Shown here piece after piece: positions 1-40,106 of a stretch of 40,106 nucleotides of DNA. The notes below the pieces were generated by a model. That model saw only the letters and a list, made by a program, of their open reading frames with translations. It searched no databases and was not told the DNA's origin. Each line of letters begins with the position of its first letter. The first letter of the stretch is position 1. The DNA comes from a virus. The DNA lies in the IMG/VR virus record IMGVR_UViG_3300037882_003356, positions 1-40,106 of that record. One strand, written 5' to 3'. The translations under genes and the position numbers were made by a program.

Positions 1-929
1 AAAAACCAGACCTCCTTATAAAACTCGACATGAAGCGCATGACAGGTCACGTTCCTGGAACGGTTCAGCCGGTTAAAAAGATACTCCCTGATCGGGCCGC
101 CGATGTCCGTAATGCGAACTCCGTCGTTCAGGTGAAAATCGTTTATTCCCATGTAGTAATGATTTTCACCGTCGTCGGCGATGGCCCTGCTGGCGTAAAG
201 TCCCTTTCCCCCCGAGAACGGACCGCCGAAATTAAAAATGGCTGACGTTGCTACCTTGTTTCCGCGATAAACTGATTTCTCTTTATAAACAAAGGCGTAA
301 TCCCGCATTTTTTTAAGACCGCGAATGGCGCTCGGCTCATCCGATAAAAGCTGGGAGCCAGAGTTTCCACCGGTCCATACTTGAGGGTTTCCGGTGTCGC
401 ACCATTGAACCTTCGACGGAAACAAATTCCCACCGTCTGTCACGTTCGCGATCATCACGTACGGCGTTATGTATTCGATGAACTTCGCAATCGGGGGGCT
501 TCCCCCAAGATTCTCGGTGACGCCTGCGTCATTGTATTTTCGTATGGCGTCAACTCCGTTGCAAAAAAGGTACAGGTCCGACTCCGTCACGACACAGTGA
601 GAAAACATATCCAGCTCAGTCCCGGACAGGTCGACCCCGGTAATGTCCGTCCAAAGTCTTGTGACAGAATTAAATTTTTGGACGTTCTTTTTCGTGTGAC
701 GAATGAGACGATGGACCGCGGTAGAAAGCTCAAAAGTTCCAAGGTGAAGAATCTTTTGAGCCCCAAGCGATACGTCTCCGACCACCGATTTTCCATCCCT
801 TTTTTTAAGTTCCCCTTTTAAAAACTGGAGATTTTGAGGGAAACTCTGGCCATCCTGGAGGTAAGAATTAGGGACGGAAAGGTCGATACCTTTGACCGGC
901 TGCAGTTCAGGTTTCCGAAGAAATGGCAT
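1..929 (-). CDS. Tail protein, gp10/stabilization-like (3' end outside window)
   Basis: The reading frame opens at an ATG at 929, preceded by GGAGACGGATA, and stays open for 309 codons to the window edge, so the C-terminus is missing. The N-terminus (residues 10-45: KGIDLSVPNSYL, then QNLQFLKGELKKRDGK) resembles the start of podovirus tail proteins that carry an N-x-x-F-x-x-G-x-x-x-K-R pattern followed by beta-rich repeats. The body contains many short beta-type segments with G, T and N turns. By family knowledge such proteins sit at the tail tube or portal exit, like P22 gp10. Its position at the end of the tail cluster fits. The exact role is inferred; a virion location is much safer than the gp10 assignment. 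Confidence 0.7.
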   Translation of the reverse strand, partial: MPFLRKPELQPVKGIDLSVPNSYLQDGQSFPQNLQFLKGELKKRDGKSVVGDVSLGAQKILHLGTFELSTAVHRLIRHTKKNVQKFNSVTRLWTDITGVDLSGTELDMFSHCVVTESDLYLFCNGVDAIRKYNDAGVTENLGGSPPIAKFIEYITPYVMIANVTDGGNLFPSKVQWCDTGNPQVWTGGNSGSQLLSDEPSAIRGLKKMRDYAFVYKEKSVYRGNKVATSAIFNFGGPFSGGKGLYASRAIADDGENHYYMGINDFHLNDGVRITDIGGPIREYLFNRLNRSRNVTCHALHVEFYKEVWF

Positions 930-941
930 TATCCGTCTCCT

Positions 942-1817
942 TTAAGAAGGATGACTCACGTTTAAACGCGAAGTACAGACAGTTCCTTTCAAAGTACCGG
1001 CGACTGTAGGCTCAATCCGTTTGTGCTGAATTTTTATTGTGTGAGAGCCTGCGGAAAGAACTCCGTGCCATACGAGCGTTCCACCGACAGCGACCGCCTG
1101 ACCGTTTGCTTTCGTATGCCATTCTTTTTTTACGGTCCCATCCACCACCAGAGCGATCTGATGACCATACCCTCCGCCTCCATCAGCGAGGCCCTCAAAA
1201 CTTGCAAAAACTAAACCCTGTTTTCCAACGGTGAAAGTGATTGAAAGTGTCGTGTCGCCGTAACTCGAGCTGGCCGCCGCTTCATCTGAAGAGCTGGTAT
1301 CTTCGACGTCGGTGTATTCTTTGGGAGTAAGGACGACTGTCGTGATGTCAGCTTCGATTAGATTTGAATAAACTAAATCTGTCCCATTACTGCGAAGATA
1401 ATTTCCTGTTACCCCGAGAGGGTACCTTCCCCAGGTAGAAGCGCCGCGGAGAATAATGTCGCCGCGAACTTCGGAATCCGTGCCGAGCGCGTCAATCCAG
1501 AGCTTGCCGAGATTTGTGAGCCTCTGAATCCCTGCGTTCTCGTGCCTGTTAAAAAGCTCGGCGAAAGAGCCGTTCAGTTTGGAATAAAGAATAAGAGAAT
1601 TTGCGTAGGCCAGCGGGTCCGAGGCTTGTTCGAGAAGCGTCGCTTTTGAGTGATAGCCGATTTTGTCATCGGTTCCTTCAATCGCAAGAGCGTAATGGTC
1701 CGCGGCGAACCGCTCGCGCATGGCTCTTTTAAATTCCCTTATGTCGTCGTCTCCGAGAGCCAGGTCTCTTGAGCCGGCCGGTTTTGTTTCATCCCAAGTT
1801 TCAATATATGTAGGCAT
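942..1817 (-). CDS. Putative tail fibre/virion protein
   Basis: This is a 291-residue protein. Residues 1-45 (TYIETWDETKPAGSRDLALG, then DDDIREFKRAMRERF) match a short N-terminal pattern common in phage fibre or appendage proteins, where ETWDE, GS and LGDDDIR precede a helical segment. The C-terminal half (about 175-291) is beta-rich, with a G/T-rich jelly-roll look (VAVGGTLVWHGVLSAGSHTI), as in receptor-binding or carbohydrate-binding tips. There is a small serine/alanine linker near residues 174-186 (DTSSSDEAAASSS). The start at 1817 shares one base with the upstream gene stop, so the two are coupled. Fibre function is inferred from pattern and location. Confidence 0.6.
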   Translation of the reverse strand: MPTYIETWDETKPAGSRDLALGDDDIREFKRAMRERFAADHYALAIEGTDDKIGYHSKATLLEQASDPLAYANSLILYSKLNGSFAELFNRHENAGIQRLTNLGKLWIDALGTDSEVRGDIILRGASTWGRYPLGVTGNYLRSNGTDLVYSNLIEADITTVVLTPKEYTDVEDTSSSDEAAASSSYGDTTLSITFTVGKQGLVFASFEGLADGGGGYGHQIALVVDGTVKKEWHTKANGQAVAVGGTLVWHGVLSAGSHTIKIQHKRIEPTVAGTLKGTVCTSRLNVSHPS

Positions 1818-2500
1818 TAGAATCCTCCGTTAAATCGTACGATGTGGGGTGCGCTTTGAATGTCCCTGTTTAATTGCCTTAAAAGTTCAAGCCCTCCGGT
1901 CACGTATCCTTCGTTTCCAGAGAATCCGTACCGGTAAATACGCTGCCAGAGGTCGGCTTCCTGGATGAGCCCAATTCCTCCGAAAAGGCGAGTTAGGGCG
2001 CCGGCCTTGTTCGTCTCATCCCATGTCGGAAGAAAAATAGTTTCGTCAATCTCTGCGACCAAGAGTGTCGGAATCCCGCCGATATTTATTTCAAGCACAT
2101 ACTCTTTGTCAGGAATATCTGTCAGCAAAATGGAGTTTTTCCAGAGCGTATATGCGTGAGGTTTCCCGGTAGTAATCTCCACGGCGTTCGGGTTTGGCTC
2201 GAGATTGTCGTACTCATCCTTTGTCAAAAATTCCAAAGCATAGGACGAGCTTGAATTGTTCCCGGCAGTCGGGTCAAGAAGACGCACCGGATGAGCTACG
2301 CGCAGGACTGTGTCAGGGACCGGGTATTCTTCGCGCCCGATCACGACTGTCTTGTAAATCTGGTCCTGAAGTTTCCGAGGCGCGGTCGTGGCGCACATTT
2401 CGGAATAGGCTTCATTGATTGCCCGGACGATTTCCGTTTCTTTATCGTCTCTTTTGAAAATCTCAAGGACCGACGTTTTTAATTCGAGAAGTGTTGCCAT
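1817..2500 (-). CDS. Putative head-tail adaptor/connector protein
   Basis: This is a 227-residue protein beginning MATLLELKTSVLEIFKR, with a helical N-terminus (residues 1-45: RAINEAYSEMCATTAPRKLQ) followed by beta-rich sequence (YPVPDTVLRVAHPVRLL) and a C-terminal helical segment. A helical start containing INxAYxE, then a mixed beta region, is typical of podovirus head-completion or adaptor proteins that sit under the portal. It lies between the tailspike gene and two tail genes on the same strand. A short NNSSSSY run near residue 81 is the only trace here of the serine bias seen in neighbouring genes. Family assignment is tentative. Confidence 0.5.
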   Translation of the reverse strand: MATLLELKTSVLEIFKRDDKETEIVRAINEAYSEMCATTAPRKLQDQIYKTVVIGREEYPVPDTVLRVAHPVRLLDPTAGNNSSSSYALEFLTKDEYDNLEPNPNAVEITTGKPHAYTLWKNSILLTDIPDKEYVLEINIGGIPTLLVAEIDETIFLPTWDETNKAGALTRLFGGIGLIQEADLWQRIYRYGFSGNEGYVTGGLELLRQLNRDIQSAPHIVRFNGGF

Positions 2501-2509
2501 TTTTCCCCC

Positions 2510-5332
2510 TTAACCTGAGCTCGATGACGAGCTGCTGGATGATGAGCTCCTGGATGACGAGCTGCTCGATGAGCTGCTGCTCGAGCTGGAACTTGAGCTG
2601 GATGACGATTTACTCGAGCTGGATGAGCTTGACGACGAGCTGCTTGACGAGCTGCTTGAGCTCGAAGACCAGCTGGAACTCGAGCGCGAAGACGATGAGC
2701 TGGACGAGCGAACGCCTTTTTCTTTCCGCGCTTTCCAGTCCTTCGGGTTTGCGACACCGCCAGCGGAGCTGAACGAACTCGAACTGCTGGAGCTAGACGA
2801 AGAGCTTGAACTGGAAGAGCTGCTGCTCGAAGGAGCTCCCGGGTCTACGGATTGCGACGAACTCGATTTTGAAGATGAGCTCGAACTGCTGCTGGAACTG
2901 CTGGAAGAACTGGACGAGCTCACGGACCGGCTTGAGCTCGAAGAGCTTGAGCTCGAACTGATCGGCAGAAATGAAATGTAATACCCGCGCGTCTGACCGT
3001 ACAAAATAGAATCAAAATCAGTGTTGTTCGCAACGTACGCGGAGTTTGGATTCACGAGATTCGGATTTGCCACGGCGCCTGGATTCGACGCGTCGTATTT
3101 CGTGACATTCGTTTCCGTAACCATACCAGCGGTCGCTCCGTTGTCATAGGTATAGAATGAAGCGCTAATCCCCTGATTGATAAGAAGGATACTGTCCGTG
3201 AGTCCGAACTCAATTGTGCCACCATCAAGGTCAAGGACAATTTGACGGGAAGTGTTATTTACAAAAGAGCAGTTAAAGCAATTTAATTTCCCTCCCACCC
3301 AAAGGCCGGCAGCTGCTCCGTTGAAGGAACCTGTGGCGTAAGCGCCGAGGCACCGGGTCATAACCATCGCCCCCGAAGCCATGCCCCATATTCTGAAATT
3401 TCGCTTATTGTTCAGGGCGATACAGTCTGTCATCGCAATCCCTGAAACCCCCTTCAGGTCATAACCTCCGTCGGTGTTTCCGTACGCTTGGCACTTACTG
3501 AAAGTGATATTGAAGCAAAGCGCTTCAGTTTTAAATCCGTCTCCGTTCCAATAAGCCGGCGAAGGACCGGCGTCGTGATAATTGTTTTTTGAGATACATT
3601 CCACAAACTCCCCATCATGGCCCCTGGAGTTCGCTTCCCCGACGTCAAAGCCGACCATGAATAAATCCTTTGAAGGCTGAGCGTCCCACATCGCTTTGCC
3701 ACCGCCATCCGCGACGCAATTAAAAACGTGGAAATCATAGGCTCCGTTCCTGAACCGGATGAGCCGTTTTGTGTACCGCGTACCGTTCACATTTCGGATA
3801 ATAATGTCGTGAGACGCCAGCGTAGGATTAGGACAGGAAACAGCGTCACAATTAACGTCTCCGCGAATTTCGATTCCGTTTCTAAAATCAAAAAAGTTCA
3901 TGTCATTAAATCGAAGGTGAGAATTCCGCGCTGCAGTTGTTGTCGTGATGATGAATTGATAATTCCTGACGACAAGTCTTTCGATTCTGACGTAATTGAT
4001 GTCCGCCGAGAGAGTGATAAAATTCAGCCCGGAGGCTGGGGCCGTAACGACCCAATTCCCTGTAAAAACCGGGTATCCGGTTCCGCGGTCCACTCCGATA
4101 AATTGTTTGTACGCTAAATCGGATGAACCTCCGTCGACGATATTGAGGGTCAGATTTGAATAATCTCCGCTCCCAACGTAGCAAGCAGACCCTCCAATAT
4201 GATTTTCCCAGCCTCTCTGAAGTCCGTTTTTCCCGCCGATAATTTCGTTCGCCTGATAGGCGTTTTCCCAGGAAGACCCATCGCGCGTTCCGGTTCCGAC
4301 CGGCAAAACATACTTCGCGCCGGCCACCCCGGAAGAGGAAGACGAGCTGGAGCTCGAACTACTGCTCGACGATGAGGATGACGAGGAACTGCTTGAGGAC
4401 GAACTGCTCGACGAGCTTGAGGACGAACTGCTGCTGAGGCTGGACGAAGACGATGAACTACTGCTGCTCGAGCTGGATGAACTACTCAAAGACGACGACG
4501 ACGAGCTCGAAGAGGACGATGACAAGGACGAACTGGACGAGCTGCTGGAGCTCGATGATAAAGATGACGAGCTACTGCTCGAGCTGGATGAAGATGAACT
4601 GCTCGAGGAAAAGGACGAACTGCTGGACGAACTCGAGGAGGAACTATGGCTCGACGAACTGCTGCTGGATGAACTGCTTGAGCTCGAGGAGTATTCCGTC
4701 AGCGTATTTGAAAATTCAAACCAAGGATTATACGCAATTGTTTCGCTTGCATTTTCCGGGAGATCGGTCGCGTGATCGTCCCCTAAAACAAATTTAGAAT
4801 TATAAGTGCCTGCGTGATTTGCCTGACATCTGTCACCAATTTCGATGACAATTCTGTCTCCATCCTGGCAAACGACAGAACTCATCGCATTTGAATTCGG
4901 GAATCCTTTATTGACTTTGCTGGTGGACCCTGTGCCGACGAATTCGTGCTGCAACGTTGCGTTAAAATAAGAATAGAGAATTCCGCGCTCGACGGTTCCG
5001 TCGTTTGAAACGACCTTGAAGACCATCGCCGGCATATGATCGGCCAGGACGTTACTTTCACGGACACGAATTTGCCCTTTGATATTCCCGGAAATTGTCT
5101 GCGCGGCCAGAGGCGGTCCGATGAGTTGAAAAGCCATGTCGTCATGCGGAGGAGTTTCGGCCTGATCGGCGGTCTCAAAATCAGTCATCGCCGAACCTGC
5201 CTTTGTGGTACTCAAATTCCGACGGATGACAGGGAGGCCGGTATTATCGCGGTTATGTTCCCACCGTGAATCAATCGCTGGGCTGGTGGCGGTGTGGGCG
5301 GTAGCGGAATCGACGTAGTATCTGGTAGCCAT
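2510..5332 (-). CDS. Poly-serine tailspike with parallel beta-helix domain
   Basis: This is a 940-residue virion protein in blocks. Residues 1-214 form an N-terminal beta-rich domain (particle attachment or hub). Residues 215-333 are almost pure serine, broken by single H, F or L residues. Residues 334-790 are a right-handed beta-helix type domain with repeated short strands (DIIIRNVNG, FHVFNCVADG, NITFSKCQAYGN, MVMTRCLGAY). From about 790 to the end there are further serine tracts separated by SVDPGAPSSS and by a short island containing NPKDWKARKEKG. Beta-helix proteins in tails bind or cleave host polysaccharide; catalytic residues cannot be assigned here. It shares one base pair with the upstream gene stop/start at 5332. 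The serine tracts use mixed AGY and TCN codons, so this is not a simple microsatellite. Confidence 0.8.
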   Translation of the reverse strand: MATRYYVDSATAHTATSPAIDSRWEHNRDNTGLPVIRRNLSTTKAGSAMTDFETADQAETPPHDDMAFQLIGPPLAAQTISGNIKGQIRVRESNVLADHMPAMVFKVVSNDGTVERGILYSYFNATLQHEFVGTGSTSKVNKGFPNSNAMSSVVCQDGDRIVIEIGDRCQANHAGTYNSKFVLGDDHATDLPENASETIAYNPWFEFSNTLTEYSSSSSSSSSSSSSSHSSSSSSSSSSSFSSSSSSSSSSSSSSSSLSSSSSSSSSSSLSSSSSSSSSSSLSSSSSSSSSSSSSSSSLSSSSSSSSSSSSSSSSSSSSSSSSSSSSSSSSSSSGVAGAKYVLPVGTGTRDGSSWENAYQANEIIGGKNGLQRGWENHIGGSACYVGSGDYSNLTLNIVDGGSSDLAYKQFIGVDRGTGYPVFTGNWVVTAPASGLNFITLSADINYVRIERLVVRNYQFIITTTTAARNSHLRFNDMNFFDFRNGIEIRGDVNCDAVSCPNPTLASHDIIIRNVNGTRYTKRLIRFRNGAYDFHVFNCVADGGGKAMWDAQPSKDLFMVGFDVGEANSRGHDGEFVECISKNNYHDAGPSPAYWNGDGFKTEALCFNITFSKCQAYGNTDGGYDLKGVSGIAMTDCIALNNKRNFRIWGMASGAMVMTRCLGAYATGSFNGAAAGLWVGGKLNCFNCSFVNNTSRQIVLDLDGGTIEFGLTDSILLINQGISASFYTYDNGATAGMVTETNVTKYDASNPGAVANPNLVNPNSAYVANNTDFDSILYGQTRGYYISFLPISSSSSSSSSSRSVSSSSSSSSSSSSSSSSSKSSSSQSVDPGAPSSSSSSSSSSSSSSSSSSSFSSAGGVANPKDWKARKEKGVRSSSSSSSRSSSSWSSSSSSSSSSSSSSSSSSSKSSSSSSSSSSSSSSSSSSSRSSSSSSSSSSSG

Positions 5333-6777
5333 TAGATTGAATTATCCTCCGGACTTATTCCCGGCGACGTTGCCGGGGTTTCAAATCTTTTTTGCCATCC
5401 GTCGTCCGTCTCGCCAGATTCCCGGTGAATACCCGGAGAATCGTCAGGATTTTCAACCCTCTTTTGCCAGCCAGTGTCAACCTCATTAGCTGCGTCTTCC
5501 TGGAAAACATTTCCGCCGGTCACATTCTCCGGACGAGTTTGCCAGTTGTACGATTCCGAGCTACTGCTGAAGCTCGAGGAACTGGATGATGATACAGAAC
5601 TTGATGACTGAGAGCTAGAAGAAGATGAACTCATGGAACTTGAGCTCGAAGACGAAGAGGAAAATGAGCTCAGGCTGCTTGAGGACGAGGAACTACTGGA
5701 TGACGATGAACTGCTGGACGATGAAGAGGAGGAACTGCTCGAAAAACTGCTCGAGGAACTGGAAGAGCTACTGCTGCTCGAACTGGAGCTGGATGAAGAA
5801 CTGCTCAGGCTCGAAGACGATGACGACGATGACGAACTACTGGACGACGAGGAAAGCGAGCTCGAGGAACTTGAGCTGCTGGAACTACTGCTGGATGAAG
5901 AAGACGAGCTGCTTGAAAGACTGGAACTGCTTGAGCTGGACGAGGAACTCGAACTGCTCGAACTCGACGAAGAGGAAAGGCTGCTCGAAGACGACGACGA
6001 GCTGCTGGAAGAGGAAGAACTCAGCGAAGAACTGGACGAAGATGAGGAAGACGACGAAGAGCTCGAAGACGATTTTGAACTGCTGGAACTGGAAGACGAA
6101 CTGGAGCTACTGCTCGAACTACTCGATGAAGAGGAGGAGCTCGCTCCGGAAACTTCAGAGACCGCAAGACATATCGCCGCTGCGTCATCCCCGCTCTGTG
6201 TCCATCCAGCGCTTGCGTCCGTCGTCCCAATGGTATCGAATGTGTAGACACCACCGGTTTGATTCCCCAAATCCTGCTCGTCGCGTGCGGTCCAGTTTGT
6301 AAAAGGAGAAATGCTGCCAACAGCGTTTTGACCTGACCAGAATCCGATACAGTCAAAACAGGTTCTTCCGCCGTGGCTTAATGTGACCGTTGGATTTGAA
6401 GAGCTGCCAGCGTTGATTGTTGCGTCGACGTCAACGGTTTCCGTATCAGTATCCGCTGTGAGAGAAATAACCCCGGCGAATTTATTCGACCCTGTCACGC
6501 TGACCGTAGCGAGGAATGTCTGCGGTCCAGTTGGAATCCCGGAGCCGAGAAAATAGCAATACACGACGCCGTTTTCCCCGGTATTTATCAGAGGGGAACC
6601 GGATACCTCTGTCATGGTCGCAATACCGTAAGTGACTGTCACAACCTCGTCAGTTACCCCGGCGTTTTGAATGACGTACGCAATAATCGCTTTGGGAGTT
6701 CCGACCGGGGTATGAGTCCCGGTTAAATTCCCGGTGGTCTGAGCGATTGCTGTATAGGCGTCGAAGGCTACGGCCAT
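5332..6777 (-). CDS. Poly-serine virion protein
   Basis: This is a 481-residue protein. Residues 1-212 form a beta-sandwich-like domain (YVIQNAGVTDEVVTVTYGIA; a CFDCIGFWSG segment; an NWTARDEQ segment). Residues 213-407 are nearly all serine, interrupted at intervals by single L, K, F, M, Q or V residues. Residues 408-481 form a charged tail with three copies of a W-Q-x-R motif (YNWQTRPEN, GWQKRVEN, GWQKRFET). The ribosome site is weak (AGAGGT about 13 bases before ATG). It is followed directly by the beta-helix tailspike gene (TAATG-type junction). No homologous family is recognised; a fibre or stalk role is inferred from neighbours and architecture. Confidence 0.7.
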   Translation of the reverse strand: MAVAFDAYTAIAQTTGNLTGTHTPVGTPKAIIAYVIQNAGVTDEVVTVTYGIATMTEVSGSPLINTGENGVVYCYFLGSGIPTGPQTFLATVSVTGSNKFAGVISLTADTDTETVDVDATINAGSSSNPTVTLSHGGRTCFDCIGFWSGQNAVGSISPFTNWTARDEQDLGNQTGGVYTFDTIGTTDASAGWTQSGDDAAAICLAVSEVSGASSSSSSSSSSSSSSSSSSSSSSKSSSSSSSSSSSSSSSSLSSSSSSSSSSSSSSLSSSSSSSSSSSSSSSSSSSLSSSSSSSSSSSSSSSSSSSSLSSSSSSSSSSSSSSSLSSSSSSSSSSSSSSSSSSSSFSSSSSSSSSSSSSSSSSSSSSSSLSSFSSSSSSSSSMSSSSSSSQSSSSVSSSSSSSFSSSSESYNWQTRPENVTGGNVFQEDAANEVDTGWQKRVENPDDSPGIHRESGETDDGWQKRFETPATSPGISPEDNSI

Positions 6778-6785
6778 TTATTTAA

Positions 6786-6813
6786 TTGACCTCTGGGGTT
6801 TTTGGCCTATAAT
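6786..6813 (+). promoter_or_regulatory. Sigma70-like promoter for the HNH gene
   Basis: TTGACC at 6786-6791 and a perfect TATAAT at 6808-6813 are separated by 16 bases. The ATG of the HNH gene starts at 6820, seven bases after the hexamer, which is where transcription would begin. The transcript would therefore have essentially no leader, and no Shine-Dalgarno sequence is visible. Confidence 0.65.
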
Positions 6814-6819
6814 CGGGTT

Positions 6820-7206
6820 ATGGAAACCATGTGTTTCGTTTGCCGAAAAAAGTTTAAACGGAAAAAATCTGCCGTCAAAAAATCTAAGAGACCTTGTTGC
6901 TCCTGGCCTTGCTATCGAAAAATAATGAACCCCGGCGGAGATTCTTCCCGGAATTGGAGAAAAGGGGAATACGAAACTTCCGACGGATACATTCGCGTTT
7001 CTATCGGCGGTCATCATGGGAAGCTGAAACACCGCTTTGTCATGGAAAAAAATCTCGGGCGCCCACTTCAATCCTTCGAGATTGTTCATCACAAGAACGG
7101 AAATAAAACAGATAACCGCCCAAGTAATTTGGAAGTTATGACCATGTCTACCCACGTCCGCCACCACCGCCCACGATTCGGGACTGGGAAGAAAGCCAAG
7201 CCCTGA
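6820..7206 (+). CDS. HNH homing endonuclease
   Basis: A 128-residue protein on the strand opposite almost all other genes. Residues 1-35 hold a CFVC...CCSWPCY cysteine cluster that could bind zinc. A central GYIRVSIGGHHGKLKHRFVM segment, then a catalytic block (FEIVHHKNGNKTDNRPSNLE, ending MTMSTHVRHH), is the classic phage HNH pattern, with HH as metal and general-base residues and N as the third signature. Such genes are free-standing selfish elements that cut an intergenic site and spread by repair. A TTG at 6802 is in frame but lies upstream of the -10 box, so ATG 6820 is chosen. Its 3' end overlaps the 3' end of the converging glycosyltransferase gene by 59 bases. Confidence 0.85.
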   Translation: METMCFVCRKKFKRKKSAVKKSKRPCCSWPCYRKIMNPGGDSSRNWRKGEYETSDGYIRVSIGGHHGKLKHRFVMEKNLGRPLQSFEIVHHKNGNKTDNRPSNLEVMTMSTHVRHHRPRFGTGKKAKP

Positions 7207-7996
7207 CCGTTCCATCTTTGTAATTTTTCACATCAGCCGTTGAAATCGGTTGTTTCGTGAAATGCCCCGATTTTAATTCTTTCTCCAAAAGCATCACGTT
7301 TTTCCATGGCAACAATGACAATGCCAAGTGAAAAGGTCCAGATACGGCTCCCACAAAAAAATTAAGCCGCGAAATGATACTAATCATCGTCTCAAGACGC
7401 GCTGGAAAATCTCTCAAATGCTGATCGACGAAATCGAACTTTTTATTTTCAGGGTTATGGAATCCGTGACAAATATGTGTCTCGATGGGGATACAGCCGG
7501 CCTCGATAATTTCATTCCAGACTTTCCGCGCGACCTCTTCCGTTGGATTCGCGAGCCAGCCGACGGAGGTGTTATGGAAATGAACGCCCACGAGCGGTTT
7601 GACGACCAGAGGAGGATAATGCCCGGACGTCGGAACGATTCCGAGCTCTTTTTCGCATGAAATCTCAGCTTTCGTTTTTGTCGTGTCATCAAGGTTTTCT
7701 CCCGGGAAGTGACAGAGAAACACAAGATCGTACCCCATCGCTCCCACCGTTTCGCGCCAGTCACCCTCGAGTAAAATGACCTCTTCGGGTTCAAATAAAA
7801 CTTCCTCCTGAAGTCCGCTCGCCAAGCCAATATAAAATTTGACGGCTGGGTAATGCTTTTTCAGATATTCAAATGGAGCTCTGAGCATTACTTGGTCTCC
7901 TACTCCGTGCCACGAGACAACAACGCAGGTTTTTACGTCCGCCGTCAGATGGTCGACCAGCTTACCTTCGCCCTTTTCCGGGTCGATTATTTTCAT
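7148..7996 (-). CDS. GT9-like (heptosyltransferase-type) glycosyltransferase
   Basis: A 282-residue protein resembling ADP-heptose:LPS heptosyltransferases of family GT9. The N-terminal Rossmann half has VVSWHGVGDQVMLRAPFEYL, which matches the G-D-x(n)-P start of GT9 enzymes. The C-terminal half has LVGVHFHNTS and a late GAVSGPFHLALSLL, the GT9 pattern where a G/D-S/T-GP/HxA motif contacts the sugar nucleotide. It overlaps the upstream glycosyltransferase by ATGA. The last seven residues (GGGGGRG) are read from the antisense of the HNH gene and look like a replaced C-terminus. Probable role: transfer of a sugar to a glycan on the virion or host envelope. Confidence 0.7.
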   Translation of the reverse strand: MKIIDPEKGEGKLVDHLTADVKTCVVVSWHGVGDQVMLRAPFEYLKKHYPAVKFYIGLASGLQEEVLFEPEEVILLEGDWRETVGAMGYDLVFLCHFPGENLDDTTKTKAEISCEKELGIVPTSGHYPPLVVKPLVGVHFHNTSVGWLANPTEEVARKVWNEIIEAGCIPIETHICHGFHNPENKKFDFVDQHLRDFPARLETMISIISRLNFFVGAVSGPFHLALSLLPWKNVMLLEKELKSGHFTKQPISTADVKNYKDGTVRAWLSSQSRIVGGGGGRG

Positions 7997-8964
7997 ACAG
8001 TCACCCGCTCAAGGCTGTCCGGATGGCCGGTTTCTGTGTATGCCTTTTTCTCAATTTTTAATTTATAATCCAGAAAGTGTTTGAACCATGAATACAGGCA
8101 GTCCATGGCCCCGGCGGCTTGCTGGTCCGGTTTCTCGCTGGCGCCCAGGTAGCCTTCCGCGCAGCCGTGCCGGTTCAGAAGTTGCTGTCTCCGCCAGATA
8201 GCCTTGTAAAATTGGCCGTGGACGATGTAAATAGGCTCCCCTGACTCCGTCCATAGGAGACCGTCAGTTTGGACCGTGACGCGCGTGTAGGGCTTCAGGA
8301 GCTTCTCATTGGTGGCCACAAAGGAGTAATTCGGGAGGAGCAGAACCCGGTCAGAAAGTTTATAATGGAGTATTAAAAGGTTATAACTCTCCATGTCCGG
8401 AGCCTTGAAATTGGTCTCGGGCCAGCCCTCGGCAAACATCGTCCAGGATTGCTTCCATATTCTCCCCCAGGTATTCGCGTCTCCAAACATCGGAGCGCAG
8501 CAGACGTCTTTGTGATTCCAGACTGGCTTCTCGAGGAGTTGAGCGCCTTTTACCCGGTGGTGGTCGATTTCTCCATAAATGCGCTTCTGCTCGAGCGTGG
8601 CACCCAATAGGAGGCCGGTGGAGGCCGCAATCTCGAAGAACTGGTCAACCGGCCTGACGAAAAACATATCGGCGTCTAGGATACAGACAGCGTCGTAATG
8701 CTTGCCCCATTCCGCGGCGTACCAGTACCGCTTCCGACAGAGGATTTCGCTCTCTCCGCCGAACTCCCGGGCTTCTTTTTCAGGTACCGCATAATGTTCC
8801 ACGTGGAACGATAAATGATCGAATTGCCCTGTAAAATACTCAGGGAGTTCGTACCCGATCAGAATTACGTCGTGCCGGTTCCCCATCGCTTCCAGGGAAT
8901 TTAGAAGGGCGCAGAGCTCGGGAACGTACTTTTTGCAAGCTGAGACCACGAACGCGTATTTCAT
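7993..8964 (-). CDS. Glycosyltransferase, GT8-like, DxD
   Basis: A 323-residue GT-A fold type glycosyltransferase. It starts KYAFVVSACKKYVPELCALL, the nucleotide-sugar binding beginning of GT8-like enzymes, and has CILDADMFFVRPVD near residues 93-106, where DAD is the metal-binding DxD motif. A later YIVHGQFYKAIW segment provides the HG motif common near the C-terminal end of GT8 enzymes. It overlaps the upstream methyltransferase and the downstream GT9 gene by ATGA each. Acceptor unknown. In serine-rich-repeat adhesin systems GT8 enzymes extend O-glycans, but that parallel is my inference. Confidence 0.75.
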   Translation of the reverse strand: MKYAFVVSACKKYVPELCALLNSLEAMGNRHDVILIGYELPEYFTGQFDHLSFHVEHYAVPEKEAREFGGESEILCRKRYWYAAEWGKHYDAVCILDADMFFVRPVDQFFEIAASTGLLLGATLEQKRIYGEIDHHRVKGAQLLEKPVWNHKDVCCAPMFGDANTWGRIWKQSWTMFAEGWPETNFKAPDMESYNLLILHYKLSDRVLLLPNYSFVATNEKLLKPYTRVTVQTDGLLWTESGEPIYIVHGQFYKAIWRRQQLLNRHGCAEGYLGASEKPDQQAAGAMDCLYSWFKHFLDYKLKIEKKAYTETGHPDSLERVTV

Positions 8965-9686
8965 TGAATAAACCCGCCTTTCCTCGCAAGGTCCGTCTGG
9001 TCACCATCTGGCCAGAAGACCTTTTTCCGGTCGTAGCCTTCCATCTTCCGAAGCAGCCCGAAGCCGTAGTTGTTTAGAAACCGAATGTGTTCAAACGCCA
9101 GCATACTTTCACCATCTTTGTCGTGACCTCTCCGCACTATCACCTTTGGCCACAGTTTCTCCAGGAACGCATAAACGTCATGCAAGGCCAGATAGCCGTC
9201 TCCGTTGCCTTTCAGGAGCGGATAAACGAGCTCAATCTCACGCTCGACGTATTCGTTCTGGTGGAGGCCGTCGATGAAAATGAGGTCGAAAAATTCTGGA
9301 GGCCAGCCCTTTTGATTCTCGAGAAAATCCACGGACCCTTTCGGGTGATGGATAAACGTCGCCGGAAGTCCTGCCGCGTCAAATTCCTTCTGGATTTCAC
9401 TCTTGTCGTCTATGTCGATTGCGTAAAAACGACCGTTCGCGGCAAAGCGGGAATTGTTTTCCTTTACCGCCCAGGCCATAAATCCGGATGACCACGCCTG
9501 AGCTACGCCAATCTCCAAAACATTGTGCGCTCCGATTGCCCGGGCAATCGTGTAAAGCATTGGACCGTAAAAAGGCGTCGTCGAGTTTATCGAATCAGCT
9601 GGATTCAGCCGGCAGAGCCCCTCATACATCGGAGCCGGGAACTCTTTGAAGTACCCGAGATTGAAGTCGGCGTCTTCGCGCTTCAT
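8961..9686 (-). CDS. SAM-dependent methyltransferase, class I
   Basis: A 241-residue protein with motif I HNVLEIGVAQAWSSGFM (about 57-73), an acidic end of strand 2 in FYAIDIDD, and motif IV/post-I DLIFIDGLHQNEYVEREI with LALHDVY after it. This is the Methyltransf_24-type arrangement (LIFIDGxHxYExVxxDIEL), common in glycan methylation and in phage or bacterial polysaccharide clusters. The start is ATG 9686, in an ATGA overlap with the upstream gene and with GGAGTGGAAAGG just ahead; a GTG at 9695 is an alternative. Substrate unknown; a sugar hydroxyl is likely by context. Confidence 0.7.
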   Translation of the reverse strand: MKREDADFNLGYFKEFPAPMYEGLCRLNPADSINSTTPFYGPMLYTIARAIGAHNVLEIGVAQAWSSGFMAWAVKENNSRFAANGRFYAIDIDDKSEIQKEFDAAGLPATFIHHPKGSVDFLENQKGWPPEFFDLIFIDGLHQNEYVEREIELVYPLLKGNGDGYLALHDVYAFLEKLWPKVIVRRGHDKDGESMLAFEHIRFLNNYGFGLLRKMEGYDRKKVFWPDGDQTDLARKGGFIQ

Positions 9687-10405
9687 CCTTTCCACTCCAA
9701 AACCTGAATACCGTAACCGTCCACTCGTTCGTTGACATATTCCCGGATTATCCGGTGCCGGTCACCGGCGGATTCTACTTCCTTGACAATTTCAATGGCC
9801 CGGGCTGGACCAGGAAGCGTTGAATCGTGGAACGCAATCATGCAGCCGCTGTTCAGGTATTCCCGCCAGCGCATATACTCACCGAGCGCGTGTTCAAGGC
9901 CGTGCTCTGTGTCAATCAGAAGGAAATCTACCTTCTCGTCATAAGGGACTGGCGTCTTGATTGAATGAGCCACGCGGATATTTACCGGGCAATCCGCCTC
10001 ACCCTCTTTTGGAAGCATGACAAAATCTTCCGTTTCCGGGACCGGCACGAAGACGTATCCGTTTTCGGCCATGCCTTCGATGAACCCATCCCAATGTTTC
10101 AAATCCCACGAGCTCAAAACTCCGCCGTGCCGTAAGACGTACTGAAGAAAAATCCGGGTAGAGCAGCCGAAGTTTCGGCCAAGCTCGACGATCTTGCGAG
10201 GTCGCCGTTTCTCGAGCAAATCATAAAGCAGCGCGATTTCATTGACCGACATTCCGGTCTCTTTGAATCCGGTACAACGCGCGAAGTGAACGGCGTCTTC
10301 CTTCGTTGACTTGGACCAGTCAAAGTCCTTGTAAAAGGAAATGTGCCGGCGGTCTTCATAGGAAAGGTTTGCGTGAGGGATGGTCACTGTTTCGATTGTA
10401 TTCAT
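9683..10405 (-). CDS. SAM-dependent methyltransferase-like (Methyltransf_24-type)
   Basis: A 240-residue protein. Motif I is IVELGRNFGCSTRIFLQYVL and the substrate-side acidic motif is VDFLLIDTEHGLEHALGEYMRW, followed by GCMIAFHDST. The usual E-x-G-x-x-x-G pattern appears as ELGRNFGCST. ATG 10405 overlaps the upstream stop as ATGA. It is the second of three consecutive Methyltransf_24-like genes, which are too diverged from each other to be a recent duplication. The LLIDxEHxxE...HD arrangement is the cephalosporin-hydroxylase/rhamnosyl O-methyltransferase style, so sugar O-methylation is a sensible guess. Confidence 0.65.
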   Translation of the reverse strand: MNTIETVTIPHANLSYEDRRHISFYKDFDWSKSTKEDAVHFARCTGFKETGMSVNEIALLYDLLEKRRPRKIVELGRNFGCSTRIFLQYVLRHGGVLSSWDLKHWDGFIEGMAENGYVFVPVPETEDFVMLPKEGEADCPVNIRVAHSIKTPVPYDEKVDFLLIDTEHGLEHALGEYMRWREYLNSGCMIAFHDSTLPGPARAIEIVKEVESAGDRHRIIREYVNERVDGYGIQVLEWKG

Positions 10406-11079
10406 TTTTTCACCGCGAAGCCGACGCCTTTGCCGGCCATGTTTTTGAAGAATGAGTATTGGTCCTCGTGAGATTGCTGGAAGGCTTCCCAAACGTCAAT
10501 CAGGCCGCACTCTCCCGGGGCTGTTGAAATGTCGTCGAATACGATGAATCCACCGGGCTCGCAGAGTTTGTCCGCGTTCTCGAGGTCCATCTTTGCCGCT
10601 GGCTTGGCGTGGTCTCCGTCGACCAGAATGTAATCAAAGAGAGCGCCTTCTTCGTAGAGCTGAGGAAGGATTTCAAGAGAACTTCCTTTTCTCAGGTCCA
10701 CTTTTTCCGTCGGCAAATTTAAATAATTCAGGCTCCGCTTGACAAGCGCAGGGCTCGTGAATCCGTCCGCGTAAATGTCGATCGAGACAATGCGCTCAAT
10801 AGCTGAATGATCGCGGTAGGCGGAAAGCAGCTGGCAAAGGCTGATTCCTGTCCGGGTTCCGATTTCAAGAATACGCTTCGGCGGATGACAGGCTGCGAGT
10901 TCCCACATGAAAATATAAATGTCGTAAAACTCCTCCCCGGAACGCTCCAGGTGGCCCTGATAAGCCTCGTAATAGGTATCGCCAGGATTCAGGCGTTTCA
11001 GGACACGCATGACATTCATAATCGCGTTTATTTTGAGTTTGCGTTCCTGGTCATTCATCAAGCCTTGATAGGATTCCAT
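10402..11079 (-). CDS. SAM-dependent O-methyltransferase-like
   Basis: A 225-residue protein starting at ATG 11079 with AAAGGA about ten bases upstream. Motif I RILEIGTRTGISLCQLLSAY, motif II RIVSIDIYADG, motif III/IV FDYILVDGDHAKPAAKMDLE and FIVFDDIS form a complete class I SAM-binding fold of the Methyltransf_24 type. It overlaps the upstream GT9 gene by 22 bases and the downstream methyltransferase by ATGA. Its longer upstream reading frame has no ribosome site and runs antisense-like into the neighbour, so the shorter start is preferred. Target not identifiable. Confidence 0.7.
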   Translation of the reverse strand: MESYQGLMNDQERKLKINAIMNVMRVLKRLNPGDTYYEAYQGHLERSGEEFYDIYIFMWELAACHPPKRILEIGTRTGISLCQLLSAYRDHSAIERIVSIDIYADGFTSPALVKRSLNYLNLPTEKVDLRKGSSLEILPQLYEEGALFDYILVDGDHAKPAAKMDLENADKLCEPGGFIVFDDISTAPGECGLIDVWEAFQQSHEDQYSFFKNMAGKGVGFAVKK

Positions 11080-12002
11080 CGGACACTTTCCTTTCGTTTG
11101 AGAACGCCGCCAATGTAGTAGAGGCGAATTGCGCGGACGATGTCTTCCGGGCGAATCATTTCCATACAGAGCGGGTTTTGGTCCTTCGTTAAATTCAAAC
11201 AATGGTCATCTTTCCCGGTATTTTTCTTCTTCGATTTCCAGCAGCCGTCGTACATCGCACATTCAATCGCACCGTTTACGGCAAGGAAGCGGTGATCGGG
11301 CGTGAACTGCCAGCGAATCGGCTCCCGGCCTCCTGAGACCACGACACAGGGCTTGCTGAGGGCCGCCATGACGACCATCTGGAGCGAGACAGCATTGACG
11401 CTGCCTTCTGCGTGATGGCTCAGCCTGAAGAGTTCCCGGAGGTTTGTCTTCCCGCGCATATCAATTACCCCGAGCAGAGCTGGATGATTGTGCTCGAGCT
11501 GGCCGACCTGGACAAATTGGATTTCGTCTTGAAGCTCGTCGATGACTTCCTGATAACGGTGGTAATACTTCAGCGTGTAATCGTCCTTAACGCCGGCATT
11601 GATAATCCAATAAGGTCCATCGAATCCGTACTCGCGCGTGACAGGGTTCGGCCAGAGCAACTCCGCGGCGGATAAAAAAATATCCGGGCGAAGCGAAGTA
11701 TGCGGAATCGGTCGCCCCAGCCGGTTCGCAAGTTCGAGCGTGTGAGCTGTCACAAAAGGCCGGCCACTCCATCCCGAATTATGAATATCCGGATAATCCA
11801 GCCGAATCCGTTCTGCTTCTTTGTCAGCGTCTTCGATTTTCGTAATGTAAGGGCTGTTCTCGAAGATTTGTTCCGCGCCGGTCGGAACGCGAATATCGGT
11901 CAGGTACTCGCCCGGGTAGGCTTTGTGAAGATCGCGTATAGCGCACGTGGAGACCAGAATATCCCCGGGCGCGAGCGGGTTCTCGAAGATAATTTTCTTC
12001 AC
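11058..12002 (-). CDS. GT9-like glycosyltransferase
   Basis: A 314-residue protein beginning at a GTG (12002) inside a GTGA overlap with the upstream methyltransferase stop. The N-terminus KKIIFENPLAPGDILVSTCA and IRDLHKAYPGEYLTDIRV is typical GT9 (P-x-x-x-G-D, then A-I-R-D-L-x-x-x-x-P). The C-terminal half has ALSKPCVVVSGGREPIRWQF and a cysteine-rich tail (CAMYDGCW, DDHCLNL, LCMEMI) seen in a subset of phage and bacterial GT9-like proteins where it may bind metal. An extended ATG at 12170 would overlap the methyltransferase coding region antisense-frame and is rejected. Confidence 0.7.
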   Translation of the reverse strand: MKKIIFENPLAPGDILVSTCAIRDLHKAYPGEYLTDIRVPTGAEQIFENSPYITKIEDADKEAERIRLDYPDIHNSGWSGRPFVTAHTLELANRLGRPIPHTSLRPDIFLSAAELLWPNPVTREYGFDGPYWIINAGVKDDYTLKYYHRYQEVIDELQDEIQFVQVGQLEHNHPALLGVIDMRGKTNLRELFRLSHHAEGSVNAVSLQMVVMAALSKPCVVVSGGREPIRWQFTPDHRFLAVNGAIECAMYDGCWKSKKKNTGKDDHCLNLTKDQNPLCMEMIRPEDIVRAIRLYYIGGVLKRKESVRWNPIKA

Positions 12003-12529
12003 GCTGCACGCCGCTTGAAAAGGAACGAACCGATCATCGAGCGTGGCGGACACTCCGGGTTTCCGGATTTCACGAGCTCGAATCCGAAAAGGTCCATCAC
12101 GGCGCAGAGGTAATCTTCCTGAAAATGATGAATGTGCTCTCCCGGTTTGAAATGTTTGTACTCTTTCCACGGAACGTCCGCTGGTTTAATCGGGACCGTG
12201 AGCCCTATCCAGTTCGTCATATCAAAAATTTTTCTCATGCTTTCAAGGTCTGGAATGTGTTCGAGGACATCCCACAAAGTCACGAGGTCGTATTTGTACG
12301 CGCGAACGCCAGTCTGAGGAACTTTCATCAGGTCGAAGGTGTCTACCGCCACATCAGCCGGCGCGAAGGCTTTGAAGAATCCGCAGCCTGAGCCGTAATC
12401 GAGGACCGTCTTGGCGCCGGCCTGAGCAACAAAAGCCCATCGAGCGTCGCAAATTTGCTTCGCGGTGGGCGAATACATTCTCAGCATATTGTAAAAATAA
12501 TCGGCGTCGTACTGGAAAGATTGCGTCAT
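11999..12529 (-). CDS. SAM-dependent methyltransferase, small class I
   Basis: A 176-residue protein with KTVLDYGSGCGFFKAF (motif I, about 38-53), VAVDTFDLM (motif II) and YDLVTLWDVLEHIPDLESM (motif IV with the D-V-L-E-H-I signature), the Methyltransf_11/23 type that acts on small molecules or sugars. A later HFKPGEHIHHFQEDYL fits the same family. AAAGGA precedes ATG 12529. It is first of a seven-gene coupled enzyme cassette; the only feature upstream is a hairpin at 12554-12575 that separates the cassette from the capsid genes. Confidence 0.75.
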   Translation of the reverse strand: MTQSFQYDADYFYNMLRMYSPTAKQICDARWAFVAQAGAKTVLDYGSGCGFFKAFAPADVAVDTFDLMKVPQTGVRAYKYDLVTLWDVLEHIPDLESMRKIFDMTNWIGLTVPIKPADVPWKEYKHFKPGEHIHHFQEDYLCAVMDLFGFELVKSGNPECPPRSMIGSFLFKRRAA

Positions 12530-12553
12530 TTCAGCGTTCCTTTCGTTGAAACG

Positions 12554-12575
12554 CCCAGGGGCCGAAGCCCCCAGG
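12554..12575 (-). terminator. Strong UUCG hairpin between capsid and glycosylation modules
   Basis: Read on the minus strand, a nine-base-pair arm (12575-12567 with 12562-12554, two G-T pairs) closes a C(TTCG)G tetraloop, one of the most stable RNA loops. It is followed by GCGTTTCAAC rather than a clear U-run, so it may be a weak terminator, a processing site or a 3' stabilizer rather than a full intrinsic terminator. Confidence 0.55.
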
Positions 12576-12589
12576 CAGTTTCGGTTTTG

Positions 12590-12925
12590 TTAATGTCCGT
12601 CGTACCCGATGGCGATTTTGAACTTCCCGGTCGTGTTATCCGAGAGCTGCGGGTTCAGAAAAAGCCCTCGTTCGGCTGTCTTTCCAACTGACGGCAGGGC
12701 GGCGGGAAAACTTCCAGCAGCGGTCGGAATCACAAAGTCAAAAAGTTTCGGCTTTGTGTTGTCGTTCGTGACCGCGTCATAAATTACTACGCGGTCGCCG
12801 ATCGTCTGACCGTGCCAGGAGATATTCACCGAATAAAGATTGCCGCCGTTGGGAAACGTGGCAACAAGCGCGTCCTGTGAATCTGTGTTGACGAACGATT
12901 TAACTCCTTGAGGTCTGCCAGCCAT
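12590..12925 (-). CDS. Small beta-rich virion protein (decoration candidate)
   Basis: A 111-residue protein with a compact beta-sandwich look (LYSVNISWHGQTIGDRVVIY, then DFVIPTAAGSFPAAL). There is no signal peptide or membrane segment. GGGGGTGACATATG provides the ribosome site. It sits immediately after the poly-serine protein and before the enzyme cassette. Small proteins of this type in capsid clusters are often head decoration or fibre-base proteins; the role here is inferred from location only. Confidence 0.5.
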   Translation of the reverse strand: MAGRPQGVKSFVNTDSQDALVATFPNGGNLYSVNISWHGQTIGDRVVIYDAVTNDNTKPKLFDFVIPTAAGSFPAALPSVGKTAERGLFLNPQLSDNTTGKFKIAIGYDGH

Positions 12926-12937
12926 ATGTCACCCCCC

Positions 12938-13747
12938 TTATGCGCTCTGCGAGCTGCTGGACGACGACGAGCTGGAAGAACTGCTCGAAGACGAACTGCT
13001 GCTGCTGGAGCTTGAGCTCGACGAAGAAAGAGACGAGCTGGATGAGGAGGAACTCGAACTCGAAAGGCTCGAGCTTGAAGAGCTGGAAGAACTCGAAGAG
13101 CTGGAAGAACTGGACGAGCTCGAAAGCGAAGAACTGCTCGAACTCGAACTGGAGGAGCTGGAGCTCGAAGAGCTCGAAGACGATGAAAGACTCGAAGAGG
13201 AACTGGAAGAACTCGAGCTTTTCGCGACGTCTTCCGGAACCCAAAGACTTGAATAATTCGTTCCGGTCACTCCGCTGTCAGCGTCCAGAACTTTGAGCGC
13301 CGCGGACCAGTTTTCCATGAACGTATCGAAAAACTCAGCCATATCCGCCGGATACCAGCCGAGCCGCTTAACGCGAGAGCCGGCTTCACCCGGGGCGAAA
13401 ACGGCTGTGGTCGCGATTTTCAGGTCAGTAAACGCAGTCGTACCGTTTACCGTTCCATCCGCGGCCAGTTTGTCCAGGATTCCATTTAGCGCGAGGAAAA
13501 GCAATCTCACCCGGTCGTAAAAGTGGACGAAATTGAATCCTATCGGGTCAACAACATCGGAGTAATCCGTCCCGATGTCTTCCGTAATCGCCCAAAGGCT
13601 GGCGTAATTGGTATCCGCGACGCCACCGTCGAGGTCCAGCTTCGCGCAAACGCCGTTGATTGATTTAACGCACTGTTCGAGGGCGTACACAAAATCGACC
13701 TGATACTGCCCACGGTCTTGCAGGGATTTAAAACGCCGAAATGCCAT
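12938..13747 (-). CDS. Virion protein with poly-serine C-terminus and internal repeats
   Basis: A 269-residue protein. Residues 1-176 form a helical/mixed domain with a repeated pattern: KLDLDGGVADTNYASLW (about 36-52), LAADGTVNGTTAFTDL (about 94-109) and VLDADSGVTGTNYSSLW (about 153-169). Residues 177-266 are nearly pure serine with occasional L and end QSA. AGGAG lies before ATG 13747. No homologous family is recognised. Repeats ending just before the serine tract suggest a trimeric or stacked head followed by a flexible extension. It lies between the capsid and the glycosyl/methyl cassette. Confidence 0.65.
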   Translation of the reverse strand: MAFRRFKSLQDRGQYQVDFVYALEQCVKSINGVCAKLDLDGGVADTNYASLWAITEDIGTDYSDVVDPIGFNFVHFYDRVRLLFLALNGILDKLAADGTVNGTTAFTDLKIATTAVFAPGEAGSRVKRLGWYPADMAEFFDTFMENWSAALKVLDADSGVTGTNYSSLWVPEDVAKSSSSSSSSSSLSSSSSSSSSSSSSSSSSSSSLSSSSSSSSSSSSSSSSSSSLSSSSSSSSSSSLSSSSSSSSSSSSSSSSSSSSSSSSSSQSA

Positions 13748-13771
13748 AAGCTCACTCCTGTATTTGTAAGA

Positions 13772-13805
13772 ATAGGGAAGGCTAGGTTTCCCTAACCTTC
13801 CCTAT
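13772..13805 (-). terminator. Long hairpin with GAAA loop upstream of the poly-serine gene
   Basis: On the minus strand, a 15-base-pair stem (13805-13791 with 13786-13772, one G-T pair) closes a GAAA tetraloop. It lies in the 71-base gap between two virion genes and is followed by TCTTACA, so it lacks a strong U-run. Termination, RNase processing or mRNA stabilization are all possible. Confidence 0.55.
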
Positions 13806-13818
13806 CTTGGTTTGAGAC

Positions 13819-14136
13819 TTACCGTCCGATTACGAGAAGGCGTATAACCGCGCTGGTCCAATCCGTGGCAGCAGCGCCATCCTGGCCGACTGTCGTAAGG
13901 GTAATGACCAGCCCTGAAAAGGTCGCGTGGACCCCTGTCAATGCCGCGTCTTGCCCGGTGACAATCGTGGGAAACACGCCGAGGATTTCCGTAATCTTGT
14001 CAGTTGCCCGGACAAGAGTCACAGTATCAGAGGCGCTGGTAGGAACAACGGTCAAAACCTGGAGCTTGTAATCGCCTCCAAATTCCGTGGACTTACCACG
14101 GCTTCCGATGACGTTCGTGGGTGTTAATGCAGCCAT
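13819..14136 (-). CDS. Small virion protein, head decoration candidate
   Basis: A 105-residue protein with beta-rich sequence throughout (YKLQVLTVVPTSASDTVTLV, TIVTGQDAALTGVHATFSGL) and a basic SRGKSTE near the start. The strict alternation of hydrophobic and polar residues and its place directly after the major capsid gene are typical of capsid decoration or stabilization proteins, but no family can be named. AAAGGAG is seven bases ahead of ATG 14136. Confidence 0.55.
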   Translation of the reverse strand: MAALTPTNVIGSRGKSTEFGGDYKLQVLTVVPTSASDTVTLVRATDKITEILGVFPTIVTGQDAALTGVHATFSGLVITLTTVGQDGAAATDWTSAVIRLLVIGR

Positions 14137-14182
14137 TGTGAATCTCCTTTGGGTTTAAGTTTATATTTCTGAAAGAGGAAGA

Positions 14183-14207
14183 GGGGCAGGGGTTCATCCC
14201 CCGCCCC
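14183..14207 (-). terminator. GC-rich hairpin after the major capsid gene
   Basis: On the minus strand, a ten-base-pair G/C stem (14207-14198 with 14192-14183, one G-T pair) with loop ATGAA begins 17 bases past the capsid stop. It is followed by CTCTTCCTCTTT, a pyrimidine-rich run with scattered U. It probably stabilizes or partly terminates the abundant capsid transcript. Confidence 0.6.
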
Positions 14208-14223
14208 CCGAACTCAAATCAGC

Positions 14224-15246
14224 TTACGCCGTGGAAGCAGCGGCTGCCGCGGTCGAAATCGTGATGATTCCGTAGTCCTCAGAATTGAAGACCGGCTTCT
14301 GGACGCCAAAAATACGGCCAGCACAAATAGCCCACTTATTCCCGAAGTCAAAAGACTTCTCGACCCATTCCAGGTCTTGGCCTTCTGCGAAAACACCGGC
14401 TTGCTGACCCATCAGAATCGCGCGAGCTGTGGCAGCGGAGGCAGCGCCATCCGTTCCGGTATACATGAGCTCGTGCTGGTGGATAATGCAGCCGTTGTAA
14501 ACGCCGAGAGCGCCCGAAAGAATCGGGTTATCAGAACCGCGGACGTTTGCGTCACGCTGAGCCTGATTCCAGACCGGGTCATTCCGGAGGTCGGTGGCTT
14601 GGTACGGATGGACGAGGATGACGTACATCTCCTCGCCTTTGAACGCCTTATCCGCCATGCGAATCGGGCGGATTTTGGGGCTGGCGAGAAGCGCCTTCTG
14701 CTTCGCCGCGTCAATCACTTTCGTGTCAAACTTCATGCCGGCAGTAAGACCGCTTTCAGCTGATTGACCACCAGCGAAAATTTTACGAGCGCTCGACGCT
14801 GCCGTCGGCGTATTCGCAAAAGTCTTATCTGTCTGACCGGTGAGTTTGTAAATAATCTCGCGGTCAATACGCTCAGCCCACCAGATTTTCAGCTTCTCTT
14901 TCGCGTCAGTCCGCAAGTTGTACGCGGCCTTCCGTTCGTCCATTTTGCCTTTTAAGCGGACCGGCTCGCGGAGCTGGTCGATGTACATCGAAAAGCTGAA
15001 CGAGAGAATTTCTTCCTCGTTGCCTTCCGCTTCGGCGTCTCCGACGATTCCGTCGCCGCTTAATTTCGTCGTAAGCGGGAATGTAATTTTATCTCCCGGG
15101 CCTTTCTTCAAATCGCGAACGATCTGAATCGGATTGTTCGGACCTTCGCCCATGAACTTGTCAAAAAACAAGATCGTGGGAACGTCCGCAAACAAATCCT
15201 TGTACCAGAGCTGGGCCTGATTGCCAGCAATCGTAGCGGTATTCAT
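14224..15246 (-). CDS. Major capsid protein, N4-gp56 family
   Basis: A 340-residue major head protein of the N4-gp56/DUF4043-like family: an N-terminal arm ending WYKDLFADVPTILFFDKFMG, then GPGDKITFPLTTKLSGDGIV and the helical SFSMYIDQLREPVRLKGKM, followed by a long helix (LRTDAKEKLKIWWAERIDRE) and a characteristic EMYVILVHPYQATDLRNDP. The C-terminal region GKQ-type 'KWAICAGRIFGVQKPVFNSE' is also typical. Length is within the usual range of the family. AGGGGG lies ahead of ATG 15246. It sits between scaffold and decoration genes, as expected for a capsid. Confidence 0.92.
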   Translation of the reverse strand: MNTATIAGNQAQLWYKDLFADVPTILFFDKFMGEGPNNPIQIVRDLKKGPGDKITFPLTTKLSGDGIVGDAEAEGNEEEILSFSFSMYIDQLREPVRLKGKMDERKAAYNLRTDAKEKLKIWWAERIDREIIYKLTGQTDKTFANTPTAASSARKIFAGGQSAESGLTAGMKFDTKVIDAAKQKALLASPKIRPIRMADKAFKGEEMYVILVHPYQATDLRNDPVWNQAQRDANVRGSDNPILSGALGVYNGCIIHQHELMYTGTDGAASAATARAILMGQQAGVFAEGQDLEWVEKSFDFGNKWAICAGRIFGVQKPVFNSEDYGIITISTAAAAASTA

Positions 15247-15272
15247 GTTAATCCCCCTGTTTTAGAGCGGTT

Positions 15273-16397
15273 TTAAACGCTCCGGTTTGGCGTACTACCA
15301 TATTTTTCCATGATGGCGCGACGCTTGGCCTTCGGGAGTTTCCCGAAATCATCCGTCGACATGGAGAGAATTTCCCCGACTGTGTATTCGTCAGAGTTCG
15401 TCGCTCCACCACCGCCGGCGCCTGTCGTCCGCACCTTCTTTTCGTTTTCTTCCAGCTTGCGAGCTCTTTCCTGATTCTCCGCTGGAATCTTTTCGCCTTT
15501 TGCGGTCCGTACCGCCTTCTCGACGTCAGGCCATTTCGGCGACGCCTTGATGAGGTTGTACGTCGCGAGGACCACGTTTCCTTTTTTCGCCGCCACCCGG
15601 GTCAGGTATTCCTTTGCGTCCGGGTCTCCTCCGAGAATGTCCTGGGCGTAGTCGATGACTTCATCCATGTCTGAAATGCCCTTTTCTTTCAGGGTAATCC
15701 GGGCTTCCAGTTTCTGATTCTGGATAAGCAGCTGAGTCATAGTGGTGATTTCACCATCACCTTTGGCTGCCGGCGCTTCTTTCCTTGCGCCGAGCAGTTT
15801 CTTGACGTCAGCTACGGTCAAAATGTCATCGTCGTCACGACCGGCGAAAGGGTCTTCCTCTTGAGCCAGCTTTTCAGCCGGTTTTTCTTTCTCTTTGAGT
15901 TGACCCTGCATTCTCTCGAACTTCAGGAGCTCGTTCTCTTCTTCTGCACGTTGAGCGCGAGCGCGTTGCTTTCTCAGGTCAAAAAATAGCCCGACTTCCT
16001 TGGGCGAGTACCCGGAAAGGTCTTCGTGGCCTTCAGGCTTCTCGAGTTCCTTCTCGAGTTTCTTGCGGACTTCAGCAGTTATCTCGTCCTTTTCAGGCGA
16101 CTTGCCATCTGCTGCTTTGGCTTCCTTTTTTTCGGAGGGGGATTCCTCCGCTTCGTCAGCTGCTTTTTTTTCGGGCGCGGCTGGCTTCCCGGGTTCGCTC
16201 TCTTCTTCTGCGGACTTTTCCTTTTTGATACCCGAAGGGGCGTCATCGTCAGGAATTTCCGCTTCTTCTTCCTCTTCGACCACCGGAGCGGAGGGGTCGG
16301 AGGATTTTGGTGTTGACTTGACAAATTTCTCTTCTTCTTTTGAAAGCGTTTCGCCTTTTTGAATTTTGGCTTCGACTTCTTCAGCTTTGACAGGCAT
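15273..16397 (-). CDS. Scaffold-like capsid assembly protein
   Basis: A 374-residue highly charged, largely helical protein. Residues 1-110 are extremely acidic/lysine-rich and probably disordered (EEEEEAEIPDDDAPSG, KKEAKAADGKSPEKDE). A helical middle (RKQRARAQRAEEENELLKFE) and a C-terminal helix-turn-helix-like basic end (FGKLPKAKRRAIMEKYGS) follow. Coiled-coil composition, acidic N-terminus and the position between portal and major capsid are the usual signs of an internal scaffold protein, which is removed during maturation. No protease gene is seen in the head cluster. AAGGAG precedes ATG 16397. Confidence 0.8.
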   Translation of the reverse strand: MPVKAEEVEAKIQKGETLSKEEEKFVKSTPKSSDPSAPVVEEEEEAEIPDDDAPSGIKKEKSAEEESEPGKPAAPEKKAADEAEESPSEKKEAKAADGKSPEKDEITAEVRKKLEKELEKPEGHEDLSGYSPKEVGLFFDLRKQRARAQRAEEENELLKFERMQGQLKEKEKPAEKLAQEEDPFAGRDDDDILTVADVKKLLGARKEAPAAKGDGEITTMTQLLIQNQKLEARITLKEKGISDMDEVIDYAQDILGGDPDAKEYLTRVAAKKGNVVLATYNLIKASPKWPDVEKAVRTAKGEKIPAENQERARKLEENEKKVRTTGAGGGGATNSDEYTVGEILSMSTDDFGKLPKAKRRAIMEKYGSTPNRSV

Positions 16398-16416
16398 GGG
16401 ATTACTCCTTGCTGGG

Positions 16417-18456
16417 TTATCGCCTCATCGGCGGAGTTTTACTCGCCGCGCCATTGGTACCTTTTGTTTGAGCGGCTGCAATCGCGGCGGCCTGCTGCTG
16501 CTCTTGAAACTGTCTGACTTTATCCAGGACTTCAGTCTTGTTCGGAAAGGTCATAAAATCGGCCATCACATCGAACGGAATCGGCATACCTGACTTCACC
16601 ATTTCCATCAGGTCTTCAAAGGTTTCTTCGCGCATGGTCTTGGTGTTGCCCTGCTCTGCAATCCGGACGTTGTATTTGCCGTCCTCGATCAGAACGAGAA
16701 ATGTTCGGAGGTCGACGTCTGAGACTTGCGCTTTTCTCAGGAAGTTTTCACCGAGAACCTTTTTCATCTTCGCGACGTCGAAAAGTGTCGGGATAACCTT
16801 GAAAAGGAACTGGCCGATCAGCTTCTTCGTGTACCGGAAGTTCCGGAAATCGGTCTCGAGAATGGTAATTGCCTGACGGATACGGAGCGCGATGGCCTTG
16901 CCTGAAGGATTCGAGCTCTGGTCCACGGCAAGAAGGTCGGAGTTCACGCCTGAGACCTCTTTAAAATCGTCGTTCGCCGCCTTCTCGCGGACTTGATTCG
17001 CAAGGTCCGGAGCGACCGGCTGAATACGGTCCAGCGCGGACCCCTTCTTTTTCCGGAGGGCAATACCCGGCGTTGAGCCGAAATTCTTCAGCTCATTCCA
17101 CTGTGGGTCCGTCAGCGCGTCATCGTCGCCAATCCAGCCAGAGTTCGCAGCCGTGCCGAGAATGTGGAGGAACTGAGACCTGGCCTTGTTCTTCTCGCGC
17201 TGCGGGTCTTTGAGAGAACGTACAATTCCGCAGAATTTGTCCTCTTCTTTGTCTGCTTCCGGATTCCAGTCAGCGATAAACTGGAAGAATGGAAATCCGC
17301 TGTAATACGGCTCAAAAGGCGAGAGCCCTTGCGTCAGAATCTCGCCGGCCACCTTAATCGCGACACACATGACCCGGACCTTGCGCTTCCGCATGATCGT
17401 CTTCCAGTCAGGCTCCTGGCCGCCATCCGCGAGAAACTTGGCCTTGCGCTTTTCTATTTCAGCTTTGGCCTCGTCTTCGGTTTTAAACTTCGGCATATCG
17501 CCTTTGTTCACGAAATAGACAAAAAAGCGGTCCTCACGTTTCAGGTACCAGTATTCCTTGACGGTATACTGGCGCTGGTCGTCGGTCTCATTCCCGGGCG
17601 CTGTGGAAGCGTTCAAGCCGGTCTTCTTCTTGCCTTTGTCGTTTCCGTAATTATTCGCGTCGCCTTCAACTGGTGAGGCAATCCCAAGGGTCGGGTCTTC
17701 GTCATCTGGCCCCATGGCCTCGATAACTTCCGCCTTCTCCGGGTAGAGCTCTTTGAGTTCGCTCTTCGTCTTATGGACGATCTTGAAGCAAAACTGGCGG
17801 TCGGACAGGTCGTACGCGGTCCCGCGCGGGTCCGGAATAATTTTAAAAGGGCCGTGATAAATGGACTTCATCTCCCCGAAAATCGGGTCGTTTGAATAAT
17901 CCTGGTGAAACTCAATCCAGCTTCGGCCAGCCTTTTCCCCGCCGGCGAAGAGATAGCCCATGTGGAACTCGAGCTGGCTAACCTCGTCAATGTGGTCGAC
18001 CATCTTGTCCATGACTTCGGAAAATTTCTGGTCTTCCCCGCCTTCCGGAGATACTTGGAGCCGAGCGGAGTTCTGCAGCATATGGCCGGTCAGCAGCTTG
18101 ATGATCGGCTTGATTTTGTTGAACGTCAGAACCGGGCGCCCCTGGCCTTCCAGCTTCGCGCGTTCCTCGTCCGTCCATTGATTCCCACTGTAGAAATTGA
18201 TGTCTTCCTTCATCACTTCAGCGGATTGTGTCTGAGCGGTCCAGCCGAGTTTGAAATCGTCGTCCAGCTGGGTCTTCAGGTCATCGAGAACTGCAGCGGC
18301 CTTTTCCTCTTCGGATTTGCCTTCCTTTTTGACACCTGTGTATTCTTCGGGGTCAAGCGTGGCCGTGGTAGCAGTCTCTTCTTCCAAATATTCTTCGGGC
18401 TTCTTTTCGTCTTCTTCAGACGGTGGCGGGACGAGATTCTTTTTTCGCTTTTTCAT
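16417..18456 (-). CDS. Portal protein, P22-like
   Basis: A 679-residue portal that matches the P22 portal family in pattern and length. After a charged disordered N-terminus (1-75), the core starts with EDINFYSGNQWTDEERAKLE and GRPVLTFNKIKPIIKLLTGH, a hallmark of the family, then GRSWIEFHQDYSNDPIFGEM and FKIIPDPRGTAYDLSDRQFC. The C-terminal helical barrel region is rich in A and Q (FQEQQQAAAIAAAQTKG). Twelve copies form the dodecameric vertex through which DNA is packaged and ejected. The start follows the TerL stop directly (TAAATG). Confidence 0.92.
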   Translation of the reverse strand: MKKRKKNLVPPPSEEDEKKPEEYLEEETATTATLDPEEYTGVKKEGKSEEEKAAAVLDDLKTQLDDDFKLGWTAQTQSAEVMKEDINFYSGNQWTDEERAKLEGQGRPVLTFNKIKPIIKLLTGHMLQNSARLQVSPEGGEDQKFSEVMDKMVDHIDEVSQLEFHMGYLFAGGEKAGRSWIEFHQDYSNDPIFGEMKSIYHGPFKIIPDPRGTAYDLSDRQFCFKIVHKTKSELKELYPEKAEVIEAMGPDDEDPTLGIASPVEGDANNYGNDKGKKKTGLNASTAPGNETDDQRQYTVKEYWYLKREDRFFVYFVNKGDMPKFKTEDEAKAEIEKRKAKFLADGGQEPDWKTIMRKRKVRVMCVAIKVAGEILTQGLSPFEPYYSGFPFFQFIADWNPEADKEEDKFCGIVRSLKDPQREKNKARSQFLHILGTAANSGWIGDDDALTDPQWNELKNFGSTPGIALRKKKGSALDRIQPVAPDLANQVREKAANDDFKEVSGVNSDLLAVDQSSNPSGKAIALRIRQAITILETDFRNFRYTKKLIGQFLFKVIPTLFDVAKMKKVLGENFLRKAQVSDVDLRTFLVLIEDGKYNVRIAEQGNTKTMREETFEDLMEMVKSGMPIPFDVMADFMTFPNKTEVLDKVRQFQEQQQAAAIAAAQTKGTNGAASKTPPMRR

Positions 18457-19977
18457 TTACGCTCCCATGAATGACGTTGCGCCATCGGGTACGATACTGG
18501 ACCCGCCGTTCGCGTCAGCTCGCCAGCTGTCCTTGCGTTTGATTGCTTTGGCCGTTTTGAAGCCCCATATTGCGAGCTTGGCCGCGTCCCAGGTATTCGG
18601 AGACCGGCCCAGCCTTGACTTAATGTCTACTTTGTCCTCAATCTGCAGCCGGCCATTCTTGCGGTTCGTGAAATAGAGTTCGGTCGTGGCTTCCTCTTCG
18701 CATTGTTCGTCTTCAGGAAGGCTGATATGACCGTCCAACATACGCTGTTTCGCGTAAAAAGAAGCCTCAGACCGGTGATTCAGGTATTCCTCGCCGATTA
18801 CCTTGTGGTCGGAGCATGAGCCCTTGAATTCGATGAGCTCGACCGTATTCGGCTTCATCTTGCGGTAGAACTGAGCGATAGGCGCACCTAGGCCATCGCA
18901 GTCAATCGTGACCGTGCAAATGTCCTCGGGGAAATTCTTCTTCTGGAAGGCCGCGATCTTCGCGCACGCTTCCGGGGCCTCGCAGTTGGGGATGACGAGT
19001 TTGTCCAGAAACTTTCCGGATTCCATAGCGTAGAGCACCATGTCGTCGACGCCGGTCAAGGCCGGGTCAACGCCAATCGAACCGCGCCGGTCGCTCCACC
19101 ATGACAGAGGCCGGCGCACGCAGCGGGTATAGAGGTCTTTCGAAATGACGGAATTGATTGAACTGGTCGGCTTGAGCCCGAGCACGCGAGCCATATACCG
19201 CGGGTCACGGCCTGAACCGTCCGCGTTCCAGCGCTTCTCTTTGTCCTGCACCCAATCCCAGGTAACGAGCCCGGGCAGGATGACTTTCTTTTCTTTCACG
19301 TTCACGCAGTCGTAAGCGTTTAAACGGATGATGATATTATTTTCCGGGTCGTCGATCATTTTCGCGAACCGCCCGACGTTCGTAAGCGGATTCCCGAGGT
19401 AAATTGCGAGGCAGACATCAGCCATCGTCAGAGATTCAATCTGTTCGAAGATGATGTCCTCAACGCCCTGAGCTTCGGAGACGATGACCATGAGGCGCGG
19501 ACTGTGTGCGCCCTGGAACTTCCCGGGCTGGTCTTTCTGCTCGCGGGTCGTAAAGGCTGAAATGAACCAGTTGTCGCCGGCCTCCAGCTTGCCCGACACC
19601 ATTTTCCCCATTTCATCGAGGTCTGGCCGGGAGTTGTACGCCGCTTTCATTTCGCTCCACATCACGTCCAGGACTTGGCGCTCGCCGGTGGCGGTCATAA
19701 TCACCTTGCAGGGTCCGAAACACTCGAAGAACCAGAGAGAAGCGCGACCTGAAATCGTCCAGTCTTTCCCCATGGCGTTGGCTGAAGTGACGACAATCGG
19801 TTTTTTTTGAAGGATTGCTTCCGGGAGAGCGCGAAGCATGGCTTTTTCATGCTCATCCATCCGGTCGGGAGAAATGCCAAGGCGCTGCTCAAAATAAAGG
19901 ACAGGGTCTTCGCGCCACGCCTGGAGCTTTTCCTCACGCGCGGCAATTATCGGGGCTTGGTCAGTTGCTTGGACCAT
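18457..19977 (-). CDS. terL: Terminase large subunit
   Basis: A 506-residue packaging motor. The ATPase half has a Walker A loop SANAMGKDW (residues 65-73) and a Walker B strand LMVIVSEAQ (162-170) in which serine replaces the usual first acid of the DE pair. The C-terminal RNase H-like nuclease half carries GVDPALTGVDDMVL (first catalytic acid) and TVTIDCDGLGAPIAQFY (second). A coupling-type TATGER lies at 95-100. It pumps DNA into the prohead and cuts concatemers. It overlaps TerS by 17 bases, with AAGGCGAG ahead of ATG 19977. Confidence 0.92.
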   Translation of the reverse strand: MVQATDQAPIIAAREEKLQAWREDPVLYFEQRLGISPDRMDEHEKAMLRALPEAILQKKPIVVTSANAMGKDWTISGRASLWFFECFGPCKVIMTATGERQVLDVMWSEMKAAYNSRPDLDEMGKMVSGKLEAGDNWFISAFTTREQKDQPGKFQGAHSPRLMVIVSEAQGVEDIIFEQIESLTMADVCLAIYLGNPLTNVGRFAKMIDDPENNIIIRLNAYDCVNVKEKKVILPGLVTWDWVQDKEKRWNADGSGRDPRYMARVLGLKPTSSINSVISKDLYTRCVRRPLSWWSDRRGSIGVDPALTGVDDMVLYAMESGKFLDKLVIPNCEAPEACAKIAAFQKKNFPEDICTVTIDCDGLGAPIAQFYRKMKPNTVELIEFKGSCSDHKVIGEEYLNHRSEASFYAKQRMLDGHISLPEDEQCEEEATTELYFTNRKNGRLQIEDKVDIKSRLGRSPNTWDAAKLAIWGFKTAKAIKRKDSWRADANGGSSIVPDGATSFMGA

Positions 19978-20479
19978 GGCTCGCCTTGTCTCGAATCATT
20001 TTTATGAACTCGGGACGGAAGAGAACTTCGGCTTGGCTTTTCCCCTTAGCGAGCTCCTCGGCTTCTTTCTTGCGAACCGGGGCGAATATCTGGAGGAGGG
20101 TAAGAGGGCCGTTGCCTTTGCCTTCTTCTGGCTTGAGCTGGCCTTTGAGTTTGAGGGCTGTCTCTACAAAGCGGTGGCGGGTCTGCCAGTCAGGGGCTGT
20201 TTCGCTTTCGCCTTCCCCGAGCGGGACGATCTTATCTGCAGCCAACCCTTCGCTGATTGTATTGGCCAGGGCCTTATCCGTAATCCCGGACGCCTCAAGC
20301 CAATGCGCCATATCTAAGCGATTCTCAATGTTTTGCTTGGCTGCAACGGCGGTATTGTGCGAGTAGCCGGCAGCACGAGCCGCGGCATACTTGCTCATTC
20401 CGAGAATGAGATTTTTTTTGTAGAGTTGCTGGCGAGCGTTTACTTTTCGAGGAGTTTTAGGAGCTTTTTGCTCTGTCAT
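19961..20479 (-). CDS. terS: Terminase small subunit
   Basis: A 172-residue DNA-recognition subunit. The N-terminal helix-turn-helix is clear: [20 protein letters not shown] (about 13-32) then [19 protein letters not shown], the [14 protein letters not shown] pattern seen in many small terminases. A central oligomerization segment and a charged C-terminus ([15 protein letters not shown]) follow. ATG 20479 has GGAG nine bases upstream; a longer start at 20521 lacks support. It overlaps the cold-shock gene by 23 bases and TerL by 17 bases. Confidence 0.85.
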
Positions 20480-20744
20480 CCGCGGAACTCCGTGAAGTGG
20501 GTTTATCTTTCGACTTTCCACTTACGGCGTCCACGTTCTCAGCGCTCACAGGTACCACGTTTGCGGCTTGTGGTCCTTGCTTTCCGCTAACTTCTTCAAA
20601 CTCGACTTGCTGGCCTTCGGCGAGGGTCCGGTAGCCTTTCATGTCGATTGCTGTGTGATGCACGAAAACGTCTTTACCGCCTGAATTTGGCGAGATAAAG
20701 CCGTAACCCTTCTTTGCATCAAACCACTTGACGGTTCCGATCAT
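20457..20744 (-). CDS. Cold-shock-domain protein
   Basis: A 95-residue protein. Residues 1-66 form a complete cold-shock domain: [20 protein letters not shown] has RNP1 (KGYGFI), DVFVHHTAI is RNP2, and [19 protein letters not shown] closes the barrel. Residues 67-95 are a serine/lysine-rich, probably disordered tail. Such proteins bind single-stranded RNA or DNA and melt secondary structure, and host forms act as RNA chaperones and antiterminators. GGAGC lies before ATG 20744. It directly precedes the terminase genes, so it may help late transcripts read through structured regions, but this is inference. Confidence 0.9.
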
Positions 20745-20791
20745 TTGTGCTCCATTCTGTTCTTCTTGCAGGGTTTTGTAAACAGGAATTG

Positions 20792-20992
20792 TCAGGATTG
20801 CCCTGCCGGCATTGTAAGGGAAGCGCTCTCCGATGACCATATTTTTTTTCCGGTTTCGATGATTCGCTGGCACATTTCAATATCCGATTCTCCTACATGG
20901 ACGTCCTTGCCGAGAGCCTCTTTCAGTTTTGCGTAAACGACGCCGCGCTTCATTCCCCGGGCCTTCCAGAGCGGGTCAATCGTCGCATAGAT
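20792..20992 (-). pseudogene. C-terminal remnant of a DUF3268-like zinc-finger protein
   Basis: This stretch reads IYATIDPLWKARGMKRGVVY, then AKLKEALGKDVHVGES and [16 protein letters not shown], which resembles the C-terminal end of phage zinc-finger-containing DUF3268 proteins (FDPLWKxGxMxRxxAY...CHIGxxDxxxCxxV). The N-terminal cysteine zinc ribbon is absent. The frame is open to a stop at 21025, and an ATG at 20953 (MKRGVVYAKL) with GGGGA ahead could still make a 53-residue peptide. I read it as a remnant joined by deletion to the YopX-like fragment upstream. Confidence 0.5.
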
Positions 20993-21026
20993 TTTTATGC
21001 CACGCCCTGAATTTAATCTCTCTCAT
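20976..21026 (-). pseudogene. YopX-like N-terminal fragment
   Basis: ATG 21026, behind an AAGGAAAG ribosome site, starts MREIKFRAWH, the conserved opening of YopX-family phage proteins, but after six further residues (KNLCDD) reaches a stop. The rest of a YopX protein is absent and the sequence passes straight into a DUF3268-like C-terminus in another frame, so the simplest reading is a deletion scar. Confidence 0.45.
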
Positions 21027-21153
21027 TTTCTTTCCTTTCTTGGCGTGTTTCAACGCTCCCGGGCATCCCCCTCCATTTATTCATTTGCTCGTCTGATTTT
21101 CTGATAAGTTCCTGAGACTTTTTGATTATGTCGCGGTGCGCTTGTTCTATCAT
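21013..21153 (-). CDS. Small hypothetical helical protein
   Basis: A 46-residue ORF beginning at ATG 21153 inside an ATGA overlap with the preceding gene's stop, with sequence IEQAHRDIIKKSQELIRKSD followed by a basic end. It is predicted helical and hydrophilic. Translational coupling and lack of any other use for this stretch support a real gene. No homology recognised. Confidence 0.5.
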   Translation of the reverse strand: MIEQAHRDIIKKSQELIRKSDEQMNKWRGMPGSVETRQERKENERD

Positions 21154-21587
21154 GGCTGCCCCGCCTTTCGCTGCGCGACCTCATTCCAGTACGGATACAG
21201 AAGCTCGTCGGTTTCGTACTCGAGGAAGCTCTCGTACTTTTCCGGGTCCGCGTCGATTTCCTCCTGTGGCAATTTAACTTTGACGAGGATTCCCATTTCT
21301 TCCGCTTGGTCCTGAATGTCTCCACCGTCCGGGCTTCCGTCAAAGACTTCGCCGAAAAGCCAGTCCAGAAATTTCTTCAAGCGCGAGATTTCGTTCTCAA
21401 GGGCGATGACTTTCTCCGCGACAGCTTGCGTCAGCTCGACGTCTTGCAGCAAAACCTTATCGACCGCCTCATCGACAAACTTCGACGCCTGGGAAGAATC
21501 AAACTCACCTTCCGGTCTCGGGTCCCAGCATAATGACGCCTCACCGGCCAGTTCTCCCAAAATTCGACTTACTGCGTTCTTTTCCAT
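21150..21587 (-). CDS. Hypothetical phage accessory protein
   Basis: A 145-residue acidic protein. The N-terminal part (ILGELAGEASLCWDPRPEGE, then FDSSQASKFVDEAVDKVL) follows a pattern I associate with a widespread phage hypothetical family found in accessory regions. A central leucine-rich helix (ENEISRLKKFLDWLFGEVF) could be a coiled coil. No catalytic motif is evident. It is coupled to the next small gene by ATGA. Function unknown. Confidence 0.65.
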   Translation of the reverse strand: MEKNAVSRILGELAGEASLCWDPRPEGEFDSSQASKFVDEAVDKVLLQDVELTQAVAEKVIALENEISRLKKFLDWLFGEVFDGSPDGGDIQDQAEEMGILVKVKLPQEEIDADPEKYESFLEYETDELLYPYWNEVAQRKAGQP

Positions 21588-21589
21588 GA

Positions 21590-21859
21590 TTACGCCTCAC
21601 TTCTGCTTTTTCCGGAAGCCGACCGCTTCATGTTTCCTTCGATTGCTTCGTCGATTGCGTCCGTCACTACCTGGAAGTCTTCCGGATGAAACCCGGCGCT
21701 GATTTCAATGCGGTGTAAAATCTTGCCTTCTTTCAGGGTGTGAATTGTCGCAAGAAAGGCGTCCGCCCCTTTTCCGTCTTCCTTTACGAGAGCCTGGAAA
21801 TAGTCCAGCTGTTTTTTGACTGACACGTTCTTTGGCTGCTTACCGTTGTTTTCTGGCAT
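21590..21859 (-). CDS. Hypothetical small protein
   Basis: An 89-residue protein from ATG 21859, with AAAGGAG twelve bases ahead. The sequence (VKKQLDYFQALVKEDGKGAD, HTLKEGKILHRIEISAGFHP) is mixed alpha/beta with a basic C-terminus (MKRSASGKSRSEA). No family recognised. A longer in-frame start at 21946 overlaps the adjacent small gene in another frame and has no clear ribosome site. Confidence 0.6.
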   Translation of the reverse strand: MPENNGKQPKNVSVKKQLDYFQALVKEDGKGADAFLATIHTLKEGKILHRIEISAGFHPEDFQVVTDAIDEAIEGNMKRSASGKSRSEA

Positions 21860-21959
21860 GGGTCTTTCTCCTTTTTTTTCGTTCGTACAGCGTTTTGCCT
21901 TTGTAAGTAATGCTCTCGACATTTTTAAGCGGCGCCACAAAGACACAGACGCCTCTCAA
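21840..21959 (-). CDS. Possible small gene with TTG start
   Basis: A 39-residue frame starting at TTG 21959 reads RGVCVFVAPLKNVESITYKG, then KTLYERKKRRKTHARKQR. The first half has a convincing beta-hairpin pattern and the second a basic tail. The start is weak (GGAAAA four to nine bases ahead) and no ATG is available. It fills an otherwise empty 110-base gap between two genes. Confidence is moderate to low. Confidence 0.4.
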   Translation of the reverse strand: MRGVCVFVAPLKNVESITYKGKTLYERKKRRKTHARKQR

Positions 21960-21972
21960 TTTTCCAGATATT

Positions 21973-22161
21973 TTAAATTTCAATTCCGACCTTTCCGTTC
22001 GGTAAATGAATATGGCCCAATAGCTGGCTGGTAACCTTCTGGAGCTGGGCGAGCTGCTTCAGCGCGACGTCCAGCTTTTCTTCCGCCGCTTTGAATTTAT
22101 CGCTGGCGAGGGCAAAACTCGACCGGAGCTCTTCGACTTCCTTTTTCAATTCTTCCGACAT
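21973..22161 (-). CDS. Small coiled-coil protein
   Basis: A 62-residue protein from ATG 22161 with AAAGGAG just ahead. Residues 1-45 are a near-continuous heptad helix (EELKKEVEELRSSFALASDK, then FKAAEEKLDVALKQLAQLQK), ending in a short GHIHLPNGKVGIEI beta hairpin. No homologue is recognised. It overlaps the DUF1508 gene by 16 bases. Confidence 0.65.
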   Translation of the reverse strand: MSEELKKEVEELRSSFALASDKFKAAEEKLDVALKQLAQLQKVTSQLLGHIHLPNGKVGIEI

Positions 22162-22337
22162 GGCTTCTCCTTTAAAATGACCGAAATCTTATCTGGGCCG
22201 GCCACCATTTCAGCAGTTTTAAAAGCCTTCGCACGACTACTGTAAACCTCGCTGTGCGCCAGCGTCTCTCCGTTCCGGGCCTTCAGCTTCCAGAACCACT
22301 TCCCGCTTCGTCCTTTTTCAATTACGATTTGAAGCAT
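22146..22337 (-). CDS. DUF1508 (YegP-like) small protein
   Basis: A 63-residue protein from ATG 22337 behind a perfect AAAGGAGG. The sequence (LQIVIEKGRSGKWFWKLKAR, NGETLAHSEVYSSRAKAFKT) matches the DUF1508/YegP module: a W-F-W-x-L-K-x-x-N-G-E-x-L-x-x-S-E pattern in a single alpha/beta repeat. YegP has two such repeats; here there is one. Function of the family is not established. A longer frame to 22385 is not favoured given the strong ribosome site. Confidence 0.8.
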   Translation of the reverse strand: MLQIVIEKGRSGKWFWKLKARNGETLAHSEVYSSRAKAFKTAEMVAGPDKISVILKEKPCRKN

Positions 22338-22347
22338 AAAACCTCCT

Positions 22348-22518
22348 TTAAAATCTATCTTTTCCAAAAACCTTATCAAACACACTCCTCTGCCGGTCTG
22401 CTCGTTCCCAAGTCTGCTTTAAAATCGCCTTAAACTGCTCGGCGGTCATCACTATCTTCCCTTTGAACGGTATCGGTCTCTTCGCGTTCAGCAGGGTCCA
22501 GTAGTCCTCAAAATTCAT
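22348..22518 (-). CDS. Small hypothetical protein
   Basis: A 56-residue basic protein beginning at ATG 22518, one base after the upstream stop (TGACATG), with sequence NFEDYWTLLNAKRPIPFKGK, then VMTAEQFKAILKQTWERADR. It is predicted helical, with no known family. Tight packing with its neighbours supports expression. Confidence 0.6.
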   Translation of the reverse strand: MNFEDYWTLLNAKRPIPFKGKIVMTAEQFKAILKQTWERADRQRSVFDKVFGKDRF

Positions 22519-22519
22519 G

Positions 22520-22708
22520 TCAGCGGTTCGCGAAGAAATGCCAGACGAGAAACGCGAAGAGGAGCCAGAAGCCAGCCTTGAACCCGAACGAAATCCAGTC
22601 GATAGGCTCCGGGTCAGGCGGGTCACAACACTCCATAGCGAGCTCAGGGGTCGCGTGAATCGTGAGACATTCCAGGCATTGGTGCCTTTCGTCTTTCGAT
22701 TCATTCAT
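22520..22708 (-). CDS. Small membrane-anchored zinc-finger-like protein
   Basis: A 62-residue protein with a C-L-E-C pair and a CC pair in residues 11-28 (HQCLECLTIHATPELAMECC) and a C-terminal membrane segment (ISFGFKAGFWLLFAFLVWHF). It overlaps the pentapeptide gene by ATGA. A soluble metal-binding head tethered to the inner membrane is suggested. Function unknown. Confidence 0.6.
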   Translation of the reverse strand: MNESKDERHQCLECLTIHATPELAMECCDPPDPEPIDWISFGFKAGFWLLFAFLVWHFFANR

Positions 22709-23238
22709 TTTATCTCCTTGAGTTCAAACGCTTGTGACAGATTTTTCACCCACTCGTCAATCCATTCCACCGCGAATTTTGAGAATTGACTTTTTTCGGG
22801 AGTGTCTCCTGTTTTAATTCCCATAAAAAAACGCTCAATCGGGCGGTCAGAGTTCGGTTTTAAATTTGGAACCTGATCGTACGAACAATGTTTCACGTTC
22901 GCAATCGTTCCAACCAGACAAGCGCATTCTCCTTCGTACGTCGAACCGTTCACGCGACCTTCCACAAGCGCTTGACGCAAACCAGAGGCTTCTGCTGGGG
23001 CGCAACAAAGCACGGCCCAAAGATCGTATTTAATCGGCTCCAGGTCCGCGCCTTTGAGGTCCGCGCCTTTGAGGTACGCGCCTGTGAGGTCCGCGCCTGT
23101 GAGATACGCGCCTTTGAGGTACGCGCCTGTGAGGTCCGCGCCTGTGCTAACAGCGGCCTCCAGCGCCAGCTTTAAAGACCCAGCTTCGCACTCAAATAAA
23201 ATTTTTCCTGACCAGAAACTTTTTATTTCAAATTTCAT
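22705..23238 (-). CDS. Pentapeptide-repeat protein
   Basis: A 177-residue protein. Residues 31-66 contain seven tandem A-(D/Y)-L-(T/K)-G pentapeptides that would form a short right-handed quadrilateral beta-helix. The flanks (FEIKSFWSGKILFECEAGSL; the C-terminal EWIDEWVKNLSQAFELKEIK) are not repeats. Long pentapeptide proteins mimic DNA and block gyrase, but seven repeats (under two helical turns) is short for that. At DNA level the repeat is a 15-base tandem array. It is coupled to the genes on both sides by ATGA. Confidence 0.8.
   Translation of the reverse strand: MKFEIKSFWSGKILFECEAGSLKLALEAAVSTGADLTGAYLKGAYLTGADLTGAYLKGADLKGADLEPIKYDLWAVLCCAPAEASGLRQALVEGRVNGSTYEGECACLVGTIANVKHCSYDQVPNLKPNSDRPIERFFMGIKTGDTPEKSQFSKFAVEWIDEWVKNLSQAFELKEIK
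23042..23146 (-). repeat. Seven-copy 15-bp tandem repeat
   Basis: Seven near-identical 15-base units (one pentapeptide each, of type AGGTCCGCGCCTTTG on the plus strand) run head to tail without interruption. Variation is confined to two or three positions per unit, which suggests recent expansion by slippage or recombination. Unit loss or gain keeps the frame. Confidence 0.85.
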
Positions 23239-23528
23239 AATCCGCCTCTCTTTCGATTTTCTTGATTTGCCGATTTGTGATCGTTGAATAAAATCCGCTC
23301 GCGCGAAGTCTCGCCCTGATCGTAGCCGGCGGGTATCCGCGGACCGTTTCCGAACGCATTCCCTCCGCCCTGATTAAAAACTTTCGTCGTCGGTGGAGCG
23401 TAAAGAGCCTGGAGGATTCCCTTCCAGCTTTTAGACAGCTTCTCCTGGAACTTCTGCAGCCGGCGTTCCCGGCCCTCCTTGCTGAACTTCGGCTTCTTTA
23501 ATTCCTTTCGGTCCTTGAGAATCCCCAC
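23235..23528 (-). CDS. Hypothetical basic protein, GTG start
   Basis: A 97-residue basic protein. The GTG start at 23528 is chosen because a strong GGAGGTG lies seven bases upstream; no ATG fits. Residues 1-45 are helical and charged (KKPKFSKEGRERRLQKFQEK), followed by a glycine-rich stretch (FNQGGGNAFGNGPRIPAGYD) and a basic end. It overlaps the preceding gene by 98 bases in another frame. No homologue recognised. Confidence 0.6.
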   Translation of the reverse strand: MGILKDRKELKKPKFSKEGRERRLQKFQEKLSKSWKGILQALYAPPTTKVFNQGGGNAFGNGPRIPAGYDQGETSRERILFNDHKSANQENRKRGGL

Positions 23529-23766
23529 TTTTCACCTCCAACGGTTTTTCGGTTATGTAAATTGCTCGCCCGATATTCCAGAGCCAGTTCGGGCAGTATT
23601 TCGGCTTCGGCTTGATGTGCTGCTTGTAGAGTTCCTCTACTCGCCGGTCCACGGAGGCAATCCTTTCCTTGAGAAGTTTCTCAGTCTCCAATTTCACATT
23701 CATGGAAACGACTTCAGCCTGTTTCCGGAAAAACTGCCTGATTTTTTTCGCTCGTTTGTGCGACAT
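23431..23766 (-). CDS. Hypothetical helical protein
   Basis: A 111-residue protein from ATG 23766, which shares its A with the previous stop (TAATG). Residues 1-60 are basic and helical (HKRAKKIRQFFRKQAEVVSM, then KLETEKLLKERIASVDRRVE), with a WLWNIGRAIYI segment and a disordered proline/glycine-rich tail that overlaps the next gene. Unknown function. Confidence 0.6.
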   Translation of the reverse strand: MSHKRAKKIRQFFRKQAEVVSMNVKLETEKLLKERIASVDRRVEELYKQHIKPKPKYCPNWLWNIGRAIYITEKPLEVKSGDSQGPKGIKEAEVQQGGPGTPAAEVPGEAV

Positions 23767-24455
23767 TATTTGCCCTTTCGCTGGTGGTGCTTTTTTATCC
23801 GCTTCCATTGAAAAACCACGTACCCCTGTGGCTGCATGAAGTCCGTAACGTAGGTGATTTCTCCGAGGATTTCCCCGCCGAAAAAAACCTTACTTTCCGG
23901 GTCGTACTCCATCAGCAGCACTTCATCGCCGACTTTAAAATCCCGGTCGTTCTTACGGATTTCAAAATTCTTGACGCCTTCTTCAACCGCAAAAAAGAAG
24001 TCAGGCCATATTTTTAATTCATGTCGCATTTTCTCTCCTTTGTAAATTGAGCACGTTTCCCAATTCGCCCGGTGGTCCGTCGCCGAGCTGCGCGTAATGC
24101 CACGCGCTTCGCACTTCCAAAAACTCCGCGCTCCGGGTGAAAACTTATCCAGATAAAAACAATGCTTACAGCGCCGCGAGACCGGCCCGGGTCCGTACTT
24201 CACGACCATCGGGTTCACTTTCTTCAGCCGGCTCTTCAAAGTAGGAATCGGAGCTCCAAAATCAAAGTCAACACCGAGCAGGTCTTTTTTAACTTCGCGC
24301 GTCGGTTTCCGGACAACAAATGCGTTTCCATTCGCGACGTAACCACGATACCCAGCGGCAATCTGCTCCCGGGTTATCCCGCAGCAATTACACGCGGAGC
24401 CCTCGAAGGTATGCCGGCACTCTTGAGATTCAAAGACTTCGCTGGCAGGGCTCAT
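23766..24455 (-). CDS. Zinc-binding protein fused to DUF3850 (ASCH/PUA-like)
   Basis: A 229-residue protein with two parts. Residues 1-142 contain H-T-F-E-G-S-A-C-N-C-C near the start and a later CKHCFY...WKCEARG...WETCSIY cysteine set, which look like two small zinc-binding units. Residues 143-229 (MRHELKIWPDFFFAVEEGVK, NFEIRKNDRDFKVGDEVLLM) are a complete DUF3850 domain, an ASCH/PUA-like RNA-binding-type fold found in many phages. A strong AAGGAGAG sits before the internal ATG at 24029, so DUF3850 may also be made alone (87 residues). The upstream start at 24455 has only a weak ribosome site. Confidence 0.75.
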   Translation of the reverse strand: MSPASEVFESQECRHTFEGSACNCCGITREQIAAGYRGYVANGNAFVVRKPTREVKKDLLGVDFDFGAPIPTLKSRLKKVNPMVVKYGPGPVSRRCKHCFYLDKFSPGARSFWKCEARGITRSSATDHRANWETCSIYKGEKMRHELKIWPDFFFAVEEGVKNFEIRKNDRDFKVGDEVLLMEYDPESKVFFGGEILGEITYVTDFMQPQGYVVFQWKRIKKHHQRKGK

Positions 24456-24472
24456 TTGTAGTGTCTAGCCTG

Positions 24473-24489
24473 ATAGGGGTTTACCCTAT
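24473..24489. promoter_or_regulatory. Inverted repeat, probable operator
   Basis: ATAGGG (24473-24478) and CCCTAT (24484-24489) form a perfect six-base inverted repeat around a five-base spacer, in the gap between divergent genes and touching the -35 region of the plus-strand promoter. This is a typical place for a repressor or activator site controlling one or both directions. Confidence 0.5.
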
Positions 24490-24517
24490 TGTTTTTATTT
24501 TTAAATCTTCGCATAAT
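24489..24517 (+). promoter_or_regulatory. Promoter for the plus-strand mini-gene
   Basis: TTGTTT (24489-24494) and CATAAT (24512-24517) are 17 bases apart, with AT-rich sequence between. Transcription would start near 24524 and reach ATG 24567 after a short leader that holds AAAGGA. Confidence 0.5.
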
Positions 24518-24566
24518 TCATCAATCTAAAACTAGGTAAGGCTTGAACGCCGAAAGGAACGAAAAA

Positions 24567-24689
24567 ATGTTCACAAATCTCAGGCAGTATCACGAGGAGC
24601 TTCACAATCGCGCCCTTGAGCTTTCCCGACTTGTTGAACAGCTTAAAAGAAATTATTTCTATACTCACGGCGTTTATATTGCTGATTAA
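24567..24689 (+). CDS. Plus-strand mini-gene, 40 residues, unknown
   Basis: ATG 24567 follows AAAGGAACGAAAAA and encodes a 40-residue protein: FTNLRQYHEELHNRALELSR, then LVEQLKRNYFYTHGVYIAD. It is a single amphipathic helix with heptad-like leucines and an aromatic end. It runs against every neighbour, has its own promoter and an inverted repeat, and ends four bases inside the zinc-ribbon fragment on the opposite strand. These are signs of a small autonomous cassette (moron). Possible roles: small regulator, anti-host peptide. No homologue recognised. Confidence 0.5.
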   Translation: MFTNLRQYHEELHNRALELSRLVEQLKRNYFYTHGVYIAD

Positions 24690-24778
24690 AGTTCTACGTA
24701 AAAAAAATTTGAATTGCAGTATTTCTGTGTTCTGAAATTCGGGCCGATTATTGGATTGTTGCAGGTTTTACAGTTCAT
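24686..24778 (-). pseudogene. Truncated zinc-finger peptide
   Basis: ATG 24778 lies in an ATGA overlap with the previous gene's stop and encodes NCKTCNNPIIGPNFRTQKYC, then NSNFFYVEL and stop (30 residues). The start is the CxxC...KYC pattern of small phage zinc fingers, but the fourth cysteine and the rest of the domain are missing. The break falls where the AT-rich plus-strand cassette begins, so it may have been truncated by that insertion. Confidence 0.4.
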
Positions 24779-25572
24779 ACCCCACACATCCCTTCACATT
24801 CGTTTTGGAACAAATTGAGCTGACCAATCTTTTCGTCTTTTGGTCTAAAATCAACCTCGCTAAGTGGAACACAGCTACGGTGGAGATACGGCGTCCCTCG
24901 AAAGCCGCTCACTTGGCTTAATGCTTTCTGGTAATCTTTTTCAAATTTAACTGCCGCCACAAAACTTCCAGCATCTTCGGTTTTTAATCTTCGCCACTCT
25001 GCGTCATTGTGATATGGGCAGAATACGCAAGCGGATCGCGGCGGTTTTGGATAGCCGTTTCTCTGCATCCATTCAAGGCAAGCATTTCTCGTCATTCGCG
25101 ACTCAACGAGCGGCCAGCGGTTATTGACCCATTTTTTCCTGGCTGGCTTCATTCTCGAAACCTCGTCATACGAAATACCGATCCATTGCTCTACTATTTC
25201 TTTTTTTCTCAACCTGTTAAACTCTCGGTAAATAACTTCAATTTTGTGATCGGTGGTGCATTGCCGCATTGCAAGTCCAACTCGGCCATCTAAATCCTTA
25301 ATGAACGCGGGAACGGCATGCTTTGTGTAAAAATTTCCCTTCTTACTTGTCCTAAGGCGTACAGCATCTTCGGTCAGATTTCCTTTCGTGACGCGTTGCA
25401 CTGGAAACGGAAGCTGTTTTTCAAGCCAGTCAAGCCAACGATAAACCTCCGCTGGCTCTGCCTGCGTGTCCGCAAATACAGCAACCTCTGGCATCGGCGT
25501 TATTTCTCCTTTAGCGGCCATGAGCGCCATCGCGGAAGACTGGACACCGGCCCCTAAACTAATAGCAATCAT
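24775..25572 (-). CDS. PP-loop ATPase, PAPS-reductase-like
   Basis: A 265-residue protein of the PP-loop (adenine nucleotide alpha-hydrolase) superfamily. The N-terminus AISLGAGVQSSAMALMAAKG has the S-x-G-x-x-S-S loop that binds pyrophosphate, followed by PEVAVFADTQAEPAEVYRWL, the FADTxxE pattern of PAPS/APS reductase-like proteins. Later cysteines (MRQCTTDHKIE; CVFCPYHNDAEWRRL) form the C-T-x-x-x-K/CxxC signature of a phage branch that may bind a metal or an Fe-S cluster. Relatives occur in phages and in DNA-sulfur modification loci (DndC-like), but the precise reaction is not known here. It begins in an ATGA overlap with the truncated methyltransferase gene. Confidence 0.8.
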   Translation of the reverse strand: MIAISLGAGVQSSAMALMAAKGEITPMPEVAVFADTQAEPAEVYRWLDWLEKQLPFPVQRVTKGNLTEDAVRLRTSKKGNFYTKHAVPAFIKDLDGRVGLAMRQCTTDHKIEVIYREFNRLRKKEIVEQWIGISYDEVSRMKPARKKWVNNRWPLVESRMTRNACLEWMQRNGYPKPPRSACVFCPYHNDAEWRRLKTEDAGSFVAAVKFEKDYQKALSQVSGFRGTPYLHRSCVPLSEVDFRPKDEKIGQLNLFQNECEGMCGV

Positions 25573-25826
25573 TTTCGCTTCCCGGCAACACTGTGAGGCT
25601 GGCAAGGAAATCCGCCGGAAACAAGGTCAATTCTTCCACATTTTTCAAACACTTCTTTTCCTGTGACATTTTTTATGTCCCTCCACTTTGGAACATCTGG
25701 CCACCGTAAATTTAAAATTTTCTGGCAATACTCATCAATTTCACACTGGCCGGCGACTTCCATCCCGGCTTTTTCTAAACCGAAGTCTCCGAGCCCCCCC
25801 CCACTGAACAAACTAAAAACTTTCAT
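25569..25826 (-). CDS. C5-cytosine DNA methyltransferase, N-terminal part only
   Basis: An 85-residue protein matching only the first part of Dcm-type enzymes. Motif I is VFSLFSGGGLGDFGLEKAG (SAM-binding F-x-G-x-G), motif II/III lies around VAGQCEIDEYCQKILNLRWP, and motif IV is VSGGFPCQPHSVAGKRK with the catalytic PCQ cysteine. A stop follows three residues later. Motifs VI (ENV), VIII, the target-recognition domain, IX and X are all absent, and no continuation is found in any frame because the PP-loop gene begins at once. ATGA overlaps with both neighbours argue it is kept as a translated unit. It is unlikely to methylate DNA alone. Confidence 0.8.
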   Translation of the reverse strand: MKVFSLFSGGGLGDFGLEKAGMEVAGQCEIDEYCQKILNLRWPDVPKWRDIKNVTGKEVFEKCGRIDLVSGGFPCQPHSVAGKRK

Positions 25827-26212
25827 TCAGAAATAAATTTCAAGTAATCCAGCTTTTTTTTATAAACCCCGATCATCGTGACGTACTCGAAATCCGTCCA
25901 AGGATTTTGACTAACTGACCGTTTAATATCCAGCTTCCGGATGATACCTTTGCCGTATTTTTCGACGATTCCTTTTTTGTAACCGTCCGGATTCCCGCCG
26001 AGCGTGTAATTACAATAGACGCATTGACCGTTCACGTTTTCTTCGTTGAAACGCATGGCCGGCTGTGGACATTTTCCTGTTGAGTGGAAGTGGCCAGCTT
26101 GCTGGACCGGGCGTGTACGGCAAGAAATACAGGCGAGCTTTGAATCGCGGAGGCGGATAAATTCGTTAAAAATTCTGATGAGTTTTTTTCTCAGGCTGGT
26201 CTTTCTGCTCAT
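25823..26212 (-). CDS. ninG: NinG/Rap-like recombination nuclease
   Basis: A 129-residue protein of the lambda NinG family. The helical basic N-terminus (SLRKKLIRIFNEFIRLRDSK) leads to the signature ACISCRTRPVQQAGHFHSTG, then MRFNEENVNGQCVYCNYTLG, in which two CxxC pairs bind zinc around an HNH-like AGHFHS and N-x-x-G-Q-C core. Lambda NinG (Rap) is a structure-specific endonuclease for D-loops and Holliday junctions in phage recombination. ATG 26212 is used because it forms ATGA with the previous stop; a longer frame to 26245 is possible. The length is shorter than lambda's protein. Confidence 0.85.
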   Translation of the reverse strand: MSRKTSLRKKLIRIFNEFIRLRDSKLACISCRTRPVQQAGHFHSTGKCPQPAMRFNEENVNGQCVYCNYTLGGNPDGYKKGIVEKYGKGIIRKLDIKRSVSQNPWTDFEYVTMIGVYKKKLDYLKFISE

Positions 26213-26400
26213 TGTTTCGGCTTCCGTCTTGGCGAAACGCTGCACGTGTTAATGTGAAATTGTCCGTCCGGGTCCACGCTGGTCCGCATACTCTTCTTCC
26301 CGAGCACCCAATAGACCATCTTCTTACAGCCGCGGCACTCTTCGACCCAGCCGATGTAATTCAAGAGCTTCCGTACTTTTTCTTGAGCGTCCGTCGTCAT
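26209..26400 (-). CDS. Small zinc-ribbon-like hypothetical protein
   Basis: A 63-residue protein with WVEECRGCKKMVYWVLGKKS, a C-x-x-C pair, and a later HINTCSVS that could complete a metal site. The start overlaps the RNase H stop by ATGA, and its stop overlaps NinG's start. A nucleic-acid-binding accessory is plausible but not shown. Confidence 0.6.
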   Translation of the reverse strand: MTTDAQEKVRKLLNYIGWVEECRGCKKMVYWVLGKKSMRTSVDPDGQFHINTCSVSPRRKPKQ

Positions 26401-26858
26401 AATGGCTGAATTTTAAAATTAACTTTCCGCTTGATAAGTTCGGCTTTTGAGAGCTCGTCCGCAAGCGAATTTTCTTCCCTCGGAATCCACTCGCATTTTA
26501 TTCTTTTGAATCCCAAGAGGAGCTTTTGAGCTTTTCTTGCATACGGAAGGTAAAACCCGCCCTTCATCTTCCACGGCCTTTTAATTTCAGGGTCTTCGAA
26601 CATTTGGTACAGCACAAGGCGCGAATCTCCGCGCACTAAAATCGGTTTATTCTGAAGCCCTTTCGCTTTCAAGTATTCCAAGATTGCCAAAAAACCAGAA
26701 TACTCGGCCACGTTGTTCGACGTCGTCGGGGCTTGGTCGATAAATCCGCTGTGTTCCCATACGCGAACACCATCAACTAGAATTACCGCTCCGTAACCTG
26801 CATACCCGCCCGGGTTCTTGGGCTCACAACAGCCATCAAACCACGCTTCAATCTTCAT
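26397..26858 (-). CDS. RNase HI-like nuclease
   Basis: A 153-residue protein with a complete RNase H fold signature: IEAWFDGCCEPKNPGGYAGY (first Asp of the D-E-D-D set), then TSNNVAEYSGFLAILEYLKA (Glu), ILVRGDSRLVLYQMFEDPEI (second Asp) and WIPREENSLADELSKAELIK (last Asp). It would remove RNA from RNA-DNA hybrids such as replication primers or R-loops. ATG 26858 has a G-rich (GGGGTGGGG) leader rather than a clean Shine-Dalgarno. It is the first gene after the long leader and promoter at 27306-27333. Confidence 0.85.
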   Translation of the reverse strand: MKIEAWFDGCCEPKNPGGYAGYGAVILVDGVRVWEHSGFIDQAPTTSNNVAEYSGFLAILEYLKAKGLQNKPILVRGDSRLVLYQMFEDPEIKRPWKMKGGFYLPYARKAQKLLLGFKRIKCEWIPREENSLADELSKAELIKRKVNFKIQPL

Positions 26859-27299
26859 AGACAGACCCCACCCCCCTGAGAAGGCAGGCAATCTCTTGCC
26901 TCAATCTCTTTAAAAAAACCGAGGGATTCTTCGGGGAAAAACTCTTCGCTTTTATTGGGCCATCCACTACGTAGGAGGCAACGCGGCAGGTCGGGGATAG
27001 AACCCGAAAGTCTCAAGCCTGTAATCTCATGCCCATTTATCTCTCGACACTTCAAGAGCCGCCGGGGGTCCACGCTTTCGCGTTTCGTTTGGTGTTGATT
27101 CACCGCAAGGCGGAGGTCGGAACTTTTTTTCCGGTTCGTACCGGTCATTGATTTTTCAGGCGAAACAACGAGAGAAGAAAACGCCCGACCTCTTATTTGG
27201 AGGGTCGTTGCGCGAGCCCAGTGCAAACAGAGACAGAGGCCGAGCGTTTGAAATTCAAACTTGGTCTGTGGAAAACTGTCTACAGCAAAACTCGCGCAT
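26859..27299 (-). other. Long untranslated leader with several hairpins
   Basis: About 440 bases between the inferred transcription start and RNase H hold no convincing gene. Visible structures on the minus strand: a 15-base palindrome (27246-27260), a bulged hairpin (27186-27207), CCGGT/ACCGG around ACGA (27131-27144), CCGC/GCGG (27103-27113), ACGC/GCGT around a GAAA tetraloop (27072-27083), and a 17-base element (26991-27007) with a five-base stem and seven-base loop identical in geometry to a tRNA T-arm. Flanking CGGCGG and CTGCCG could pair around the last. Candidate structured RNA, attenuator or replication-origin region; no tRNA fold could be completed. Confidence 0.45.
27246..27260. 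promoter_or_regulatory. Perfect 15-base palindrome downstream of promoter
   Basis: GTTTGAA (27246-27252) and TTCAAAC (27254-27260) form a perfect palindrome around a single central base, some 40 bases downstream of the inferred start site. Such a symmetric site could be an operator for a dimeric regulator or a transcript hairpin. Confidence 0.45.
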
Positions 27300-27305
27300 T
27301 GACGC

Positions 27306-27333
27306 ATAATAGTCAGCCTGCTTTCGGTGTCAA
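27306..27333 (-). promoter_or_regulatory. Strong sigma70-like promoter
   Basis: On the minus strand a perfect TTGACA (27333-27328) and TATTAT (27311-27306) are 16 bases apart, with transcription expected to start near 27299. It lies just past the NinB stop and drives the RNase H-NinG-methyltransferase side of the accessory region. Confidence 0.7.
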
Positions 27334-27352
27334 GTTTTTTCTGATAATTTTG

Positions 27353-27781
27353 TCAGGCTCCATACTTTTCCCGGTACTCTTTCCAGAACGGCGCCGTATC
27401 AATTTCGAAAAAATCTTTCATAAACTCGTCCACCTTGTCAAAGTATTCGCCGAACTCCATTTTGTTCAAGATGGTCGTCGTGCCTTCCTCGATGGCCAGA
27501 AAGCGCCCTTTTGAAAATATCTTCTCCGAGAGGAAATGCGCTTTCATGTCCATGTGCAGCGCGTCGGGTGAGAAATGACCCTTTTCTTTCAGGCCGGCGT
27601 CGTTAATCAGCCACGTCAGATATTTCCAGTAGAGGGCATTTTGTGGGAGGGTCCGGTTACTACCCCACTTCAGCTTGACCGATTCGCCAGCCTTCGGCGA
27701 CTGCCCATTCAGGGCCAAAAGACAGGCAAAATGCCCATCTTTCAGCCCTGCTTTTAAAACCTTCCCGATCACGGTCGGCAT
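27353..27781 (-). CDS. ninB: NinB-like recombination protein
   Basis: A 142-residue protein of the NinB (Orf) family, identified by KLKWGSNRTLPQNALYWKYL (about 37-56), the N-R-T-L-P-Q-N-x-x-Y/F-H/W signature, and the following LINDAGLKEKGHFSPDALHM. Lambda NinB binds single-stranded DNA and assists RecBCD/Red recombination by loading. It starts with one base of overlap with the upstream stop. Together with ERF, YqaJ and NinG it makes a complete phage recombination set. Confidence 0.8.
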   Translation of the reverse strand: MPTVIGKVLKAGLKDGHFACLLALNGQSPKAGESVKLKWGSNRTLPQNALYWKYLTWLINDAGLKEKGHFSPDALHMDMKAHFLSEKIFSKGRFLAIEEGTTTILNKMEFGEYFDKVDEFMKDFFEIDTAPFWKEYREKYGA

Positions 27782-27984
27782 TAGAAGGCTATGTCCGGTT
27801 CTGCTTCTTTTTTCGCGTCCTTGTTGTCCTCGAAAACATGAATCAGGGCGCCTGGAATATGGTAGAGCTTCACGTATTGCTTCCCGTTTTTCCCCTCAAA
27901 CATTTCCCCGAGCCGTTGCCAATTCATCTTTTTTTCGCCGTTGGATTCGTATTCTTGACCGATACAAAGATATTTTTTCGCCAT
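27781..27984 (-). CDS. Conserved-looking small protein of recombination cassette
   Basis: A 67-residue protein (KKYLCIGQEYESNGEKKMNW, QRLGEMFEGKNGKQYVKLYH, IPGALIHVF) with a compact beta-barrel look and an acidic end. The pattern W-x-R-x-G-x-x-F-x-x-K-N-G-K-x-Y-x-K-x-Y-x-x-P-G is familiar from small phage proteins found near annealing proteins. No motif for activity. A role with single-stranded DNA is a guess from location. Confidence 0.6.
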   Translation of the reverse strand: MAKKYLCIGQEYESNGEKKMNWQRLGEMFEGKNGKQYVKLYHIPGALIHVFEDNKDAKKEAEPDIAF

Positions 27985-27988
27985 GGTC

Positions 27989-28870
27989 TTACGCCTTCCT
28001 TTCGAGCTGAAACTTCACTTTGCAGTTTGGACATTCCACTTGATTTTTGAGGAGCTCCTCGAGCCGTTTCTTCTCGGCCTGTTCCGCCTCGAGTTTCTTC
28101 CGTGCTTCTTCATCGGCCTTTTTCCGCTCGGCCTCGGCCTTCTCTTTTTCGGTGCGAGCCTTATCTTCAGCCGCTTTTTTTTCTGCAGCGGCTTTTTGAC
28201 GCTCTTCCTCGAGGACAGCGTCTTGCTTTTTACGTTCCTCGTCAGCCTTCTTCCGTTCGGCGGCGAGAATTTCATCCTGGCGCTTCCGCTCGGCCTCTGA
28301 CTTCGCGCGTTCTTCTGCAAGAATCGCGTCCTGCTTTTTCCGCTCCTCAGCCGCCAGCCGGTCTTTCTCCACGGCCTCTTTTTTCAGGCGTTCATTATCC
28401 AGCCTGATTTTTTCGCGCTCTTCAGCCTCGGCCTTTTCCTTGGCAATCCGCTCTTCTTCCATGCGTCTCTCAATCTCGGCCCGGTGCTCAGCGTCTTTTT
28501 TTTCCTTGATGAGTTCGACAAAATGCTCCTGCTTATCGAGATACTCTTCAATCGGAACGATTAAAGCCTTGAGCACATTGGCAATTCCGTCGATGGCCTT
28601 GCCTTCCCGGAGAGATTCTTCCTTGAGTTTTTTCCGGGAGTTTTCAATCGCGATTCTTTTCTCCCGAAGGAAGAGACGCCCGGTCCTTGCCATCTGCATT
28701 TCTGCTTCCTGGTCTTCGCGCGTGACCACAAGCGTCTTCGCCTTGGCTTCCCATTCCGCGGCGATCTGGAAATAATCCTGAAAATTATCCAGAATATATT
28801 GAGCCTTGGTCGCCTCGAGCTTGCTTTCCTTGACTATTTCTATCAGAGCGGTGCTTTTGCTTTCTTCCAT
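27989..28870 (-). CDS. DUF1351-like coiled-coil protein
   Basis: A 293-residue protein. Residues 1-125 (TKAQYILDNFQDYFQIAAEW, LREKRIAIENSRKKLKEESL) resemble the DUF1351 proteins encoded beside phage recombinases. Residues 125-275 are a very long lysine/glutamate/alanine coiled coil (TolA-like). The C-terminus has a single CxxC pair in VECPNCKVKFQLERKA, half of a zinc knuckle. ATG 28870 with GGAG seven bases ahead is preferred over a 52-residue longer frame that overlaps YqaJ antisense-like. It lies directly after ERF and YqaJ, so it probably aids recombination. Confidence 0.7.
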   Translation of the reverse strand: MEESKSTALIEIVKESKLEATKAQYILDNFQDYFQIAAEWEAKAKTLVVTREDQEAEMQMARTGRLFLREKRIAIENSRKKLKEESLREGKAIDGIANVLKALIVPIEEYLDKQEHFVELIKEKKDAEHRAEIERRMEEERIAKEKAEAEEREKIRLDNERLKKEAVEKDRLAAEERKKQDAILAEERAKSEAERKRQDEILAAERKKADEERKKQDAVLEEERQKAAAEKKAAEDKARTEKEKAEAERKKADEEARKKLEAEQAEKKRLEELLKNQVECPNCKVKFQLERKA

Positions 28871-28881
28871 GGTCGTACTCC

Positions 28882-29481
28882 TTACCGTATTTTGAGAGTT
28901 ATTTCTTCGAGGTTTTTTGAAAAGACTTCGAGCTCGATTGTGAGGGCTTTGAGGAAAGACTCGTCGCGATGTATCCTGATAATCACAGGCTTGATTCCGG
29001 GATAATAACTGACAAAATCCCACCACTTCCGCCCGGTAACGAGAAGGCTCCCCTGGACCTGCTGGAAGTATTCAACAGGCATTTTTCCGGCGAGAAGATA
29101 CCCGACATGGACCGCCATCGAAGGGCATTTGATTTCAATGCCGCCATCCGAACCGACGAGACCATCCGGGCTGCAGGCGTATTTTCTCTTCTCGTCAGGG
29201 AAACACACGCCGACCTTTTGAATCGGGCTGTCGGTCACAACGGTATAGAAGTTTCTGGCTTCCTGCTCACGGTCGTTTCCGCGTTGCATAAAATCGTTTT
29301 TAAAGCCCTCTTCCGGTTTGCCTGTCACTCTCTCCCCAGCTAGCTGGAAAAGGTATTTCTCGGCCTGTTTTGAAGGCTCCCCCTTGCTTGTGACGAGCTT
29401 GTCAAAACAGGAGGCCGTTGGAATTCCGCACCGGACCGCAAACCACGCCTCACTTCCCTGCTCTACGTCGACCGTAATCAT
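28882..29481 (-). CDS. YqaJ/lambda-exonuclease-like recombination nuclease
   Basis: A 199-residue PD-(D/E)XK nuclease. GSEAWFAVRCGIPTASCFDK opens the family (W-x-x-x-R-x-G-x-x-T-A-S), then a MQRGNDREQEARNFY helix with the first acidic ligand, then YACSPDGLVGSDGGIEIKCP, which holds the catalytic D and E-x-K triad, and finally VQGSLLVTGRKWWDFVSYYP. It digests one strand of double-stranded DNA ends from the 5' side to expose single strands for the annealing protein. Starts in an ATGA overlap with ERF. Confidence 0.9.
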   Translation of the reverse strand: MITVDVEQGSEAWFAVRCGIPTASCFDKLVTSKGEPSKQAEKYLFQLAGERVTGKPEEGFKNDFMQRGNDREQEARNFYTVVTDSPIQKVGVCFPDEKRKYACSPDGLVGSDGGIEIKCPSMAVHVGYLLAGKMPVEYFQQVQGSLLVTGRKWWDFVSYYPGIKPVIIRIHRDESFLKALTIELEVFSKNLEEITLKIR

Positions 29482-30185
29482 TTTGCACCTTTTCTTTTTT
29501 TTGTTTCCAATGCGTTAAGGGCTTTTTTAAAATCTTTTTTCGGAAGGTTCTCGAGCGCGTCGACCGCGAGGTATTCCAAAAATTTGAGCTCGTCCGTGCT
29601 GGTATCAGCAATCCAGTCTCGAAGCGAACTAAGCTCTTTTTCGTCAATGAGCTCCGCCGGCGCCGAAACGCCATCGTCGTCCATGTCCGATGTTGCGAGG
29701 CCGAGAGCAGCGAGCAGCGTGTACCGCTCGAGGTAGGTGATCGCGCTCCCGAGAGCCTGGATTTGATTTTTTGAGCCCGAGGTATCGGCGTCGGCCTGGA
29801 GGGTCGTCTCTTCGCTATGCCCGAGCGAGTGTGTTATCTTGCAGGTGACGCTGATTTTCCCTTCCTGTTTCGTTTTCCACGAAGCGGAAAGACCGTACTT
29901 GCTGAGTTCGATTGTGATTTTCTCTACGACATTTGCAAGCGTCGCATGAGAATACGCCACCGAACCCCGGTCTGTTTTGTAATTGACCTTCTTGTCCTTT
30001 TCGATTTTGATCGGATTTGACTTAAATTCGGACATGGCCTTGTGGTAAGCCTTCCGGGCTTCATTGGCTTCCCACCGCTCCTGTAAATCCAATAGCTTCG
30101 CGAGCTTTTCAAGGTCTGCGCCTGAGCTCACGGCAATCCGTATCATTTCCGCTGGTGAAGCTGCTTTTTCGAGGTCCGTCGTCAT
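29478..30185 (-). CDS. erf: ERF family single-strand annealing protein
   Basis: A 235-residue recombinase. The helical N-terminal part has LDLQERWEANEARKAYHKAM and the conserved beta core runs through YSHATLANVVEKITIELSKY, ISVTCKITHSLGHSEETTLQ and GSAITYLERYTLLAALGLAT, the ERF signature (G-x-x-x-T-Y-x-x-R-Y-x-L-x-x-x-L-G). A C-terminal helical tail ends in basic KKRKGAK. It anneals complementary single strands in phage recombination and genome circularization. It starts in an ATGA overlap with the HTH gene, with AAGG just ahead. Confidence 0.9.
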   Translation of the reverse strand: MTTDLEKAASPAEMIRIAVSSGADLEKLAKLLDLQERWEANEARKAYHKAMSEFKSNPIKIEKDKKVNYKTDRGSVAYSHATLANVVEKITIELSKYGLSASWKTKQEGKISVTCKITHSLGHSEETTLQADADTSGSKNQIQALGSAITYLERYTLLAALGLATSDMDDDGVSAPAELIDEKELSSLRDWIADTSTDELKFLEYLAVDALENLPKKDFKKALNALETKKRKGAK

Positions 30186-30442
30186 AAGTACCTTTCTTTT
30201 GCGAACTGAAATTCCTGTTCGGCTTGGGGTTTGTTTCCTGTTTTTGTGTAAATAGCGAAGCTCTTTTTTTCTCCGTCCGGTCCGACGCTGCGACCGATTT
30301 CTTTCTTGAACGTCATGCCCTTCTTTTTGAAGAGGTGAATCCAGACCGCAAGGCGGGTGCAGCGGTAGAGGCGGATTGCGTCGAGGCTCGTGATCGGCTT
30401 TCCGCTTTCAAGGTGGGCCAGAATCGCTTCTCCCTGTTTCAT
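30182..30442 (-). CDS. Small winged helix-turn-helix protein
   Basis: An 86-residue protein with a clear HTH: ILAHLESGKPITSLDAIRLY then RCTRLAVWIHLFKKKGMTFK, followed by a wing (FAIYTKTGN) and a basic end. This is the small phage HTH pattern I-L-x-x-L-x-x-G-x-x-I-T-x-x-x-A-I-x-x-Y/L that usually precedes recombination genes. It may act as a local regulator or DNA-binding accessory. ATGA coupled at both ends. Confidence 0.75.
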   Translation of the reverse strand: MKQGEAILAHLESGKPITSLDAIRLYRCTRLAVWIHLFKKKGMTFKKEIGRSVGPDGEKKSFAIYTKTGNKPQAEQEFQFAKERYL

Positions 30443-30597
30443 AAAACAATTCCTGTCTTGAGGTCATTGGCGTCGTCTCCGCACGGTGAGCATTGGACAT
30501 TCGCTCCGCCGCCGAACCGGTACCGGCCTTCATTCTCCAGGATTGCTTTCCCGCATTTCGTGCATATTTCTTCGACGTTCGCGTCAGGTGTCGTCAT
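30439..30597 (-). CDS. Zinc-ribbon mini-protein
   Basis: A 52-residue protein with TTPDANVEEICTKCGKAILE and GGGANVQCSPCGDDANDL: two CxxC pairs spaced 18 residues apart make a typical four-cysteine zinc ribbon. AAGGAG lies just ahead of ATG 30597, and both ends show ATGA overlaps (with the hydrolase stop and the HTH start), so the gene is well supported despite its size. Likely nucleic-acid binding. Confidence 0.75.
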   Translation of the reverse strand: MTTPDANVEEICTKCGKAILENEGRYRFGGGANVQCSPCGDDANDLKTGIVL

Positions 30598-31169
30598 TTT
30601 TTCTCCTTATAAAAATGATTTCCGCCGATGGTGACTGTGGGAGTAACTTTCGACCAGTACCCTGATTTCTTCCACTTCTTGACGTCCTCGGAGCTTCCCC
30701 AGCCAGTCGATTTTTTCGTCAGGTTCGAGCGGCGAGATTTATCCCACGCCTTCCGGGCCTGAGCTTTTATTTCCGGAGACGCTACTTTCAGTCTCGGAGA
30801 TTTTGTTCCGTAAACTCCGCGAAGGTGTCCGCGGTTTCTGATCGCTTCGCCGACAGCAATCATTCCTTTCATCCCGGAATTTTCAGCTTCTCCGACGATT
30901 GCCGATACCGCCTGGGCTCGAGAGATTTCTCCGAAACATAAACCGTTAACGGCGAGAAAAAAAATCAGCGCCGGCACGATCGCCTTCTTCCCTTTTTGGA
31001 AAGTCTTATTCGCTTCCTTCAGCGAGGCACGGTTCAGCTCCTCAGCTCTCCTCAAAATAAATACATTTGCGCGGCACGTTTTGTCATCGCAGTATTTTCT
31101 GATAGAGTGCCGAGACTTGACCGTGAAGGTCTTCCCGCATTTCTCGTAGGCACATTTTCTTCGTTCCAT
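30594..31169 (-). CDS. SleB-type cell-wall hydrolase with zinc-finger and membrane segment
   Basis: A 191-residue protein. ATG 31169 is chosen because of GGAGGAAAG just before it. Residues 1-33 (ERRKCAYEKCGKTFTVKSRH; KYCDDKTC) form a four-cysteine zinc finger. Residues 61-83 are a membrane or signal segment (AIVPALIFFLAVNGLCFGEI). Residues 84-191 are a cell-wall hydrolase domain of the SleB/Hydrolase_2 type (AVSAIVGEAENSGMKGMIAV, then GEAIRNRGHLRGVYG), with Glu in GEAE as likely catalyst. A GTG at 30977 with AAGAAGG ahead would give a 127-residue signal-peptide form. It follows two holin-like genes and has a promoter at 31208-31235. This is the endolysin candidate. Confidence 0.75.
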   Translation of the reverse strand: MERRKCAYEKCGKTFTVKSRHSIRKYCDDKTCRANVFILRRAEELNRASLKEANKTFQKGKKAIVPALIFFLAVNGLCFGEISRAQAVSAIVGEAENSGMKGMIAVGEAIRNRGHLRGVYGTKSPRLKVASPEIKAQARKAWDKSRRSNLTKKSTGWGSSEDVKKWKKSGYWSKVTPTVTIGGNHFYKEKK

Positions 31170-31207
31170 CTTTCCTCCACAAACCTTGTTTAACAGTTGT
31201 TTTACAG

Positions 31208-31235
31208 ATTGTAGCATAATGATCGCCCCTTTCAA
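31208..31235 (-). promoter_or_regulatory. Promoter for the hydrolase and downstream genes
   Basis: On the minus strand TTGAAA (31235-31230) and TACAAT (31213-31208) are 16 bases apart. Transcription would begin about 31201, giving a leader of about 30 bases to ATG 31169. Confidence 0.65.
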
Positions 31236-31253
31236 GTTTTTCTTGAATTATTT

Positions 31254-31790
31254 TTAGAGCTCCCTTTTGATTTTGGAGACGAGCGCTTTCGTGGAACCGT
31301 CGTACTTTTTGGAGAGGGTGGTAAGGACTTTCGTCTTGGCTTCCGGGGTGGTCTCGAGCGCTTGCAGGCTTTCTTCTACGCCCCCCACAATCTTCTTTGT
31401 TTCGCTCCAGAGCCTTCGGTTTACAATTCCCATGATTCCGGCCACTGGAGGGAAAAAGAGGCCCAAAACCATCAAGAACAGCCACAGGCGTGGCAATATG
31501 GCGAGCCGCTGCCAAAGGCTTAGGCTTTGCTCTTCAGACAGCTGGGAGTTTGAGGTTTCTGTCTTGGTGACCTGGAGGATGACCGGCTTGCCATCTGGGC
31601 CGGGAACAAAGACTGGCCGGGATTCAGTCTTGGTGACGGAGACCTGTTTCGTCTTGTTTTCGTTGCCGTGAAAGCCCGGGATGAACTTCCGGATACCGCT
31701 GGCGCCGACCGCGAAGCCGAGCACGCCGACAATAATCAAAAGAGCCGTTGTCGCAATTAAGATTTCGCCGCGCTGATTCAGCTTTTTCAT
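31254..31790 (-). CDS. Two-segment membrane protein, holin candidate
   Basis: A 178-residue protein. Membrane segments: residues about 8-30 (GEILIATTALLIIVGVLGFA) and about 103-122 (LPRLWLFLMVLGLFFPPVAG). Between lies a soluble stretch with valine/threonine repeats (VSVTKTESRPVFV; VTKTETSNS). The C-terminal part is charged and helical. It is coupled by ATGA to the preceding membrane protein and sits beside the hydrolase, as holin or spanin genes do. No named family. Confidence 0.55.
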   Translation of the reverse strand: MKKLNQRGEILIATTALLIIVGVLGFAVGASGIRKFIPGFHGNENKTKQVSVTKTESRPVFVPGPDGKPVILQVTKTETSNSQLSEEQSLSLWQRLAILPRLWLFLMVLGLFFPPVAGIMGIVNRRLWSETKKIVGGVEESLQALETTPEAKTKVLTTLSKKYDGSTKALVSKIKREL

Positions 31791-32215
31791 TCGGTGGTCT
31801 CCTTGAGCTGCCTGAGTAAAGCAGATTTGAGAATCGTTTCCCGCAAATCGTTCTGCCCTTTCCTGACTTCGTTCAAATCGCCGCGGAAATCAGTAACTAA
31901 TTTGTCCAGCTTCGCTTCCAAGCTGAGGAGGTTTCTTGCCGTTCCTTCGTGCATAAGGTTTATCAGTTCCTTTGAAACAAATTTTACTTCGGAGTCTTTT
32001 TTAATCTCGTCAATTCGATCATACATTCGGCGCCGCTTTTCCTCTTCCTCTCTTACGTGTGTATCAAGCGCCATGTGGAATTTTTCATCGACGGATTTAA
32101 TGTTTGCGCTGAAGCCGTCTTTAAGGGAGACGTTCAACCTCCAAAACCCGACGATCAGGCCGATGATAATGCTGATGAGACTGATTATATTTCCAAGTGT
32201 GAAGTGCATATCCAT
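31787..32215 (-). CDS. Membrane-anchored coiled-coil protein, spanin/holin candidate
   Basis: A 142-residue protein with one N-terminal membrane helix (residues 6-26: TLGNIISLISIIIGLIVGFW) followed by a charged coiled coil (VREEEEKRRRMYDRIDEIKK). This is the architecture of an inner-membrane spanin subunit or a class of phage membrane accessory. AGGAGG is about nine bases ahead of ATG 32215. Coupled by ATGA to the next membrane gene. Role inferred from lysis context. Confidence 0.55.
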   Translation of the reverse strand: MDMHFTLGNIISLISIIIGLIVGFWRLNVSLKDGFSANIKSVDEKFHMALDTHVREEEEKRRRMYDRIDEIKKDSEVKFVSKELINLMHEGTARNLLSLEAKLDKLVTDFRGDLNEVRKGQNDLRETILKSALLRQLKETTE

Positions 32216-32232
32216 TTCAATTAGCCTCCTCT

Positions 32233-35200
32233 TTAATAATACTTTGCGTCTTCGATTGTTTTGATGATGTTTTCCCGCTGCGCCCGGAGCGAGACTTCGT
32301 CTTTAGTTTCGCGGTAAAGTTTCAGGAGTTTCTGGATGTGCTTTCCGGTTTTGTGGCGGAATATAATTTTCGCCTCTTCTTCTTTTGTGAAATTGTCGCG
32401 TCGGTCCTTTATGGAATTAAATTTCTTGTCGTTTTCGTCCTTCAATGTCCAAAATCTTTGAACGGTCCGCCCGGTGTTGAAGTAGTACTCACGCGCGAGC
32501 GGGTTTTGAAATTCCTTCCCGGTGAATTGCGTTATTCCGCGGCCAGCAAAGCCGGTCAAAAGGTGGTCAATCTTTATCGGTGACAGGTTCAGTTTTCCGC
32601 CAAGCCACTTCGCCAGCTTGGAAGTGTAATCGGTGTACTGATTTTTCGGCTCCTCGTCCTGGAGATTGCGCGGTATAAGGTCGTAGACGCGCGGGTAAGT
32701 CTTTTTCTCAAAGATGACTTCCAGAGGAACGCGCCCAAACTGAGGAATTACGGAAAGCAGCATTTCCCAAGGCCGAAGAATGTTCATCTGCGTAGGAATC
32801 ATCGCGGTCGCGGCCCCGATGTATTCGCCGGCTGTGAAGTGGGCCTTGCCTTCGCTCATCCCTTCCAGCATGGCCATATTGATAAGGTTCCCCAAAAACG
32901 AGAGCTGCGGAGAGGTCGCGATTCTTCCCAAGCCTTGACCTCCGAAAAGAGGGAAATAAATAAAATTCGACTTTTCTTCCGGGGTGATGTCTTTGAATTG
33001 ATTTTTCTGGTCCTCAGAGGCCACGCGCCAGACGAGCTGCTGGCTGGCAATATACGCCGCTGCCAAACCGGCAGTGATGGCCCACCAACGCTTCGCGGTC
33101 TTTTTATCCGAGGCTCTCTTTGAGGCTTCTCCGAAAACTTGGAAGGCGGCTTTCAGGTACGGAACGGCTTGCTGCCAAACCCGGAAGAATCCGCTGCGGC
33201 CATACCGCCCGGAATGGTGAAAAGGAGCACTCACTCTACCGGCCATTTCTAAAGAGACCAGCTGGTCCTTCCCGGCCTTCCGAGCCTTAATGTATTCGGA
33301 GGCCCGGGTCGCGATTTCTGACTGCTTGGATAAAAAGGAAAGCCCATCGTCAGCCAGCTTAATAATTTTTTGAAGGGCGTTTTGTTCCCCGGTCAAAAGA
33401 GCGTTCAATTCATTAGGAGACAAATCCTGCCAGCCAAGAAGGGTCTGCCTCTCGCCGCCCAGGACGAGATACTCCGTCAGGAATTTCGCCTCCTGGCTGT
33501 CATTATTCGCGAGCGCTTTTCCCCATTGTTTCAGCGTGTCGTAAAGAGGAATGTAATTTACATCGGTCTGAGAAACCGCCGTAATCTGGTCACGCACGAT
33601 ATTCGTGATTGCAAACTGCGGGAAGAGGCCGGTCGTGCTCTTCGTGAACCATCTGGAGAATCCGACCAGAATTTTCTCAAAATTATTAAGCATTTCAGGA
33701 GTCAGAACCTCGTCGATTATCCTTTTTAATTCTTTATCGACGAGATACGGAACTCGCTTTCCTGCGCCATCACGAGCCATCAAGATATTCGGGTCGCGCT
33801 CCTGTGGAAATAGAATCTTATCGCCTTCCTTTTTCGACTTAAGGTCCATTTTCTGGAAAAGTTCGGGGAACTCTTTTGACAGGCCGGCCACCTTGTTTAT
33901 CACCACCTGCTTCATGGCCTTTTTCATAATTTCGTGATGATTCTTGATTCCATTAAAAACCGGATGGATGATCGTCTTCTGAGAACCGGTCCGGTGCAGC
34001 GTGGAGGAAATCTTCGCCGCCGGTCCAGGCCGGCTCTTTACCATAGCCTCGCCCTCTCCGACCAGCTCGTCGTAAACTTCGCGCTTGAGAGAGGCGTACC
34101 CTTCGCGCGTGGAATACTTCGCGAATTGCTTCGGCGTAATAAGACCGACCGCCGGGTCCGCCATGAGCTCGAGGTCAGCCCGGGTCAGCTGGTCAAACAT
34201 TTTCTCCAGCTCTTTAAACCGATCTTTGTGCTCGTCGTATGCCTCGGTGACTTCTTCGCGCGTGAAGGCGTCGTTCTTTAAAATCTGCCTCGCCTGCTTG
34301 TATTCCTTGACGGTTTGAACGGCTTCCTGAAGCTCTGTCTTCGTGGACAGTAGCTCTTCTTTTGCGTTCTCGATGACCTCCATCGCCCGGACCGCTCGTT
34401 CTTTCAGCTGGTCAAGCTCATCGTAAGCGAACTTCTGCTGCCGTGCGACCAGCCAGTCTCCGAAATCTTTCACAGCGCTCATGTCTTTCATTTTCTTCTG
34501 GAGAGTTCCCCAGTTAAAATCGTGAATTTTTTTAAGCGCAAACTCCGTTCCGCCACCCATGGGCTTCCCGGTTTTTCTGAAGGACCAGTACCCTTTCGTT
34601 CCGTTGATATTTCCTACGACGATAGAGGGGATATTGTTGTAAACCCGCATATAATTCGAAGGGTCTGCTCCGGTTCCTTCAAAACCGGCCTTCTTCGCCA
34701 GCTTCTCAATGGGATAAACCGCGTCAAAAATCTCCTGGATAACCCGGTCGTTGAAATTTAAAAAGCTGTCACGGTCCACGGTCCGCGTGTCGGAGGTAGT
34801 CCGCGAGCCGATCTTCGAGAGCGGGTCAAGGTTCGAGTATTCCCTGATGATTTCCTGACCGTCTTTAACGAGCTCAGCCATGTCCGCCTGATAGTGTTTC
34901 CCGCCCTTTTGCAAAAACCACGACACGAGCTCCGGATAATTCTGCCTTGTCGCCGCCGGGTCTTGAATCATGCGCTCCGATAAAACGGCCAGCCCTTCGG
35001 CCAGTCTCTTTTCGAGCTTGTGATTTTTCTTCCCGCCGGCATAGTGTTCGACGTAAATTTTCGTGAGGGCTTTTCGTTCCTTCGAGAAACGTGAATCGTA
35101 AATTGGATTTCCGGACTTCGATACGCCGGTCCTCGCCATGAATTTTCCGACGATTTTTCGGCCATTGTCAAGGTGGTGGGTGATTTCGTGGACCGCCACG

Positions 35201-38055
35201 TTCACCTGATTGATGGCCTGAAGGCGGACGTTTTCAGTGCCGTGATGGTATGTGCCGATGGCGTGCTTCATGTTGTAGCCTTCGCCGACGGTATTGACTT
35301 TGTTCTTTTTTATCAGGGCAAGGACTTTGTCAGCGAGCTTAAATTTCGGGTCCACTTGATTCGGGATGACTCCACCTTGAGGCTCGACTTTGAAGGCGCC
35401 GACGCGGAGCTCTTCGCTCGTGGCGCCTTGACCGCTCCCGGAAGGAGACTTCTTTTCATCGTCATCAAGGAAATTTTTTTGAGACTTCTCCGCCTTCTTT
35501 ACCGCCGCTTCCTTCTCGCCCATCATGTCGATTTCTTTTTGTTCTTTCTTCGGCTGGAGCGGTTTTTTTGGCATTGTCGCTTCGACGGTGAGAGGATTCT
35601 TTTTATCTGCCGCCTCGAATTGCTTGCGCTTGGCCTCGATTTTTTTCTGGACATTCTCAGGCGTGATGTTGTCGCGCTGAATAGCGAGCGTCGTTTTATT
35701 ACCAGCGACCTCAAGCTGAAACTGGATGAGGTCTTTCGGGCCAGTCCGTCCGTGGTAGGCCGGCGCGACTTCTTTTCCTCCAGCGGCTTCGATGATCGCC
35801 TTTTCATTGCCGATGTCTTCGACCGCGGGAGGAGCTCCGCCCTCAAGTTCTGTTATTTTGTCTTTGAGGATTTTTTCTAATTCCGTACCTCCGACGATGT
35901 CTTGAAGCTCTGAAATCTTGCTTCTGGAATCCCTGTTTGTCATTTCATCAAGATCGTCTTCGGTCAGTGCCTCTATTTCGTCCTTCAGTTCATTTGCATT
36001 TTCAAGCTCTACTTTATTCCCTTGTCCGCTATCGCTTGGCTTGCCAGCTGGTCCGCCGGCAGCTTTACGTTCGGGAAGTTTTTCTCCCTCCTCTGCGCCA
36101 GAATATCGCTCGCCTGCGTCGAGAGGCTTTTCTTGCGGAGCATTTTCGTCAAACCAGTCTCGAGGCGGTTCTTCTTCATCCGCACTTCGTAAAGTTTCTT
36201 TAATGTCTTGTTCTGAGACTCCGAGAGATTCGGCTTTTTCTTGAAGCGCGATTTCTTTTTCATTGTGCTCCTCGATGAGTTTTTCGACGGCGTCTTGAGC
36301 GCCGACCGGTTGCCGGCCATCGTTGATTGTGCCGTTTAAAATTGCGCGAAGCAAATCCGCGTCGGTTTCGTATTTATTAAAAAGATGAGGGTAAACGCCT
36401 TTCAGTTCCTGAAGGATTCCGTCCAAGGGCTGAGCGTCAGAATTTAAAAACCGGCGCAGCTTTCCCATCGAGCGTCGCCATTGGCCCTTTGTCTCGCCCA
36501 CTTCGCCGGCTAGGTGTTTCGGGTAAGAAAATCGTCCATAAGCGAGAATCAGCGTTGCCCGGTCTCCGCGGTCTGCCGCGGCGTTTTCGTCATACTTTGG
36601 CTGTTTCCGGGGCTTTTTGGTGGTCTCCGTAATGGCCGTTTCTTCGACCTTAGAAACGCTCTCTTTCCCAGGTCCTTTTACATCGGTCGAAGCGGTGGAT
36701 TCCGATTTTACAATTCCGGTTTCTTGTCCGACCTTGACTGATTTTTCGGCTCGGATTCTTTCTTTTAGTTTCGAAAGTTTTTCTTTGAGTTCAGCGACAG
36801 TTTTCCCTTCGGCCCATCGCATAAACTCGCCTTCGTCGACGACAATCTTTTGTCCGTTTTTCTGAGCGAATTTTCCGTACTCGTCAAAAATTTCAGTTGC
36901 GATTTTATACCTGACTTGAAGCGGATATTGCAGAAATTTCAAGACGTTCGGGGAAGACATCAGCTCGAGCTGAGTTCCAAGCATTTGAGCGCTTGCGCTC
37001 TCCCCGGCTTTTTCTGCTTTTAAAATCCCCTTTGCTTCCAAGTAAGAAACGAACGACCCGATAGGACCGCCCTGAATCGCGGCGTAGGCTGGAAGGTCGG
37101 CGACCACTCCCATCGAATCTTTTACAATCTCGTGACCAGGTGAAGTGTATCCGAGGAACGCGTCCCCGAGCTTCTTGTCAATCTGGTCGAAAATTTGCGA
37201 CGAGACAAAAGGAAGGGCGATCACGCCGGCCAATTTGAAAGCTCCCTGTTTTGTAAGAGCTTCATAAGGCGCCAGAATAGCTCTCCCGGGCGCGGCTTGA
37301 ATTATCGGCAAACCCGGGGAAACTGGTCCAGCCGCAGCGACTTCTTTGACTGCTTTTGCGAGAGGCGATTCCATCACATATTTCGGAATATCCATCCGCT
37401 GCGGTTGCATTTGCTCGGGTTTCATTCGCGTTTTAAGTTCTTCTTCCCGGGCCTTTTTCTCCGCAAGAGTGGCGTCGTAAATGGCCTTCTCTTCCACGGT
37501 CTTCGGCTTCGGTGCGAGTTTCGAAAATTCGGTCGAAGACATAGCGTTGACGTCTTGGCCTTCAATCGCGAGCTCGCTTTCACGGTGTTCTTTTTCGGCG
37601 AGTGTCTGATTGTAAACGGCTTGCTCTTCTGGCGTGGTGGGCTTGGGCGCCTCTTTCTTGAAGCGCTGGCTGGACCAGTTCCTTGGGTCCGCCGCGGCCT
37701 GTTCCTGAGCTTGTTGCTCAGCCTGGGCTTGCTCTTCTTGGGCTCTTTCTGCTGCCTGTTGCTGAAGTTGGGCCTTCGATTCAGCCTGAAGATCGTCCTC
37801 GAATGGATTCTGGCTCTCTTGGGGAGCTTCGGCTTGGGTTTCTTCTTCCCAAAAATCAGCCTTTTTTTGTTCAGCCGGGGAGTCCTCTGGCGGAGGAGCT
37901 GTCTGATTGGCGTCGTCTTCCCAAAAAGAAGAAGGCTCCGCCTGTTTCGGTTTTACGAATTTCGGCTGCTCGCCGTTTTCCGTTACCGGGATTTCAATGG
38001 ACGCGGAAGCCGGGAGCGCGGCGACTTCGGCGTCATCTTCCCAAAATTTAGGCAC
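32233..38055 (-). CDS. Giant polyvalent/ejection-type virion protein with zincin and LPD38-like regions
   Basis: A 1940-residue protein from GTG 38055, overlapping the previous stop by eight bases. The N-terminus begins PKFWEDDAEV, repeated as SFWEDDAN and DFWEEET (three units). A pair of longer repeats follows (SSQRFKKEAPKP...LAEKEHRESEL and SSTEFSKLAPKP...LAEKKAREEEL). The middle has a zinc-metalloprotease motif HEITHH at 956-961, in VNVAVHEITHHLDNGRKIVG. After it comes a long coiled-coil part. Residues about 1450-1650 contain FSRWFTKSTTGLFPQFAITN, then IVRDQITAVSQTDVNYIPLY, the LPD38 (large polyvalent protein) signature, followed by a hydrophobic helix (WWAITAGLAAAYIASQQLVW). Such proteins are packaged and enter the host with DNA. 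Confidence 0.8.
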   Translation of the reverse strand: MPKFWEDDAEVAALPASASIEIPVTENGEQPKFVKPKQAEPSSFWEDDANQTAPPPEDSPAEQKKADFWEEETQAEAPQESQNPFEDDLQAESKAQLQQQAAERAQEEQAQAEQQAQEQAAADPRNWSSQRFKKEAPKPTTPEEQAVYNQTLAEKEHRESELAIEGQDVNAMSSTEFSKLAPKPKTVEEKAIYDATLAEKKAREEELKTRMKPEQMQPQRMDIPKYVMESPLAKAVKEVAAAGPVSPGLPIIQAAPGRAILAPYEALTKQGAFKLAGVIALPFVSSQIFDQIDKKLGDAFLGYTSPGHEIVKDSMGVVADLPAYAAIQGGPIGSFVSYLEAKGILKAEKAGESASAQMLGTQLELMSSPNVLKFLQYPLQVRYKIATEIFDEYGKFAQKNGQKIVVDEGEFMRWAEGKTVAELKEKLSKLKERIRAEKSVKVGQETGIVKSESTASTDVKGPGKESVSKVEETAITETTKKPRKQPKYDENAAADRGDRATLILAYGRFSYPKHLAGEVGETKGQWRRSMGKLRRFLNSDAQPLDGILQELKGVYPHLFNKYETDADLLRAILNGTINDGRQPVGAQDAVEKLIEEHNEKEIALQEKAESLGVSEQDIKETLRSADEEEPPRDWFDENAPQEKPLDAGERYSGAEEGEKLPERKAAGGPAGKPSDSGQGNKVELENANELKDEIEALTEDDLDEMTNRDSRSKISELQDIVGGTELEKILKDKITELEGGAPPAVEDIGNEKAIIEAAGGKEVAPAYHGRTGPKDLIQFQLEVAGNKTTLAIQRDNITPENVQKKIEAKRKQFEAADKKNPLTVEATMPKKPLQPKKEQKEIDMMGEKEAAVKKAEKSQKNFLDDDEKKSPSGSGQGATSEELRVGAFKVEPQGGVIPNQVDPKFKLADKVLALIKKNKVNTVGEGYNMKHAIGTYHHGTENVRLQAINQVNVAVHEITHHLDNGRKIVGKFMARTGVSKSGNPIYDSRFSKERKALTKIYVEHYAGGKKNHKLEKRLAEGLAVLSERMIQDPAATRQNYPELVSWFLQKGGKHYQADMAELVKDGQEIIREYSNLDPLSKIGSRTTSDTRTVDRDSFLNFNDRVIQEIFDAVYPIEKLAKKAGFEGTGADPSNYMRVYNNIPSIVVGNINGTKGYWSFRKTGKPMGGGTEFALKKIHDFNWGTLQKKMKDMSAVKDFGDWLVARQQKFAYDELDQLKERAVRAMEVIENAKEELLSTKTELQEAVQTVKEYKQARQILKNDAFTREEVTEAYDEHKDRFKELEKMFDQLTRADLELMADPAVGLITPKQFAKYSTREGYASLKREVYDELVGEGEAMVKSRPGPAAKISSTLHRTGSQKTIIHPVFNGIKNHHEIMKKAMKQVVINKVAGLSKEFPELFQKMDLKSKKEGDKILFPQERDPNILMARDGAGKRVPYLVDKELKRIIDEVLTPEMLNNFEKILVGFSRWFTKSTTGLFPQFAITNIVRDQITAVSQTDVNYIPLYDTLKQWGKALANNDSQEAKFLTEYLVLGGERQTLLGWQDLSPNELNALLTGEQNALQKIIKLADDGLSFLSKQSEIATRASEYIKARKAGKDQLVSLEMAGRVSAPFHHSGRYGRSGFFRVWQQAVPYLKAAFQVFGEASKRASDKKTAKRWWAITAGLAAAYIASQQLVWRVASEDQKNQFKDITPEEKSNFIYFPLFGGQGLGRIATSPQLSFLGNLINMAMLEGMSEGKAHFTAGEYIGAATAMIPTQMNILRPWEMLLSVIPQFGRVPLEVIFEKKTYPRVYDLIPRNLQDEEPKNQYTDYTSKLAKWLGGKLNLSPIKIDHLLTGFAGRGITQFTGKEFQNPLAREYYFNTGRTVQRFWTLKDENDKKFNSIKDRRDNFTKEEEAKIIFRHKTGKHIQKLLKLYRETKDEVSLRAQRENIIKTIEDAKYY

Positions 38056-38737
38056 GCTTCGCGCCCTTCTTTTCGTAGTAAGCAACGCGGTCCGCGGGAA
38101 CTGAGCGGACGGAGCCATCCGGGGCTTTCATCATAACGCTGGCCGGCGGGGTTCCGCCCGGGCTGAAGCCTGAAATGTCCTGAATCTTTTGCGTGATGTA
38201 CGCGGCCTCAGCCTTTGTTTCCTCGGAATCATAATCCGGATTGCTGGCCGGGTCTGTGATGAACTTGAGACGAGACTGAAGCTGATTTGGAGTCATCTTG
38301 TCAATCACCGAACGGCGAGGACCGCCATCTTTGTAATACCCGGTTTTTGCGTTTGCAAGGCCGGTCTCGGCTTTAGTTTTCTCAAGCTCCGCTCGCTCTT
38401 TTTTCCGGTTCAGGCTGGTCTGGTCTTCTTCGGACCCCGGGCTAAAGACGTTTTTCGCGGCGCCAGTCAGAATTTTCTGGATGAAACTGGTACCGGACCC
38501 GCCTTCGATCATTTTCTTGACACGGTCGTGAGCTTCTTCCGGTGAGTATCCAGCGTCACGGAGATTTTTGTAAAACTTCATCTGGTCGTCGTACTCTTCC
38601 ATCTGCTTTTTCATCCGGTTCGGGCGCTCTTGCAAGCCCTGGGTGACGCCTCCGGAAATAGCCTTCAGAAGTTCGTCGGCTGTGCTGGGAGCTTGCGGCG
38701 AATATCCTGCCGCCGTAATTTCTGATAATTTAGGCAT
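38048..38737 (-). CDS. Putative internal virion (ejection) protein
   Basis: A 229-residue, largely helical, basic protein. Residues 1-70 hold ADELLKAISGGVTQGLQERP and a helical KKQMEEYDDQMKFYKNLRDA, the rest is charged helical sequence and ends in a flexible tail (DGSVRSVPADRVAYYEKKGA). Short hydrophilic helical proteins in this place are typical of P22/T7-type internal or ejection proteins. No domain recognised. AAGGAGAG precedes ATG 38737. Confidence 0.6.
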   Translation of the reverse strand: MPKLSEITAAGYSPQAPSTADELLKAISGGVTQGLQERPNRMKKQMEEYDDQMKFYKNLRDAGYSPEEAHDRVKKMIEGGSGTSFIQKILTGAAKNVFSPGSEEDQTSLNRKKERAELEKTKAETGLANAKTGYYKDGGPRRSVIDKMTPNQLQSRLKFITDPASNPDYDSEETKAEAAYITQKIQDISGFSPGGTPPASVMMKAPDGSVRSVPADRVAYYEKKGAKRA

Positions 38738-38752
38738 GGCTGATTCTCTCCT

Positions 38753-39634
38753 TTAATTTTGAAGGCCGGCGAATAAGCCGCCTTTTGAAGTGCCTTGTTT
38801 TAAGAGCTCTTGCAGAATTGGCCCCAAGAATGAGCCGACTCCGGTGCTCTGCGGATAGACCGGGAATGATTCTGTCAGGTTTGTCGTATTGAATCCCCTG
38901 GCAGTATTGACCACCCCGCCGAGCTCTGTCTGCTGGCGCGAAAAATCTTTGTACCGACGTTCAAGTTCTTCTTGTGCGACGATTCGCGGGTATGCCCCGA
39001 CCGTCTGAGCGGCTGTTGCGCGTTCAAGCGGGATACTGGTGATGAATTTATCAAACGCCGGGAGAACAGAAAAGTTCTGCTGCTGGCGCTGGCGCTCGTT
39101 TTCGGCAAGGCCAGCCATGTCACGGTTCAAACCGATTGCGGTCTGAGCGTTGATATCGCCCTCTTTGGCAATCGCTTCAGAAGAGAAAAACTTCCCGCGT
39201 GCGCCGGTGTCTTGCCGGCTCTGGTCAATCGCGCGTCTCCGGTTATATTGTGATTCATCCCGGAGGGCGGCATAAAAATCTGATGTCCCAGGGTCAAATT
39301 TCCCGGTGAGACTTTTGTTCATATAGTCCTGACCGGCTATAGCGTTCGGAGAGAGAAGAGGCTGGTCCAGGTATTGCGCCAGGAATTCATCTCCACGCAT
39401 TTCGGTCCGAGACATCGGGGCTGTCATCTGGCCTCCGTACGCTTTCCCGGGCTCGTATTGAGGTCCGTATTTCGTCACAAACCCCGAGAGAAAACCATCG
39501 ACTGCCTTTTGTTCAGGCGTTCTCGTGTCCTGCATTTCAGGCGTGATTTGTTCGCTCCCGCCTTTTTTCTTTCCCTTTGAAATGGCGGCAGCAGTTATCG
39601 CCCCGCCAGCTCCGATCACGTTTGCCCAGCTCAT
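38753..39634 (-). CDS. Putative internal virion protein
   Basis: A 293-residue protein with a glycine/alanine-rich N-terminus (WANVIGAGGAITAAAISKGK) that looks membrane-active, a central glutamine/arginine-rich helical part (NRRRAIDQSRQDTGARGKFF; LAENERQRQQQNFSVLPAFD) and a glycine-rich C-terminus. This is the usual composition of podovirus ejection proteins, such as P22 gp7 or the T7 gp14 class, that line or form the DNA channel through the envelope. ATGA overlap with the preceding gene. Confidence 0.65.
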   Translation of the reverse strand: MSWANVIGAGGAITAAAISKGKKKGGSEQITPEMQDTRTPEQKAVDGFLSGFVTKYGPQYEPGKAYGGQMTAPMSRTEMRGDEFLAQYLDQPLLSPNAIAGQDYMNKSLTGKFDPGTSDFYAALRDESQYNRRRAIDQSRQDTGARGKFFSSEAIAKEGDINAQTAIGLNRDMAGLAENERQRQQQNFSVLPAFDKFITSIPLERATAAQTVGAYPRIVAQEELERRYKDFSRQQTELGGVVNTARGFNTTNLTESFPVYPQSTGVGSFLGPILQELLKQGTSKGGLFAGLQN

Positions 39635-40106
39635 AAATTCACCTCATTTTTTAGGGTTTTGAGTAAATTCAAATGCTCAAGTTCGTCGAACGATTTCGCG
39701 ATCACTTCTTCTTCAATTTTCAGAAGGTCCGTTTCCTTCGTCGGATGGACCGTGACCCATATCGTATCTTCGTGGGCGTAGCCTATCCGCTTCGTGCCGG
39801 CCTTTGAAATAAAGTGCATCGGACCTTTAAGGCGTTTGACGCCTTCTTCCGTGACGACCCTGATGTCGCCCTTTAAAAGAAAGGCCGGGTGCGTCTGCTT
39901 GTGGATTTTGCTGACGATTACCGTTCCTTTCGGAATAAACATTTCCCGGACATAAGCTCCATCCGAAAAAGAGTGCCTGAGCGGACACGAATCCGAATCG
40001 CCGAACTCCGCCCCGGGCATACCGGAAAGAATTTTTTCAAACTCAAGAATCCGGTCACGCATGATTGCGCGTTCTTCTCTGTCAATAACTTCCAGCTCTC
40101 CGCCCA
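39631..40106 (-). CDS. Cupin-like protein (5' end probably outside window)
   Basis: At least 143 residues from an ATG at 40062, but the frame stays open to the edge with plausible protein (GGELEVIDREERAI), so the real start is probably beyond it. The region REMFIPKGTVIVSKIHKQTH, then FLLKGDIRVVTEEGVKRLKG and ISKAGTKRIGYAHEDTIWVT, is a clear beta-barrel cupin: H in KIHKQTH, E in the EG turn region and H in AHED are candidate metal ligands. Cupin-like proteins of this type are common in podovirus tail or ejection clusters, with unknown function. Confidence 0.7.
   Translation of the reverse strand, partial: GGELEVIDREERAIMRDRILEFEKILSGMPGAEFGDSDSCPLRHSFSDGAYVREMFIPKGTVIVSKIHKQTHPAFLLKGDIRVVTEEGVKRLKGPMHFISKAGTKRIGYAHEDTIWVTVHPTKETDLLKIEEEVIAKSFDELEHLNLLKTLKNEVNL

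Follow-up and report, generated by a model that had tools for sequence, protein, structure and literature searches.

Poly-Ser genes and a transferase cassette in the structural module

The window, i.e., the whole stretch of DNA analysed here, is an IMG/VR virus record of 40,106 bases that carries a podovirus-like structural module on its minus strand, comprising a terminase, a P22-like portal, a capsid and an SU10-type adaptor (Pfam, PHROG). Three poly-Ser ORFs lie between the capsid and adaptor genes, and a cassette of seven overlapping genes (7148–12529; four methyltransferases (MTs) and three glycosyltransferase (GT)-like proteins) is located between the first and the second of them (Table 1). 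A preliminary description of this DNA had proposed that poly-Ser genes bracket the cassette, which was confirmed except that an HNH gene intervenes before the second poly-Ser gene; the tract lengths it gave (90, 195 and 119-plus residues) agree with those of the ORFs.

Table 1 Features of the locus and the evidence for their assignment.
Feature	Position	Strand	Evidence or remark
Major capsid protein (context)	14224–15246	-	PF13252 3.3e-59; phrog_334 2.7e-84
Poly-Ser protein A, "neck", 269 aa	12938–13747	-	90-residue C-terminal Ser tail
Small conserved protein in the interval between neck gene and cassette	12590–12925	-	Same place in relatives
Methyltransferase	11999–12529	-	PF13489 1.2e-13
GT9A, GT9-fold glycosyltransferase, candidate protein Ser O-glycosyltransferase	11058–12002	-	Profile, model
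Methyltransf_24 methyltransferase	10402–11061	-	PF13578 2.7e-18; likely start 11061, 4-nt overlap with GT9A
Methyltransf_24 methyltransferase	9683–10405	-	PF13578 2.7e-10; likely start 10405, 4-nt overlap
Methyltransf_24 methyltransferase	8961–9695	-	PF13578 2.8e-13
GT8-like glycosyltransferase	7993–8964	-	DxD and HG invariant
Putative second GT9-like protein (GT9B)	7148–7996	-	Conserved WHGxGD motif; weak evidence
HNH gene	6802–7206	Opposite to cassette	Between cassette and second poly-Ser gene
Poly-Ser protein B, fibre-like, 481 aa	5332–6777	-	Ser tract of about 200 residues
Poly-Ser protein C, fibre-like, 940 aa	2510–5332	-	120-residue Ser tract amid folded regions
SU10-type adaptor protein (context)	1817–2500	-	PF24175 3.7e-10

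Protein A, which we call "neck" after the place of its gene behind the capsid gene, consists of an all-helical N-terminal domain (13220–13747; predicted helical, model pLDDT 76) and a free C-terminal Ser tail. This combination is kept in six relatives (alignment A6), and a BFVD search with the domain returned nothing at E ≤ 0.001. The N-domain of protein B resembles a phage minor tail protein (PHROG 2.4e-6) and its C-terminus carries W..R.E repeats, while protein C has more Ser tracts closer to its C-terminus (39, 24 and 65 residues). The neck tract, being the end of the protein, does not join two folded domains; protein C does have an inner tract. That all three ORFs encode virion proteins, as had been proposed, is supported by their position and by the minor-tail match, rather than by proteomics.

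All six Ser codons are intermixed within the tracts. With a free third base, AG-codons should end in a purine about as often as TC-codons, which did so in 177 of 313 cases; however, 191 of the 193 AG-codons ended in a pyrimidine (Ser) and 2 in a purine (Arg), so that the frame under protein-level selection is the Ser frame. The other phages tested gave the same outcome. This codon test refuted the explanation that the tracts are an artefact of low-complexity DNA, mis-assembly or the antisense strand of an E/D/L-rich protein, and the probability left for it is negligible. Antisense E/D/L-rich ORFs do exist (e.g., 5633–6247, 204 aa), but they are by-products of poly-Ser DNA; moreover, conserved N-terminal domains continue in frame into the Ser tract in seven phages, and identical tracts occur in records of different metagenome sets, both of which also speak against an artefact. 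Besides a few other residues, R, L, K and F interrupt the tracts in the window and in its two capsid relatives (G001, G002; see below), but P, T, G, A and C never do, even though the latter five represent about half of the expected one-step changes. Breaks spaced 11–12 residues apart were counted 26 times in these three genomes, compared to 8.2 ± 2.7 expected by chance. In other lineages, the interrupting residues differ (C/R, H, E).

Within the cassette, five gene junctions overlap by 4 nt (7993–7996, 8961–8964, 10402–10405, 11058–11061 and 11999–12002) and one by 13 nt (9683–9695); the 4-nt overlaps indicate translational coupling, bearing out the coupling suggested earlier. The four methyltransferases initially assigned all scored over the Pfam gathering cut-off (PF13578 for three, PF13489 for one). 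Among the three proposed glycosyltransferases, the GT9 assignment of GT9A is solid, the GT8-like one is tentative and the product of 7148–7996 is only weakly GT9-like. Since the window copies of these three proteins had no Pfam match, their identification required relatives. The GT8-like protein aligned with WaaJ (hhalign E 7e-4), and its homologue in record L067 reached 15.2 bits for Pfam GT8, under the cut-off of 24.3. It shares 57–58% identity with its homologues in G001 and G002, although a single-sequence search found no relatives, as the peptide patterns were too strict. Searching single proteins against PDB sequences returned nothing useful, and no GT4-type family, which a GtfA/GtfB pair would show, was among the Pfam matches of the cassette. 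The window cassette contains no sugar-nucleotide synthesis gene, so that the donor would be host-derived.

Conservation of the bracket and kinship of GT9A with TibC

The two capsid relatives (62–63% capsid identity) share the gene order of the window, namely capsid, poly-Ser neck, small protein, MT–GT9 fusion, Methyltransf_24 genes, GT8-like, GT9-like, poly-Ser fibre and adaptor. The poly-Ser bracket is thus kept in relatives whose capsid and GT8-like proteins are 57–63% identical. Equivalents of the small protein occupy the same place in five records (L002, L004, L009, L075, L060), the MT domain corresponding to 11999–12529 is fused to the GT9A domain in L004, L009, L075, L121 and L130, and L004 and L075 show an overlap between the last GT gene and the poly-Ser gene. 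Further viral records were found using a DNA pattern for mixed-codon poly-Ser, which retrieved members of the lineage (L075, L060, L121) together with other phages. In unrelated phages, poly-Ser also adjoins GT/MT genes and the sugar genes vary (aminotransferase-, epimerase- and cupin-like). L067 encodes a kinase resembling HldE (3e-55) and an epimerase resembling HldD (3.6e-60) and, judged by these matches, carries part of ADP-heptose synthesis.

The GT9A homologue in L004 scored 27.2 bits for PF01075 (cut-off 22). In HMMER searches, the GT9A profile (A7) matched WaaF first (6.4e-9) and then TibC (5e-5); the TibC alignment passes through the iron-finger cysteines, while those of WaaF and WaaC end before them. 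The model (pLDDT 83.5) has a GT9-like GT-B catalytic fold and superimposed on TibC with a Z of 20.3 and an rmsd of 2.9–3.2 over 262–266 residues, compared to Z values of 20–25 for other GT9 structures. Nine residues are invariant in 53 diverse GT9A sequences (G13, D14, K145, R226, E227, C248, C254, W255 and C279) and C268 is nearly so; each of the four cysteines is present in 52–55 of 56 GT9A sequences, the remainder being gaps or truncations and one Ser. By structural range, not by residue-level alignment, G13–D14 lie near TibC 109–110 (catalytic D110). TibC heptosylates Ser but not Thr residues, and its iron finger (C339, 342, 358 and 370) is required for assembly and activity (PMC4358343). 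We regard the four-Cys motif of GT9A as a candidate iron finger with putative iron binding; the closest relative of GT9A found here among solved protein-modifying enzymes is TibC. The N-terminal beta-barrel of TibC is missing in GT9A, as the alignment begins at TibC residue 96, and relatives have a methyltransferase domain in its place; for want of the barrel, we term GT9A TibC-like, not a TibC family member. The matches of GT9A to WaaF and further LPS enzymes of the GT9 family equal or exceed its match to TibC, so that its acceptor may also be a lipid or a glycan. Scanning genome contigs for GT9A gave three matches, too few to name a host.

Co-occurrence of GT9A and Ser tracts in viral records

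In the reverse test, viral contigs were scanned with the GT9A alignment alone, which yielded 80 loci, 50 of them with a Ser tract. After dereplication, a Ser tract was present in the fetched locus of 38 of 55 GT9A groups, often within about 1.3 kb, and in 5 of 120 viral loci taken at random (Fisher's p about 8e-20, indicative only since the groups are not phylogenetically independent and the control loci were shorter on average, with 1.03 Mb in 120 vs 1.28 Mb in 80). The control loci were drawn by 14-mer (a 17-mer version yielded five loci), and two pairs among the five control hits resemble duplicates. The remaining 17 groups include four whose records contain abundant Ser tracts outside the locus, which raises the count to 42 of 55 for whole records; 11 groups had no Ser tract in the record, contigs of 74–75 kb among them. 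The forward test recovered GT9A in 11 of 50 poly-Ser records vs none of 50 random records; many of the 39 poly-Ser records without GT9A are fragments. Poly-Ser is thus predicted far better by GT9A (38/55 groups, reverse test) than GT9A is by poly-Ser (11/50 records, forward test), and absences weigh little either way because many records are fragmentary.

Methyltransf_24 as a lone marker was present in 12 of 50 poly-Ser records vs 3 of 46 tract-less pattern hits, two of which proved Ser-rich. A shift test on the distance of Methyltransf_24 genes to the nearest tract gave no signal (most p values 0.4–0.7); it had little power, given short records and cassettes that span several kb. The preliminary description had called for a co-occurrence search across viral genomes and named poly-Ser proteins without a cassette, and the reverse, as evidence against its proposal. 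The GT9A search returned Ser tracts in most virus groups, and the 11 groups above are exceptions on the cassette side. On the poly-Ser side, two siphovirus contigs with poly-Ser (G089, 47 kb; G098, 38 kb) had no recognised GT or sugar-type MT among the scanned ORFs of at least 130 aa, which partly supports that objection.

A proposed virion-glycosylation system and its alternatives

In our view, the phage probably uses the cassette to glycosylate its own virions, with the Ser tracts of the three flanking proteins as substrates. The conserved bracket, its recurrence, the retrieval of tracts by GT9A and the kinship to TibC back the earlier idea that the cassette serves the poly-Ser proteins, and virion glycosylation of poly-Ser is favoured as the best fit to layout, coupling, recurrence and enzyme kinship. 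The initial sugar, which may be a heptose, would be attached to serines of the tracts by GT9A or a partner, the GT8-like and the second GT9-like protein would lengthen the sugar chain and the four methyltransferases would cap it with O-methyl groups. The outcome would be hydrophilic methylated-glycan brushes on the head or tail, which may act as a shield, a spacer or a binding surface. Chances seem about even that many viral lineages share such a "phage mucin" system, in which Ser tails would be O-glycosylated by a TibC-like iron-finger GT9. The "phage mucin" reading pictures near-homopolymeric Ser tails on virion proteins, whose sugars would be elaborated by glycan and methyl-transfer genes that change quickly.

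Gram-positive SRR adhesins are cell-wall proteins with short Ser-rich repeats. The analogy drawn with them initially holds insofar as a long Ser-rich protein lies beside a GT cluster; it is loose in that the cassette has no GtfA/GtfB-type (GT4) enzyme, the protein is viral and not a cell-wall one, and the phage tracts are near-homopolymers instead of short repeats. The autotransporter heptosyltransferase (BAHT) system (TibC and AAH, with the substrates TibA and AIDA-I) is the better parallel, similar in its GT9-type fold, the four-Cys motif near the C-terminus and an enzyme gene close to the gene of a Ser-containing surface protein. In contrast to BAHT enzymes, GT9A lacks the N-terminal beta-barrel and is fused to methyltransferase or further GT domains in several phages, the presumed substrate tracts are almost pure Ser and methyltransferases accompany the enzyme. 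Virion glycosylation in mycobacteriophages has reportedly been described by Freeman et al. in 2023 (cited in PMC12619734 and PMC11256854). As in phage virion glycosylation systems, the phage-encoded GT genes lie in or near the structural module. According to PMC12619734, mycobacteriophage glycans sit at the C-termini of capsid and tail-tube subunits, similar to the C-terminal decoration of virion proteins by phage-encoded GTs that we propose here; no poly-Ser tracts, however, are mentioned in these two sources. That the neck tract forms the free C-terminus of its protein was counted in favour of the proposal, alongside these C-terminal glycans.

The main rival, which we consider unlikely, is that the cassette modifies host LPS or another surface glycan (receptor masking, superinfection exclusion) and that the poly-Ser tracts are unmodified spacers; the location of the cassette in the late operon would then be merely incidental. 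Families GT8 and GT9 are typical of LPS-core enzymes, GT9A resembles WaaF/WaaC and the GT8-like protein resembles WaaJ; poly-Ser siphoviruses that lack a cassette also exist. Polyserine linkers are also known from polysaccharide-degrading bacteria, where those of Saccharophagus and Teredinibacter enzymes join folded domains. They share the long Ser runs, but the phage neck tract ends its protein as a tail, is no interdomain linker and has GT/MT genes coupled to it. Against a host-glycan role, chance can hardly account for GT9A and Ser tracts being linked across dozens of virus groups, the translationally coupled cassette genes turn over inside a retained poly-Ser bracket, and the four-Cys motif is common to GT9A and TibC but is not reached by the WaaF and WaaC alignments.

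An alternative explanation, clearly less probable still, is that the glycans are placed on another virion protein (the capsid or folded fibre domains), poly-Ser being an adaptation that these phages acquired separately. The mycobacteriophage GTs, which act on the C-termini of capsid and tail-tube proteins (PMC12619734, PMC11256854), and the 11 GT9A groups without visible Ser tracts are consistent with this, but it leaves the linkage of GT9A to poly-Ser and the Ser specificity of TibC unexplained. We regard a modification of phage DNA bases or small metabolites as very improbable: phage GTs do hypermodify DNA (cited in PMC12619734), and PHROG labels the MTs "DNA methyltransferase", weakly (1.9e-4 or worse), but the MTs fall into Methyltransf_24/23, the parts scanned contained no recognised base-modification gene, the cassette is within the structural module and GT9A is of the heptosyltransferase kind.

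The four-Cys motif of GT9A, its match to TibC and the association of GT9A with poly-Ser are new here, and no paper linking polyserine to phage virions was found in the literature searched. Few cases of phage virion glycosylation are known, and no general rule for its recognition is known. If the proposed glycosylation of poly-Ser is true, the pair of a poly-Ser tail and a four-Cys GT9, present in dozens of virus groups, would make virion glycosylation predictable from genomes and provide a compact enzyme–substrate set for tests in a laboratory strain, while Ser O-glycosylation by GT9 enzymes would extend from bacterial adhesins to viruses. The recurrence of poly-Ser with sugar-building enzymes in many unrelated viruses suggests a brush-like sugar coat on the particles of some phages.

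Interruptions of the serine tracts and the HNH gene

In the window and in four fetched viral loci (L004, L008, L009, L010), R, L, K and F break up the serine tracts but P, T, G, A and C never do, and a spacing of 11-12 residues is enriched among the interruptions. A short tandem motif, W..R.E..., lies C-terminal to the serine tract in the window and in the fibre C-termini of L008 and L010, and is kept among relatives. Judging from gene order, the window's HNH gene looks like an insertion, because the GT9-like gene passes straight into the poly-serine gene, with nothing intervening, in two loci of the window's relatives (L004 and L075).

Features of the window and of other phage loci
Feature	Position	Strand	Context
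Tandem motif	window 5332-5560		C-terminal to serine tract
HNH endonuclease gene	window 6802-7206	+ (opposite to cassette)	between cassette and second poly-serine gene
15-base tandem repeat, 7 copies	window 23042-23146		within ORF 22705-23238
1961-aa ORF with LPD38 domain	window 32233-38118	-	
HldE-like heptose kinase and HldD-like ADP-heptose epimerase genes	L067:2405-4610		adjoining GT9A (TibC-like glycosyltransferase) and poly-serine gene
Serine-rich ORF, >2,100 aa	L138:1-6368		another phage; adjoining glycosyltransferase/methyltransferase genes
Serine-rich ORF, 1,585 aa	L139:1821-6578		another phage; adjoining glycosyltransferase/methyltransferase genes

Poly-serine proteins in siphovirus-like contigs

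Two siphovirus-like contigs encode several poly-serine proteins (L133-L137; G089, 47 kb, and G098, 38 kb); no recognised glycosyltransferase was found there among the scanned ORFs of at least 130 aa, and the sole methyltransferase was a D12 DNA methyltransferase.

Remaining window ORFs and a possible host

The repeat-containing ORF perhaps encodes a pentapeptide-repeat protein, and at the place matching the LPD38 ORF the capsid relatives G002 and G001 carry ORFs of 2346-2539 aa. The contig of L389, with GT9A and Methyltransf_24, radical-SAM-like and epimerase-like genes as in G079, was assigned to a MAG bin named Candidatus Aceula meridiana, which hints weakly at the host.
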